A stretch of 64,000 bases of DNA, taken from positions 55,019,877 to 55,083,876 of the forward strand of contig OV121081.1 in assembly GCA_921293015.1 (NCBI GenBank). Reading direction: 5' to 3'. The notes under the pieces were generated by a model. The model saw nothing but the letters and a program-made list of their open reading frames with translations. It was not told where the DNA came from and did no database searches. This DNA comes from Phorcus lineatus. Taxonomy: Eukaryota > Mollusca > Gastropoda > Trochida > Trochidae. Made by a program: the position numbers and the translations under genes. Shown piece after piece: positions 1 to 64,000 of this stretch (positions within the stretch are counted from its first letter, which is position 1; the number at the start of each line of letters is the position of its first letter).

Positions 1-76
1 CCTACGCAAAGCTTAACTATTGCCAGTCTCGAAACTTGGACAGTTCGAGACTGGCAATAGTTAAGCTTTGCGTAGG
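1..76. repeat. Perfect inverted repeat (33-bp arms, 10-nt loop)
   Basis: Positions 1-33 and 44-76 are exact reverse complements, separated by the 10-nt spacer at 34-43. The stem is unusually long and free of mismatches. It sits exactly at the window edge, so it could be the inner part of a larger palindrome or an inverted-duplication assembly artefact. No coding potential. Confidence 0.95.
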
Positions 77-109
77 AAGATGTAGCTGCACATAATACTA
101 GATCAGCCG

Positions 110-326
110 CGTTCAACTGTCCATAATTTATCCATTTTGTGCACAGCTAACCATAGCTGTCCAAGCCGACAGCGGCTGTCTAAATTTTTCGTTGTTGATT
201 GCAGGTCAACTGTAAAGAATTTTAAGTATTTCTTTGCATTGATAGAAAGCTTAAGTGAAAGCATCAGTCCTCTTAAACCTTAAAATAGCCAATTTAAACC
301 GCGAAAGCGTGCACTAGTGCCTTTAA
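110..326. repeat. Dispersed repeat copy A (family also at 2.06-2.45 kb)
   Basis: This stretch matches 2253-2448 in order: the motif AGCTGTCC, then AAGCCGAC..CGGCTGTCT, then GGTCAACTGTAAAGAAT, then GTATTTC..TTGCAT, ending in GTGCCTTTAA at 317-326. The GTGCCTTTAA end matches the right terminus of the other copy, so this is probably the right part of a TTAA-ended inverted-repeat element whose left end is lost or diverged. Confidence 0.65.
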
Positions 327-2060
327 ATTAATCATTTAAGGATTATGCCTCATGGGAATTCTTTGAACATGTTCATATTCAAGGTCAAAGTAACAAGTAG
401 AAATCACTAAAAGATTAAAATTGTATGAAATCACCTCAATGAAATCATTACATCCAGAAGCTACTAGTTGTATATATGCTATTATTTTACTTTATTGCTC
501 ATTTGTCTTTTGTGGTATATATAGAAATAATGCCCATTTTATTCTCAAGAAAACGCTCATCTACTTCACAGTTATTGGTGTGGTTACCTGCATCCATCTC
601 GCTAAGTTCATACTCACCTCAAGATTGTTTGTCACTGTTTGCCTCACAGAGGCAACTGCTAGTTTCTCATATCTACATATAGCAAAGGTGCGAGGGTTCT
701 CATCAAGGAACTGTCAAATTCTTGATTTTGATTTATTTCATTGTCTGGTTATTTGATAATTGGAAACCTTGAACAAAAGTCTAGCATTGATATAGATACC
801 CCATTGCCAGATGATGGTTGCAGTGGTGCTCCAATTATTGTATTAGTTGAGAGCCTTACATCTCATACTTGATAAACTAGAAAGTGTTGGGCAGGGAAAA
901 CTTCAGGAAACAATGATACCATTCCGATGAAATAAGATAGAATACAACTAAGTTATCATTAGTAAATCAGTATATCTGTATGGATAAATCTAAATTGTAG
1001 GAACAATGATAACCTAGTATTAATTATTTTTTATTATTTAATACGTTTTTATATTCACGGAAGGAATTCATAAAGTATAAATGGTAGCCTATAAATCTAT
1101 ATGTGGTTTGAAATCATACTATTATTCTTCTTTTAAAAGCTTATAGACGTTTTATTATAACTGTGATACCTCTGTTTAAAATTCAAGTGTGTTGGAAAGA
1201 AAGAAATAGGTAGAAAATATTATCATATTGCGAGTCTAAAGAAAAGAATGAAAGTTGCATTTAGAAGTAAACGTTAAAATGTCGAATGATTTTAGGGGGA
1301 GGAGCAAAATCCTGCTGAGTCAAGATTGAAGCGTACGTAAAATAATCCCATTTCGTACATGAATGACTCCGTTCCAATCTGAAGTTCAAGTAGATAAAAA
1401 CTTGATTGCAATTGTTTTGCTTTCCATCTAAATGGTGAGATCTACGTTTCTGTATGAAATAAAGTATTGACACATATATGAAAACTTAAGTAAAGTATGT
1501 AACTTTACAGTGAATACAACGCAAAACTGGTGAGATGATAGCTAGTGAAAACATTTTTCATTTTCTATCATATATCTGCATCTTTCTTGTGTGAAATAGG
1601 GATCAAGCATGCAGATAAAACACAAAAGAACGGCGTTCATCAATTTGTTGTCAGATGAATAAAACATTTTAGTTAAATATTCCTCTTTTGTTGGTTTTAT
1701 GAATATTTACCAGAATTAAATAACAACACAAGTATTTTATAATTTTAATAAACAACAATAAGTCTCTTCGACTCGAAGTAATAAATAACACAGGAAATAT
1801 TCTAAGATTCTGTGTAATACTGTCGTATAGGCAACGCAACTTACATACTGAAGATCGTCTATGAGACATGATGTGTCTCGTCAAATTCTGAAGTCTGATT
1901 CTATACAAAACCTGCCTCACTTCTGAGATCGGCTCCTTAAAGGGACAGTAGCACAATTCCTTTGATAAATAAAGTGATCTCACGAAAATTAAAGTTCCCA
2001 ATTGATGGACAACGTTTTTAATCAAAATGATCAGTTTTAAAACGAACGTACCATGATTGG
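327..2060. other. Intergenic, no gene seen
   Basis: AT-rich sequence. The longest open frames (421-756 plus, 1669-2060 minus) have no plausible protein character or splice context. A TTAAAGGGACAGTAGCAC motif at about 1936 resembles the termini of the TTAA elements found elsewhere in the window but has no clear partner. Confidence 0.6.
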
Positions 2061-2448
2061 TTAAAGGCACATGAACACACCAATGTTTCGTAAATTCAAC
2101 GAAAACACTCAGAAAAACCAATCTTTAGGTTAATTAGGAAACGTGTACGTATTCAGGTTATAAAATTGATTGTAAAAGCCCGAAAGTGTTTAATGGAACA
2201 TCGTATTAGATCCGCATGAACTACGATATAAGAAATATTAAAATTTTAGGTCGGTTGTAGCTGTCCATATTTGTAACATATTGAAGCCGACTTCGGCTGT
2301 CTCAACATTTTCATCGTTGAATAAAGGTCAACTGTAAAGAATAAAAAGTATTTCATTGCATCCATGGAAAGCTAAGGTGAGTGCTTATGTCTTCATATGC
2401 CTTGAAAAAAAATTTAACCGAAAAAAAAGTTGTCAAAGTGCCTTTAAG
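2061..2448. mobile_element. MITE-like element, TIR TTAAAGGCAC
   Basis: The left end TTAAAGGCAC (2061-2070) is the reverse complement of the right end GTGCCTTTAA (2439-2448), giving a 388-bp non-coding element with 10-bp terminal inverted repeats. The right half is shared with 110-326, so it is dispersed. TTAA at both ends is what piggyBac-type transposases leave as a target duplication, but TTAA may equally be part of the repeat. The family assignment is therefore an inference. Confidence 0.55.
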
Positions 2449-4467
2449 CTAAACGGATCCATATTCCTACCTCAAATGATTAAAATAAAAAGGTGTTCAC
2501 ACCAAAATTACCTAAAAATGACATTGAAGTTTTTGCTTGATATATTTACTCTTCAATGGATTATCGGAATGAGTAATGACTTGTTTTGACCCTCTGATTC
2601 TGAAGAAAATACATTTTGGCTAATAACTAATGTTTATTTAAAGACATAATTATTTTTTTTAAATGTGCCACTGCCCCTTTTATACTTATCTACGAAACAA
2701 TCATGGATATCTAAGTACGTAATTATACTAACCATTACAATGACATCTTCAAGAAGCGGGTTTTTCTCGTTGAAACAAAATTCGAGGAACACTTCTGCGT
2801 GTCCTAATGTATGTTATCAATTCATAATAATTAAATATTATCATTATGAATTAATAAAACAGCCGTTTTAGTATTACACCTTATGCAAAAAAGTGAAAGA
2901 TATTCTTGAAAACGATAGAACCACAATCTCAGTAAATTAAGATCTTAATCTACGCTACGCAAATTACGTAGTACAGTAATATTACCCTCATTTAATGAGA
3001 TTTGATAGAACTTCTTATTCTCCGATAATCAATAAAGGACGATTGTCCTTTTCGGAATACAGGCCCCAATAACAAATAGTGTACATTATCAGTTTAACCA
3101 CCACATACTGAAGAGGTTGCCTTTCTGTGATAGACCCTGTTAAAATAGTTGCGTCACAATCCAGTAAATGTAGATGAAAATAATATTTGGCGCATTTGGT
3201 CGGACATCATGTTATTGTTTGCATCCAGTTTATCCTACCGCTAAGTATTAAAACAGCCTATTCTGAAAGTGTAAATATGACTATATCTGTTAATACAAAA
3301 TCTCAATAAAATTAGATCTTAATCTACTCTATGCAGATTAGAATCTGTCTAATGAAGTGGAGGAAAATTATGACATTATTTTAATGAGATTGATACATGG
3401 AAAACGTAGTATGTTCTTTTCGACTTTACCACCGGATGCTTTCATTATTTGCATATGCTACTTAATACAACCCAACATAAACGAACCAATGGCTACAGTT
3501 GCATACACTCTGTTCAACAATCGAAAGTTGTCATTTCAAAACAAATATCTTTTCTTGAAATGAATGTATGTTAATGAATATTATATATCATGTTGAATAG
3601 GACGGATAATGTATACCAAATAAATAAAGGCCATTCCTATGTAATACTAAAAACTCTCTCTCGTTACTGAAAATATCATTTTGTCTATGAAAATAGACAG
3701 TTTAAACCAACTAGATGTCCTGGGAGATGTTTAATACAAAAAAGTATTTATAAGAATCACCTCAGTGACATTTCTAAATAGTCTTATTCACCAAACACAA
3801 TCTAGGACTAAAATATATCGATGTTATTAGGTGAATAACACATTACATTCTGTTTTTTCGAACCTTTACAAATAGATATATATATATATACTAACATAAT
3901 GTTTGTTACCATTTAGCCAGAAGGATTCACTAACATAATGTTTGTTACCATTTAGCCAGAAAGATTCGGGTTTTGCTTTTGCTGTTCTTGTTTTTTTAGA
4001 AAGGTAAAAAAAATTAGGAAGGTTAAAAACCTTTGGTCACTCATGAAGATTCCTTCCCACATGATATATTTTCTAACTGTAAATATTCGCAACAAAATGC
4101 ATCCTCTTGCAACTAAGTTCAATATTAACAACCATCTTGTATAACTTTCTCCAAGAGTTCCCTTTGACAACCCCAGAAAGTGAAATTTGCTTCCAGGGTT
4201 TGAAGGTCTCTGATGTTAATCTATAGGCTAATTAACCGGCCTTGCTTTCAGTCGTAGGCTACCTGTTGGTAAACAATTTAAATATCAGCGGATGAGTGAT
4301 GAGACCAAATCTTATCTCAAAACTTTTTTTTTCGTTTCGTAAAACTGTTTGGCCTCAGGGAAAAACAAGTATTGTGTTTATACAATGCATGCTATCACCT
4401 TAATTACTGCACTAGAGATATCGACATTGCTTATTATGGTATTAGAGAGTGCTCAGTCGACTTCCTG
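2449..4467. other. Intergenic / possible 3' UTR of the 4.5-kb gene
   Basis: No convincing coding sequence on either strand. The part next to 4468 should include the 3' UTR of the minus-strand gene ending there, but no canonical AATAAA on that strand could be placed confidently. A short direct duplication occurs at about 3890-3965 (ACTAACATAATGTTTGTTAC followed by CATTTAGCCAGAA, twice), next to a (TA)n run at about 3876-3890. Confidence 0.5.
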
Positions 4468-5645
4468 TCAGACCGAGTCGGACTCGCTCAAAGACACGGA
4501 GGTGCAGAGAGCTCGCTCAACCTCACAAATCCAAGCTTTTATCCAGCTCTCCTTCTCCGAGTTCATCAACTCGTTGTCTTCTATGTATTTCTTAACGTCG
4601 CTGTAGGCGTCAGACTCGTTAACGTCACGCCATGTTTTCCACGTTTTAGCAGATTTCTGCCTGTTTGCACGTTTCTTGAAACTAATGTCTTGTAGTTCCA
4701 CCGTCTCTATGGTAACATTGTCATTATTGTTATCTTCATCCTCCGTTGAAACCTTGCTGTGAGGATCTACCGTCTTGTCGCCGAGCAGCTTCACCAAGTC
4801 TATCTCCTCCTTGTTCTCCTTGCTGCGTTCCAAAGTCTTGCTCACCTCATTCCCTTTATTGTCTGTCTCCGTGTCCTGCTTAAGTCTCTTCAATTTCTGT
4901 AGATACTGCTCCTCATGCCAGCGTCTGTATTGCTCGATCTTCCTCCTCACTGAGAAGGGTTCGTCATTTGTCTTGGACTTGCTCGTCCTCTGCTTCCCGC
5001 GCCCTCTGTGATGATGATCTGTCTTCTCCACATGATTAGTCTTGGAATGTATCTTAGGAATACTTCCACGTGGAGTTAATACAACAGTTTTCTCATGTTT
5101 CGTCTCAGGTTTACTTTTCTTCTCTGTGGCTACTATAGGAGAAAGTCTAACCAATTCCTGGGATTTGTCTACAGACAAATTGTTTGTGTTTCTTGATCTC
5201 TGGGTGTCGCGTTTTGGCACAGGTGAAGGTGAATCGTCCTTTGGCGGCGAGGTCCCAGTGCTTTCACCAAGAACATTTTGTGCATTGTATTCAACTGGTG
5301 AGGATTGGTCGTTTTCGCCATGAGGAGTGTTGATTGGTGGAAATAGCGTCGGTTCACTTCCGGTGCGTGTTACTTTTCGTCTCTGTCTTTTGGTTGGCTC
5401 TGCGGCCACCGGACGCGAATCGCGCCGTTTATTTAAACGCGCCAGTTCTGATTTGAACGTTGTCGTGTAACGGAGCCTTCGTCGAAGCTGAGGCGTGTCG
5501 GTAAAGTCGTCACTGTGAAAATGGCGAACAAACTCTGAAAAGCGCTTGCTATATATTTCCGGTGACGTCATCTGTAGGTAGGTTCCGTGTGACCTGATGA
5601 CGTCATCAGCGGGTGCCATCTTCATCCGGTATGAGCGGCTGTCTC
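4468..5645 (-). CDS. Last coding exon of an unrecognised basic, disordered protein
   Basis: Minus-strand terminal exon of 1178 nt (391 codons plus TGA). It begins after a strong acceptor (TTTGTGTTTCAG just above 5645) and reads in phase 1, so the first two bases complete a split codon. No ATG lies in frame before the acceptor, so upstream exons must exist. The N-terminal part is compact and could be a small domain (..SPEIYSKRFSEFVRHFHSDDF.., ..LRRRLRYTTTFKSELARL..). The middle is Lys/Arg/Ser/Thr/Pro-rich and looks disordered. A charged coiled-coil-like stretch follows (RRKIEQYRRWHEEQYLQKLK). The C-terminal 60 residues look folded again (KTWRDVNESDAYSDVKKYI..), ending ESDSV. I do not recognise the family and assign no function. 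Low-complexity basic character suggests a cytoskeletal or nuclear scaffold at most. Confidence 0.75.
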
Positions 5646-6177
5646 CTGAAACACAAACATTCTTCAATCATGTAGCTAAAGATGTTTTTATTTATATATA
5701 ATTTCAGTTTGATTTGTTAATAACCTTTTTATTTCTACTAGATAAGTGATGTCTTGCAGGGGTTGATATCCAATACAGCCTATGTCAGTTAGGACAGTCA
5801 TGTGTAAACTCAATGGACAGATTCTACCCTTTTCAATGATTTGCACCTGTAAAGACTGATGCTAGATCGAAACAATGACATACTGCGATAATACTGGGAA
5901 ATAGTTTGGACATTATAAATTATGAATAATATTATATACTTTCATTGACACCATGATAAAATATCAACAAAAAATTTAAAACCGAACGCACCTCTATTGG
6001 TGGTCATTTAATCTATAAGAAAATCCAGAATCTATACTCTACCTTTAGTGACAACATTAATCATTCTTCAACCACTCGATTATGAAATAAACTTTTATAT
6101 TGACAGACCATTAAGTATACCAAATTCATTTCCATCCATCAGTCTATTTGAGAGTTACTGCTTCATTCAAAGTAAAA
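5646..6177. other. Intron or upstream region of the 4.5-kb gene
   Basis: AT-rich non-coding sequence upstream (on the minus strand) of the terminal exon. It starts with the polypyrimidine tract and acceptor of that exon. No further exon is recognisable. Confidence 0.5.
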
Positions 6178-6665
6178 TTAAAGTGACATTGAGTATGTTT
6201 ACTGGTTTTTATATGTCGGTTTAATAAGAGTCAAAATACCACATGAACTGAGATAAGTTCAAATAGATCCTTGAAACTTTCATCATTATCTCTAAAATTA
6301 CAAAATAATGAGATTCTCTTGTTTTCAACTATAAATGAAAAACAGCAATATAAGGGTAGGGAAGTCGAAATTCTGCGTCCAATTGTATTGACTAATAGTT
6401 AAAGGACCTACTAAACACTACTAATTAATATTTGTATTTTTGTATACTGTAAATTAGTTTCCAAAATTACGTTTGCGTCAATGGCGCGCACCAATCTCCG
6501 GTTTTCAATCACAAAAAGTGACTGTAAACTGTTTATTGTCACTGTACTGAACTGATAAGCACTAAGATACTGATTTTCAGAAAGAACCACTACTTATCGA
6601 TATGATAACACCATTTATGAAGTTTGACATATTTGACTCCAACAACATACTCTGTGGGCCTTTAA
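6178..6665 (-). mobile_element. MITE-like element, TTAA family 1, copy 1 (inverted)
   Basis: 488-bp non-coding element. The left end TTAAAGTGACATTGAGTATG and the right end CATACTCTGTGGGCCTTTAA are imperfect inverted repeats. The interior carries, in reverse, the block seen at 19.36 and 20.87 kb: the complement of GACAGTGGCGCGCGcCAA..AAACGTAA-TTTGG-AACC. Opposite orientation relative to the other two copies. Confidence 0.65.
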
Positions 6666-8041
6666 GTTAAACCAACCCGCATAACAAAATACAAATCAAC
6701 TGCAAATAAATCCATGTTTCTTTTCTTGTAAATCCGACTCTATTTCACCCTTGTTCAACCTACAGTAGGAAGGAGTCGATACCCGGAAGCTACGGATATT
6801 GATTACGTGACCTAGTCAGTCTCACCGGCCCACGTTCATCATCTACACTTAATCTTAACCCAAACCAATAAAATTATGAAAATTTTACTTTGGCTTTATT
6901 TACAATAAATGAGGAAGCGTTAAAATCTAAGGATATAGAGAAACGACAACCTATCGAAACAAGGTTTATGGTTAAAACTATTTCATTTTCAAATAAATCG
7001 AACGTCATCCAGCTCATACTTCCTGCTATATCAGGTAAGCATACGCATCGCGATTTAGCGCAGTTTTCAGAAACTATGTACCATTAAAACATGTATGACA
7101 GAAGCGTCGCTTAGCTCCAGGGAGTAAATTGTATGCAGTGACGTTGGAGAATATGTTATTTACAGTGTATGCGTAAATTGTGCTTAAGAACGTCAATAAA
7201 TCCCATTATTGCATCCTGTAATAAATCTTCACATTCCTATTATATTGGCTAATAACTGTTTTGTTACGAAAACAAGTGAAAAACATGATTAAACATACAT
7301 AAGCTATTATAAATTACCAATGAACCTTTTCTTTGTGAAACTGAATTTATCAAATATAATGGTACAGACAACAGGCATGTTGACACGTTCCAAATACAAC
7401 GGCTACCAATATTAAAAACACACTTCAATTTCCTCTTACATTTTTTTTCTAGTTTGGTTAAATTACGTATAATTTTTCCTAATCTACCAATGTACGAATA
7501 ACCTGCAAAAAAATAATTTAAAGTATGATAAGAAAAGTTGATATTGTAATATATGAAAACATGTGCACACGACATCAGACAAACCATTCATGGCAGTTAG
7601 AGCTAATACAATTTAGAAAAAAATATACACACTGACCCAGAAACCAGTGTACATTATGTAAGCATATCATGTACCTTTGGTAGGTATAGGACGTGCCTGA
7701 TGCCTAGATGCTGTCTCCCCCATAACTATACAGTAGATGTATTCCTCCTAACACTTTGATATCACTGCTTTGATAACACAGCACGTGTATGAACATATAA
7801 CCAGTAGACGTTCATGGTCTGGTAAACAACAGTGGGTCTACGTAGATTATGTTTAATTACTCCGGCTTTGTTGCGGCGAAAAATACCTATTATTCAAGTT
7901 GTAAGAGACTTAAGATAATATCTCACTTCTGTATTGTGTTCTTAATTGTGAAACGGATCTTATGTACGGAGTCATAAACAGTTACACATTCCATGCTCAT
8001 ATGATTCATATGTCATGATTGAGGCAGCTGGAGTTACGTGT

Positions 8042-8044
<3 letters not shown>
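6666..8044. other. Intergenic; contains dispersed repeat at 7.3 kb
   Basis: No supported gene. The 7264-7587 minus frame lies in a repeat that recurs at 11.6 kb and is not protein-like. Confidence 0.5.
7315..7520. repeat. Dispersed repeat, copy 1 (partner at 11.57-11.79 kb)
   Basis: Colinear similarity to 11570-11790 in the same orientation: CTTTGTGAAACTGAATTTAT, ATGTTGACACGTTC, TTTTTTTCTAGTtTGgTTAAA followed by TTACGTATA, and CTACCAATG. The TTTTTTCTAG block looks like a splice acceptor in both copies, but what follows is not an open frame. Family unknown. Confidence 0.6.

Positions 8045-8122
<78 letters not shown>
8045..8122. repeat. (AT)n microsatellite
   Basis: About 78 bp of uninterrupted AT dinucleotide repeat, left of the foldback hairpin. 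Confidence 0.97.
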
Positions 8123-8126
<4 letters not shown>

Positions 8127-8180
8127 AAAGTTCACAATCTTGAAATTGATGTTCAGCTCCCAGGTATTAGATATAGAAAA

Positions 8181-8317
8181 ATATGAAGCTAGACGTAAAA
8201 ACAATCCATTTTAATGGCTAGCGCTTTCAGCTCAACGAGTTGTATGTATGGCCTGAAGAGGCTCGTTGAGCTGAAAGCGCTAGCCATTAAAATGGATTGT
8301 TTTTACTTCTAACTTCA

Positions 8318-8320
<3 letters not shown>
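8181..8320. repeat. Foldback hairpin: 59-bp arms, 22-nt loop
   Basis: 8181-8239 and 8262-8320 are reverse complements with about two mismatches, near the outer ends. The right arm runs straight into a second (AT)n tract. The structure resembles a foldback or MITE-type element that inserted in, or gave rise to, AT repeats. A long hairpin transcript (small-RNA precursor) is another possibility. No coding frame. Confidence 0.9.

Positions 8321-8371
<51 letters not shown>
8321..8371. repeat. (AT)n microsatellite
   Basis: About 50 bp of AT repeat directly abutting the right arm of the foldback hairpin. Confidence 0.95.
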
Positions 8372-8374
<3 letters not shown>

Positions 8375-11300
8375 GAATCCATGCTATATTAGTAATTTCG
8401 TAACATTCGTGTTGAATAACAAAATCAAAGAACTTATATATCTACATACATATTGTATCAACTTTCTTGTTATCAATCCACAGTAAAAACCTGCCTTTGC
8501 CAAGCAAACATGTGGTGATCCCATTCATTCCCAAGGTACCAAGGCGGCAGTAAGAATCTTTGTTTAATTCGTACCCGAGTTTTGTAACAATTATAAACAA
8601 AATAGAATAAATTGTCAAATATTCGATCAAATGATTTATTCAAAGAAGTAAACTTGAAGCATTTTTTCAAATATTCGATTAATCATCATATCAAATGATA
8701 CATTTAAAGGACGTTATGTTGAATCAATAAATTGTTATGCAATTCAACGTTAGCCAGTCTATAGATACTTGATCAACTTCGTCAACATCATATTTGTTGT
8801 ACAACTTCAGGAACCGAAATAGCTGGTAGCAGTGTCAGAGATTGTACGGCTTTATTGCACGAGTAGCAGAAGCTATTGATCGGTGAGCAATCAATCAATC
8901 ACGTGACTCTCTTTCATCTCACTTACAAGGTATCAGGCGTCCCGATTTATAGTTCAGTTTCTCTACCTGTCCTCTGTTCTCTTTTAATCAAAATGTCTTA
9001 AAAAAACGTTTTCCTCAATAAATACATTCCATGATTTAGTTCCTTATATATTTTTTTATCGTCTTTATTATTTTATTTTATTGGATTTTGGTTGATCACC
9101 TTGTTTATCTTTTTGCTGTTGTTGTTTTGTTGTTGTTTTTTGTTGTTGGTAGATTAGAATACCCAATAAGGACCAGAAGAGATACCCTTGGTTTACTGAT
9201 TTATAATAATTTAAGGTCTATAATTATGGTTTCTGGAGATATCCTGCATCACGTCCTCTCAGGAATATTCCTTTTTACACTTATGAAGTAAAACACAATG
9301 TTGAGCATTTCTGACAGACTCAGAAATAGGCATTCTTATTGACCCATTCATGATCGTTCATTATAGCCGAAAAAGACTCCATAGATGGAAACGATCAGTA
9401 TTTAATTCCTGCCCAGAAGGTTTTGTTGTTGATAAAGGTCGACGAAAACAAAGACTGAAGATTAGGATAGTACGGTGATAGTTCTACAGTATAAAGAAAA
9501 TCTTACCAAACGTGCTCATATTGTGCCGATACACACATGTTGCCTTAACATGTAGTTTGCTCAACACTAAAGCATATCTCTTAGCTAAGAATATCTGACA
9601 ATAAGATAAGTTTTTTATGAGTTAAAATTAGTTTCAATTTCACTTCCCATTATGTTTTCAATGGTGACATATGCCATTTATTGGTAAAAAGATAACCGGC
9701 ATTTTCACTGAGTGAAATAACAATGCGATTCTACTCAGTGAAAAAACTTTACAATTATATGACGTTATCTGTGACGTCGAGAAACAATTGAATGACGTCA
9801 TGAGATGGCCGTGATAGTGAAGTTATTTTGCTTCTCCATTCATATAGTCTAGGTCATTAACGACGTTTTGGGACACATAAGAAATAGAACATTTGACATT
9901 TCTCGTCGACTACCATGTATATCTCCTCTGGTTAAGTAACATATATATTCATACCCGTGGCTGCGCCTTTCCTGAAAATATAAATTTCTACTTTACTCGA
10001 TATGATATATACGAGAATGCATCATGTCCTCTATGCACATTTTGACGACAATTTCAACTTGAGGTCAGTTAAATGTTTGGTATATTATTTGGTGGTATTT
10101 TCATTAGTGACGTATTTGCACGGTTTGCTTCCACTGCTAAATTCCGGTATTTTACCTTCAATCATATAACACATGTTTTTCCCATGACCCAGGCTCATTT
10201 TGCTGCATTACATAAGGGTACAGTGGTTAAGGGATTGTGTCTTTGTTAAAGCTAGAATAAAAAGGTGTAATCTCTATAGAAGCCTTACATTGTTTGTAAA
10301 AGCACACATATTGAATAGTAAACACACTTCATAGACGTTATAGAATGTTCCAGTATTCTGGGTTAAAACGATTGCAATAAAACCAACTTGAAAGTGAATA
10401 TACTGATATTGTCAACAGCTATTCACACATGAACATAGACATTTCATGATTTCCATATGTTGTTCGTATAGCATGATTCTAATTTATTAATATAAAACTA
10501 TCTTTAAAATACAATTAATTATAGATTGAAATATCAAAGGAGTTAAAAATCTTATGACCATGATACATTACAAAGCTGCTATGGTACACAATTTCGGATA
10601 TAAAAGTACTAATGGAAAGTGCAATCCTTCAAAAGATTAAATACTTGTTGTTAATCGGTATTGAAAACGTATCTACCTAACAATACTCCTTTCTATCACC
10701 TGTGCTATCATGCGGCCATGTGTTTCACATCCACTTACCCGTTGATTGTGTGGACACAGGTGCGGAACAGGTAAAGGAACACTCACAATAAGTTAAAGAG
10801 AATGCCCCATTGCAAAGTTCTTTTCAGTTCTGTTTCTAACAAATTAAACTTTGATAGATCTAGGTCGTTCAGGACACAGCCATAATTCTCCGTAATCGTA
10901 ATAGATTCAAATAATAGGTTATACGACTGAGGTTTGTGTACTTTATGTCTTGCAGATAAGAGCGTGTTCTCCACTTGAGGTACATTGATCGACTCATAAC
11001 ATTCCCAATGACTGGTTGAGTCACAAAGACGTTGGAACCGCCAGGTCGTTTATTAGCCTTTTGATGCAATTTAAGATAAAACATTATCCGTGTATATTAG
11101 ACGTCCAAACAAGATTTTATTGGGGCGTTTTTGCATTTTTATTTTGATATTGGTCTCGTTTAAACCCAACCTGTTTGATTCTATCTTAAAGGGAACTTAA
11201 CCTTATAGATCAAATCTATCTGGACTTTACAGTGAAGTAGCGACTGATTTTGGGTTGAGTCTTGTTCACAGTAATACGCGTTGGCTATTGTCTTGGTTTA

Positions 11301-11616
11301 TCAAACTTATCGGCTGTAGGGAGCATGTAACACCATAAAATATTTATGAAGTATTGTTAAACTGTTGTAAAATGCCAGCATGGTTTCTTTGCATGAATAA
11401 TATATTTTACAGAATTGCTTCGGTATCTAGCTTCAGGGGATATCTGAATTGGTAAATGCTGTCAACAATTATCGTACCAGTATGAAAACATAACAATATC
11501 AAATATATATAGATGTAAAAAAAGGTTCTTGATGTTACAAAAATATGTTATTATATAGTGCATAATAGAGAATGCTATTTATACAAAATGAATCCTTTTG
11601 TGAAATTGAATTTATA

Positions 11617-11649
<33 letters not shown>

Positions 11650-11950
11650 GCTGTACACAACATGGATGTTGACACGTTCTCATTACAAGAACAACCAATA
11701 ATGCTACCACGCTGAGTAAAATTTTCTATCATTTTTTTCTAGTGTGATTAAATTACGTATATTCTTTCTAAATTTACCAATGGTCAAATAAACTTCAATA
11801 AGTAATATGTAATGTGATGATGAGTACGAACAGTATAGTACGACATGCTTACCATCCAACGATTTGTCTTACCACTCCATCACTGTGTTTCGTTTAGGTT
11901 ATTTTTACAAAGATTACACCATTTAATGTTCCGTGCAAGACGTTCAGATA
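8372..11950. other. Intergenic / possible intron; no gene seen
   Basis: No supported coding exon. A weak candidate first exon on the minus strand is ATGAGCACGTTTG followed by GTAAGA (9507-9519). Its phase-1 end would join in frame to the terminal exon at 5645, but so short a match can arise by chance. A (TA)n run lies at about 11619-11647. Confidence 0.4.
11570..11790. repeat. Dispersed repeat, copy 2 (partner at 7.3 kb)
   Basis: Same family as 7315-7520, interrupted here by a (TA)n run near 11619-11647 and a small expansion. Shares ATGTTGACACGTTCtcA, TTTTTTTCTAGTgTGaTTAA and TTACGTATAtTcTTtCTAAA. Non-coding. Confidence 0.6.
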
Positions 11951-11959
11951 CATATGAAT

Positions 11960-12640
11960 GTTGAGGATAACAAGATTTTTCTGGAAACACCGTTTTTAAG
12001 GAATTATAATATTATCAATATAATAACAACCTATTTAAGGAAAACAATTTGTTTGAATAACAACTTCTTTAAGGAAGACAATATTTTCTGGATAATAGCC
12101 TATTTAAGGAAGACAATTTGTTTGGATAACAACTTCTTTAAGGTAAGGAAGACAGGTTTTCTGGATAACAACCTATCTAAGGAAGACAAGTTTTCTGGAT
12201 AACAACTTCTTTAAGGTAAGGAAGAAAGGTTTTCTGCATAATAGCCTATTTAAGGAAGACAAGTTTTCTGGATAACAACTTATTTAAGGTAAGGAAGAAA
12301 GGTTTTCTGGATAATAGCCTATTCAAGGAAGACAAGTTTTCTGGATAACAACTTCTTTAAGGTAAGGAAGAAAGGTTTTCTGGATAATAGCCTATTTAAG
12401 GAAGACAAGTTTTCTGGATAACAACTTCTTTAAGGTAAGGAAGACAGGTTTTCTGGATAATAGCCTATTTAAGGAAGATAAGTTTTCTGGATAACAACTT
12501 CTTTAAGGTAAGGAAGAAAGGTTTTCTGGATAATAGCCTATTCAAGGAAGACAAGTTTTCTGGATAACAAATTATTTAAGGAAGACAGGTTTTCTGGATA
12601 GCAATTTCTTCAAGGAAGACAAGATTTTCTGGACAACAAC
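11960..12640. repeat. 73-bp minisatellite with dimeric substructure
   Basis: From 12228 the starts of GGTTTTCTG recur at 12228, 12301, 12374, 12447 and 12520, an exact 73-bp period. Each unit contains two related half-units of about 36 bp sharing TTTTCTGGATAAyA and TTTAAGGAAGA. The flanks (11960-12227 and 12560-12640) hold shorter, diverged half-unit copies. This is a higher-order repeat that grew from a monomer of about 36 bp. No coding role. Confidence 0.95.
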
Positions 12641-15600
12641 AACTTTATGAATGATGATAGTTCAAAGATCTCGACATTTTTTATTGGCACGGCTTTATAA
12701 TAGAGTAAACTAGGTTCATTGTTCACTTTATTGTAATATATATATGATACGTTATCAATAACATATACTTGAATTACTTATAACATTAAATCAATCTTAT
12801 TTTTTCACTTACATGCACCACATGTTGAAATTATTCATGCGTATACGTTCCATAAGTTACAGCTGGCATAGCGTGAAATGTCGTTTTGAGAAAGCTATGT
12901 ACATTAACCGAGTCCTGTAGTAGAGCAAATGTCATTTCATATTCCATGTACATTACACATTGCAATGACAGCGCACCATGTTCAGCAACATGGGTTATGC
13001 TGTAAATGGCAAATTGATTACATATAATAAACATATGTATATAACGGAACATGTTAAAACTATGTTAACTGACACGCGGTATCTGTATTACAACGGGGTA
13101 TGTCCGATCAATATATCACCAAATGATACTTTTCTTGTTGTATTCAACATATATGTCATCGATTATGTGTCAGAAAAACAATATGAAATAATACAATATG
13201 ATGAAACATTTATCTAGCGTTTAAAAAACTAAAGTGACCCTTAGATTTACGTTTGATTTATTTTGATATTGACGTATCATGCTTCAAGCTTCCATTTCAA
13301 CCAATCCAGTCAAAATTTACTGTAACCAGCACTCTAACACATGAAGAGGTATTCAAAACTGATGAAAAAGGTTTTATCAAACGTCCAGCTCAATCTCTAT
13401 CATGCATTGATGTGTGAAAATAAACTTAACAATGAAATAGTTTGTTCTCTTACCTGAAACTCTCATATGCATGCTGAAACATGCATATCTTGTTGGAAAA
13501 TCAATAACGTCAAAATTCAATGACAATTATCTATTTTGTTTCAATGAATATTTCATTTCAATATATTAGAAACTGAATAAACCATTGTTTAAAAAATAGA
13601 TAAACCATAGGTTTGATTTGATTTTATATGATTTATCACTCAAATCTGCCTCAATAAATCAACACAAAAGCATGCTTTTACTTCAGCTCATAACCATATG
13701 CATATGGAACATAACACGTGCCTGCCTCAGTGACACGTTAATGAAGTGTAGATGTGATCCTGTGTGATTGCCCAACACGAACAATCATCGCCCCCCTTCA
13801 ATACCCTCTTACATGCAGCTCCAGACACTAAGATTTTCTGCCCTGTGTGTAGTCACCCGTAATACCAGCCCCTTACATACACCCGTACATACAGGCGACA
13901 CACGAGACTACTATTTGTGATAAGTCGTGCAGATAATTTCACCGAGATAAACAGACACATCGTTATGATATAGTAGCCATGAAATGATTACATACGAGCA
14001 TGATCTCATCTACAATAACAGTAAACAACACTGTTACTGAAACGAGTAAAGGAAACGAATAGTGGTAGCTTTATTTGAACTCTAATATGATATCAGTCAA
14101 ATATGTAATTACAAATTTGCCTTTTAGCTTTATGTTAAAAGAAAACAAAGTAGATCTTTATTAGACCTATTGCGTTTTTCGATGACTATTCTTATTCAGT
14201 GAACGTGAAGTGGCCAATTTTGACGTCCAATTTTGTATCATGATGCATCTACTTACATGGTTTTCGAAATATTTTGACAGCACAACCTTTATTGAAAAGT
14301 TATGACTAACAGTTATACGTGTGTGATTATTTAAGTCCCTTATTTCACAGTTTCGGTATAGATTTTTATTCAAGCAATACTGTGGCTAAATCTAATTTGA
14401 AAGCATTTAATGAAGTTGATACTGTATAAGACTACATACCAAAAGGTCCAAACCGTGTATAGAAAAAGTGTATTGATATCTTTAAGAAGAGGTATATACA
14501 TTCTATTCATATACAGAATCTAAAAAGCCTAAAAGTTAATGTTTGAGCAAAATGGATTATTTAAAACAAAACATTAAATTGAAAGCTACACACATTGAAT
14601 TTTTCACAGCTTAGCTTCGCCTACCGTTAATACCAACTGATATCATCCTTCAGCATATATTCATTGTTTTATTACTTTGATTAAAACATCGACAGAACAT
14701 TCCTTTAGTTGAGATTAAGACATCTATCTAGATATACACTCAAAATGTTTCTTGCAAGACAAACTTTATAATTGATAAAAAAAAATACAGTCGAATTGTA
14801 TTTTTATAAAAGAGACGACTCTCTAACATTAAATTATCTATTTAACATTACTTTTGCAATAAATTAGAAATGGAGTGTATATTTTGATCATGGGAAAAAA
14901 ACTTATGACGTAGTGATGTAAATTTTCATAAAAACTGCAAACCATTGTACTGAGACAACATGAAGTTTTGTTAAATATATTTCAATTTCTCTTTAGTTTT
15001 TTGACATTTATAAATCATTAAACCCTTAGTTATTTAGTTTACCTCTTTATGTATAAAGCATATTTACTAATGTCACGCTATGCAAACTTGCTATCGATCT
15101 TAACTCTCAGTTTGAACTTCTGTTGGCATGTTTGAATTTGTTTAATAATGTAGTGTCCTTTTAAATAAGCCTTATGTTCTAAAGGCAAATTGACAAAGGA
15201 TATCACGTATAAAGCATAAACGTCAATAAAATTACGTCAGAGGATATGTATTAACAAACAAGTTGAGGGCCAATCTAATATTAACAAAGCAACGGGATCA
15301 AACTTTTGATGATTAAATGGTATATGAATTCGTAAATTGTGTCGACATTGCCGATATGTATCTCGAACAAAATTAGCTTTTTCATGTCAACTTATCATTT
15401 TTTCTTTTTAACATTCTCTGACAAGTAAGATTGATTAACTTTTAAAGAGAGCAGTGGCTTCACAAGAGGTAAAATACTGGTCAATGTTATTTTTTTAGAT
15501 AACGATACAATTATTTTAACCTGAATACATTTTAGGTATTTTCGATTAACGACAGCCATAAAACTCAACTCAACTCAAACTCAACTAAAATTTCAAAGTT

Positions 15601-16221
15601 AAAAGTTCTATGTGTTTCTAAAGACGCATTACCTTACGGAGGAGTATGTCGGGATGATCTCTTAGACCGAACATAAAAACAAAATTTGAGTTCAGACTTC
15701 ACATAAGGAGATCCATATAACATCATTTCAAGAGTTATCAGTTCGAGGATGAACGCCTTAAACGCATACCAAAGTTATTTCACTGCAACAGCGTTCATGA
15801 TTTAACCATTTTACATTTATCATTCAGGAAATTTCAATCAAAACGCTCCAGACGCTGAGGCTTTCTGATATCTAACAGCAACTATGTACAGTAAAGAATT
15901 ATTTCAAATCCAAAAAGCTCAACACGACAAGTTAAAATCTTACGTAACCTGGACATATCTTTGAATATTCATCCCATTGACACAATACAGTAAAAGAGTA
16001 AATTCCAAGCTATAAACTTCAGAGTTCCATATCTTAAAATGGTAATGATATTACACAATCATAGGTGTCCACAAAACACTTGAACTGCTTTTGTACTGAC
16101 ACGCGGCTTTCAGTGGTGAGGAGATAAAATCTTAAACAGTATGCACTGGGCACAAGTCTTACCAGATGGCCTGATAGCAAATCCATGATTATAACACCTG
16201 CAACAGGTGATTGTGTCTTAC
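12641..16221. other. Intergenic / possible intron; no gene seen
   Basis: AT-rich with no supported exon. Two minus-strand ATG-plus-donor combinations occur (about 12813 and 13456), too short to trust. Confidence 0.4.
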
Positions 16222-16244
16222 CTGCCGGTACCAGGTGCCGCCAT
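16222..16244 (-). other. Candidate translation start and first-exon donor
   Basis: On the minus strand ATGGCGGCACCTGGTACC.. has a good Kozak-like context (CAACATGGC) and is followed after 23 nt by CAG|GTAAGA. The GC-rich, CpG-containing context stands out from the AT-rich surroundings, as a true first exon might. It ends in phase 2, so it cannot join directly to the phase-1 terminal exon at 5645; an unseen exon between them would be required. It could also belong to an unrelated gene or be chance. Confidence 0.25.
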
Positions 16245-19191
16245 GTTGAATACCTCCCCTCGCCTCAACACACTGGACACTAGTTGTATTTTGACAGTTT
16301 GAAGTTCCTCTTACTGCCTATATCCTTGTGATTGAACGTAGTACAGTGCTCCTTTCACGGAGCCTTTAACTCTTTCTGGAACATCCACACTCTTAACTCG
16401 AAAAACCTGTTTCTTCGAAAGTTTTAATCTATTCCGAATGTCGCTTTTGAAAGATTGCAGCTTTCTTGAAAAAGAACATGCCTCCTGTTAATGTGTTATC
16501 CCTCCAAGGAAATCAATCGATCGATCGATACAAGCGGTTCGATCTGCGTGTGACTGGCATAGCGTTAACCTGCTAGCTCATTCTTCATTATTCGAGGCGG
16601 CTTTATTAGCAACTCGCCGTGCCCAGTGTTATATCGCCAATAGGCGAGCGTCTCATGGCACTGATGAATTATATTTGATATCTTTAGTTCTTTTCTGGAC
16701 GTTTTCAATGCTTATGCTATACCTATTGTGATAAGGGGCTGTTAAACACAGCTGATATGTATATTCATGAGGGATCCTTCAACAAACCGTCGACAGTACT
16801 GCAGTTTAACACTTCCATATAGCCAGCAGCGTGAATTTGCTCATACCCTCTCTCATAGCTAGATCAAGAATCTCATACACTCACTCAGACCCAATCACTG
16901 ACTGTATTACAGGCAATGTCCTCGTGCTCAAGCCATAAATCATATTGGCAATGTTTGACGAGCAGTTTCACTGCATGGCATATGTTGAGATAAGATTCCC
17001 CATTACCAGATCCATGTCAACTAGAGGGAGTAACAAAGAGGTTTACGTTCACTTACACTAAACTTGACTCTTTTGCACTAATAAACCTTTTGAAACATAT
17101 TTATTCTCTTTCGTGAGTGTCCTTTTTAAGATATATTACAAAAGCTTGCAAAAGTTGAAACAAAGGTTAAATAATCCCATTATATCTAAAATAAAATTAC
17201 CAAACATTGGAAATATCACAATCAATATATACATTCTTTACATTCAAGTTTTCAAGATAATAAATTTTAAACTCAAACATGCATAACGTATGATTTTTCG
17301 ATGTAGATAGATGTACAATACCTTCAAACATAGATTTATAGCATCGTACACTGAAAACCCCTATAATTTAATTCCAAAACACAATAGTGATGGAAAACAT
17401 TTCTTGAATTGTGTTATCATCAAAGAATGCTGAATGAAAACGCTGTATTTTCAATTGCCCTTATTACGATATTACCGGAATTGAGAATTAGCCATGAGTT
17501 TGAAAAATATGCCCTTATGTACGAGTCTTGAATATAATGACATAGATAAATGTAGGTAGGTGGGTCACTGGGATAGCAGGTAAAAATGGCGTTTAATTAA
17601 ACACGATCATATATTCTGATGTCCTCTGATTCTCTAGCTTCTTAAACATTTCCCATATTTTCTAGTTGTCAGAAACCGCGGGCATTCATCTCGCATTTTG
17701 TCTCTATTCACAAAGTTACAATATTCAGTCCCCGCCGTGAAAGTAACTAATCCCACAGTCATGAATATCAAAAGGTTTTCATTGTTGGACTGTCAAGAAA
17801 TCAGCGTGTATTTAATACATTTATTGATGAAAGGTCCATGTGACGTTTGACAAATGGTGGATATTTCTCTTGCTTCAGAACACTATACGGCCCTCACTCT
17901 TGTGATTCTAGGCTCCGCTTGACCCCGCGGTATGGTGTATATCATAAAGCAATTTACATAGTCTTGTATCCCGGCCCCTGGTATGCGGCTACAACAAACA
18001 GTCTCAGTTATACAGATAAACGCATAAACGTTGACGACATGAATTGAGAGTTTGTAGGAATTGTGAGAAAGCTTTACCTTACATGATAAGAAAACAAGCG
18101 CTGGGGTGAAGGGGGCTCAAGTCACATTCTTCAGAGCTTTCTTGATATACATTAGCTATTTTAATGATCTTTTTAGAATAAAAAATGTAAGTTTTATACC
18201 TGTGTTGAATCATAATGATTATTTAAGGTACTGGGGGATTGTGTCAGTGTATACTCCCCTATTGAGGGAACTTGCTCTGTGCACTGTTGTCAGGTAAGTT
18301 ACATTGTATTTGGTTACGTCAGAGGCTAATAATGGGGTTGTTTGCTTGAAAGTTAGTTGTTATAAAGCCTTAGATCCAGATGTATTGGCTTACAGGGCCT
18401 ATCACTAATCACACACATTTACCATGAAGTGGTTTGAACGTAAAAGAGTTTTGTAATAGATTCAGTTCAAAGAAGTAGAGAGATCTATACATTTGATTTA
18501 TCGTTCAAATACATGTTTCCATGTTGAAATTATTTTGTTATCACAAAAAGGGGGGTGAGGGGGGGGGGGGGGATCATGCAGTTAACGTGAAAATTAATCT
18601 CTATTTCTATAAAAAAAAAATGAATTACAAGAAGGCATAACACATTGTCATAGTTCATAGAAAATCAAATTCACTTACCAGGATATTGCAATTATAATGT
18701 ATAATTACAAAAAGGCCTTTTACACAGGAATCTACTATTTGTATTGATAGATCTTAACGAATTTAACAAATGTATGATGTTTATAGTAAATAACACTTCC
18801 TTGTCATTCAGAAGCAGTTTCACCACTCGTAAGGACAATGAATTGCTTCACTTATCAATTTGTCAATTTCCCGAATCTAAAAGTCTGACACTAAAAGGTT
18901 TTCACAATTATTATATTATCATATACTGATAACAGCACGTGTAAAGGATTGTCCCCCTCGCACTTCTCTTCCAAAAATACAAGCGTAAGGTCGCCCATTT
19001 TACTGTTTTACAAAGTGTGACCAACTTTAAGCAAACGATGAACCACGATAATTTTCAAAAATTAATTCAACTAACATATTTAAAGCTTTACCTCAAATAT
19101 CAGTATTAATAGCGTCAAGTCGAAGAAACTGCGTGTAATAACATCAACAAAAATCATGCGTCACAACCATTCGCTGATGTCTCCCTTTACG
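16245..19191. other. Intergenic; no gene seen
   Basis: No supported exon on either strand. Includes a G-rich run at 18550-18572. Confidence 0.45.
18550..18572. repeat. G-rich homopolymer tract
   Basis: GGGGGGTGAG followed by an uninterrupted run of G. Able to form G-quadruplex and prone to sequencing length error. Confidence 0.9.
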
Positions 19192-19667
19192 TTAAAGAGC
19201 CACTCCGTGAGTTGTTGGAGTCTTATATGCCAAAATTAATCAATGGTGTCATTTGATCGCGAAGTATCGACTGTTACCAAGAAGACACATTTTTAAAACT
19301 TATTTGATTTTTACAGTGACGAAAGAAGGTAGAACGTCGCAATTATGATCGAAAACCGGACAGTGGCGCGCGTCAAAGAGTCAAACGTAATTTTGGAGAC
19401 CTATCTAAAACAGCCAGGAGGGCAGTTAGGAATTGATAGCGTTTGTTAGGTTATATAACTAGTATCCATGTTATTTTGGACGTGATATCTACACCTCTGT
19501 GTAATTATAAGGCTGTTTTTAGATTTTCATTGAAAGCCAGTTTTTGTCATACATATGTCTTTTGGACATAACGTTTAGATGTTTTGACTTTATATCACCA
19601 CATATGACATTTAGGTTCGTATCAAAGGTAAATAATATGTTATGAAAATAACGGAGTGGCTCTTTAA
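19192..19667 (+). mobile_element. MITE-like element, TTAA family 1, copy 2
   Basis: 476-bp non-coding element with perfect 17-bp terminal inverted repeats, TTAAAGAGCCACTCCGT at the left and its complement at 19651-19667. The interior shares GACAGTGGCGCGCGtCAA, a GTCAAACGTAATTTTGG-like block, a TTATATAACTAGTATcCA block and GGCTGTTTTTAGATT with 20.7-21.2 kb. The high TIR identity makes this the best preserved of the three copies. TTAA ends are compatible with piggyBac-type mobilisation (inference). Confidence 0.75.
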
Positions 19668-20695
19668 GGGAGTCTGCCGAACCTCAGAAAGTGCTTGAAG
19701 TAAAACTGCGTAGAAGGCTATGACATGGGTATCCTCTATGGGAAGAGATTGATATCAAGAGTGAGATGTGGTCCGTGAAATCCTAGAACGGTTCTATGGT
19801 CTTGTGGGAAGATAAAGTTTAACATGCTGTGAAAATTATAGATCAACCCTGTAACGACTTCAGATAAGGCATGGAAACAGAAAGGCTGGGACGCAGTTCC
19901 AATGTTATGTACCTATACCTGTGCCGAAAGGGATAAGGCATCGAGAGAAATGGATGGAATCATATATCAAACAGATCTTCCCCCCAACCATACACAGTGT
20001 TTCAGGTTTACTTTCATTTCTTTTATTGTTCTCTTTGCGGATATACCATTTACATCTTTTATCTTTACATTTCATTATAATCGTTGTCATTATTAGATAC
20101 TACTGCTAGCATCTTTAATGAATGCTAGATAAATCAGTTATTATATGTCAGAAAAAATAGGACACTGTCACTCCTAGCATAATATAATCTGAATTTACAT
20201 TAACCCTATTATATTATAAATATTAAACAATGTCTGTCACTATGGACAGTTAATTTATCGTTTATTTACCATTGAGTAAAATTAATAATAAATCATGAAA
20301 TAAGACGAGAAACACTCCTCTAGAAATATTTACGAGACTCTGAAATTAGATAGCTTTAACAACATTAAACAACTGTTATTTGGACTGGGTATATAGTAGA
20401 AAAACATATTTAATAAACGAACATGAGAGACAACGTCTGACAGACTTAATTATTTTTTTCAAATTAAGAAAAGCATCACATTTTTTCCATTGAACATATC
20501 CCTATATGTAATGGATTAAGGTATATTGGATTAAATTTGTATATGCAATGACCCCAATGTCGCCTGACCATATGACGTTTTGTATGTCAGTTCATATCTC
20601 TGAAATCCAATGGTATACGCATATGAATGATAAATGTTGGTTGACTACAATTAACTTTCTCCCTCACATGACCTTATGCACCTGTGGCATAATAT

Positions 20696-21163
20696 TTAAA
20701 GGGGCACAGAGTATGTTGTTGGAGTCAATTATATCAAGCTTCATTAATTGTATTATTTCATCAACAAGTAGTGGTTTATTCTGAAAATTAACATCTCAAT
20801 GCTTATCAGTTACTATAGTGACAATAAACAGGGAAAAAGTCGAGATTTAGTATAAAAAAACTGACAGTGGCGCGCGCCAATGACCCAAACGTAAATTTGG
20901 GAACCTACTTATTGCAGACAAAACGAGAAATATAGGATGGTATTTTTTAGTAGGTCATTTAACTAATATACACGCAAAATAGGACGCTGAATTCTTCACA
21001 TTTATATGGCCGTTTTTAATTTACAACCGAAAACAAGAAAATGTCATCATTTTGGCATTAAACAGATAAAGATGCAACTTAAGATAGGCGAATTGAACTT
21101 AACTCAGTTCATATGACATTTTGGCTGTATTTGAGTCATGAAACATACTCTGAATCACTTTAA
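20696..21163 (+). mobile_element. MITE-like element, TTAA family 1, copy 3
   Basis: 468-bp element with imperfect inverted ends: TTAAAGGGGCACAGAGTATG at the left, CATACTCTGAATCACTTTAA at the right. Interior colinear with 19192-19667 (TTGTTGGAGTC near the left end, GACAGTGGCGCGCGCCAA, AAACGTAAATTTGGG, TCATTTAACTAATATaCA). Non-coding. Confidence 0.7.
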
Positions 21164-21539
21164 GAACTATTCACGACCGATCATACAACATTGTCCAATA
21201 TCATGAATCTGATCACGGAATGCAACGACACCCCTGGCCGTGAAACTATCGTTCTTTGGTCAGTAAGTTGACAATGTCAAAGACTCAAGATGAAGTAAAT
21301 TGTACCAAAAATTAAATACGTTTGTCAACGATGTTTTAAAAGCACCAGTGCTGATTGACTTTATACTCTTGACTCATAATCTGATGAAGGAAATGACTAT
21401 GAAATAAGGTTATACATTCTTAAATATTCTTGATGTGGCAAAGAGTAAAAATATCAAATGTTACAATGGTCTTAAACGTTACAATGGTCTTATTTTATCA
21501 AGATGAACTACCTATTGCTGAAAATAGGCATTATAAATG

Positions 21540-21660
21540 GCATATATACGTATTGGTAGTGCTTAATAGGCCATATAACTAGCATGCGTGTTAGTGGAAC
21601 GAAGACTTCTCTGATGTATATATGGTCTTTGCTAGATTATAACAAGTAAATATTATGGGA
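21540..21660 (+). mobile_element. Fragment of TTAA family 1 next to the LINE
   Basis: AGGCCATATAACTAGCATGC, a CTTCTCTGATGTATATATGG block and TTTGCTAGATTATAAC resemble the distal third of the 19.2-kb element. No terminal repeats are visible. It lies about 120 bp upstream of the LINE 5' break, so the LINE may have landed in an older copy. Confidence 0.4.
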
Positions 21661-21779
21661 TGAATATAAATTTCAGATGATTTGAACCTACATGAACATG
21701 TTTACATAAGCATGTTTAATATTTGGCAGGTGTCAAAGCCAATTATTAAAGGTTATTTTACATGCATGTCACCAAAAGT

Positions 21780-24398
21780 CTAGAAAAAACGGACTCAAAG
21801 CAGCAACCTTCCTTGATGAATTTTCCAACTTCTTGCAACTTCAGAGCAGTTTTGCTAACAAATTCATGGTAATGGGTGATGTAAACATCCACTTTGATGA
21901 TGAGAATAGCACAGAAAGGGACACTATTGTCAACCTCCTACAATCTCTCAATCTTTCACAACTTGTGAATGAACCAACTCACAATCGTGGGCATACTTTG
22001 GACTGGGTTATTGTACGTGAAACTGATGATATAATGAAGGATCTCAGAGTAGAGGACATCCAGATATCGGACCACTTTCCAGTTTTTTGCAAGCTGAATG
22101 CTACACACCCAGAACGGAAGATGACTTACAAGAACTGCAGAAACTTAAGAAAGATAAATCGTGAAGTGTTTATCATGGACATTCTAAACTCAGATTTATG
22201 CACCCAAACCCCAGACAACGTCACAGACTACATCAATCTTTACAACTCTGTCCTCTCAACATTATTCAACGTTCATGCCCCACTTCGTTCAAAGAAGATA
22301 GCCATTAAACCCCAATCTCCGTGGTACAATGACAGCATCAAAGATGAGAAGAAGATACGGCGTAAACTTGAAAAACAATGGAAGCGAACTGGACTGGAAG
22401 TCCATCGTCAAATGTATGTCAAACAAAGAAACAAAGTTAACCACATGATTCGCAAATCCAAGACAGAGTATATCAGCAACCAAGTCCTTGATGTGGAGAC
22501 AGACGCAAGGAAACTTCATCGCCTTACAGCCAGTTTGTGCAACAAGTCGAGAGAATCATCTAGACCAGATGGACAGACAGCCAAGCAAGCTGCAACAGAC
22601 ATGTCAATCTTCTTCAAAGAAAAGATCGACAAGATACACAGCAGCCTGGCCGCTAATGGTACTCCAGACGACACCCCACCCACTGCTGACAAATGTGAAC
22701 CTGAACATACCTGGTTGGATATTCACCCTTTTACACCTGACGAGGTTAAGAAGATCATAAAGACATTGCCAATTAAAAGCTGTGAACTCGACCCAATACC
22801 CACAACTCTTCTAATGGAATGTTTGGAAGCCCTTATCGAGCCAATAACGAACATCATCAATATTTCAATATCAACTGGATGTGTGCCACTCTCATTCAAA
22901 GAGGCTATTGTTCGACCTTCATTGAAAAAGCCTGGCTTAGACAAGAATCAACTGAAAAACTACAGGCCGGTCTCGAACCTCCCTTACCTATCAAAAGTTC
23001 TGGAAAAAGCTGTGTCATCCCGCCTATCTTCATATCTGAGCTCAAACAGTCTTTTAGAGAAACACCAATCTGCGTATCGGGCCTATCACAGCACGGAGAC
23101 TGCTCTTCTAAAGGTCACAAATGACCTACACGTAGCAGCAGACGAGGGCCAGATTTCATCACTCATTCTCCTCGATCTCTCCGCGGCGTTCGATACTATC
23201 AGTCATCAAAGGTTAATAGCAAGACTGGAAAAAGATCTCGGAATCAAAGGAACAGTCCTAGCCTGGTTCACTTCATACCTTTCTAACAGATGTCAACGTG
23301 TTGTGGTTGAAGGAGAAACATCATCGTCAGATCTTCTTCAACGAGGTGTGCCTCAAGGATCAGTCTTGGGTCCTATACTATTCACCCTGTACACCCTACC
23401 GCTCAGTGATATTGCCTCAAAGCATAGGGTAAACCAGCACCAATATGCCGATGACAATCAGCTATATCTATCCACCCGCGTTGACAATATTACATCATGC
23501 CTTATCAAACTCGAATCCTGTTGCTCAGACATCAAACAATGGATGAAAGACAACTTCCTAAAACTGAACGAGGAAAAGACAGAATTCATTCTCATTGGTC
23601 CAAAATCAAAACTCGGCAAGCTTGAACAGCCGGTGTCCATCATGATAGGAGATGCTAATGTCACGCCTACATCTAAAGTCAAGAACCTTGGAGTCTGGCT
23701 GGACCAACATCTTGTAATGAAAGATCAAGTCTCACATATAACAAGAACAGCAAATCTACATCTGCGAAACATCAGTAAAATCAGGAACTACCTAAGCCAA
23801 ATTGCAGCAACTAAATTAATCCTGTCACTTGTAATCTCACGAATAGACTATTGCAACTCTCTTTTGGCAAACATCTCTCAGCAGCAATTAAGACGTCTCC
23901 AGATTCTTCAGAACACCGCAGCCAGAATAGCAACCAAGACAAAGAAAATAGACCATATAACACCTGTACTCAAATCTCTTCATTGGCTTCCCATATCATC
24001 CAGAATAGACTACAAGCTCCTCCTTCTCGCCTACAAGTGTCTCCACAACCTTGCTCCAGTCTACCTGTCAGAACTGCTTCCTCCCTACCAGCCATCAAGA
24101 TCACTTCGCTCACAGCATCAACTTCTCTTTTCAGTGCCTCGCATCCACTCAGCATCCTTTGGAAAACGATCCTTCTCACACTCTGCATCGACTAAATGGA
24201 ACTCTCTGCCACCAAACATCAAATCCTGTCAAAACCTCACGACCTTCAAGACTCAACTGAAGACGCTGCTCTTCAAACAAAACTTTGACTAAATAACTAA
24301 ACGTCACAGCTACACACATCTTGTCTGCGCACAGAGCACTCACTTGGGTGGATGTGGCGCATTATCAAATGCAATATATTATTATTATTATATTATTA
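21780..24398 (+). mobile_element. L2-type non-LTR retrotransposon (LINE), 5'-truncated
   Basis: The element begins inside the endonuclease domain (..[18 protein letters not shown]..). It runs through one open reverse-transcriptase frame to a stop at 24292. A 3' UTR of about 100 bp follows, with GAGCACTCACTTGGGTGGAT and GGCGCATTATCAAATGCAAT, and it ends in a (TTA)n tail. Short 3' microsatellite tails instead of poly(A) and this 3' UTR motif are typical of the L2/CR1 group. No obvious long target-site duplication. The uninterrupted frame suggests a young insertion. A second copy of the 3' tail lies at 27.65 kb. Confidence 0.93.
21833..24292 (+). CDS. L2 LINE ORF2 fragment: endonuclease (partial) and reverse transcriptase
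   Basis: 819 codons without a stop. The N-terminal residues are the distal part of an APE-like endonuclease, with GDVNIHFDD (about residues 16-24), [10 protein letters not shown] and the catalytic SDHFPV (about residue 79). The N-terminal endonuclease residues are missing, so the protein cannot nick as a complete enzyme. The reverse-transcriptase core is intact: [10 protein letters not shown]; motif [11 protein letters not shown] (about 445); motif [12 protein letters not shown] (about 505); and the catalytic YADD (about 537). The C-terminal domain ends [20 protein letters not shown], usual for L2/CR1. The frame opens from further upstream without an ATG, consistent with 5' truncation; 21833 is only the first codon taken. 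L2 ORF2 proteins are usually somewhat longer, about 950-1000 residues. Confidence 0.93.
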
Positions 24399-27300
24399 AA
24401 AGTCACAAGTCTGTCAGACAAAGGTTTATATATAAGGTTTCGTATAATTATGAAACGATTCTAAAACACAGAACAAAAGATGCGCAAATGAGGAATGAAT
24501 AACCATTTAAACGTTACTTAGGAACCAAAATACCTATCAACCATTTTCAAATTAAAGGGTGGCAAATAATGTTGAAACAAATACGAAACATCACTGAATC
24601 CGTAATGACATTAGGTGTTCAACATACTTGAAGAAGCATTTTTTGTCTGTATAAATGATACCTGAAAAACTAACAGTAATCATTGAGTACTGGTGTCTGG
24701 AATGCATTGATGAAACGGTGTGTATGAAAATGAAGAAACGTTACCTACAATGAGCTTCGCTATTCCTTTCCCAAATCGTTCTGTACCGAGACACAAGAAA
24801 TCACGTCAAGTTCCTTTTCTCAAGTGCAAGAAATATTGGCCATTCCTTCTTGTCTAATTCGCATAAACGGTTTTGTAAGCTGAAGCCTGTAACACGTTTG
24901 TCAGGAAGTTCCGGGCATTAAATGTTTCTCATTCAGTGCCATTATATTCAGCTTGAAGTGAACTTGCCTTCGTGACGCTTGCATCCATGCATTTCTGTAA
25001 AACTTTTATTTTCTATGCAATCATTCACTGTCTTTGTACTTGTCTTACACCTATTAACTCCAAGTTTGTCTAAGGAAATCGCTTCCATCAGAAAGTCGAC
25101 ATTATACCTGTGTTTCACCTCTACCATTGGTGTGAAACGTGTGTGTATTCAGCCACATTACAAGTTGAATGGACATTGTAATTCGTCCACCTTCACTGAT
25201 CCAATGCCTTTTCTTAACCTGGATGACTTATCTGGACAAAAACGTGCCGTGTTGTTACTCGTTAAAACCGAGATTGGAAATTTATAAATTGGCGAAAGTG
25301 ACTCGAGGGAGTTTGCTTTTAGATAATGTCGACCATGTATTGACCAAAAGATAAGGTTTTTCAAAAGGGGGTGTGGATTTATAAGTTAGGGTCAACAGAA
25401 GTATTAAGACTGCTATCAAAAGGCAACAACCCCGGCGCTCTACCCGCAACATACATTGCTCTCGGCTCTCCGACACGTGATTGAAGAAATGGACATGAAC
25501 TTCAATTGGCTGTCAATTGTAACTAGATTAGAATCTCGACTTATAACTGAGTATCGCATGTGTATGTAAACGCCTGATGGTACCAGGCGCTTAAGGCCCC
25601 TCTATTGCAACGTCGTCAACCGTGTTGGGAGTAGACGTGAACCCTCCGATTGTTCTTCGTAGCTTCTTCTGTCAATTCGACAGAGTTTATGCTTCATTTG
25701 ATTGTATTCTCGGTCAGTTGTTTACATACCAAGCTATATTGCAATAGTTAACAGCATTAAATGGACTGATCAAGCATGCATAATCTTACGTGACGAGTGT
25801 GTTAAACATAAAGTAAAATCATGCAGTATTCTGTCAGGTAATCATCTGTGCTGCTCAGTCAAAGGAAATCTGCAGAGGTGAGATCATCAGCCAGGTATTT
25901 TGATGGTTCACCTGTATGATTTATAGTTCCGTGTTTAAAGGCTAACAGCTTTCTTACATGTAATTGTGTACCGAAGTTGTATACAGCATTGCTCAAAGCT
26001 ATTCTAAATTGCACCGCTCATGCATAAACATTTTATTTATACTTATGGAAAATACCATTGTTCAATCAACCTCTCATTGTTGCCATATATAAAGAATATT
26101 CAAAGAATTTAGAGATTCGAAAGCGAAATGTGTTTGATTAAAAACTATGCGTTATTAAAAGACATGCGAACGAATTATAAAAAATGTAAATAAGCTGATA
26201 AAGATTTTTTTTTTTACAGTACATTGCAATATCATGCTCGAATATATTCTCCTTAAATGTCCGTCGTATACCAAATCAAGTTTGATCTTTATGTCGCCTG
26301 ATATTGGCACAATATTGCAGACACCAGGACCAGAGCACACACTTCAAAGTCTTCTAGTAATCGTATACAAACACGGTGGAGAGTTATGGCCCCTTGAGTT
26401 AGGACCGGTCCTCTATATGAGAACTACTGACAACAATTTAACACTAGTAATAAGTTGTACGATGACAGTGCCGGATACTGTTCCTGTTTCCGTTGATTGC
26501 ATTGATGCCAGGTTACCATTGAGTTACAAGTGTTCGTACGTACTAGTTTCCTGACAACTAACAATTGTTGACACGGTTCTCCCAGCCATGTTACAAGGAG
26601 TACAGTGCAGTTCAAGTTCATGTATATCCTTTTCCAAATTCGGTGTTAAGACTCTCCTGGATATTGATATTGATATTGACATAACCTTGAAGGTGTCTCG
26701 ACATTTATTTCATCCTCATAAAACCTGTGTGACACAAAACCATCTCCTGTTTTCTTTACACAAAGAGCATATCTAAAGCTAAGGTATTTTAATTAAAGCT
26801 TAAATTTTACTGAATTCTGACAACGATGAGAACATTAACTAATAAAAACGTCTTTTCTCCGGAATGTAACCTCTTTCCTTTTAAGTGATATCTGATATGA
26901 ATATACGGGTTGGTTGATATATAAAAACAATATATACTAGTACTTTGTTTAGTATCTGCATACTGCAGTCGTCACTCGAAACTAAGCAGGTTAAAGATTA
27001 TTATTTCAAAATCGGAGTCTTCGTGATATGATTATTACAGATTTTGTTAGCTTAATGCGAGATAGATTTCGCATTTGTATGTATTAGTGAAATATCAGTG
27101 ACTTGCAACAGGGGGTATAAGACGAAGTAGCAATACATGTCTGATATTGATATTCGTTGTTTACATATCACATAACGTGAAACACTAACATTTGAAGCCT
27201 TCTTTATGACTTAAAGCGACCTCTACACACCTGGACAGACTCAATGCTGAGTGTCTGTGCCGTTTACCTGGTCGTCACGCCAGATTGACACCTGAATGTC

Positions 27301-27644
27301 ACTGCCTCTTATCATAACTACACCCTGTTTACAGCCTCACACTCGTACACCGTCAGCATAGGGCTGTAAACAGTGTCATTACGGCAACGGCTTGTTATGG
27401 GAGCAACTATCTTGCACTCTCGAACTCAATGATAAAAGTTAACTTATGATCACGGCTTTAGCGGAGGTTAAATGGATTACCAGTCATGAGTAAGCGTTTG
27501 TAATGTGGGGAACCGTTGCTTATGAATAACCTTTGAAAACATGATGGTGATAACGATGTTAGACAAAACACTCTTTACTTACAGTTCGTCAGTTATTTCC
27601 TATCAATACATTTCAATCAAATATTATAAATTTCTAACATTTTG
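24399..27644. other. Intergenic; no gene seen
   Basis: No supported exon. The 24979-25287 plus frame has a hydrophobic stretch resembling a signal peptide, but no family character and no splice context; I do not call it. A short GATATT repeat is at about 26660-26680. Confidence 0.45.
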
Positions 27645-27718
27645 TTAGCGCTATGAGCATTCACCAAGTGAATGGAGTTTGGCGCATTATAAATGCACTT
27701 ATATTATTATTATTATTT
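27645..27718 (+). mobile_element. L2 LINE 3' tail (heavily 5'-truncated copy)
   Basis: GAGCATTCACCAAGTGAATG then GGCGCATTATAAATGCACTT followed by (ATT)n closely match the 3' UTR and tail of the 21.8-kb LINE (GAGCACTCACTTGGGTGGAT, GGCGCATTATCAAATGCAAT, (TTA)n). Only the last 75 bp or so is present. Same strand. Confidence 0.75.
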
Positions 27719-28813
27719 TAATATGGAAATGGCTGGACAGAATTATTATTATCAAAAATAACTAATAATAATAATATTGATCAGATTAGTGACGTTGTTT
27801 ATAGAATACGATGTCAAAGATCATAGCATTTACTTATAGATACTTTTAAATTTTAAAACTTGAATTCCCAGTTTGTTCTGTTCCTGATATCACAAATATT
27901 TGGTCATCAATGTTACTACCCTTCAAATAATATCATTCTTTCCATGAGAAAAACTAAAACGCAAATGAGAGGATTAAAAACTTTGATCCTTGAGTGATTT
28001 AGCATTGATGTAAAACAACACATTTATAGAAATAAACTTATTGTCGTTGTGAATGCGTCCTGGCCTGCGTCCGAGATATGTGTACACAATCATTTATTGC
28101 AAAAATGCATAAAGAACTATCACCACATTCTATTACGTCACAAACTGTATCAAAATTAATGGTCAAATTATGAATCAACTGCGTTTGCGAAGTCTTTTTT
28201 AACTTTAATGACATTATTTTGATGTCAGGTTGTTGACGTCAGGGCATTATCATAACATCGAACTTTACGACGTTAAAGCATTATAAAGTTGTCGTGTTTA
28301 TGTTGTCAGGGCTTTGTTGACTATTAAGAGGATGATGTCAAACGTGATATAAAGGTTTATGCAACTGTTAGTGTCAAACAAACAAAATATTATATATACG
28401 GATGAGACTGGGTAACTCTTCGGAAGGATCAGAGGGTAAGGGCTACCCTTCGCACTTTTGCAGTACCTGGGCGTTTGTTCCAGTTACCTGTAGATTACCA
28501 GCGCTTGTTCTATTAACTTACCAGTGTCTATCGGTCACAGATGATCGATGATGTGTTATGCGAGCGATACTTTACTCTCAATTATCGGTTTTGCTCAGAT
28601 TGAAAGCTAACGTACTTGATCAAACTACTACTTAACAGTCTTGGTAACGCAGACATTTCCTTAAAGGGTCTTGTCGACTGACGACTACGATGGAATGTTA
28701 ACAATGGACGGAGGGTTCATTTTGGAATACAACTTACTGCTTACAACTTAAAAAATGATAATTTATGTGGCAGAGTGACATAAAGCATTCCTACTGGCTT
28801 AGTCCAGAGGAAC
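27719..28813. other. Intergenic; no gene seen
   Basis: AT-rich sequence with short TAA/TTA runs after the LINE tail. No supported exon. Confidence 0.45.
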
Positions 28814-28886
28814 ATCTCTGTGGCTGAATCAGTAAAGTGTCGTACTCTCACCCGGATAATCAGGGTTCGTATCCCACAAAAGTAAT
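28814..28886 (+). mobile_element. tRNA-derived SINE head (tRNA-like)
   Basis: An A-box-like TGGCTGAATCAGTAAAGTG starts at 28821 and a B-box-like GGTTCGTATCC starts at 28863. The spacing of about 42 nt matches an internal RNA polymerase III promoter. The flanks do not pair into a good acceptor stem, so this is a SINE head or tRNA relic, not a functional tRNA gene. The downstream SINE body is not defined. Confidence 0.6.
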
Positions 28887-29440
28887 CTCACATTTTCACC
28901 ATTTATACCCTATTATCGTGTGATTCTGACTAGAATACAAAGTGTTATTGCATGATATTTTATATGACATTGGTAACCAACCGGACCCGAGAGATAAATC
29001 AAAACAAAGTGAAAAAGGTCGCACAAAAGCAAATGAATTAGAGTTATACAAGGACTTTACTGAAATAACATTTGATTTCTGTGTAGGACGATTTGGCTCA
29101 GGGTCATGTATGTTTATTATGTATGATTTGTATGTTTCACTTCATCTTCTTAAACACCAAATATACCCTTGGAACTCTTACAACCACCCAGTAATGATTA
29201 TTTAAATTCCAGATTATTAAATACCAGAAAAGAAAATACACAATTAGGCTACTAATTTGTTTCTAAAGTACAAGATGTTGCTAAATAAAAGCAATCGACT
29301 CCAGTTTATTCTATACCTTTTCAAATAGCATTTTAAGAGATATATATCTTATACAAGCATATATTAATCATATTTGATCTAACGCTGCGATTTATTATCT
29401 TTTTTATTTGAAGACGGCACACTTTTATAAGATCCTTAGT
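28887..29440. other. Intergenic; no gene seen
   Basis: The plus frame 28942-29205 has no recognisable protein features. Otherwise AT-rich. Confidence 0.45.
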
Positions 29441-31105
29441 TCAACAGTGACAATGTACAAGATAGCAGAACTGTTACATGTATATGTTTCAATGTGTGGG
29501 TTTACATGACGTCTTTACTTGACAAGAACACTGTTATTTGTTTCAATGTGTAGATTTACGTGACGTCTTTACTTGACAAGAACACTGTGATTTGTTTCAA
29601 GGTTTAGGTTTACATGACGTCTTTACTTGACAAGAACACTGTTATTTGTTTCAATGTGTAGGTTTACATGACGTCTTTACTTGACAAGAACACTGTTATT
29701 TGTTTCAATGTGTAGGTTTACATGACGTCTTTACTTGACAAGAACACTGTGATTTGTTTCAATGTGTAGGTTTACATGACGTCTATACTTGACAAGAACA
29801 CTGTTACTGTTCCAATGTGTAGGTTTACAAGACATCTTTACTTGACAACAACACTGTTACTGTTCCAATGTGTAGGTTTACGTGACGGCTTTACTTGGCA
29901 ATAACACTGTTACTGTTCCAATGTGTAGGTTTACATGAAGTCTTTACTTGACAACAACACTGTTATATGTTTTAATGTGTAGGTTTACGTGACGACTTTA
30001 CTTGACAAGAACACAGTTATCTGTTTCAAGGTGTAGGTTTACATGACGTCTTTACTTGACAAGAACACTGTTATCTGTTTCAAGGTTTAGGTTTACATGA
30101 CGTCTTTACTTGACAAGAACACTGTAATTGTTTCAATGTGTAGGTTTACATGACGTCTTTACTTGACAAGAACACTGTTATCTGTTTTAAGGTTTAGGTT
30201 TACATGACGTCTTTACTTGACAAGAACACTGTAATTGTTTCAATGTGTAGGTTTACATGACGTCTTTACTTGACAAGAACACAGTTATCTGTTTCAATGT
30301 GTAGGTTTACATGACGTCTTTACTTGACAAGAACACTGTTACTGTTCCAATGTGTAGGTTTACATGACGTCTATACTTGACAAGAACACTGTTACTGTTC
30401 CAATGTGTAGGGTTACATGACGTCTATACTTGACAAGAACACTGTTACTGTTCCAATGTGTAGGTTTACATGACGTCTTTACTTGACAAGAACACTGGAA
30501 TTGTTTCAAGGTGTAGGTTTACATGACGTCTATACTTGACAAGTACACTGTTACTGTTCCAATGTGTAGGTTTACATGACGTCTATACTTGACAAGAACA
30601 CTGTTACTGTTCCAATGTGTAGGTTTACATGACGTCTTTACTTGACAAGAACACTGTAATTGTTTCAAGGTGTAGGTTTACATGACGTCTTTACTTGACA
30701 AGAACACTGTAATTGTTTCAAGGTGTAGGTTTACATGACGTCTTTACTTGACAAGAACACTGTTATTTGTTTCAATGTGTAGGTTTACGTGACGTCTTTA
30801 CTTGACAAGAACACTGTTACTGTTCCAATGTGTAGGTTTACATGACGTCTTTACTTGACAAGAACACATTTATCTGTTTCAATGTGTAGGTTTACATGAC
30901 GTCTTTACTTGACAAGAACACAGTTATCTGTTTCAATGTGTAGGTTTACGTGACGTCTTTACTTGACAAGAACACAGTTATCTGTTTCAATGTGTAGGTT
31001 TACGTGACTTAACTTGTCAAGAACAGTGTGATTTGTTTAAATGTGTAGGTTTATAACACGACTTAACTTGACAAGAACAGTGTGATTTGTTTCAAGGGAA
31101 ACTTC
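29440..31105. repeat. 54-bp minisatellite (about 30 copies), CRE-like motif in most units
   Basis: Direct tandem repeats of 52-54 bp. The consensus is GTAGGTTTACATGACGTCTT, then TACTTGACAAGAACACTG, then TTATTTGTTTCAATGT. Variants alternate between TTATcTGTTTCAA, TTACTGTTCCAA and TAATTGTTTCAA, showing sub-family structure and local homogenisation. Most units contain TGACGTCT, one base from the palindromic CRE (TGACGTCA) bound by CREB/ATF factors. The array lies just beyond the 3' end of the minus-strand ARM gene. The edge units at 31005-31105 are degenerate. Binding is an inference. Confidence 0.97.
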
Positions 31106-32011
31106 CGGGCCTACCCCAACAAGAATAAAAGAAGATAATTCCAGAATGTTTTCATAAGAGTGACAAAGAACATGATTTTTTTAATTACCTTGATACAAAA
31201 CTCTAAAGGAAAAGTCAATTTATTTTATTATCCACACAATGTGATTTCATAGATACTGAAATCCTTGTAAAGATATTATTAAAGAGTTCTTATTGTATTT
31301 CATCAATAAAGTTATTATATTTCACACAATGTTCACATCAGGCATTCTTTTGCGGTATATGATACAAAAATAGCAAACTGTCATTAAATATGTACATATT
31401 ACATACATTCAAAATTGACATATATCTGAAAGCAATCCTTTTTTGTCATAATGACAATAATAGCTCGTTCAATATCGACAATCATGAAAAGTCATGTGAT
31501 CCTTTTCGGTTGAACTAAGACATACATTGTAGACTACTGATCTCGGTCAAAAAATATTTTGTTTGGACGGACTGAGAAATCCTAAGTGTTTTGAATATAA
31601 AATTATAATCTATCAATATAACAACGAAATATCACGAACAAACATTAATAAACACTCAAATTACATGACAAGGTTAAATACCTTGATAGTCAAAATACTC
31701 TGTGTGAGTGACATACATGCTTCTTGTGAACTATTGATGTTTAATACGGTAATATATTAACTTTACAATCAACATCAACTGTCCAAAACCCAATAAAAAG
31801 CAATCAAAATCATGTTCAGTTTATAAATGCAAAAATTGACGAAAAAATATAACAGTCTCTCAAAGTTACCCTGTATGAAATATACTATCGCTTTATAGAA
31901 CAAACTTCAAAAATTACTTCAGAGACTAAATGAATTAAATTTGATTATCAAACATAAAAAAGTCTTATATAGAAAAGTATCTTAATAAATATTTTGATAA
32001 TAGTTGAGGCT
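31106..32011 (-). other. Probable 3' UTR and downstream flank of the ARM-repeat gene
   Basis: No coding sequence. On the minus strand an AATAAA overlaps the stop codon (TTTATT at 32011-32016 on the plus strand), an ATTAAA lies near 31740 and AATAAA motifs near 31220. The true poly(A) site is not decided. Confidence 0.4.
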
Positions 32012-32112
32012 TTATTGGTCTCCATTTCTGGATTCTTGGAGCTCTGTTGAGAAGACGTCCTGGAAGGCTGGATTCGTCTCCAGAATCTTCGTAATCTGGT
32101 CCCTGTACCCAG
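32012..32112 (-). CDS. ARM gene exon 22: C-terminus and stop
   Basis: Acceptor CTCCTGTTGCAG, entered in phase 1, encodes GYRDQITKILETNPAFQDVF then STELQESRNGDQ and TAA at 32012-32014. The TAA overlaps an AATAAA hexamer. Confidence 0.86.
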
Positions 32113-35100
32113 CTGCAACAGGAGGGGGGTAATATGTAGCGTAATGCTGACAATAACACGTATAATCAGAATTATATGTGTGATTGATCAGTATGAGCGT
32201 GGTTATACCGTGGCAACTCGTAAGTAAACCTTGATAAGGATAAAGTTATTATTTTGGGATTGGATATTATCATATTTCTATGTGTGATTGGTCAGTATCG
32301 GTATCAGTAAGAGTTCCTATAACATTAATTTAAAGAAACTTATCTACCACTGAAAACTTTTATACCTATTACAAATTGTCATATATGACACTTTCGTCTG
32401 AACTTCCTTGAGCACTAACTTCTAATGCCGCTCAAAAAACTCAAAATGTCTGCAGTGTTGTAGAACGTTATTTTCGTCATACAGGTTATAGTATTATCAG
32501 CATAATTAATCAAGCACTTGATATCTGAGTTAGAATATAAGAACCTACACTGACACATCTCATCTATATCAATAAAGAAGGTTTAATCTGTAAGAGGTCA
32601 CTTAATAGGATGTGGTCACTGAATTGAAGAGTTCATAAAATCTCCAAAAAGACCTACCTTTCCAGAAAGACATGAGCGCCTTGGCAAAGGGTCTGTGTAC
32701 TGGGTCCTTGTTGCCGTGACGACGTGAGATGGACTTCAGGACCTCCAGCAAACGGTTTGAAGAATCCCCATCTGTAACAGAATCCAATTTCGCAATTTCT
32801 ATAAAATTTGTTTAAAAACAGGCTTACTCAATCACATGCTACATGTACATAATGGTTCAATAGCGGATTCATTCCAAATGTACAATTAAAACATTTCCAT
32901 TGGTATTGAAGGTTAATTTCACCGACAGTATATGAAAGCAGATGAGCCTTTACCTATGTGTTGGCACTTGGCAATGGCGTTGCAGCCGTATATCTGGATC
33001 TCCTGATTTTCGGAGAATCTCGTCATGGCCGTGAAGATGAGGTCGTGAATAATTTGGGATGAGGAGGTGTTTGTTGCCGTTTCTGAAAATAATGTTGGAA
33101 GTCTTATTTATGTACAATGCATAATGCATCACAAAAAACAACGTACTTATGACACATCTACAGATCTCATTGGTGTTGAGGAATCAAGGCTTATTGTTCT
33201 GAATGTCACCATTAGACTCACGGTACACATCACACGCAAATGGAATTCCCCTTTATGGCTTTCAATTCGGGACCTTCTTTAAAACCGTGTGTTCTTTGTG
33301 TGCTACAATGTTATATTCATTTAGAAAGAGATGAACCAACACGGAAGTTTGACGAAACGAATCTTTAAATTGACTCGAAGCCATCATCAAAGAAGACTTC
33401 TTATTCAAAAGAGATAGCTTGTGTTCAAGAATCGTTTTGATTATTCCAGGGAAGGTTATAGTTTTTAACAACGAACAAATAGAACAGGAAATACAAATGG
33501 AGTTGTTCCCCTTGATGCTACTGACTGGTACTCTATTACAAACAACTTATTACAAATGCACGTAAACCATTTGTGTCTTTCGGCACATTGTGTGACGAAC
33601 CGAATTCAGACTGCAAAAAATTAATAATAATATCGGTATAATATATGTTTGTCGACGAACCTAGTGAGATGAGGTTGGTGATGGCCATGAGAGCAACAGC
33701 AAACAGACGGTGATCCTCCGCATGCTGACCTAAAGCTGTGGAGATGATGTTGACTGCGTCCACAGTGATCTCGTTGGACATCAGAATTACTAGCGGAACC
33801 AAAAAATAAAATCATTGTTTAATCACCTATGTTTTTCTATATCGAGCCTTGTAGGTCAGAATTGCTGGATATATTATTTTAAACGGATGTAGACTTGTGA
33901 ACAATCTATTTAGATCAAGTTTATGAAACGTTGATAAAAACATTCTTCTTTTTCTAATTCTAAACACAAATATTCAAATCTTGAAATAAGTATGAAATGT
34001 AAAACTTGAATTAACCTTATTGTTTTGAAATAAATTCTATATAAATACTCAGATAAACTCTGCGATAAGACAATCTTGAATCTAAAATCCAAAATAGTAT
34101 AAAAAAACAAACTTTCCTGATCGGATCGTTATATCAATTTTGAAAGTTCGTTAATGCGAATGATTTTGATTATGTCATAAGCAATGTCATGAAACTTCGG
34201 CTATAAAAGCACAACATTTATATGGTTTGCAATACTTACAGATGCTGTGTTTTAAGAATAACGATGATTATGTAAATATTTGCTAGTAATTGCTAGCTGC
34301 AAGTCACTGTAGCGGAAACTAACCGTAATTTGACTGAGAATGAGTTGATATGGCATGTTAATTAGAACCTGGCGGATATCCTGACTACGAGTCAGGGTTA
34401 CTTGTGCGTTCAGAAATTTTACTCACGATTTTTTTCACAAATACAGGCCAAAGCTCCACATCCCACTATCTGAAGATCCTTGTTGTCTGTAAACGCTTTC
34501 ATAGAGGAGAGCACACTCCTTACAGCGTTACCCGGCATCTCGTGTCGCTCATCTAGAAACATTGAAAGGCATTGTGATGTCAAATATAACTGTTCGTCAC
34601 TATATTTAATCAACTTTGCAGGAAACATTCCCATTAATCTAACCTTTTGTAATGACATCGAGTTAGGAAACCGTAGATATTTTTTAAAAGAGTGCGTCTC
34701 GTATAGCCTTAGGTCTGATCAGAAAAATGTGATTTGACATTCTGCATATCTACATCATCAAACGTAATAACTTTCTACTCCGAATTGACAATTTGACAAC
34801 CCGGCGCTTTCAGAGGATAGGCAAAGCATCGACACTCTGTTTGGTGGTTTATTAACTTGAATGTATTGTCTTTATGAAAATGGGGATCGAAGTCGGATAC
34901 AAAACCGGGATATATTATCTATATTAACAAATAGCCATAACATAGAGTAATGATCATCCTGTTCACGTCTATGAGCCGATGACTGCCTTGATTAACAGTA
35001 AACCAGCAGCGAATTAGCAATATAGAAGTGCATGTATGAAACATCCTCAATCAGTCTGGTGCCTATGTCATCATCTAGTAACATAAATGTGAAAAGATCT

Positions 35101-38100
35101 TGTGAAACTCACCGAGTGCTAGCATGGCAATCATCTTGCAAGCACACTGCAATATCTCCGGGTAGGCTCCGTATCTGTCCATCGTCTCTAGAATCACCTC
35201 CAAACGTCTCTCCGCGATAAACACGTGCATCCCGCAATCTACAACACGTGGAGTAAGAAGATAAAGCGTCATGTGGATTTAATAATCTGCTGAAAATGTT
35301 CTCTTTTACAGAGAAAATTACTGTCTGAGCAATAATTCCAAGCATGAGCATACGTATCCAAACGTATTACGTACAGGATATACCATGGTTAAACTTAAGA
35401 ATATTGACAATAGATCTAATTTTAAGAAAGAAAACCTTGATTTTTTTCCTCCGAAAGGGTACATTCATGTAAATGAATAAACATGTCATTATTTTTTTGT
35501 TTCTTTTTTAAAAACTACAGCATGCAGTTGAGTCTGACATATATAGTCCTTCAAGAAAAGATGCAGATTAAGCGTAACTGACATGGACGAGTTTGGCAAA
35601 GTGTTATTCCTTCTGTAAGCTCAGTTACTTGTCCTCACCTGTTTTGAGGATGTTCTCAAGGGTTAGACAGACGAAGAGGACCAGGTCGGCATCCAGGTCA
35701 GGTTGAGACAACATACCGGTCACTGTACTGTCCAGTAGCTCTATGTCTTCTATACTGAGGTCTGTGGACAGATCAGGTAGGGTTAACGTGACGAGTCACA
35801 TGATACATAGATACAATAAATAAACATTCAGGCATGAGAGTTACCGATCAGGGCCCCGTTCCTCAAAACGATCGAAACCTTACAATAACTATTATAGACA
35901 CTATTTCATTTAGAAAGTTAAGATAGGTAAATTTAATATAACTGAATATATGTCTGAAATAGTACATATTCCTGTACCTTTTCGGGTCGTGACCCTGGCG
36001 GGTTTCGAACTCACACTCACAGAGCCTTCGGCGACCGTTCACAAACTTGTGTACACGGTCTCGGGTTACTATAAGTAACTGGTGGATTTTTTTCTCACTC
36101 GTCACTAATTTTCATTTTATAATTGGTTGGTGAATTCTTATTAGAGTTAATGAACATCCGTAATTCAACAAATAAAGTGCATCTACTAAAAGTGTATTTC
36201 AGTGTACATCATTGAATTTTGAATATAACAGTTAGTACATACTTCTGATTCCCGACAACCCGCAGAAAACCATAGCAGCAAACACTTTCACTTCCGGGTT
36301 ATTGCCCATACTAGTTGTGATGTTCACGATTGTCTTCAAGCCTCGCTCATCCATAATCAGTCGACATACTTCATCTGGAAGGGCATGCGAATATACTAGA
36401 AAGTGCTGAGTACTCATAAACTTATAAAAAGCTTTATATACATATTAGAGACAAAAACATGCTAAGACAACAACGTACTTTTGACGTTCAAAAATAAAAT
36501 ATTAATGGGACAGAATTTTTTATTATGGTTTGGTCCCTTTTATGTATTTTGTAAACAAAACCATCCCTTCTTTTTACAAGTACTAGGATGCGTGATTGAG
36601 ATCAAAACATGCCTTACCAAGCACAATGATGTTGCCGAGAGTCTTCAAGGACGACAAAACGATATTTGGACGAGACCGGAAGTTGGTCAGACAGTTCAGC
36701 AGAGCCAGGACGCCGCCATTATTGTTCACTCTGATCTTGTTGTCTTTACCTATATGTGTAGATGTTGCACACGATTAATGAATAGTCAAATATCAACTAA
36801 TACGACACATGTTTGAACTAGCGTCATATATATTGTCTTACGCAGTTTCGAAGCTTTCATTCTACCATCTATATTGGTTAGAAAAAGCGTTAGAAAGATA
36901 TATCACTTATAGGCCCAATCCATATATTATGACGTCCATATCTCTCTAACGCTATTTCTAAGCGATAATCCCTGTGGTTGACAGACTTTATCTATAATTC
37001 ATTTTGCAGGCTCATCTGTCAAAAGAATACTTACAGTCAGCAGTGATGTTCATGAGTGCCATACAGCCATACTCCTGAATGTCCTCACACGTATCCAGAG
37101 TCAACATGGCGCCAATCACTGCGCGTGATGCTCCATCTTCCTCCACCTGACGTCGAAGCTCTCCTGTTTATGAATAATAATTTGGAATTACATTGTTTTT
37201 GGCACATTTACATAAAACATTAAAGCTAATGGATAAATTTCCAAATTCTAATATAGAAATAGCGGGTTTTGGAAGTAACACATTTGCTACGCAAGGGTTG
37301 ACTCAAATTTTAGTGCATCGCCCACATCGGTGAATGGTAATAAGGTCCAGTAGATTCATGATTGCACTTTCAAGCTATGGTGCAGTGCGCTGAAAAGCTA
37401 GCAAAAAAAAGGTTTAGAATATCCAGTAATTAAGACTAGCGCGTTAATTCCTAAGGTGGCAGTTATTGAAGTGAAGGCATTGTAAAAATTGGACGATAGA
37501 TATTTACCCTTAACAGCAAGATTGCCCAATATTTTGCAGCCATGCTCCTGTATATTTATATCTTCTTGATGCAGCGTCATAGCGTCAACAACAGTTTTGA
37601 TACCGCCACACTTCAATATGCATCTTTGCATCTCATCTGAAAAATAACCCCAACTGTCATATCGTCGGCATTTTTTATTTTACACGTCTACATGAAACAC
37701 ATAAGGTTTTTGAATAAGTCATTTCATATTTTCATTCAATTCATTATGTGAATAAAAGCTATCAAAATTTAAACCCCTAGATTTCGTTTTTTAAGGTTTA
37801 CATTAATGACATGAAAAAGTCAAGCCACTGATCTAACTCACCCCCACCACGTGTCAGCTGACTAATAGAAAAGATCACGTGACCAAGAAGCTCGACACAA
37901 TCCGGGAACTCGGCAGCAACGCTCTGCAAGATAGCCAGAATCTGCTCTGTGCAGACGCTTTGTAGCGTAGTATCTGAAACAGTGTCAGGATTTCAAAGGT
38001 CAATAGATTTGCTACCAATTGCTAAATTGTGATTTATAGTATTTATTTCAGATATATGTCATGAAATGTGACCTAACATTATTACACGATTTATAAGTCG

Positions 38101-41100
38101 GTTTAGGTACTACTCAAATCTTTTTTAACCTCAAATTTGACGTCATCTAAAGTCGATCTAAAGGTAGGGGACTAGGGGAGAATGCGTACCAAGAGAGGCG
38201 AGGTTGCTGATGGTTCTGACCCCGTATTCCTGTAGCCCCTGTTCTCGCGGGTGTCTCTGCAGACTGTCTTGAAGGATCTCCAATCCGTCCTGAACCTGGA
38301 GCTCTTCACATGTGTCCGCTGTTGGTCACAAGGAGGAATGGGGTTAATAGTTTTTTTGGTTAACCGAAACTCTTAAATATACCGGTAAACCCTTACGCCT
38401 AGCGGAGAATGGAATAAGATTGGTGCACTATGTTATTACATGATTTATTGTGTTTTGTTTACATATCCTTGCTAGCCCCTGGCTATTAAGACACTGTTGC
38501 ATTATATGACAAATATGTTACTGAGATGGATTTCCAATATTTCACGGTAAAATACACTTCATGTCACCTTCAGTATAGTAATGAATGATATTTAGCAAGT
38601 TTTCAGCTTATCACTAGCACATCATATGATAAAGTTTAATTATAATCAAGTCACTTACCCATATTGGTTAGACAGGCCAGTGCCCATGCACCACACTCCA
38701 GAATGGACACATTATCGGGTGAGGTCGCCATAGCAAGTAGTACAGACTTGGTGGCCCCCGCTTGAGCAACGTCCAGACATGTGTCGTCTGAAAGGTTCAA
38801 CCAACTGTTCATGAAATCGTTCCACCAAGGACAACGATTAGTCATGTTTGTGTATTTTCGTTAAAGAGAAGAGATAAACATGTCATAACATAATGATATA
38901 TTTTAATAACGGTTGTATTTATATCTAAATAAAGCTAAAATATCATTTACGACTTTTACTGATAAAGGCGTGATAAGATACGTGTCATATTTTGTGTATT
39001 CGGTTAACAGAGGGGTCATTTCGAAACGTACCAAAAACAGCAAAACTGCCCAAAGCCCGACACCCGTTTTCGAGGATATCTTCATCGTTAGAGAACTTGT
39101 TCATCATGTCAATGACCGTGTGTACACCCCCGACCAGCATGATCTGTTTTGCTGTTTCCTCTGAAAGGAACAACCGTCACGGTTCAACAAACATGAACTC
39201 ACACTCACAATTCAAGATGCTTAAGGATGTTCGCTCCTCAGTCACAGCGACAAAACTCAAATAACCTTAAATCATAATGTTCTTATATAATAACCCAAAA
39301 TGAAGCGGCAATTTCTCAATTTTGATGATTTCTTCTTAAGTATTCATCAAAATTAAGAAACGTAGTGTTTTTCATTTTGAAATAATTCACAATTTTGCTG
39401 ACTCAGCAATTTTAATTGTAACTATCATTTGAGCAAGTTCTATTGTCTGTTTTTCTTAGAAAGTAGATGTTGTTGAAAGAATATGATTTGTATGTATTCG
39501 TTCAGGTATAACTTTTAGATAATGAGTGGGAGAAAGCATGTTTTTAGTAAAAAAATAGCTTAAATATTGATAATTTAATTGAAATGTTTGAATACATTTT
39601 GTACCGTAGCGGCTAAAAACCCACAGTAGCATGTATATTTTATACTTTTTTCTGGAAGAAAATAATCTTAACTCAAACATGTTTTCATATTAAAAAAAGT
39701 TTAATACAGGAACTAATTTAAAATCAAGATTTTTCAAAAAAGGTCATCATTTCCCCATTGACTCCCATGTTAAATCTCTGACTGACATAGGGATCTTTGT
39801 CTTAATATATCTCGAAAAAACCAACACTAACCCCCATTTTTTTGGGTTGATATTTCAAGCAAATACACTAAACTTTTGAAAAAAAAAAGTTAAAAAAAAA
39901 GTTTAATACTTTAAATTTGAGGAGCGGACATCCTTAATATTATGATGATAACATAGATTAACCAAAGTCACAGTTCAACATGGATTTGAGGATTTATCAT
40001 TTTCATAATGTTGTAAAATGAGTCAATGTACGGCGCTTTTTTATGTCATTTTCCCCCAAAACAACATGGCGGATCGTAGCCGATAGGTTAGCCTCTTTAA
40101 TGAAACCGTTTTCTAATTGCAACAAACCTTACTTATTGTTACAAGTTTTTCTTTATAACAGTCAATGCTGGATGATATCTTATTTATTTCAGATGAAAAA
40201 AAGTTTAGCACATTTTCATGAATATGAACAGGATATAATTATGTATTGTTATGTCTACAAGAAGTAATAACCGGATGTTCGTTGAACTGTAAATCATTAA
40301 TCAACTGCATGTCGTTAGCTCCGTACAGCTGAAGGAAGTGCTTGGAGCTCCGATGTAAGTTCAACCAATCGAGAGAGGTCATGTGACAATATTATCTGGA
40401 AGATCGTCTCCCACCTGTCTTTGATAGACTGCCCTTGGGTAATGTGGAAGTTATGTCAAGGTCTGCAGATATAGGTTAAATATTTAGACAATTGCGTTTC
40501 CTGTCCTTATCCGAATTTTAGACCGGAACAGGTTGGTTGTTGACACACCTTGATGGCAATTTTATAAACTGTATTCAAATCACCGACCCAATCATTGATT
40601 ATGGGTTTGATAAGTGTAATTAAATAACTTTTAAAGTAGGGAACTTGTGAAGTCAATAGGATAAGTATAGATGAAAATAAGAACAGGCTTTTAAATGATA
40701 TTAGGTTATCAATGAAGATTTTAAATTCAACACCAATGTGAAGAATAGTTTTCTTAATTTCTTAAATTTGGAAACTATGAATAGGTTCAACAGAACCCTC
40801 ACAAAAATTACTGTTGTATCATCTTGTTTCAAATAATTGACGCCATAACTGCTAAGTGGTCTTTGTAAGAGTAAAACGTTGAATACTGAGTGCTAGCAAA
40901 AATTTTGTAGGAAATTCAAATCACTTCTAAATTACACCCTGTACCTATCATGGATCTTACAGATAATTAACATAGAAGAAAATTCCGTGATGGATGAATA
41001 AACACTAGGCGAACTAGAATGACACGGTGTCTCACCTGTTGTGATGAGGTTGCCTAGGTTGAAGAGACACTGTTTGACGATGGCTGGGTCGTCTCCATGT

Positions 41101-44100
41101 TGAGACATGGCACTCAGAACCCGGGAGTGACAGTCCTGTTCAAGAAGCTGGACAGCTAGCTCTTCTGATGATTAAATAAAGGTTTCGGAAAGTTTCAGAA
41201 ACTGCTTACTTCAGCAAAAAAGTTGTTTTGGGATATCGGGGGTTTACACTTAAATTCAAATGTAAATGAACATGTATATATTATAAACTTAGAATCTTGT
41301 TCTTAATGTTAATGTGGATACATTGAGTAGTGAACATAGGATACAAAAGACCTGAGAAATATTCAGATGAACTTATCAAAAGCTATGGATAAGTGTATTT
41401 ATAATACCAATACATGAGAAAAGCAGTATCAAAATAAATTTGCAAATGTTTATATCTACGCTGAAAAAGTAAAAACAATTTGTGAGTAAAATCATATGAT
41501 TTAAACATATATATGACAACTAATGCACCCAGGATTTTGATAATTCATAAATTTATTAGTATGTCAAACAACGGAACCATTTCAAGGATTTGATGGATTT
41601 ATCTACAGTTATATATCCATTCCAATGAATGAGACTTTAAGGTGTAAGTGACACGCCATCACCAAACAAACTCATCATCAAACGTCACATTTCTTCCAAT
41701 AAAGAGCTAGTTGATCTATAGAACATGTCATTCCCAGCTTCTTAATGCTACAGCTCACAAGTACTGACCATTTGAGGAGAGGAAGCCGATGACGTTTAGG
41801 ATGATTTTGATGAGCGGAACTCTCTCCGAGTAATACTTCATACAGTTCATTATGGCTGGGATTCCACCACTTTCCTTTATAATGAAGCAGTTGGCTTCTG
41901 AAATATGCAAATGAATTTCCATATATGACTTTAAATATAAAAACAATCAGCATCCTAAAAGAGCAGCGACAGGATTCTCGTCCTTGCAAGACAATAATGA
42001 TACACAGAAGCCAGATTGCATTCAATAATTTTTCAAAATGAATGACTGCTATTGAAATACAACTTTTTAATTCTCAGAATAGGCGACATTTCGTTGATTG
42101 TATATACATAACATTATTACTGTAATAATAAATAATGGTATGTTCATTTAACTTTGGTATTCTTACATCCTCACGACAAGAAGTCATTGAAAAGCAAAAA
42201 ATATGAATGTACTAACCGGAAATTGATGCCATCTCTAGAAAGGATGCGCACGCGTTGTACTGTAGCTCCTCCTGGTCGCTGAAAGTGTTCATTGCGTTGA
42301 CGACACATTTGACTGCGTCTTGTTTAGATAGCAGGACATGTAGTGTCTCTGTCAAGGGAGATAAGGCAATTGACATAATTCACAACGAAATACCTAAAAT
42401 GGTTAGCACAGTGCACAAGATTTATAAAGCCGGTCTCTTGCAAATCCTATCTTACAGTCTCCGTCTTGAAAACCATTTCTTAAGTTGAGATGAAGTATTA
42501 AGTTAAATATTGACCCACACTTTAAATATCCAACTTAAATTAGTACAAAAGGCGAACTTAACCAATAGTTGTAACATTCTGTATCGATTCTCTTATAACC
42601 ACAGTATTATAAGGCTATGTCCAATTTAGTGGGCCACTGAAACCTCTGCATCTTGATGATTGGATTTTGGATGGTTTTTCTAATCACGAATTTCTAAAAT
42701 TTCAAAGTATCAACATAATACCTTACCCATGCTAGCGTACATCCCGAGGTTTTTACAACCTCGTAGTTGATTGGCGTAGTCCTCCGAGTCTTCGCGCATC
42801 GTCCTCACGCATGTCCGGATAGAGATCTTCCTGTCTAATGTGACCTTATCTGAGGATGGAATATAAATCGGTTATCAACAAATTTATCATTTGCTTTTTA
42901 AGGCAAATCAATCCGAATCAGTTTGGAATCTTCAATTTTCAATTTCGAAAACGAAGACATAAATATCACGAACTTTGTAAATCAGGTAGAAACAACTTTT
43001 AAGCAGAATCAGGAAACTTGGCAGCTGAGACCCTTAATTGCTCAGACGAGAGAACAGTTCATCGAAGACTGAATAACTGTAACATGACCGAGACTATTCT
43101 TTTGAAATATTAAAACTATGACATTGGTGAATATGTAAACCACAAATTAAAAATCTAAGATCAGCTTATAAAGAACTGTTCGTTGAAATATTTGTAATTT
43201 GTATTTCTACAACAACATAAGCGAGTATGCAAAGCGCCATCTCAATGGTCAAACGGCTATATGATATTCTACTGACCTGTCCGTTTAGGACTACTCAAGA
43301 TGTCTGTATCCATCTCCTTGATGACTGTTAACTGACCACTGGACATCTTGTCTTCATCTGGAGCATACAGTTACAGGTCTTTTATATCGTACTAGAATCA
43401 TATAAAATTGGATATATTTACACAAGAACCTCAGGCGGCTATCATGACATAGTTTTATGGTTCTGTCAGCCTGAGGCCACTCCGCTGTAGTTATTAACTA
43501 TATGTCTGCATAGGTTATGAGATGAAGTAACGGTAAAATGAAGTAAGGTTTTAGAAGTACATATGCATTGCATGTATATTTAACTTTCAAAAGTAATCTC
43601 TTATAAGATATGCACACTTTTCATTGAAAGAAAACTTGTTTTTGTTTGTTTTAAATTATTGAAGACTCGTTAATGATTTTGTCTCTTGAGGCACAGCTAT
43701 TTTCTATCTTAAAATTATAAAAACACCTCACTGTTTATCCAGGCAATTATAAACTTGAAGTGGTGAAATGCCTTGATTAAAATTAATACAAATTTTGAAT
43801 AATATCTTGCCCAAATGGATCAAAAGATGTTAATGAGTCGTTCACCTCGCTGCACATCACCAACGACGTAGAGTATACAAGAGCCATTTGGAATAATTCC
43901 CCGTAATTGGGAACGGACTAACCTTGTTACACTAGTGTAGAAACGCTTCTTATGACATTGCGATGTTTACAATTTTTTACTTAACGTACCTGGTGTCGAG
44001 ATATCTGGATTAGCCCGGTCTTGTGCGGCCTCGTCTCTGAGAGGACTTATACTTGTACCTTTAGCTTTCTCGTACATCTTGTCTTGTGTATCTGAAAGAT

Positions 44101-47100
44101 AAGGAGGGCTTGCTTCACATACACTGGACAGAACAACCCACTTATAAGCAGGCTGGCAAAACCATATTCATATTCAATTTCTTCTCGACATCCATAAAGT
44201 CTTCAAAGGGAAAATTTCTGTATATACACAACGGTAGTAAATATACAAAGATAATACAAACGCTGTAGCACGTCTTTAGTGAAATACATGTAGGGTGTTC
44301 TCACACAAAAAGAAACAAATGTTCCAAATTACAAGCCAACCTTCTTTTATCAATTATCAACGAATAATCCAATTAAGTTACGCGAATCCATTTCCCGAAC
44401 TTGAATGATTTCCAGGTGTTCACAGAAAAATGGCCGCATGCATGGTTTTGCCTTTGATATGTGACACTTCATTCTAAGACTATGGATAATCGAGTTGGTT
44501 AATTAAATGTTTTACCTTCTGAATAAAATGCATTTTGAATAAACTAATATTTAATGGGGGAAATATTATATATGAGAAATGTGCTATCAATGAGTCCCTA
44601 TAAACGCAGGTGATAAGAGAATGAGGTATTTCACACATATCATGTTGTAGCTGAAACAATTATCTACCAATTGATATCATTTTTAGGCGTTTTTGAAAAA
44701 TTGTTGTATTAGAAACACTAACATACTCAAAGGCCCTTTAAAAGATTGTGGCTGATATTTGATATTTATCGAATATATTTCCTGATTACCATACATTAGC
44801 GTCAATAATACCGATCTATGACCATATGACCATAACTGTTAGGAAATGTGTCAGCGGCAGTTACCTAACCTAAAAACTAGATACTCATGATAACTATTAT
44901 TTATGCATATAAATGACCAATCAAAAACCGATTCCCATACAGATAACACTAAGGTTGTCACAGCATTACTCTCACACTGAACAGATTACTATTTACTATT
45001 GTCATTAAGACTAGGACGTGTCACCACAGAGTATATGCACAACACTTCACCGTTAGATGTCTTCGATGTGGTTTTATTTGTTCTTTTCTGGCGATCGTAA
45101 ACAATGACAAACCTGTTGGGTTTTTAAAACACATACATTTTCGACAATTCAAAAATTCAAAACTTTAACGACCTAAATGTAGAGCTTTGTATGCTAATGA
45201 AAACGATAGAAGAATCATGAAGTTCATTGAAATTACGCTCAATGTTCGTCTGTAGGTCAAGTAATATACGCAATGTAACATAGAATGATAGATTTACACC
45301 TAGATGCGAGATAAACTGCCCTAAATGACCTGGGGCACATCATAATAAAGTCGGCGGGTGTTTGATCTAAATTATGAAGCAGAACCGATATATTATCAAA
45401 TAACTGGGGCAAAGTCCGATATCCCTTGCAGAGTATAATAACGTCCGCATTCACTGCTTCAGTTCAGGTGGAGTATCAAGAACACAACACAATGCTGCTC
45501 TGAAAATGTTTTTGACATAAAAGCTTAAGGTGGTTTGGGACGCTGCTTTAAGATTGTCGTTCAGCAAATACAAACGTCTTTAAAATTGAAAGCAGACTTC
45601 ATATATGTGTGGTCTTCGAATTTGTATAGTTATACAGTCTATAAATCTATTTATGATGTCAGTTGGCTCAGTGAATAGCCAAAGGTTTCTCAGTGTGCAT
45701 TCGGGTTTATAGCTTTATTATCTAAATCTTAAATGATGAAATAAGTGATAATACATTATTTGTAGTAACCCCATTTCATATATCATTGATGTCAGTTATT
45801 ATCAAATAAATAATATAGCAACGAAACTGTGTGGAATGGTTATCTAATTTTAAGGGAAAAAAAGAATATATGTGAACAAAAGAAACAAGCATGATTATAG
45901 TGTTAAAAGTGTGCTTATAGTGTTAAAAGTATGCTTATAGTCTATGGTTATAGTGTTACATGTATGATTATAGTCTTACAAGTATGATTATAGTCTTACA
46001 AGTATGATTATAGTCTTACAAGTATGATTATGGTGTTATAAATATGATTATAGTATGATAATAGTGTTACAAGTATAATTATAGTGTTACAAGTATGACT
46101 ATAGTGTTACAAGTATGATTTAATATGATTATAGTGTTACAAGTATGATTATAGTATGATTATAGTATTACAAGTATGATTGTAGTATGATTATAGTGTT
46201 ACAAGTATGATTATAGTATGATTATAGTGTTACAAGTATGATTATAGTATGATTATATTAATACAAGTTTGAATATTTTGTTACAAGTTTGATTATATTG
46301 TTACGAGTATGATTATAGTGTTACAATATGATTATAATGTTACAAGTATGATTATAATGTTACAAGTATGATTATAATGTTACAAGTATGATTATAGTGT
46401 TAGAAGTATGATTATAGTGTTACAAGTTTGATTATGGTGTTACGAGTATGATTTTAGTGTTATATGTATGATTATAATGTTACAAGTATGATTTTAGTGT
46501 TACAAGTATGACATTCAAAGACAATGGTTGTATCATAATAATTTAGATAACTCGAATCCCAATAATTCATCATAGGAATAGGAATCTGAGCACGGTTCTT
46601 ATTCTCTGCATTGTTTGACAAAAACTTTCCCGAATTATGTTCTTAACTACGATAACCGTCTATAGAATGATAACTGAAATGAGGTTATTTATTCAAAATT
46701 AACGTGACGAAACACAAGAGTGTGTGCACTAGTCGAGCCTGCTTGTAATTGAATGTGAAATTTAAAAAAGTCAGTTTATCTAAAGATTATGCCCGATTAG
46801 TTGCTTAATATAGAATAAAGACGCCATGAACAAGTGTTTTTAAAACAGTGAAATTCTGCGGAAGGATCAAGAAAATATTGCGCCACGAGGCAGGACTAGT
46901 TATACAACCGCAAGGGATAATGGCATCCATTAATCGAGGTAAAAACAAGTGCAAATGAGATGTGAGATCGTTTGAAATGCATCTTAATAACATTATTAAG
47001 CTTATCAATGATTCATTTAATAGCTCTTAATGATAAAAGAATATATATAAATATTATGAAAAATATAACCATTGAAAAAATTAACAAACATGCAACCATA

Positions 47101-50100
47101 AACATAATGATAATATCTTTGGCAATAAAGATATTTTAATCCAAAAAATCTTTCTTTTTTACAAGAGAATACTTACTTAAAATGATCATTATCCACTTTG
47201 CTGACTGTGTAAAATACAATGTCCTATCTCATCTGTTCTTGTTCTATTCTTATCACTGTATTATTCCTTAGGTCAGTGTCAACTCTTAGCTCATAAGCCT
47301 TGAACACTGTGATAACAAAGTAGTAAAATATGACTTCTCGGTATATATACTCGTTGAGGAAGTGAGGTTAATACCACGTGACGTATAAACTTGTCGTTTC
47401 CATAAACGGTATTTAATGAGTAAATAAAACGTAGGTGACAGGACTGGCCAATCCTATTCGTGAATGCACGGATTTGAGAAGCTTTAACTAAGACGATTTT
47501 TATTTGATGATATATTTTAAATCTTTACAGTTGTGTGCCTTTGTTAGTGATGAAACAGGGGGGGGGGGGGGGGAAAGGCAATAAGTATTGAATTATTATC
47601 GAAAAGAAGTTTTTCCTTACAATTTGTGGTATCACTGACTAAAAAAGTTTTTTTGTGATCATTACAAAAGGAGTACTTTGGTCATCACTTCTATGTACGA
47701 TTTTGTCCAAATTTTTAATTGAATTGTTGAATTGAGAATACCTACAATTAAGGAAATTTGTAATCATTTCTTTTTATGATATCAAAGAAAATCAATAATC
47801 AAAACTATGTTGCATTAAAACTTATGAAATATATCTTTTGTAGCATATACCGAAGAGGGAAATAAAACTTGTCATTTTATTGATGACAATGATACATGTT
47901 ATATTTGAACGGCATGATTTATATCAATATGTTATTCACAATATACCACCAACCTCTAGCATAGTGCCATACCGCTGGCTTTGGTCGATAATACAGGAAA
48001 ACTTGAATACAGTTATTATCAAAATAATAACAAATCTATCGGTGTCTATAGTCGTCTGTGCATTCTTTGAAATGATAACATTCAAATGACAGAACTATAT
48101 AACAACATTCTTCATATCACCATTCCACATCTTTAGCAATGACCGGATATCTAAAAACAAACCAAAGATTAACGTTGCCTTCCGACACCCAACGCCCACA
48201 TCCTACAGGCATATAAGTAACGCGAGTGAGTAATTGACTAATTCTGCTTGTAATACAACATTCAATCCCAATTCCGGCACGATAAGGTGGACTGTGAGAA
48301 TGAAACTATTCCCTATCTGAATCATCATGTATTTTGATGCTGAGAAACTGACATTTGATGAAAAGACATTTTAATGTCATACGACGTTATACTAAGAGGA
48401 TTGAAAGCGCTAAATGTGTTATCAGCTAAACGTCAATTATATTACAAGTTCATGTACGAGACATAAAGGTAATTTAGTTAATATAGCAAAATTGTCTACT
48501 AATAATTCTAATATGAAAAACGATTTCCTGAATTGCTAGCGAGAAAATAACGTAAGGTATTGTATAACCTTTAGTTGTCTAGCAACAACTCAACAACATT
48601 GTTTTCATTGGACCACCCTTAACGTGATTCTCATTTATATGCATTTGTTATCAATAAAGTTTATATCGCACAATAGTTGTAAAAGAAGGCAAATTATATC
48701 ACAGCCTACAGTTCGTGGTTATGTTTGTTCGTCACTACATGATGACGAGCATACTGGACAGGCGAAACAGGACATGTACATGTATAGTACCTTTAGTATA
48801 TCTGAACTAAAGGCAAGATTATAGGATTACAAATTCTCTTTAGTGTGAAGAAGCGTGATACGTTTCTAAGCAGGTACATGATTCTTAGGTTCTTACGAAT
48901 GAAAGACTAAGCACATTAATAAGAAATTATTCTTTAAAATTGTGCTTTTCTTATGACTTCACTATCTTAATTCCCTTTAAACACTTGAAGTATTCATGAT
49001 GGTTAGAGAAATCCGTTTTTACCTACACTAATATATCTTAAGCAAAGCAGATAAAAGTAAGTGATGATTAGTAGGTCACAAAGAAATGAAGATACTTCGT
49101 ACCGAAGTGATACGTAATGAAGATATATGGTTCCGAAGTGATAAGCAGATTCCTAGAGCGAAAGTAAATAATGTTCCAAAGAGACGATTGGTGCATCCTA
49201 TAGCAGTGTAGATAATGTTCCAATGATTAGATTACTATGATGATATTACCGACGTAGTGTAGATATTGTTCCAAAAAGATTATTAATAAGTCCCAAAACA
49301 ATCTGGATATCGTTCAAAGGAAATACCAAACCTAAAGACGATGGTTTATTCTTAAGCAACACATTCAGTGTTCAAATGAAATAATAAATTATGGCTAGAG
49401 CAATGTGGATATCGTTCGAAAGTCATGATACATGATTCTTAAAGATATCAAAGTAGACTTTTACCTCTTAGTCTTCTCATCCTTGAAAAAATCCTACTTA
49501 GGAAATGCCTTTTGGAATTCATCCTATATCTGCAGATATAAGTGTTTGCCACATAACACCCAAGCATCTCGCCAGTTGGTTCTCAAAGCATGGTCATTGT
49601 CGGCAGTTCCACACCTTAGTCATCAAAGAGAACTAATCTTCCTTTTAGGGGTGCACGTGACAGAAATGACACCGTTGTACATTCTCGATAAGTCTCTGTG
49701 TCATATAGCATGACATTGAAGCGTTCTGGTTAGTTCACCTTTATATGTATCTGAGGGTATCGACAAGGTCTGATGGCTGTTCACAATAGCACGGTGTTAT
49801 AATGTATCTCATCATAAACCTAGTTTTTTTAAAAAGGGGGAGTATGTAAGACGTTTTTATATAGGCGAGTGCTTCACCTCGACTTAGTGACATTGGGATG
49901 TGACGGTCGACGTTACACGTTTATACAGTTTTTTTTAGTGTGGAGGCTGCTTAAAGGGATTAATAAGAAAATATGTATTAATATATACTTAAAAGGGACA
50001 GGAAAACTATTTATAGCAATGTAAGAGTTGTAAGAACTCGAAGGAGATAAGTATTGGGTTAGCATGATTTTTTTCTTTGATCTAGGTATTGTGGTATTGT

Positions 50101-53100
50101 GGTATTGTGGTATTGTTTGATATAGTATTATGGTATTGTTTGATATAGTTAGGATATGAGGCTTTATAAAGGCGATGACACAAACTGACACTCATTAAAT
50201 ACATAAACAATCCGGGTGCGACATAAGAAACCAAGGCACATTTCTGTCCTAGACGTCCATATCAACTGTCATAAAAAAGTATAGCTTTTTTATATACATG
50301 ACAGAGCATGGTCAAAGTGCACGAATTATATCATTACCCAGAAGGATTTCCACTTCGATGCAGCCTATTAAGCGCTTCGCGCGACCGTATAGGTAAAAAT
50401 ATACTTTTCAGTGTTCAGGTACCCATTTCTACAGCTTGGTAGATTGAGAGAATTATGGATTAAATGTTTTGCCCAGGGACACAACGCAATACAGGCATGA
50501 TAATTATTGATTGGTGCCTCCATTGGGATTTGAACCCGGTCATTCGGCGTGATAGCTCAACACGCTAACTACTTCACAACTTTGTTTCAAACTGTAACAC
50601 ATACAATGTACTGATTTCAACAGAAAGTGTATGGCAAGTCACCATGAAATGAAATGAAATATTCTAAAATTGCTTTGCTTTTTGTAAACAACTTTTCGAC
50701 GTGACCTTGCATATCGGTGTAAGTATGTTTATTGAAAGTGCTGTATCCGGCTCTCCTAAAACACACGCGTGCTATGCAGACACTCTGGTGGTGTAAACAC
50801 TTTTAGTTAACTAACGTACTGTATTCATACACTATATGAGAAACAGTCTTGTGATCAAACATTAAGGGTTGTCATGTCTCTGGTTCTGTAGTTACGCACG
50901 ATGACATGCTTTCGTGACTATTTTGGTTCAACCTGTGACTATGTAAAATGGGGGTAAACTGATAAGTCATTGTTGAAAGTCTTGACTATGATGGAGATCT
51001 CGATATGCGCATGTTTAATTCTGAGAAACATTTTGATTGAGAATGCAATTGTCAAAGTTTGAATCAATATTAAATCAAAGAAAAAATAATTCATTCAAGT
51101 GCTCTATTTACTATCGTCAATTTCGTCTTCTGATAACTCTTCCAGAAAATATAAACAATATAAATATTATCAGTGAGATCAAGAATCGTTAACGTCAAAT
51201 TTCTAAAACCAACAAGGCTTTCAATTCTTGCATGTAGTGTAGGCATGAAACATTGTGGTGGTGTAGAAGGATTGTCCGGAAATTGTCATTCGGCAAAATA
51301 TAACAGAATTACGACTTTCGGAACCAAAATAAATCCTTTGATGTGGGACCAGAGTCCTGTTATGAGAGGGGGTTGGGTTCAAGCTAATAAAAAGCGTCAT
51401 AAATTTTGCTCATTGGAAACAAATATCTCTCAAACACACGTGTTAAAGTGTTGAAGGCGTGTCGTGTTAAATCTCGTAAAACAAAGTGAACTTAGGTTTC
51501 TTTAAATATAATTATGGATTTTGATGGACAGCTGTGCATTTCATGTATTCATTGTATTCAAACATTGACCAAATGTAGTTCATGTTATGAGCGTTTGCAA
51601 TCATGACCTTTATAGAATATGTACTATGAGTATTCTATTGAGAGATCTTGTTTTAGAAATACTTGTCATTCAAACAAATGTAATACTTTTATATCTTGGA
51701 AGACACTATGCGCAAGTACGTATTCTTGTTCGTTTTTTAGTGTTTTTTTCGTCAAGACTCATTCAAATTATTTCTGATTTGTTATTTTACATGACAATGA
51801 TTTATTATTCAATAAATAATGTTTATCTACAATCCGTTAACGAAACTAGCAAAATGTGTAAAGATTTTTATGCCAACTTATCAAAGACTGTTCTTTTTAA
51901 ATCAACCTTTTTATGTGTTTTATTCACATGGACAACGATTACAGCAGTATTTGTCCGACCCGACCCATCGCCCCCGTCCTCTGATTGGCTATATGTGTTT
52001 CCGTCAATCCAAACCGCCCTGCTGGGCCCATCTCATTAAACACGAAGTGACAGGAAGCTATCAGTGCAAGAGGTTATGTTTGTATTGACACACTTACATC
52101 ACATCACGACATTTTGCGTGTTTACATCCAAGTGCATATACTGGAGATAGATAGTTAAGGATATATGTAAGGTATATGTTTGTATTGACACACTTACATC
52201 ACATCACGACATTTTGCGTGTTTACATCCAAGTGCATATACTGGAGATAAATAGTCGAGGATATATGTAAGGTCTATGTTTGTATTGACACACTTACATC
52301 ACATCACGACATTTTGCGTGTTTACATCCAAGTACATATAATGGAAAACATAGCTAGAGATATAAATTATTATTCATTGACACAATCATTAAACTTAATA
52401 ACTATAGTATCATGAACATTACAATTTCTTTGGCTATTTTTGTCCAGTGTATGAAGCATGACAACGACATGTGATATATGCATTCACAACTTCTTGATTA
52501 GACTTTTGATTAAAACTACCATGTTGGGTTATAATGTTTTCAAATGACGAAAATTTCAAAAATAGTTCGTAGAGAAAACATACGCTCAATAATAATCAGA
52601 TGGTTTTGAGTTTATAAAAAAGTAGATGAAATTACCAAAAAGGGTTGGCTGATCCAGGTGTTGGTTTGTTTTATGTGCTACCTATAAACAATATGATAAT
52701 TTTATAGTTAAAAAATATCATATTGCCACCGCCAGGAGCCGAGGTTACTCTCGTAAACTAATTCACATAAATCATATCTATTAGAATAGAATATTAAAAA
52801 ACTTGCTTTATATATTTACTGTATCATTACATTAAATGTGTCTTGATATGATAAATGCTATTTTACATTTGTGCCATAAATGCACTACAGGCCTGTGGCC
52901 TTTAAGTATTGAATAAAGTTATTGCTGTGTAATCATGAACAATTTGCTCAACATTAATGAAATTGCCATGCAATACCTATTAGATACCTTAAATGACCCA
53001 GAAGACAAAAACTTTACTTACTTTTACTTATTCTCTCTAACATATATACAATGAAGGTGAATCATTGGGAATGAAACGTAATTGTCAAGGATCAAGGTTA

Positions 53101-56100
53101 GCTGTTGGGCAGTATAGACCTTAAAGATATGCTATGATTTATAATTATATAATAATATGTTTACTATTGGCTCAAACGTACATTTTGTCTTTGATCGTAC
53201 AACCCGTTTGAAAGACAGCAAATGAAATGGACGAATCTAGACTCTTGCAATGTAAACAACAGCACTGTATATTGATATTTAAAAAGTACAAAAACCGTTT
53301 CTTCACAATGTTTTGATGGGTGATTCTATTATGTTGAACAAATGATAATTAGGAATGATAAAGTGAATCGGAATGATCAATGATTAGGCCCCATTGTTTC
53401 ATAAACATAAAAACATAGTATTTCGTATTGCCGTCGTCACTGTCGAATGACTGGACCTGTCATCACAACAGTGATTTCGAACTACTTTTGTTAGGCACCA
53501 TATTTTTTTCAAATAAGTTTGACATGAGAAGAAAGAAGGGATAAAATATTATCCATATTTAGTCTTATTGTTCATGAAACTCTTGAATTTGTATCTCCTT
53601 GCAATATTAATCTAACTCGCTCTTACACGTTTCGATTACTTCATAAAAAAGGAAATGGAAACCTAGTGTTATGATCGTTCCTTCATTTTGAGTGTGAATA
53701 TGTGTAACATCCCTTTCAGGATTCAGAAACTAAAATCTAAGTGCACGCCCTCTTTGCTTACGGTTTACAGTTTGGTAGTGTTTGATAGTTTTATGTTTGT
53801 AGTTTATACCTCGCGATATAAATCTCAGAATGGTAATCCACATTTTATCGTATCATGACGAAAGCACCTGTCGTCTAGTGAAATAAAAGGAAACACCTTG
53901 CAAACGCATGTGTTGACATTGACCATCTCGAAACGTGACTTAGTTTATTTCCTTATCTGCATAATACTGTTGAATCCCTTGACTAAGATTTAGTCTATGA
54001 AATTTTTTGATAATTTACTGTTCCTTCATCCATATTTTTTACTTTGGGCTCCTAATTTCATACTTGCTGAATGTGGACCTATAGACTGTATAAAAGGCCC
54101 CTTTATATACACAGTAATGAAGCAGGACTAGTGAATCCCGTAAGGGGGGTGAGTTTAGGGGATTCCACCATGTGTGACCCAAAGGACGAATAACCCCCCC
54201 CCCCCCCTCCCCCAGAGACCCCCCCCCTCCCCCGGGGCCGCCTCTGGTTTGGTGATGGAATGCCTTATCTAATATAAATTCCTCTTTCCTGACATAGACA
54301 TTTTTAATTGTCCCACTCCTTTTAAGTGTATTCTACTAATTCCATACTGTACATGTACATCGACAAGTTATACTGCGGGCGTTGCTGCAATGAAATACCA
54401 TGACTAATAGAACAAACCAAATTCTTCAACGCGTCGTGCACGATGTTAACTCCTCTTGTGTTTTTAACTCTGTTATCTTTGGAAAACCGGAAAGTCTTGA
54501 TTATGCACCTGTTGACAGGCTTAAATGTGACTGTTTAGATGAAATACTTGTCCTGTAACATAAGCTTGTATAGACTTTGCTTACAATAATAGATATCTTA
54601 TTTTGCTAGACTACATATCGAAACTATAAACCTGGAAATAGAACAAGGAACCTTTATACTGGCCGTAATTGCCAATAAATGAATAAATCGCTAGGATTTT
54701 AATCAGATAATAACTCATCCATTTCAAATGAGTCGTTCATACATTGTAAGGTCCATCAAAATACAGGTGTTCTTAATTACCATTCACTTGTGAAATGTAT
54801 TTTAGCTCAAAGAAAAAATAAGTGTCGGAAAATGTTGCAGTATATCAACTAGGATCTGACGATTACAGACCCTTGAAACTAAAGCTGTATAGTGTTAAAC
54901 CTGATGTAAAAAGACAGTGTTATCTGCCGTGTAAGTAGCAAGGTTGGCGACTGCCAGTCTCTTTCTCATTCACCGTGTGCAGCCTTACCGTCGCCAGTTG
55001 TATATCAGGCAGTGATTGTTACAACTTGTATCAGTGTATATGGTGATATCAGCTATGAGATATAACATCTTTATCATTAAGTGACATAGAGGTCATGTCA
55101 TTCAGATTTCTTAATATACTTGTAGATGGTAAGATTTGCTTCTGGATCCAGGTTTCTGTCGGTCCTTTTGTATGACTTATCCCCATTTGTCGGCCCTTTT
55201 ATACGACATATCTCAGTATTTCGGTCATTTTGTAAAAAATAGATTTATATGTCAGTCCTTTTGTACGACTTACCTCTATATGTGGGTCCTTTTGTACGAT
55301 TTATCTCTATATGTTGGTTCTTTTGTAAGACTTATCTCTATATATTTTTTTTGTACGACTGATCCCTGTCGGTCTTTTTGTAGGACTCATCCCTATAAAT
55401 CGGTTTTGTACGACTTTTCTCTATATGTCGGTCCTTTTGTACGACTTACCTCAATATGTCGGTCCTTTTGTACGACTTACCTCAATATGTCGGTCCTTTT
55501 GTACGACTTACCTCAATATGTCGGTCCTTTTGTACGTCTTATCTCTATTTGTCGGTCTGTTTGTATGATTTGTTTCATATGCTGGGCCAATTAAGGTAGC
55601 AATACTGACTACGTTATATGCCAACTGCATATAACATATGAAGAAAACAAATAGATATGTGGTTCTCTTTAGAAAATGACCTTTATAAATGTTATGAGTT
55701 TTCGGATACTGATCAAACTGAAGAAAGAAAAATGTCAAAAAGATACCTTTTTATCTTATTTTATTTTATTCTTTTATTTTTATAAGTCTGTGGCCCTTTA
55801 AACCTGGCTATGGATCACATTAAAGCTCCCAAAAGCAATGTGAAAAATATCTGTTAACCGTACAAAAGCGCTACTTGACAACATGAACGTTTATTCGACT
55901 TCAATTGTTGATTATTACCTATGCGTAAAATTGTATTTTTTAAATAATTAATGCCATGCAATTTTGGTTGGTAGGCACGAGAGATTTCATATCTATTTTT
56001 CATTTCATTTTTACTATGGGGTTGTAAACACTTTCATATAAAACTACGATAGAGTACTGTTATACAGCCGTATTCAGAGCACCTTACAAAACTATTAAGG

Positions 56101-58600
56101 ATCATCGGTACTTTATTTCATTATCATTTCCTTCTTTCATTTCTTTTGAAGGATAATAGACCGGTTGGACTTTTTCAATCTATTTGACGGTATATGAAGA
56201 ATATTGATGTAAACATATTGATGTTCTTAACCGATAGACAAATATCCACGTATTATTAGAAGATCGTTAAAACTTCAAATCAAATAATCTGCGTTAGCAG
56301 AACATGAAAAATAACTACATGGTCACCCCTTCAAAATATCTATTTACATTAAATCAAAGAAACTGTAGCACGCTTTTGGAAGCATTACTTGGTATTATTT
56401 CCCATACAAAAAATGAGTATTATGTCAAGTATATGTTCTTCAGAAGGTAAACATCTAATCACTAATCACTCTTTTATTCAAGTGCATACTGCAGATAGCC
56501 AATTTAGTTTGATCACCTTTTAATGATTCGAGAAAGGAGAGATATTGTTGTAGCTTAAAGAAATCCAAACACAACCTTACAAATGAAAAAGCACCATAAT
56601 GGTTTAATTTGGAGGTTAAAACAACCGTCAGGTAACGTTATCCGAATGTGACATTTTAGTGCCATGAAAATGTATGAAAATGTTTACCATATTTGAGACG
56701 CAAAACATCAAATTCTCAGCATGAAGGTTAAAATATCCACAAGAACTCTCCATAAACCTATCAAACAGATGTCACTTTTCTTTAAAATAACCCGTATACG
56801 TGTCACCTATTCAAGGAGGAAAGAATTGCATTGTTATAGAAATACACCTAAAACTGTTGAAACGTTATTGGCATAAACAGAGAAAAGTTTTCAATTAAAT
56901 CTTGTTCAAAATAGTAAACTTAACGGGTTTTTTTCCTGAAATATATAATGTATGTCTACATATTCTTAAATGAGAAAGTAACTAAATGCATTATAGATAA
57001 ACGTAACCCAAAAGGTGTCCTGGTCAGTCTCTTTGTTTATATCGCCACTTGCATGCTTTAAAAGAAAGATGAATAAACTGGTAAACGAGCAAATGGCCCG
57101 TCCAGCGGGAATGTGGAAATGAAATTGTCCTTATACAATGGTAACATTATTTATAAACATATGAACATAACGTTGGTACCTGTGTTCATGTGCGTATCTG
57201 GGAATAGTGGAAGGTGAAAAACTGGCTTATCTATGCCGATTATCAATGTGATACAACAAAAAAAAGGTTATTTGGGCTTCGTTACTCTTTGTCATTAAAT
57301 TGTAAAATAACTGATTCTGAGGTATATACTTATGTGGACATAAACGTTTTTTCTCCTGTCAACATCTAATTTCTTATTTTTTCATCTTTTGATGCAATAC
57401 TGATTTTGATAAAATAGTTACCTAGTTGTTTTAAATATAAGGAAACTTACCTGAGCTAGATCTCAAGGAAGGTAACTCTCGTTTACAAGGTTCCTCTGTC
57501 TTGATTATCGTCACTTCCGGATTTAGACGATGTATGGCATCTTCAATAGATTTTATGTCCGTTATCTTAACCCGGCTGCCGTTCTGGGAGACAGTGTACA
57601 CCGGAATGGTCACATCAATGGTCTTCGTCTCGATATTGACAGTTTTCGCCTCTTCGTCGGTCAGACCTAAACTAAGACTTCTGCTCCGCAAGCCATCACG
57701 CATACGCCCAACATTGATACCTTCAGCTCCAGAGGACCCTACATAGGATGACAGGGTATCCTTGATGCTGCTTCTCCTGCGAGGTATGGTTGGGTTCTGC
57801 ACAAGACTGACTCGTCTATGTTTGGGTCTGGACGTGCTGAAGGCTGAAGCACTTGGTAGGGCCGCGATGGAGTCTCGACGTTTTTTCCCAGTGTCCATGA
57901 GTTTTGTCAGGGACTGTTTCCGCTGTTCGGGACTTGGCATGCTGTTTGGGACGGGCGAGAGACGGCGGGTTGGACGAACAGACTGGATAGAACTCTTTCT
58001 TGCCATAGGAACAGAGCTCTTTCTTTCTATTGGATGTCTGACATCATCAGATTCTTTGGGGGCATTTTCATGGTCGTCGTTGAGTTCGACCTTCGGTAGA
58101 GCATCCCTCTTTTTTGCAATACCATTTGTCTCTTTTCCCAATTTAACATCTTCTGTCATGGTTGGTTTTGCAACGTTTCCGTTGCTGCAGAAGAATGAAT
58201 TCTTTGACAAGGAGACGAGTTTCTTTGGGGATATTTTGAACTCAGTCTCTGACCGAAACTTTTTCTCTAGTCCCGTGTCGAGTGAGTCCGACTTCATGAA
58301 GGAAGACACTAGCCTGACCTCAGACCCGGAGTCGTCTGCACCTTGTACAGTGATGACAGGAAGTGCAATATTGCCGTGACGTCTCACCTTTAGACTCTCC
58401 GACCGGCGGATGATGTGTTTAGGCACTGCAATATCCGACATTGGTCTCCGGTCACTCTCAGAACGCCTAATGAGATGTTTTGAAAGTGCATTATCACTCA
58501 TGTCTTTCTGTTCACTCTCTTCAAGTTGAGGCTCCAACGTAATTCTTTTACATTTTGACAGTACATCACCACCTTCTTTAACTACATTTTTGTTTTCCAT
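32012..58600 (-). CDS. ARM-repeat protein gene, 22 coding exons, 1242 aa
   Basis: Assembled from splice sites and frame on the minus strand. Exons: 58600-57451, 44091-43990, 43357-43277, 42849-42727, 42348-42217, 41897-41769, 41164-41036, 39160-39032, 38787-38659, 38318-38190, 37973-37842, 37636-37508, 37163-37035, 36743-36618, 36374-36243, 35761-35639, 35238-35113, 34552-34427, 33789-33661, 33082-32954, 32771-32658, 32112-32012. The sum is 3729 nt, exactly divisible by three, with one terminal stop. All 21 introns are GT-AG and phase 1. Residues 1-383 are basic and disordered; about 445-1171 are tandem armadillo repeats with motifs such as EHGCKILGNLAV and ENGCRALGSFAV; a short C-terminal tail ends ESRNGDQ. 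ARM arrays form superhelical protein-binding surfaces, so a scaffold role is likely. No kinase, ROC or other enzymatic domain was seen, and I do not assign a named orthologue. The weakest point is the 13.4-kb link from exon 1 to exon 2. Confidence 0.85.
32658..32771 (-). CDS. ARM gene exon 21: partial repeat
   Basis: 114 nt, phase 1-1, acceptor CTGTTACAG, donor GGAAAG|GTAGGT. Encodes NRLLEVLKSISRRHGNKDPV then FAKALMSFWK, probably a capping half-repeat. Confidence 0.86.
32954..33082 (-). CDS. ARM gene exon 20: last clear ARM repeat
   Basis: 129 nt, phase 1-1, acceptor TTATTTTCAG, donor ACATAG|GTAAAG. Encodes ..IIHDLIFTAMTRFSENQEIQ then IYGCNAIAKCQHI. Confidence 0.88.
33661..33789 (-). CDS. 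ARM gene exon 19: ARM repeat
   Basis: 129 nt, phase 1-1, acceptor TTCCGCTAG, donor TCACTAG|GTTCGT. Encodes NEITVDAVNIISTALGQHAE then HRLFAVALMAITNLISL. Confidence 0.86.
34427..34552 (-). CDS. ARM gene exon 18: ARM repeat
   Basis: 126 nt, phase 1-1, acceptor ATGTTTCTAG, donor AAAATC|GTGAGT. Encodes NAVRSVLSSMKAFTDNKDLQ then IVGCGALACICEKN. Confidence 0.88.
35113..35238 (-). CDS. ARM gene exon 17: ARM repeat
   Basis: 126 nt, phase 1-1, acceptor CACGTGTTGTAG, donor GCACTCG|GTGAGT. Encodes ERRLEVILETMDRYGAYPEI then LQCACKMIAMLAL. Confidence 0.88.
35639..35761 (-). CDS. ARM gene exon 16: ARM repeat
   Basis: 123 nt, phase 1-1, acceptor GATCTGTCCACAG, donor AAAACAG|GTGAGG. Encodes ..LLDSTVTGMLSQPDLDADLV then LFVCLTLENILKT. 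Confidence 0.88.
35850..36085 (-). mobile_element. SINE-like element in ARM intron 15 (tRNA-like B box)
   Basis: Read on the minus strand, GTGAACGGTCGCCGAAGGCT then GTGAGTTCGAAACCCGCC contains a B-box-like GAGTTCGAAACCC. The far end (35853-35875, GGGCCCCGTTCCTCAAAACG) looks like a repeat terminus. Boundaries are approximate, and the A box is weak. Confidence 0.45.
36243..36374 (-). CDS. ARM gene exon 15: ARM repeat
   Basis: 132 nt, phase 1-1, acceptor GCCCTTCCAG, donor CAGAA|GTATGT. Encodes ERGLKTIVNITTSMGNNPEV then KVFAAMVFCGLSGI. Confidence 0.88.
36618..36743 (-). CDS. ARM gene exon 14: ARM repeat
   Basis: 126 nt, phase 1-1, acceptor ATATAGGTAAAG (the weakest pyrimidine tract in the gene), donor GCTTG|GTAAGG. 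Encodes NNGGVLALLNCLTNFRSRPN then SSLKTLGNIIVL. Confidence 0.85.
36880..36962. repeat. Imperfect inverted repeat in ARM intron 13
   Basis: 24-nt arms at 36880-36903 and 36939-36962 (TTAGAAAAAGCGTTAGAAAG versus the complement of CTCTCTAACGCTATTTCTAA) match at about 22 of 24 positions around a 35-nt loop. Hairpin of unknown role. Confidence 0.75.
37035..37163 (-). CDS. ARM gene exon 13: ARM repeat
   Basis: 129 nt, phase 1-1, acceptor TTCATAAACAG, donor CTGACT|GTAAGT. Encodes DGASRAVIGAMLTLDTCEDI then QEYGCMALMNITAD. The split codon here starts with T, so the junction with exon 14 reads Tyr. Confidence 0.88.
37508..37636 (-). CDS. ARM gene exon 12: ARM repeat
   Basis: 129 nt, phase 1-1, acceptor TATTTTTCAG, donor TTAAGG|GTAAAT. 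Encodes GGIKTVVDAMTLHQEDINIQ then EHGCKILGNLAVK, the clearest ARM consensus in the protein. Confidence 0.92.
37842..37973 (-). CDS. ARM gene exon 11: divergent ARM repeat
   Basis: 132 nt, phase 1-1, donor GTGGGG|GTGAGT. Encodes ..EQILAILQSVAAEFPDCVEL then LGHVIFSISQLTRGG; it lacks the usual GC-ALxxLA core, so the repeat is degenerate. Confidence 0.85.
38190..38318 (-). CDS. ARM gene exon 10: ARM repeat
   Basis: 129 nt, phase 1-1, acceptor TGTGACCAACAG, donor CTCTTG|GTACGC. Encodes DGLEILQDSLQRHPREQGLQ then EYGVRTISNLASL. Confidence 0.88.
38659..38787 (-). CDS. ARM gene exon 9: ARM repeat
   Basis: 129 nt, phase 1-1, acceptor AACCTTTCAG, donor ATATGG|GTAAGT. Encodes GATKSVLLAMATSPDNVSIL then ECGAWALACLTNM. 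Confidence 0.9.
39032..39160 (-). CDS. ARM gene exon 8: ARM repeat
   Basis: 129 nt, phase 1-1, donor TTTTTG|GTACGT. Encodes GGVHTVIDMMNKFSNDEDIL then ENGCRALGSFAVF, a textbook ARM repeat. The intron before it (39161-41035) contains the MITE-like element at 39221-39937. Confidence 0.9.
39221..39937. mobile_element. MITE-like element, TIR TTAAGGATGTTCGCTCCTC (TTAA family 3)
   Basis: The left end TTAAGGATGTTCGCTCCTC (39221-39239) and the right end GAGGAGCGGACATCCTTAA (39919-39937) are inverted repeats matching at 18 of 19 positions. They bound 717 bp of AT-rich non-coding sequence inside ARM intron 7. TTAA ends again suggest piggyBac-type target choice (inference). The interior includes a short inverted repeat around TTTTGATGA/TCATCAAAA. 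Confidence 0.75.
41036..41164 (-). CDS. ARM gene exon 7: ARM repeat
   Basis: 129 nt, phase 1-1, acceptor TAATCATCAG, donor ACAACAG|GTGAGA. Encodes ..HSRVLSAMSQHGDDPAIVKQ then CLFNLGNLITT. Confidence 0.88.
41769..41897 (-). CDS. ARM gene exon 6: ARM repeat
   Basis: 129 nt, phase 1-1, acceptor GCATATTTCAG, donor AAATG|GTCAGT. Encodes ..FIIKESGGIPAIMNCMKYY and IKIILNVIGFLSSN. Confidence 0.88.
42217..42348 (-). CDS. ARM gene exon 5: ARM repeat
   Basis: 132 nt, phase 1-1, acceptor CCCTTGACAG, donor TTTCCG|GTTAGT. Encodes ..DAVKCVVNAMNTFSDQEELQ followed by YNACASFLEMAS. Confidence 0.88.
42727..42849 (-). CDS. ARM gene exon 4: first ARM-like repeat
   Basis: 123 nt, phase 1-1, donor CATGG|GTAAGG. 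Encodes ..KISIRTCVRTMREDSEDYAN and QLRGCKNLGMYASM; the GCKNLGMYA helix is the ARM signature. Confidence 0.88.
43277..43357 (-). CDS. ARM gene exon 3 (linker)
   Basis: 81 nt, phase 1-1, donor ACAG|GTCAGT. Encodes DEDKMSSGQLTVIKEMDTDI and LSSPKRT, still linker before the repeats. Confidence 0.85.
43990..44091 (-). CDS. ARM gene exon 2 (linker)
   Basis: Acceptor TATCTTTCAG, donor CACCAG|GTACGT, 102 nt, phase 1 both sides. Encodes TQDKMYEKAKGTSISPLRDE.. and a polar linker ending NPDISTP. The internal in-frame ATG (Met of DKMYEK) could serve a short isoform. Confidence 0.85.
45885..46515. repeat. About 20-bp minisatellite in ARM intron 1
   Basis: About 30 direct copies of a unit close to GTTACAAGTATGATTATAGT. 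Some copies are shortened to TATGATTATAGT, and late units vary to AATGTTACAAG. Irregular period, no coding role. Confidence 0.93.
47177..47315 (-). CDS. Proposed alternative first exon of the ARM gene (short isoform)
   Basis: On the minus strand a consensus donor TTTTAA|GTAAGTATTC ends a stretch whose last ATG (47187-47189) gives ATGATCATTTTAA. That reads M-I-I-L plus one base, exactly the phase-1 end needed to join exon 2, reading MIILNTQDKMYEKAKG. An upstream ATGAGATAG forms a three-codon reading frame in the leader. A TATA-like box lies about 25-30 bp above the assumed cap site, near 47315. The protein would have the linker and all ARM repeats but not the 383-residue exon 1 domain. Coding bases are only 47177-47189; the rest is presumed 5' UTR. 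Confidence 0.45.
47341..47350 (-). promoter_or_regulatory. TATA-like box of the internal ARM promoter
   Basis: GTATATATAC sits 25-30 bp upstream of the presumed start of the alternative first exon. A CCACGTGACG motif (E-box CACGTG overlapping a CRE half-site) lies about 20 bp further upstream near 47373-47382. Sequence-only prediction. Confidence 0.35.
47558..47573. repeat. Poly(G) tract, about 16 nt
   Basis: Uninterrupted G run just upstream (minus-strand sense) of the proposed internal promoter. Length may be unreliable in assembly. Confidence 0.9.
50365..50590 (-). mobile_element. CORE-SINE / MIR-like element
   Basis: Read on the plus strand, GGATTAAATGTTTTGCCCAG then GGACACAAC, followed by GGGATTTGAACCCGGTCATT and ACACGCTAACTACTTCAC, parallels the layout of MIR-type CORE-SINEs (core, TTGCCCAAGGTCACA-like block, then the complement of a tRNA B box and A box). 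The tRNA head is thus at the right, and the element reads on the minus strand. Boundaries are approximate. Confidence 0.6.
52076..52340. repeat. 100-bp direct repeat, about 2.7 copies
   Basis: ATGTTTGTATTGACACACTT recurs at 52076, 52176 and 52276, an exact 100-bp period. Copies differ at only a few bases, and the third is cut off after about 65 bp. High identity indicates recent tandem duplication. Confidence 0.95.
54192..54240. repeat. C-rich tract (G4-capable on the minus strand)
   Basis: Runs of C separated by T and AGAGA, with at least four tracts of three or more G on the minus (transcribed-sense) strand. Strong potential for G-quadruplex in the intron RNA. Confidence 0.85.
55150..55580. 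repeat. 31-bp minisatellite in ARM intron 1
   Basis: Direct copies of TCGGTCCTTTTGTACGACTT followed by ACCTCAATATG. The most regular copies are at 55430-55530; earlier copies vary in length (27-33 bp). The period is not a multiple of three, so the 152-codon frame over it is an artefact. Confidence 0.93.
57451..58600 (-). CDS. ARM gene exon 1: ATG and disordered, phospho-site-rich N-terminus
   Basis: 1150 nt from ATG (58598-58600) to a consensus donor (..AGCTCAG|GTAAGT), ending in phase 1, the phase exon 2 needs. It encodes 383 residues. Two near-copies of KHxIRRSES occur at residues 41-49 and 61-69. Seven R-[RK]-x-S sites lie between residues 193 and 278 (RKSS, RKSS, RRLS, RKQS, RRDS, RRVS, RRSS), the consensus of basophilic kinases such as PKA. 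A more ordered stretch near 325-372 (DVTIPVYTVSQNGSRVKITD..) precedes the junction. The exon could alternatively be spliced to another phase-1 acceptor, such as 5645, but that would need a 52-kb intron spanning the ARM exons. Confidence 0.8.
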
Positions 58601-61600
58601 GGTACTTAATATCAGCTTTATACCTCCGTTAAAGACTTAGGGGTAATTCTTATTTCCTGGCAGAGGAACAACTACCAACCAATTGAGACGGAAAGTCAAG
58701 TAATTAAATAGAAAATGATAGCTTTGTCCTCGTTGATCCGTCAAGTCGTACTAACGTTGAAACTATTAAGCCGCCACGACTCCAGACATTACATTTAGTG
58801 AGATTAGGACGGAGCTGGGGGATCCGGATCAAGATCCTGTGTTCCGGTGTAATACTTGTCTCTTCACACCTCTAATCTCTCTTCTCAAAGAATCCTCAGG
58901 TCTCTTTCACCCGGCAACTCGCGGCATGGATCAGTATCCGGAATACACAGAAACAGAACAAACCTGTAGGTATTTAAAACTCAAGTTAGAAGACAGAACG
59001 CGATCACAGATCTTGGGCAACTGTTTGCATACAATAATAGTTGCTACGTGATGTTTACAAGGATAACTTGAATGAAAGACTATCACTTGATGAGACTTAT
59101 CAGATTGTGCTATCATTAATACAATACTTGACTCTGATATGAACCGTTATCAGACACGTCTCGCGACACCGCTATGCCGCCCTTTTGTCACAAGCTGGGC
59201 GATTGCAGACTTTATCAAACAATTGAAACAACTGACAAATGAATTGGAGGCAAAACATAAAATTGTCATATAGATTGGCCTACTGTTAACACACGCCCTA
59301 TAGCTGCGGGGGTCGAGGGACGAGATCTAGGTTAGGCAACGTATTTCTCACATGTAGATTTGTCGTTAAACAGATGATTAAACAAATTTCATATCAGCAG
59401 GATGTACCCTCGAAGGCAAAACTAAAAACATTGATCATTTTTATAATTTCATTTGTAAGATTTATCGAAAACCACGATGAATCATTGTATCAGGAATAAA
59501 GAAACCACTTCCTATCTAAAATATAAATAAACACTTATTTGATACACAATATTATAGTTACGCATTCCTTTTAAATCAAGTTGTCAAAAGGACCGGAAAC
59601 GTCCGTGTCAGTGTGTCCAATGAATTGCAATCAAGCTGAACAAAAATGAATTTCAATTTCGAACAACCATTTCTGCTATAATGATGTCCAAAATAACAAC
59701 ATTCAATAAATCGACATACCCCAAAGAAAAAAAGACGTCATACCCGATGACAAGAAATATTTCACTCGCAAGTATTTTTCTACAAACATACTTTATTTCA
59801 TGAAACTACATTTTAAAAAATTAAAATGACTCTAACACAAAGTCACTTTTTGTCCAAAGTTGAAGAAATATGCTTATATATGAGTAGTTGAAGGAAAAAA
59901 TGTCACTTTTTATCTTTTAACACAATATTATGGTCTTGCATATTTGAGCTTAGACACGTCGTTGCATCAACATTTCCAAACGTTGAATGATATGATTTGC
60001 TATTCTTTGTCGACTTTGAGAAATCATTTTGCAATTTTGGGAGAGTAACTGGTCTCCCAAGGTGATCCAATAAAGTTTCGATAGCTTTCATACCTGGTGA
60101 ACAGACTGACTACAACTCCACGGTAGGGTAACGATGGCATGTAGACTCCCGTCAAATGTTTGTCTACTGATGTAATGTCCGAGTTCCGTCGCTGACGAAT
60201 ATGTTTCACAGATGAATAATACTGAAACGACAGTCTTCAAATACAGTGAAGTCACCTTAGGTCGACTGCTGTTCTGCACGATTATTGACGTGACGTTACG
60301 TTGAAACTATAAAACGGCTGCAAACAAATGTTCAGAAATGGCGACGTCATCTGTTCCTTGTTGCTTCTTGCTTCTTCACGGCTCACAGTCTCGACAATTT
60401 TGGGAATGCTTAATGTTGCTTTGTTCTTCATATACTTTATATGCTCTTTCACGCTGTGGTTCTTAACTTAAAGTCATGTTTGTCATATTAACTGTGCTTC
60501 TATAAAGTGTTTTTCATTAGGTAACGTTTTGGGAAACGTTTCCACTTTGAGCATGTCATACATATATATGCAAAATTTTCTATCTTGAACATAGACATAC
60601 CCGATTTTTCAGTAATACAATTTTTTTCGAATTGTCAACTTTCTTTTGAACATTATTGTAGTTTGTCGATACTTCCTTATTACAGAAAATAAGAAAGGAA
60701 AAGGTTGCAGACTTGTGTAGCTCATCCAAAGGAAATAACAACATGTGTCATTGCGGCCAGTTTTTTTAAGGTAATATGCAACAGGAAGACGCATACTTTA
60801 TTGTAAAACCTGCAGCCGTAAATCTACAATTTTGTTCTGAGAAAAAAATATAATGCAAATTTTATCTTTGATTGTAGATGCTGATGTCACTTTTATTGTT
60901 TAATATGCATCACTTCCTGAAAATCATCTCACAGCTGCAATGTGCTGGGGTAGCCCTAAGCGCCCACTAAAATTTACATGTGTTTGAAATAAAAATAATC
61001 TTTGATCAAGTCATCGCTTATTCAACATTGAAAAAACATTCTGAATGAACAGAATAGTTTGCACTTTGAGAACAATTTCATTTGCATTTGTGACAGTGTG
61101 GTGCACATTTAATTCACAAAATTTATCATCACCATAATCCATCCAACACGCAATCAATATGTCCGTGGGTAATGGCATATTTTCTCGCATCCTGTCTCAG
61201 GGTAAAACGTATATCTGATGCTCCGCTCTTCTTAATGGAGCGTCCCACTCTTCTTAGTGGAGCGTCAGCTGTACGTCTTACTCTGAGACGTGGAGCGTCA
61301 TTTATACGTCTTACCCTGAGACAGAATGATTTTCTCGTGACGGATCGATGAATTTTGAAGAGGGAGGAGGGGTGTCACCTCGTGAAATCCGGATTCGTCA
61401 CTGCGTTCGCAACTCCATATCTCTATCTTAGCAATTCAAAATGTCTTCAACAATGTTAGCCCTATGTTATCTCTTACGAGTCAATGACTGAGCTTCCCGT
61501 TGACACATACCGCATCCTATTTTCAAGATCCCCAATGACACCATTATTAGTCAAATGATGAAACACTACAGAATGTGTCCGCAAATGATGAAGTTTGTCG

Positions 61601-61851
61601 TGTTTGTGTAAATATTTCGTATATGAGTTACAGGTCAATTGTCAATTCGTACATCTGATATACCTGGCGTCCTTGCATGCATGCCTAGTCAAGAATTCAA
61701 TATAAGTTAAAACTTCTAATCGTGTTTTTCGTCACATCGAGCGATCTGTTGTAAATTTCTATTTCTGATTCACGTCCATGAAAAATCGTGTGAAGATAAC
61801 GTATATGATATACAGATCCTGTAGAAACGTTACAGTTTATACTTAACAGTT
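58601..61851. other. 5' flank of the ARM gene and intergenic spacer
   Basis: Upstream of the exon 1 ATG, a TTTTAAATA motif (minus strand, about 58971-58980) could be a TATA-like element giving a 5' UTR of roughly 350 nt. Low confidence. The rest holds no supported gene; the inverted repeat at 61192-61324 is described separately. Confidence 0.4.
61192..61324. repeat. Inverted repeat with internal sub-repeats (133 bp)
   Basis: 21-nt arms at 61192-61212 and 61304-61324 match at 20 of 21 positions (CTGTCTCAGGGTAAaACGTA). Between them GGAGCGTC occurs three times, and TACGTCTTACTCTGAGACG is a further partial arm copy. Looks like a nested foldback repeat. Confidence 0.88.
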
Positions 61852-61969
61852 TTATAACCGTGTACGGAGGTCCTCGCCTGCAACAACTAGATCTAGTTTC
61901 TCCTCTTCAGACGCTCGCTCCTCCTTTCCACTGTTTGTCCTCTTATTCTCTTTTTTTCTGCATGTACAT
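61852..61969 (-). CDS. Last coding exon of a membrane protein: cytoplasmic tail
   Basis: Acceptor AAACTTTTAG, entered in phase 2 from the transmembrane exon, 118 nt to TAA (61852-61854). Encodes CTCRKKENKRTNSGKEERAS and EEEKLDLVVAGEDLRTRL. The basic stretch directly after the membrane segment obeys the positive-inside rule. The tail is short, with no ITAM, death or TIR domain. Confidence 0.72.
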
Positions 61970-62467
61970 CTAAAAGTTTAAAACACACATGTTTTAGTTT
62001 ATATCTAGTTCTGCAAGCTTGCAATCGGAAATATTTTTTTTTATTTACATAATAGAATGTATTGAATAAATTGAAGTGATAATAAAAAACATAGTTTCAT
62101 CTTTTATAAAAGTATCGTTTAAAAATTAGTCATTCTATTTCAAAAATTGAATTAACGTCCTTCACAAAATGATTATGACATTAACTCATTTAATGTTTTA
62201 CTCTAGTAAATGACTGAATGACATTGCAGTGTCGAGTCCTAGTAGTCCGCAAGAGTTACTTCCCTTTATGAAAGCAACATATTTGAAAGTTCATTCTCCA
62301 ACACAATAATAAACATTTTCTGATTAAACATTTAAACGAATTTTAATCAAAAAAGGAAGCAGCAGGGACAATGTTTTAAAATATCCTTTAATCTAATGAC
62401 AATAAATCTGTTCGATTCCAATACAATTGAATATAAATGATGGACGTAGGATGTGATTTGCAGTTAC

Positions 62468-62576
62468 CTTATAAGACACAGAAGAACATGTACAATTAGA
62501 CAGAGTACACCAAGTCCACTAGTGACTAATGCTGCCAGTGCTGGTATGAATGGTAGACAAATTTTTCTTGACGTAT
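62468..62576 (-). CDS. Transmembrane exon of a single-pass membrane protein (ectodomain off-window)
   Basis: 109-nt internal exon: acceptor TTTTATTCCAG, donor TTATAAG|GTAACT, entered in phase 1, left in phase 2. It encodes a polar start (DTSRKICLPFIP) and then about 24 hydrophobic residues (ALAALVTSGLGVLCLIVHVL..), a single membrane-spanning helix. It joins in frame to 61969-61852, giving R-C-T-C-R-K-K right after the membrane. Phase-1 entry into a TM exon is usual for type I receptors with modular ectodomains. Ectodomain exons must lie beyond 64000, so the receptor type is unknown. Confidence 0.72.
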
Positions 62577-62788
62577 CTGGAATAAAAGGAATAACCCTGA
62601 TGTAATTAATTTTGATCATTTGGTAAAAATGTAATCGAAATGTGCGTTTTCTGATATTTATATTTGATATTGGATAATTGACACAAGATTGCATTCGTAT
62701 TACTTAGAATATGGTTTTCGCTAGGTTTAACTCAGCATCTATGTGTAATTGTTACGAACAATCTGGGGTAGGCCTATATCACAATCGA

Positions 62789-62854
62789 ACAATCTGCAGA
62801 TTGTTTGCTCACAATCTAGGAATTCCTAGACTGTTTAAACAATCTGCAGATTGT
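62789..62854. repeat. Cluster of three palindromes (16, 24, 16 bp)
   Basis: ACAATCTGCAGATTGT occurs perfectly at 62789-62804 and 62839-62854. Between them 62811-62834 is a palindrome with one mismatched pair, centred on GGAATTCC. All share the half-site AGATTGT, which is also the core of the neighbouring 63-bp minisatellite. At 62879-62912 the motif CACAATCTGGGAATGAT is then tandemly repeated. Confidence 0.9.
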
Positions 62855-62989
62855 GCGACCTGAACAATCTGGGAATGATCACAATCTGGGAATGATCACA
62901 ATCTGGGAATTTGTGTTTTAGTAGTATTTTCATCATTATAAAATGTGAATTATTTAGCTTAGTAAGGTTTTTCTTTTTAGCAAGTATAA

Positions 62990-64000
62990 GGATCGATTCC
63001 TAGATTGTGATGAGCAATCAGCTTGTCTCTTTCTCAAAATGAGGGGGTGTGGGAGCCGATTCCCAGATTGTGAAGGACATTCAGCTCGTCTTTATGTCAA
63101 ACTTAGGGGATGTAAGGGTTGACTCCTAGATTGTGAAGGGCTCATAGCTCACCTTTATTTAAACTGAGACGGTATATATGAGTCGATTCTCAGATTGTGA
63201 AGGGCTCACATTTCGCCTATATATCAAACTGACGGCGTATCGGGTTCGATTCTCAGATTGTGAAGGGCTCATAGCTCACCTTTATTTAAACTAAAGGGTA
63301 TTGCAGTCGATTCTAAGATTGTGAAGGGCTCACAGATCGGCTTTATGTCAAACTGAGGGAGTATAGGGGCCGATTACTAGATTGTGAAGGGCTCACAACT
63401 CGCCTATATGTAAAACTGACGGAGTAAAGGGATCGATTCCTAGATTGTGAAGGGCTCATAGCTCGCCTATAAATCAAACTGACGGAGTATAGAGGTCGAT
63501 TCTCAGATTGTGAAGAGCTCACAACTCGCCTATATGTCAAACTGAGAGGGTATAGCACTCGATTCTTAGATTGTGAAGGTCTCACAGCTCGCCTATAAAT
63601 CAAACTGACGCTGTATAGGGGCCGATTCCTAGATTGTTAAGGGCTCATAGCGCACCTTTATTTAAACTGACAGAATATAGGGGTCAATTCTCAGATTGTG
63701 AATGGCGCACATCTCGCCTATGTGTGAAACTGAGGGAGTATATAAGGGGCCGATTCCTAGATTGTGAAGGGCTTACAGCTCACCTATATATGAAACTGAG
63801 AGGGTATATAGGAGTCGATTTTCAGATTGTGAAGGGCTCACATTTCGCCTATATGTCAAACTGACGGAAATTAAGGATCGATTTTCAGATTGTGAAGGGC
63901 TCATAGCTCGTCTTTTTGTCAAACTGAGGGAGTATAGGGCCGATTCCTAGATTGTGAAGGGCTCACCGCTCGCCTTAAAGTCAAACTGAGGGGGTAGAGG
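62990..64000. repeat. 63-bp minisatellite (about 16 copies), runs off the right edge
   Basis: AGATTGTGAAGGGCTC-type cores recur at about 63129, 63192, 63255, 63316, 63379, 63442, 63505, 63568, 63631, 63692, 63759, 63823, 63887 and 63949, with diverged copies at about 63003 and 63067. Units read GGTCGATTCCTAGATTGTGA, then AGGGCTCACAGCTCGCCTAT, then ATGTCAAACTGAGGGAGTAT. Two sub-types differ at CTAGATT/CTCAGATT. Because the period is near 63, open frames with peptide repeats arise on both strands; these are artefacts. The array lies in the intron upstream of the transmembrane exon, or in that gene's flank. Confidence 0.95.

Follow-up and report, generated by a model that had tools for sequence, protein, structure and literature searches.

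Structure of the gene

The minus strand of the window (the whole 64,000-nt stretch of Phorcus lineatus DNA that was analysed) carries a gene of 21 exons that runs from 44091 to a stop at 32012. In our independent reconstruction, the joined exons form an intact frame of 860 residues without an internal stop; this is a real, intact nuclear gene, with junctions predicted from the genomic sequence. It begins with exon 1 (E1; 44091–43990, 102 nt), an N-terminal exon with no recognised domain, and an N-terminal linker, E2 (43277–43357, 81 nt), neither of which has a Pfam match. Seventeen consecutive exons of 123–132 nt follow (E3–E19), as the first-pass annotation had described, and the gene closes with E20 (32658–32771, 114 nt) and E21 (32112–32012, 101 nt), the latter encoding the C-terminal tail and the TAA stop (32014–32012). 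The reconstruction is matched by splice scores in all exons but four, in which one model site ranks second: the acceptors of E6, E12 and E17 (for E17, the top-ranked acceptor is also phase 1) and the donor of E9.

All 20 internal introns have GT–AG borders and lie in phase 1. The first-pass annotation had proposed 22 exons separated by 21 introns of this phase; a good phase-1 acceptor does precede E1, but no upstream exon was established, and a search for ATG-to-donor candidates in 46800–44100 listed six (with three donors), none of which was adopted. The ATG in E1 at 44077–44075 could be the start codon, in which case the preceding intron would lie in the 5′ UTR. Because E1–E20 have lengths divisible by three and are phase 1 at both ends, each array exon is frame-neutral, so the claim that exons could be removed without frame loss holds.

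A phase-blind splice score, based on generic weights, placed its best acceptor in phase 1 for 19 of 21 exons and its best donor for 19 of 20 (binomial p of about 8e-8 and 1e-8, respectively, against one third). Both best sites were phase 1 in 17 of the 20 gene exons that have both ends, compared with 82 of 492 in a control set of 126-nt stretches without a stop, taken from the window with the real exons included. At an assumed base rate of 30%, the chance of phase 1 in 20 of 20 introns is about 3e-11. The junctions also sit at an almost identical place within the ARM unit, mostly in an Asp or Glu codon split as G|AN: the junction codon specifies Asp or Glu in 14 of 20 cases, and its first base is G in 17 (an exon-final G before the intron). 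Unit starts coincide to about three alignment columns, with 14 of 18 units starting in the same column, and the model has an intron at every boundary between units.

A probable array of LRRK2-type ARM repeats

ARM identity is clear for the entire protein and less so for each exon. Profile HMMs recognised ARM-like repeats, as expected from the first-pass reading, in tandem units of about 42 amino acids: the best Pfam family was ARM_LRRK2 (PF23744, ‘LRRK2-specific repeats’; E = 2e-31, 109.4 bits against a cut-off of 26.2), and ZER1-like (1.7e-15) and Arm (PF00514; 3.1e-7, with 30.6 bits for a cut-off of 20.6) also matched. The one NCBIfam match, to a bacterial effector family, reached 30.5 bits against a cut-off of 2000 and was taken as repeat similarity. 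A plain single-sequence search of the PDB returned designed ARM proteins, importin alpha, ZER1 and Vac8, with LRRK2 absent among the 50 matches listed at E up to 1. With a profile of the 17 exons, LRRK2 came top (1.5e-24) through 12 matched stretches in its N terminus; ZYG11/ZER1, Vac8 and importin alpha, which likewise combine an ARM fold with sequence matches to this gene, were weaker. Only 1 of the 12 stretches had an E-value of its own below 0.01 (0.0064) and 2 scored below zero, so the match to LRRK2 accumulates over many individually weak repeats.

Pfam matches of individual exons were few and weak: with a limit of E = 1, 5 of 17 exons matched ARM_LRRK2 and 4 of 17 matched Arm. Of the 136 pairs that 17 units form, 85% had z > 2 against residue shuffles. 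When each of E3–E20 was scored with a profile of the rest, 11 of the 18 outscored every non-exon stretch of the window. These are E4 (42217–42348, 132 nt; ARM unit 2), E6 (41036–41164, 129 nt; unit 4), E7 (39032–39160, 129 nt; unit 5), E8 (38659–38787, 129 nt; unit 6), E9 (38190–38318, 129 nt; unit 7), E11 (37508–37636, 129 nt; unit 9), E12 (37035–37163, 129 nt; unit 10), E13 (36618–36749, 132 nt; unit 11), E16 (35113–35238, 126 nt; unit 14), E17 (34427–34552, 126 nt; unit 15) and E19 (32954–33082, 129 nt; unit 17). The leave-one-out profile missed the other seven, for which the ARM reading therefore rests on length, frame, phase and position in the array: the presumed units 1, 3, 8, 12, 13 and 16, encoded by E3 (42727–42849, 123 nt), E5 (41769–41897, 129 nt), E10 (37842–37973, 132 nt), E14 (36243–36374, 132 nt), E15 (35639–35761, 123 nt) and E18 (33661–33789, 129 nt), and E20, the weakest of the 18 profile matches, which appears to be a shorter, degenerate ARM-like unit and is perhaps a C-terminal cap. 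The earlier proposal of about one ARM repeat per exon is supported, with 11 of 18 units recognised from sequence.

Aligned with its 16 sister exons, E11 was predicted to form a helical hairpin of two helices (residues 2–21 and 26–41) that together cover almost all of the exon (mean pLDDT 87.3, pTM 0.59). ARM proteins stack three-helix units in a superhelix, and the first predicted helix is perhaps H1 and H2 merged in this fold of a single exon. Judging from these comparisons, the protein is probably a rod of around 18 helical ARM repeats resembling those of LRRK2, the Parkinson protein.

Origin of the array and competing explanations

The 18 units share a mean pairwise identity of 15%, and adjacent units are no closer (15%). 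Among 17 units (E20 left out), no offset from 1 to 9 was significantly more similar, the best being offset 2 (p = 0.075), with offset 7 below expectation (p = 0.99); there is thus no ladder of similarity between neighbours. At the DNA level, the only non-overlapping matches between exons with their flanks were of 17–29 nt. Recent exon duplication is ruled out by the 15% identity, the lack of a neighbour effect and DNA matches of at most 29 nt, and duplication of blocks of several exons was rejected because no offset was significant. Exon duplication is nevertheless the best reading, given the common place of the intron in the units, and the low identity, no higher between neighbours, makes it an old event. 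The array thus likely grew by ancient exon duplication, and of the growth proposed in the first-pass interpretation only this ancient form stands; the first-pass observation of the exon array is confirmed, and its interpretation is supported in part.

Overall, we consider it likely that the gene product is a stand-alone alpha-solenoid with some 18 ARM units of LRRK2 type, built by ancient duplication of one exon and serving as a binding scaffold or adaptor. In this model, a single exon with flanking phase-1 introns would have been duplicated long ago, the units then diverging while the introns were retained. The product would consist of a short N-terminal stretch, the ARM units and a short C-terminal tail, and, by analogy with ARM proteins in general, this putative scaffold or adaptor may hold partners on its concave surface. 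Transcripts would normally contain all exons; skipping one in frame, as might happen occasionally, would leave the rod one unit shorter.

The uniform introns could alternatively have been inserted repeatedly at one favoured site, into a repeat array that was older and had few introns. The lack of a similarity ladder among neighbouring exons fits such a history, as does the G that ends 17 of 20 exons before the intron, which resembles a preferred insertion site; we nonetheless think it improbable in view of the minute chance of 20 phase-1 introns in 20 and of unit starts that agree to within about three columns (one and the same for 14 of 18), with an intron at each unit boundary of the model. 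We give equally little credence to the idea that this is the N-terminal portion of a larger multidomain protein such as LRRK2 or an ARM-kinase, or a relative of such a protein, with the other domains outside the model. The repeats are of LRRK2 type and the acceptor of E1 implies that something lies upstream, but the frame closes with a stop at 32014–32012, and Pfam found no ROC-COR, kinase, WD40, ankyrin or LRR domain in the 860 residues. Upstream, Pfam scans gave no family in the three minus-strand frames of 44092–53999 (E up to 0.001) or on the minus strand of 54000–64000 (E up to 0.01), although short exons could escape them; downstream, no domain was found on the minus strand of 1–9990. 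An upstream kinase is accordingly rejected, with no Pfam match on the minus strand to 64000, and orthology to LRRK2 is unsupported beyond the ARM repeats, the ROC-COR, kinase and WD40 domains not having been found.

A further possibility, in line with the first-pass suggestion of variants with different repeat number, is regulated modular splicing: uniform exons would be maintained because they let tissues produce ARM rods that differ in length. Every array exon is frame-neutral, and there are precedents: exon 5 of mouse Lrrk2, which encodes one LRRK2-type repeat, is skipped, the short form being dominant in cultured astrocytes (PMC3651128), and brown-algal ROCO genes variably splice 72-bp, phase-2 exons of one LRR each (PMC11378527). 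However, ancestry alone predicts a uniform phase, units with 15% mean identity are too diverged for interchange, and RT–PCR of mouse Lrrk2 gave an extra band only for exons 4–9 among the six regions first tested (PMC3651128). A profile scan of the window returned 18 matches at E < 1e-7, which by construction are E3–E20, with the next best at E = 0.18; this type of search, which recovers 11 of 18 exons in leave-one-out and so excludes near-copies while diverged extra units could escape, found no alternative repeat exon in the introns. Variable splicing of the array exons is thus possible but unsupported, and we regard its regulated use as unlikely, if less so than the two preceding alternatives.

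Relation to known solenoid genes

Like other solenoid genes with one repeat per exon, this gene has repeat exons of uniform length and introns of a single phase through the array. It shows no recent duplication or shuffling of exons, a feature found in the LRR cases but not required of such genes. Brown-algal ROCO LRR arrays have one solenoid repeat per exon, of uniform length and in a single phase, as here, but are built of LRR rather than ARM repeats, with 72-bp exons in phase 2; they are reported to undergo intense shuffling, to be under diversifying selection and to yield alternative transcripts (PMC11378527). In Tetrahymena LRR genes, more than 98% of introns before 90-bp exons are phase 2 (PMC6564038); these arrays of one-size exons resemble the present one but are LRR, massively expanded and phase 2. 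The one-repeat-per-exon phase-1 ARM design is neat but not unprecedented.

The closest comparison is the LRRK2 ARM domain, the best match of this gene in both Pfam and the PDB profile search, although the ankyrin, LRR, ROC-COR, kinase and WD40 domains of LRRK2 were not found with the repeats of this gene. Going by the numbering of the exons that carry known variants, the ARM domain of LRRK2 may have roughly one exon for every 43 amino acids. In mouse Lrrk2, the likeness of one LRRK2-type repeat per exon is known for exon 5 (135 bp, 45 amino acids), which encodes essentially all of the fourth of 14 repeats and is skipped (PMC3651128). The first-pass remark that such uniformity is rare in ARM proteins overlooks this closest kind. 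By title and start of abstract, the papers found on armadillo repeats and intron phase gave no account of ARM exon layout; term look-ups in PMC3056147, PMC9472821 and PMC3742662 did not find the human LRRK2 exon boundaries, and the excerpts of PMC4573652 and PMC11514114 added no exon layout. More speculatively, the gene may keep an ancestral LRRK2-type ARM architecture, with one phase-1 exon per repeat, such that its exons and those of the LRRK2 ARM domain, the skippable exon 5 among them, share a single duplicated exon as their ancestor, and the lineage has long adjusted rod length by skipping exons in frame; we hold this combined proposal to be rather doubtful.

ARM arrays tend to hold repeat number constant, and one study found every human ARM tandem repeat to have been conserved since the ancestor of mammals (PMC3995336). 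A gene in which every repeat occupies its own frame-neutral exon offers a clean test case for whether splicing alters the number of ARM repeats in animals, and it also bears on whether exon duplication built the ARM domain of LRRK2.

An intact gene with uniform intron phase

We modelled the minus-strand armadillo-repeat (ARM) gene, which runs from 44091 to the TAA stop codon that ends its spliced frame (32014–32012, −), from stop-free AG...GT segments of 114–141 nt with passable splice sites. The minus-strand scan returned 81 candidates, including 18 of the 21 final exons (E3–E20, numbered in transcript order); the remaining three (E1, 43990–44091; E2; E21, 32012–32112) fall below its 114-nt length filter. 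With candidates joined and two exons corrected, the final model comprises 21 exons, 2585 nt and 860 residues with zero internal stops, and all 20 internal introns (182–1875 nt, median 389) begin with GT and end with AG; the gene is tidy and intact. Exon lengths in order are 102, 81, 17 exons at 123–132, 114 and 101 nt, reproducing the run of 17 described in the first-pass annotation. Its count of 22 exons and 21 introns becomes 21 exons and 20 internal introns: E1 has an acceptor, but its upstream partner exon was not established, so the 21st intron is half seen. An AATAAA motif overlapping the stop codon (32011–32016, −) might be a polyadenylation signal or a chance occurrence.

The same annotation had described all introns as phase 1. 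We scored every frame-compatible AG and GT of each exon with generic splice weights, not derived from this gene, and kept the top site regardless of phase. The best site was phase 1 at 19/21 acceptors and 19/20 donors, and the model's own site ranked first at 18/21 and 19/20, respectively. Both best sites were phase 1 in 17 of 20 exons; for comparison, 492 stop-free stretches taken from the window, a set that contains the real exons, gave 82 such cases. Phase-blind scoring and this control thus bear out the phase-1 pattern.

The repeats are of LRRK2 type

The 860-residue protein matched the Pfam families ARM_LRRK2 (LRRK2-type armadillo repeats; 2e-31), ZER1-like (1.7e-15) and Arm (3.1e-7). A single-sequence PDB search (E up to 1) found designed ARM proteins, importin alpha, ZER1 and Vac8; LRRK2, the Parkinson protein, is absent from its 50 listed sequences. 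By contrast, a 17-exon profile placed LRRK2 top (1.5e-24), followed by an engineered protein (2.4e-18) as the next distinct one among the best 60 of 86 matches. This LRRK2 score sums over 12 stretches across residues 115–645, which favours repeat-rich proteins; one stretch alone is individually below 0.01 (0.0064) and two score below zero. Judged by these profiles, the fold family is LRRK2-type ARM, a kinship supported for the repeats but not for the protein as a whole.

The ARM character, clear in the whole protein, shows in only some exons when each is scanned alone (E up to 1; ARM_LRRK2 in 5/17, Arm in 4/17). In a leave-one-out profile, 11 of 18 exons outscored every non-exon stretch of the window, and E3, E5, E10, E14, E15, E18 and E20 failed; we presume these seven to be ARM units on size, frame, phase and place. 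E11, aligned with its 16 sister exons, was predicted to form two helices whose ends coincide with the exon ends (mean pLDDT 87.3, pTM 0.59), which suggests that introns lie between structural units.

Origin of the array

In an alignment of the 18 units (E3–E20), 14 start at one shared column, with the remaining four offset by about two columns or less, and Asp or Glu occupies 14/20 junction codons. Both are the expected trace of duplication of exons with their introns. Residue-shuffle comparisons gave z > 2 for 85% of 136 unit pairs, the units having been pre-aligned to each other, which favours high z; most units are, by sequence, related to one another despite a mean identity of 15% (maximum 40%). 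Neighbours are no more alike than other units, similarity is not significantly greater at any offset of 1–9, and DNA comparison of the exons, each with 150-nt flanks, yields non-overlap matches of just 17–29 nt, all of which argues for old duplication. Growth by exon duplication, as first proposed, is therefore likely, but not as a recent event.

Potential for variable splicing

Given the phase and length of the array exons, skipping any one of them would preserve the reading frame, and variants of different repeat number, as first proposed, are a hypothetical outcome. A profile search found no further recognisable repeat exon inside the introns, at a leave-one-out sensitivity of 11/18 exons. 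The nearest precedent is mouse Lrrk2, in which exon 5 (135 bp) encodes virtually all of the fourth of 14 LRRK2-specific repeats; skipping it shortens the protein by 45 residues, and this shorter form dominates in cultured astrocytes (PMC3651128). That study sought exons divisible by three first and tested six regions, of which the one with exons 4–9 alone gave an extra band; the known alternative exon 42a was added in a later test (PMC3651128). The LRR genes of brown algae (72 bp, alternatively spliced; PMC11378527) and Tetrahymena (90 bp; PMC6564038) likewise have one-repeat exons of a single phase, but that phase is 2 and the repeats are LRRs. Among human tandem repeats with changed repeat configuration, 26% reportedly carried no more than one unit per exon, and human ARM repeats are described there as all conserved since the mammalian ancestor (PMC3995336).

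Other features of the window

A tandem array at 29481–31095 (period 54 or 107, ~30 copies, 91% matches) sits ~0.9 kb past the ARM-gene stop codon; others lie at 45885–46511 (period 20) and 62983–64000 (period 63/126/189, reaching the window's end). A LINE (non-LTR retrotransposon) carries an 860-aa open frame (21710–24292, +; RVT_1 8e-35) with an endonuclease match slightly under the family cut-off. Two open frames on the ARM-gene strand, of 401 aa (57431–58636, −) and 399 aa (4468–5667, −), match no Pfam family above cut-off and are perhaps exons of other genes.
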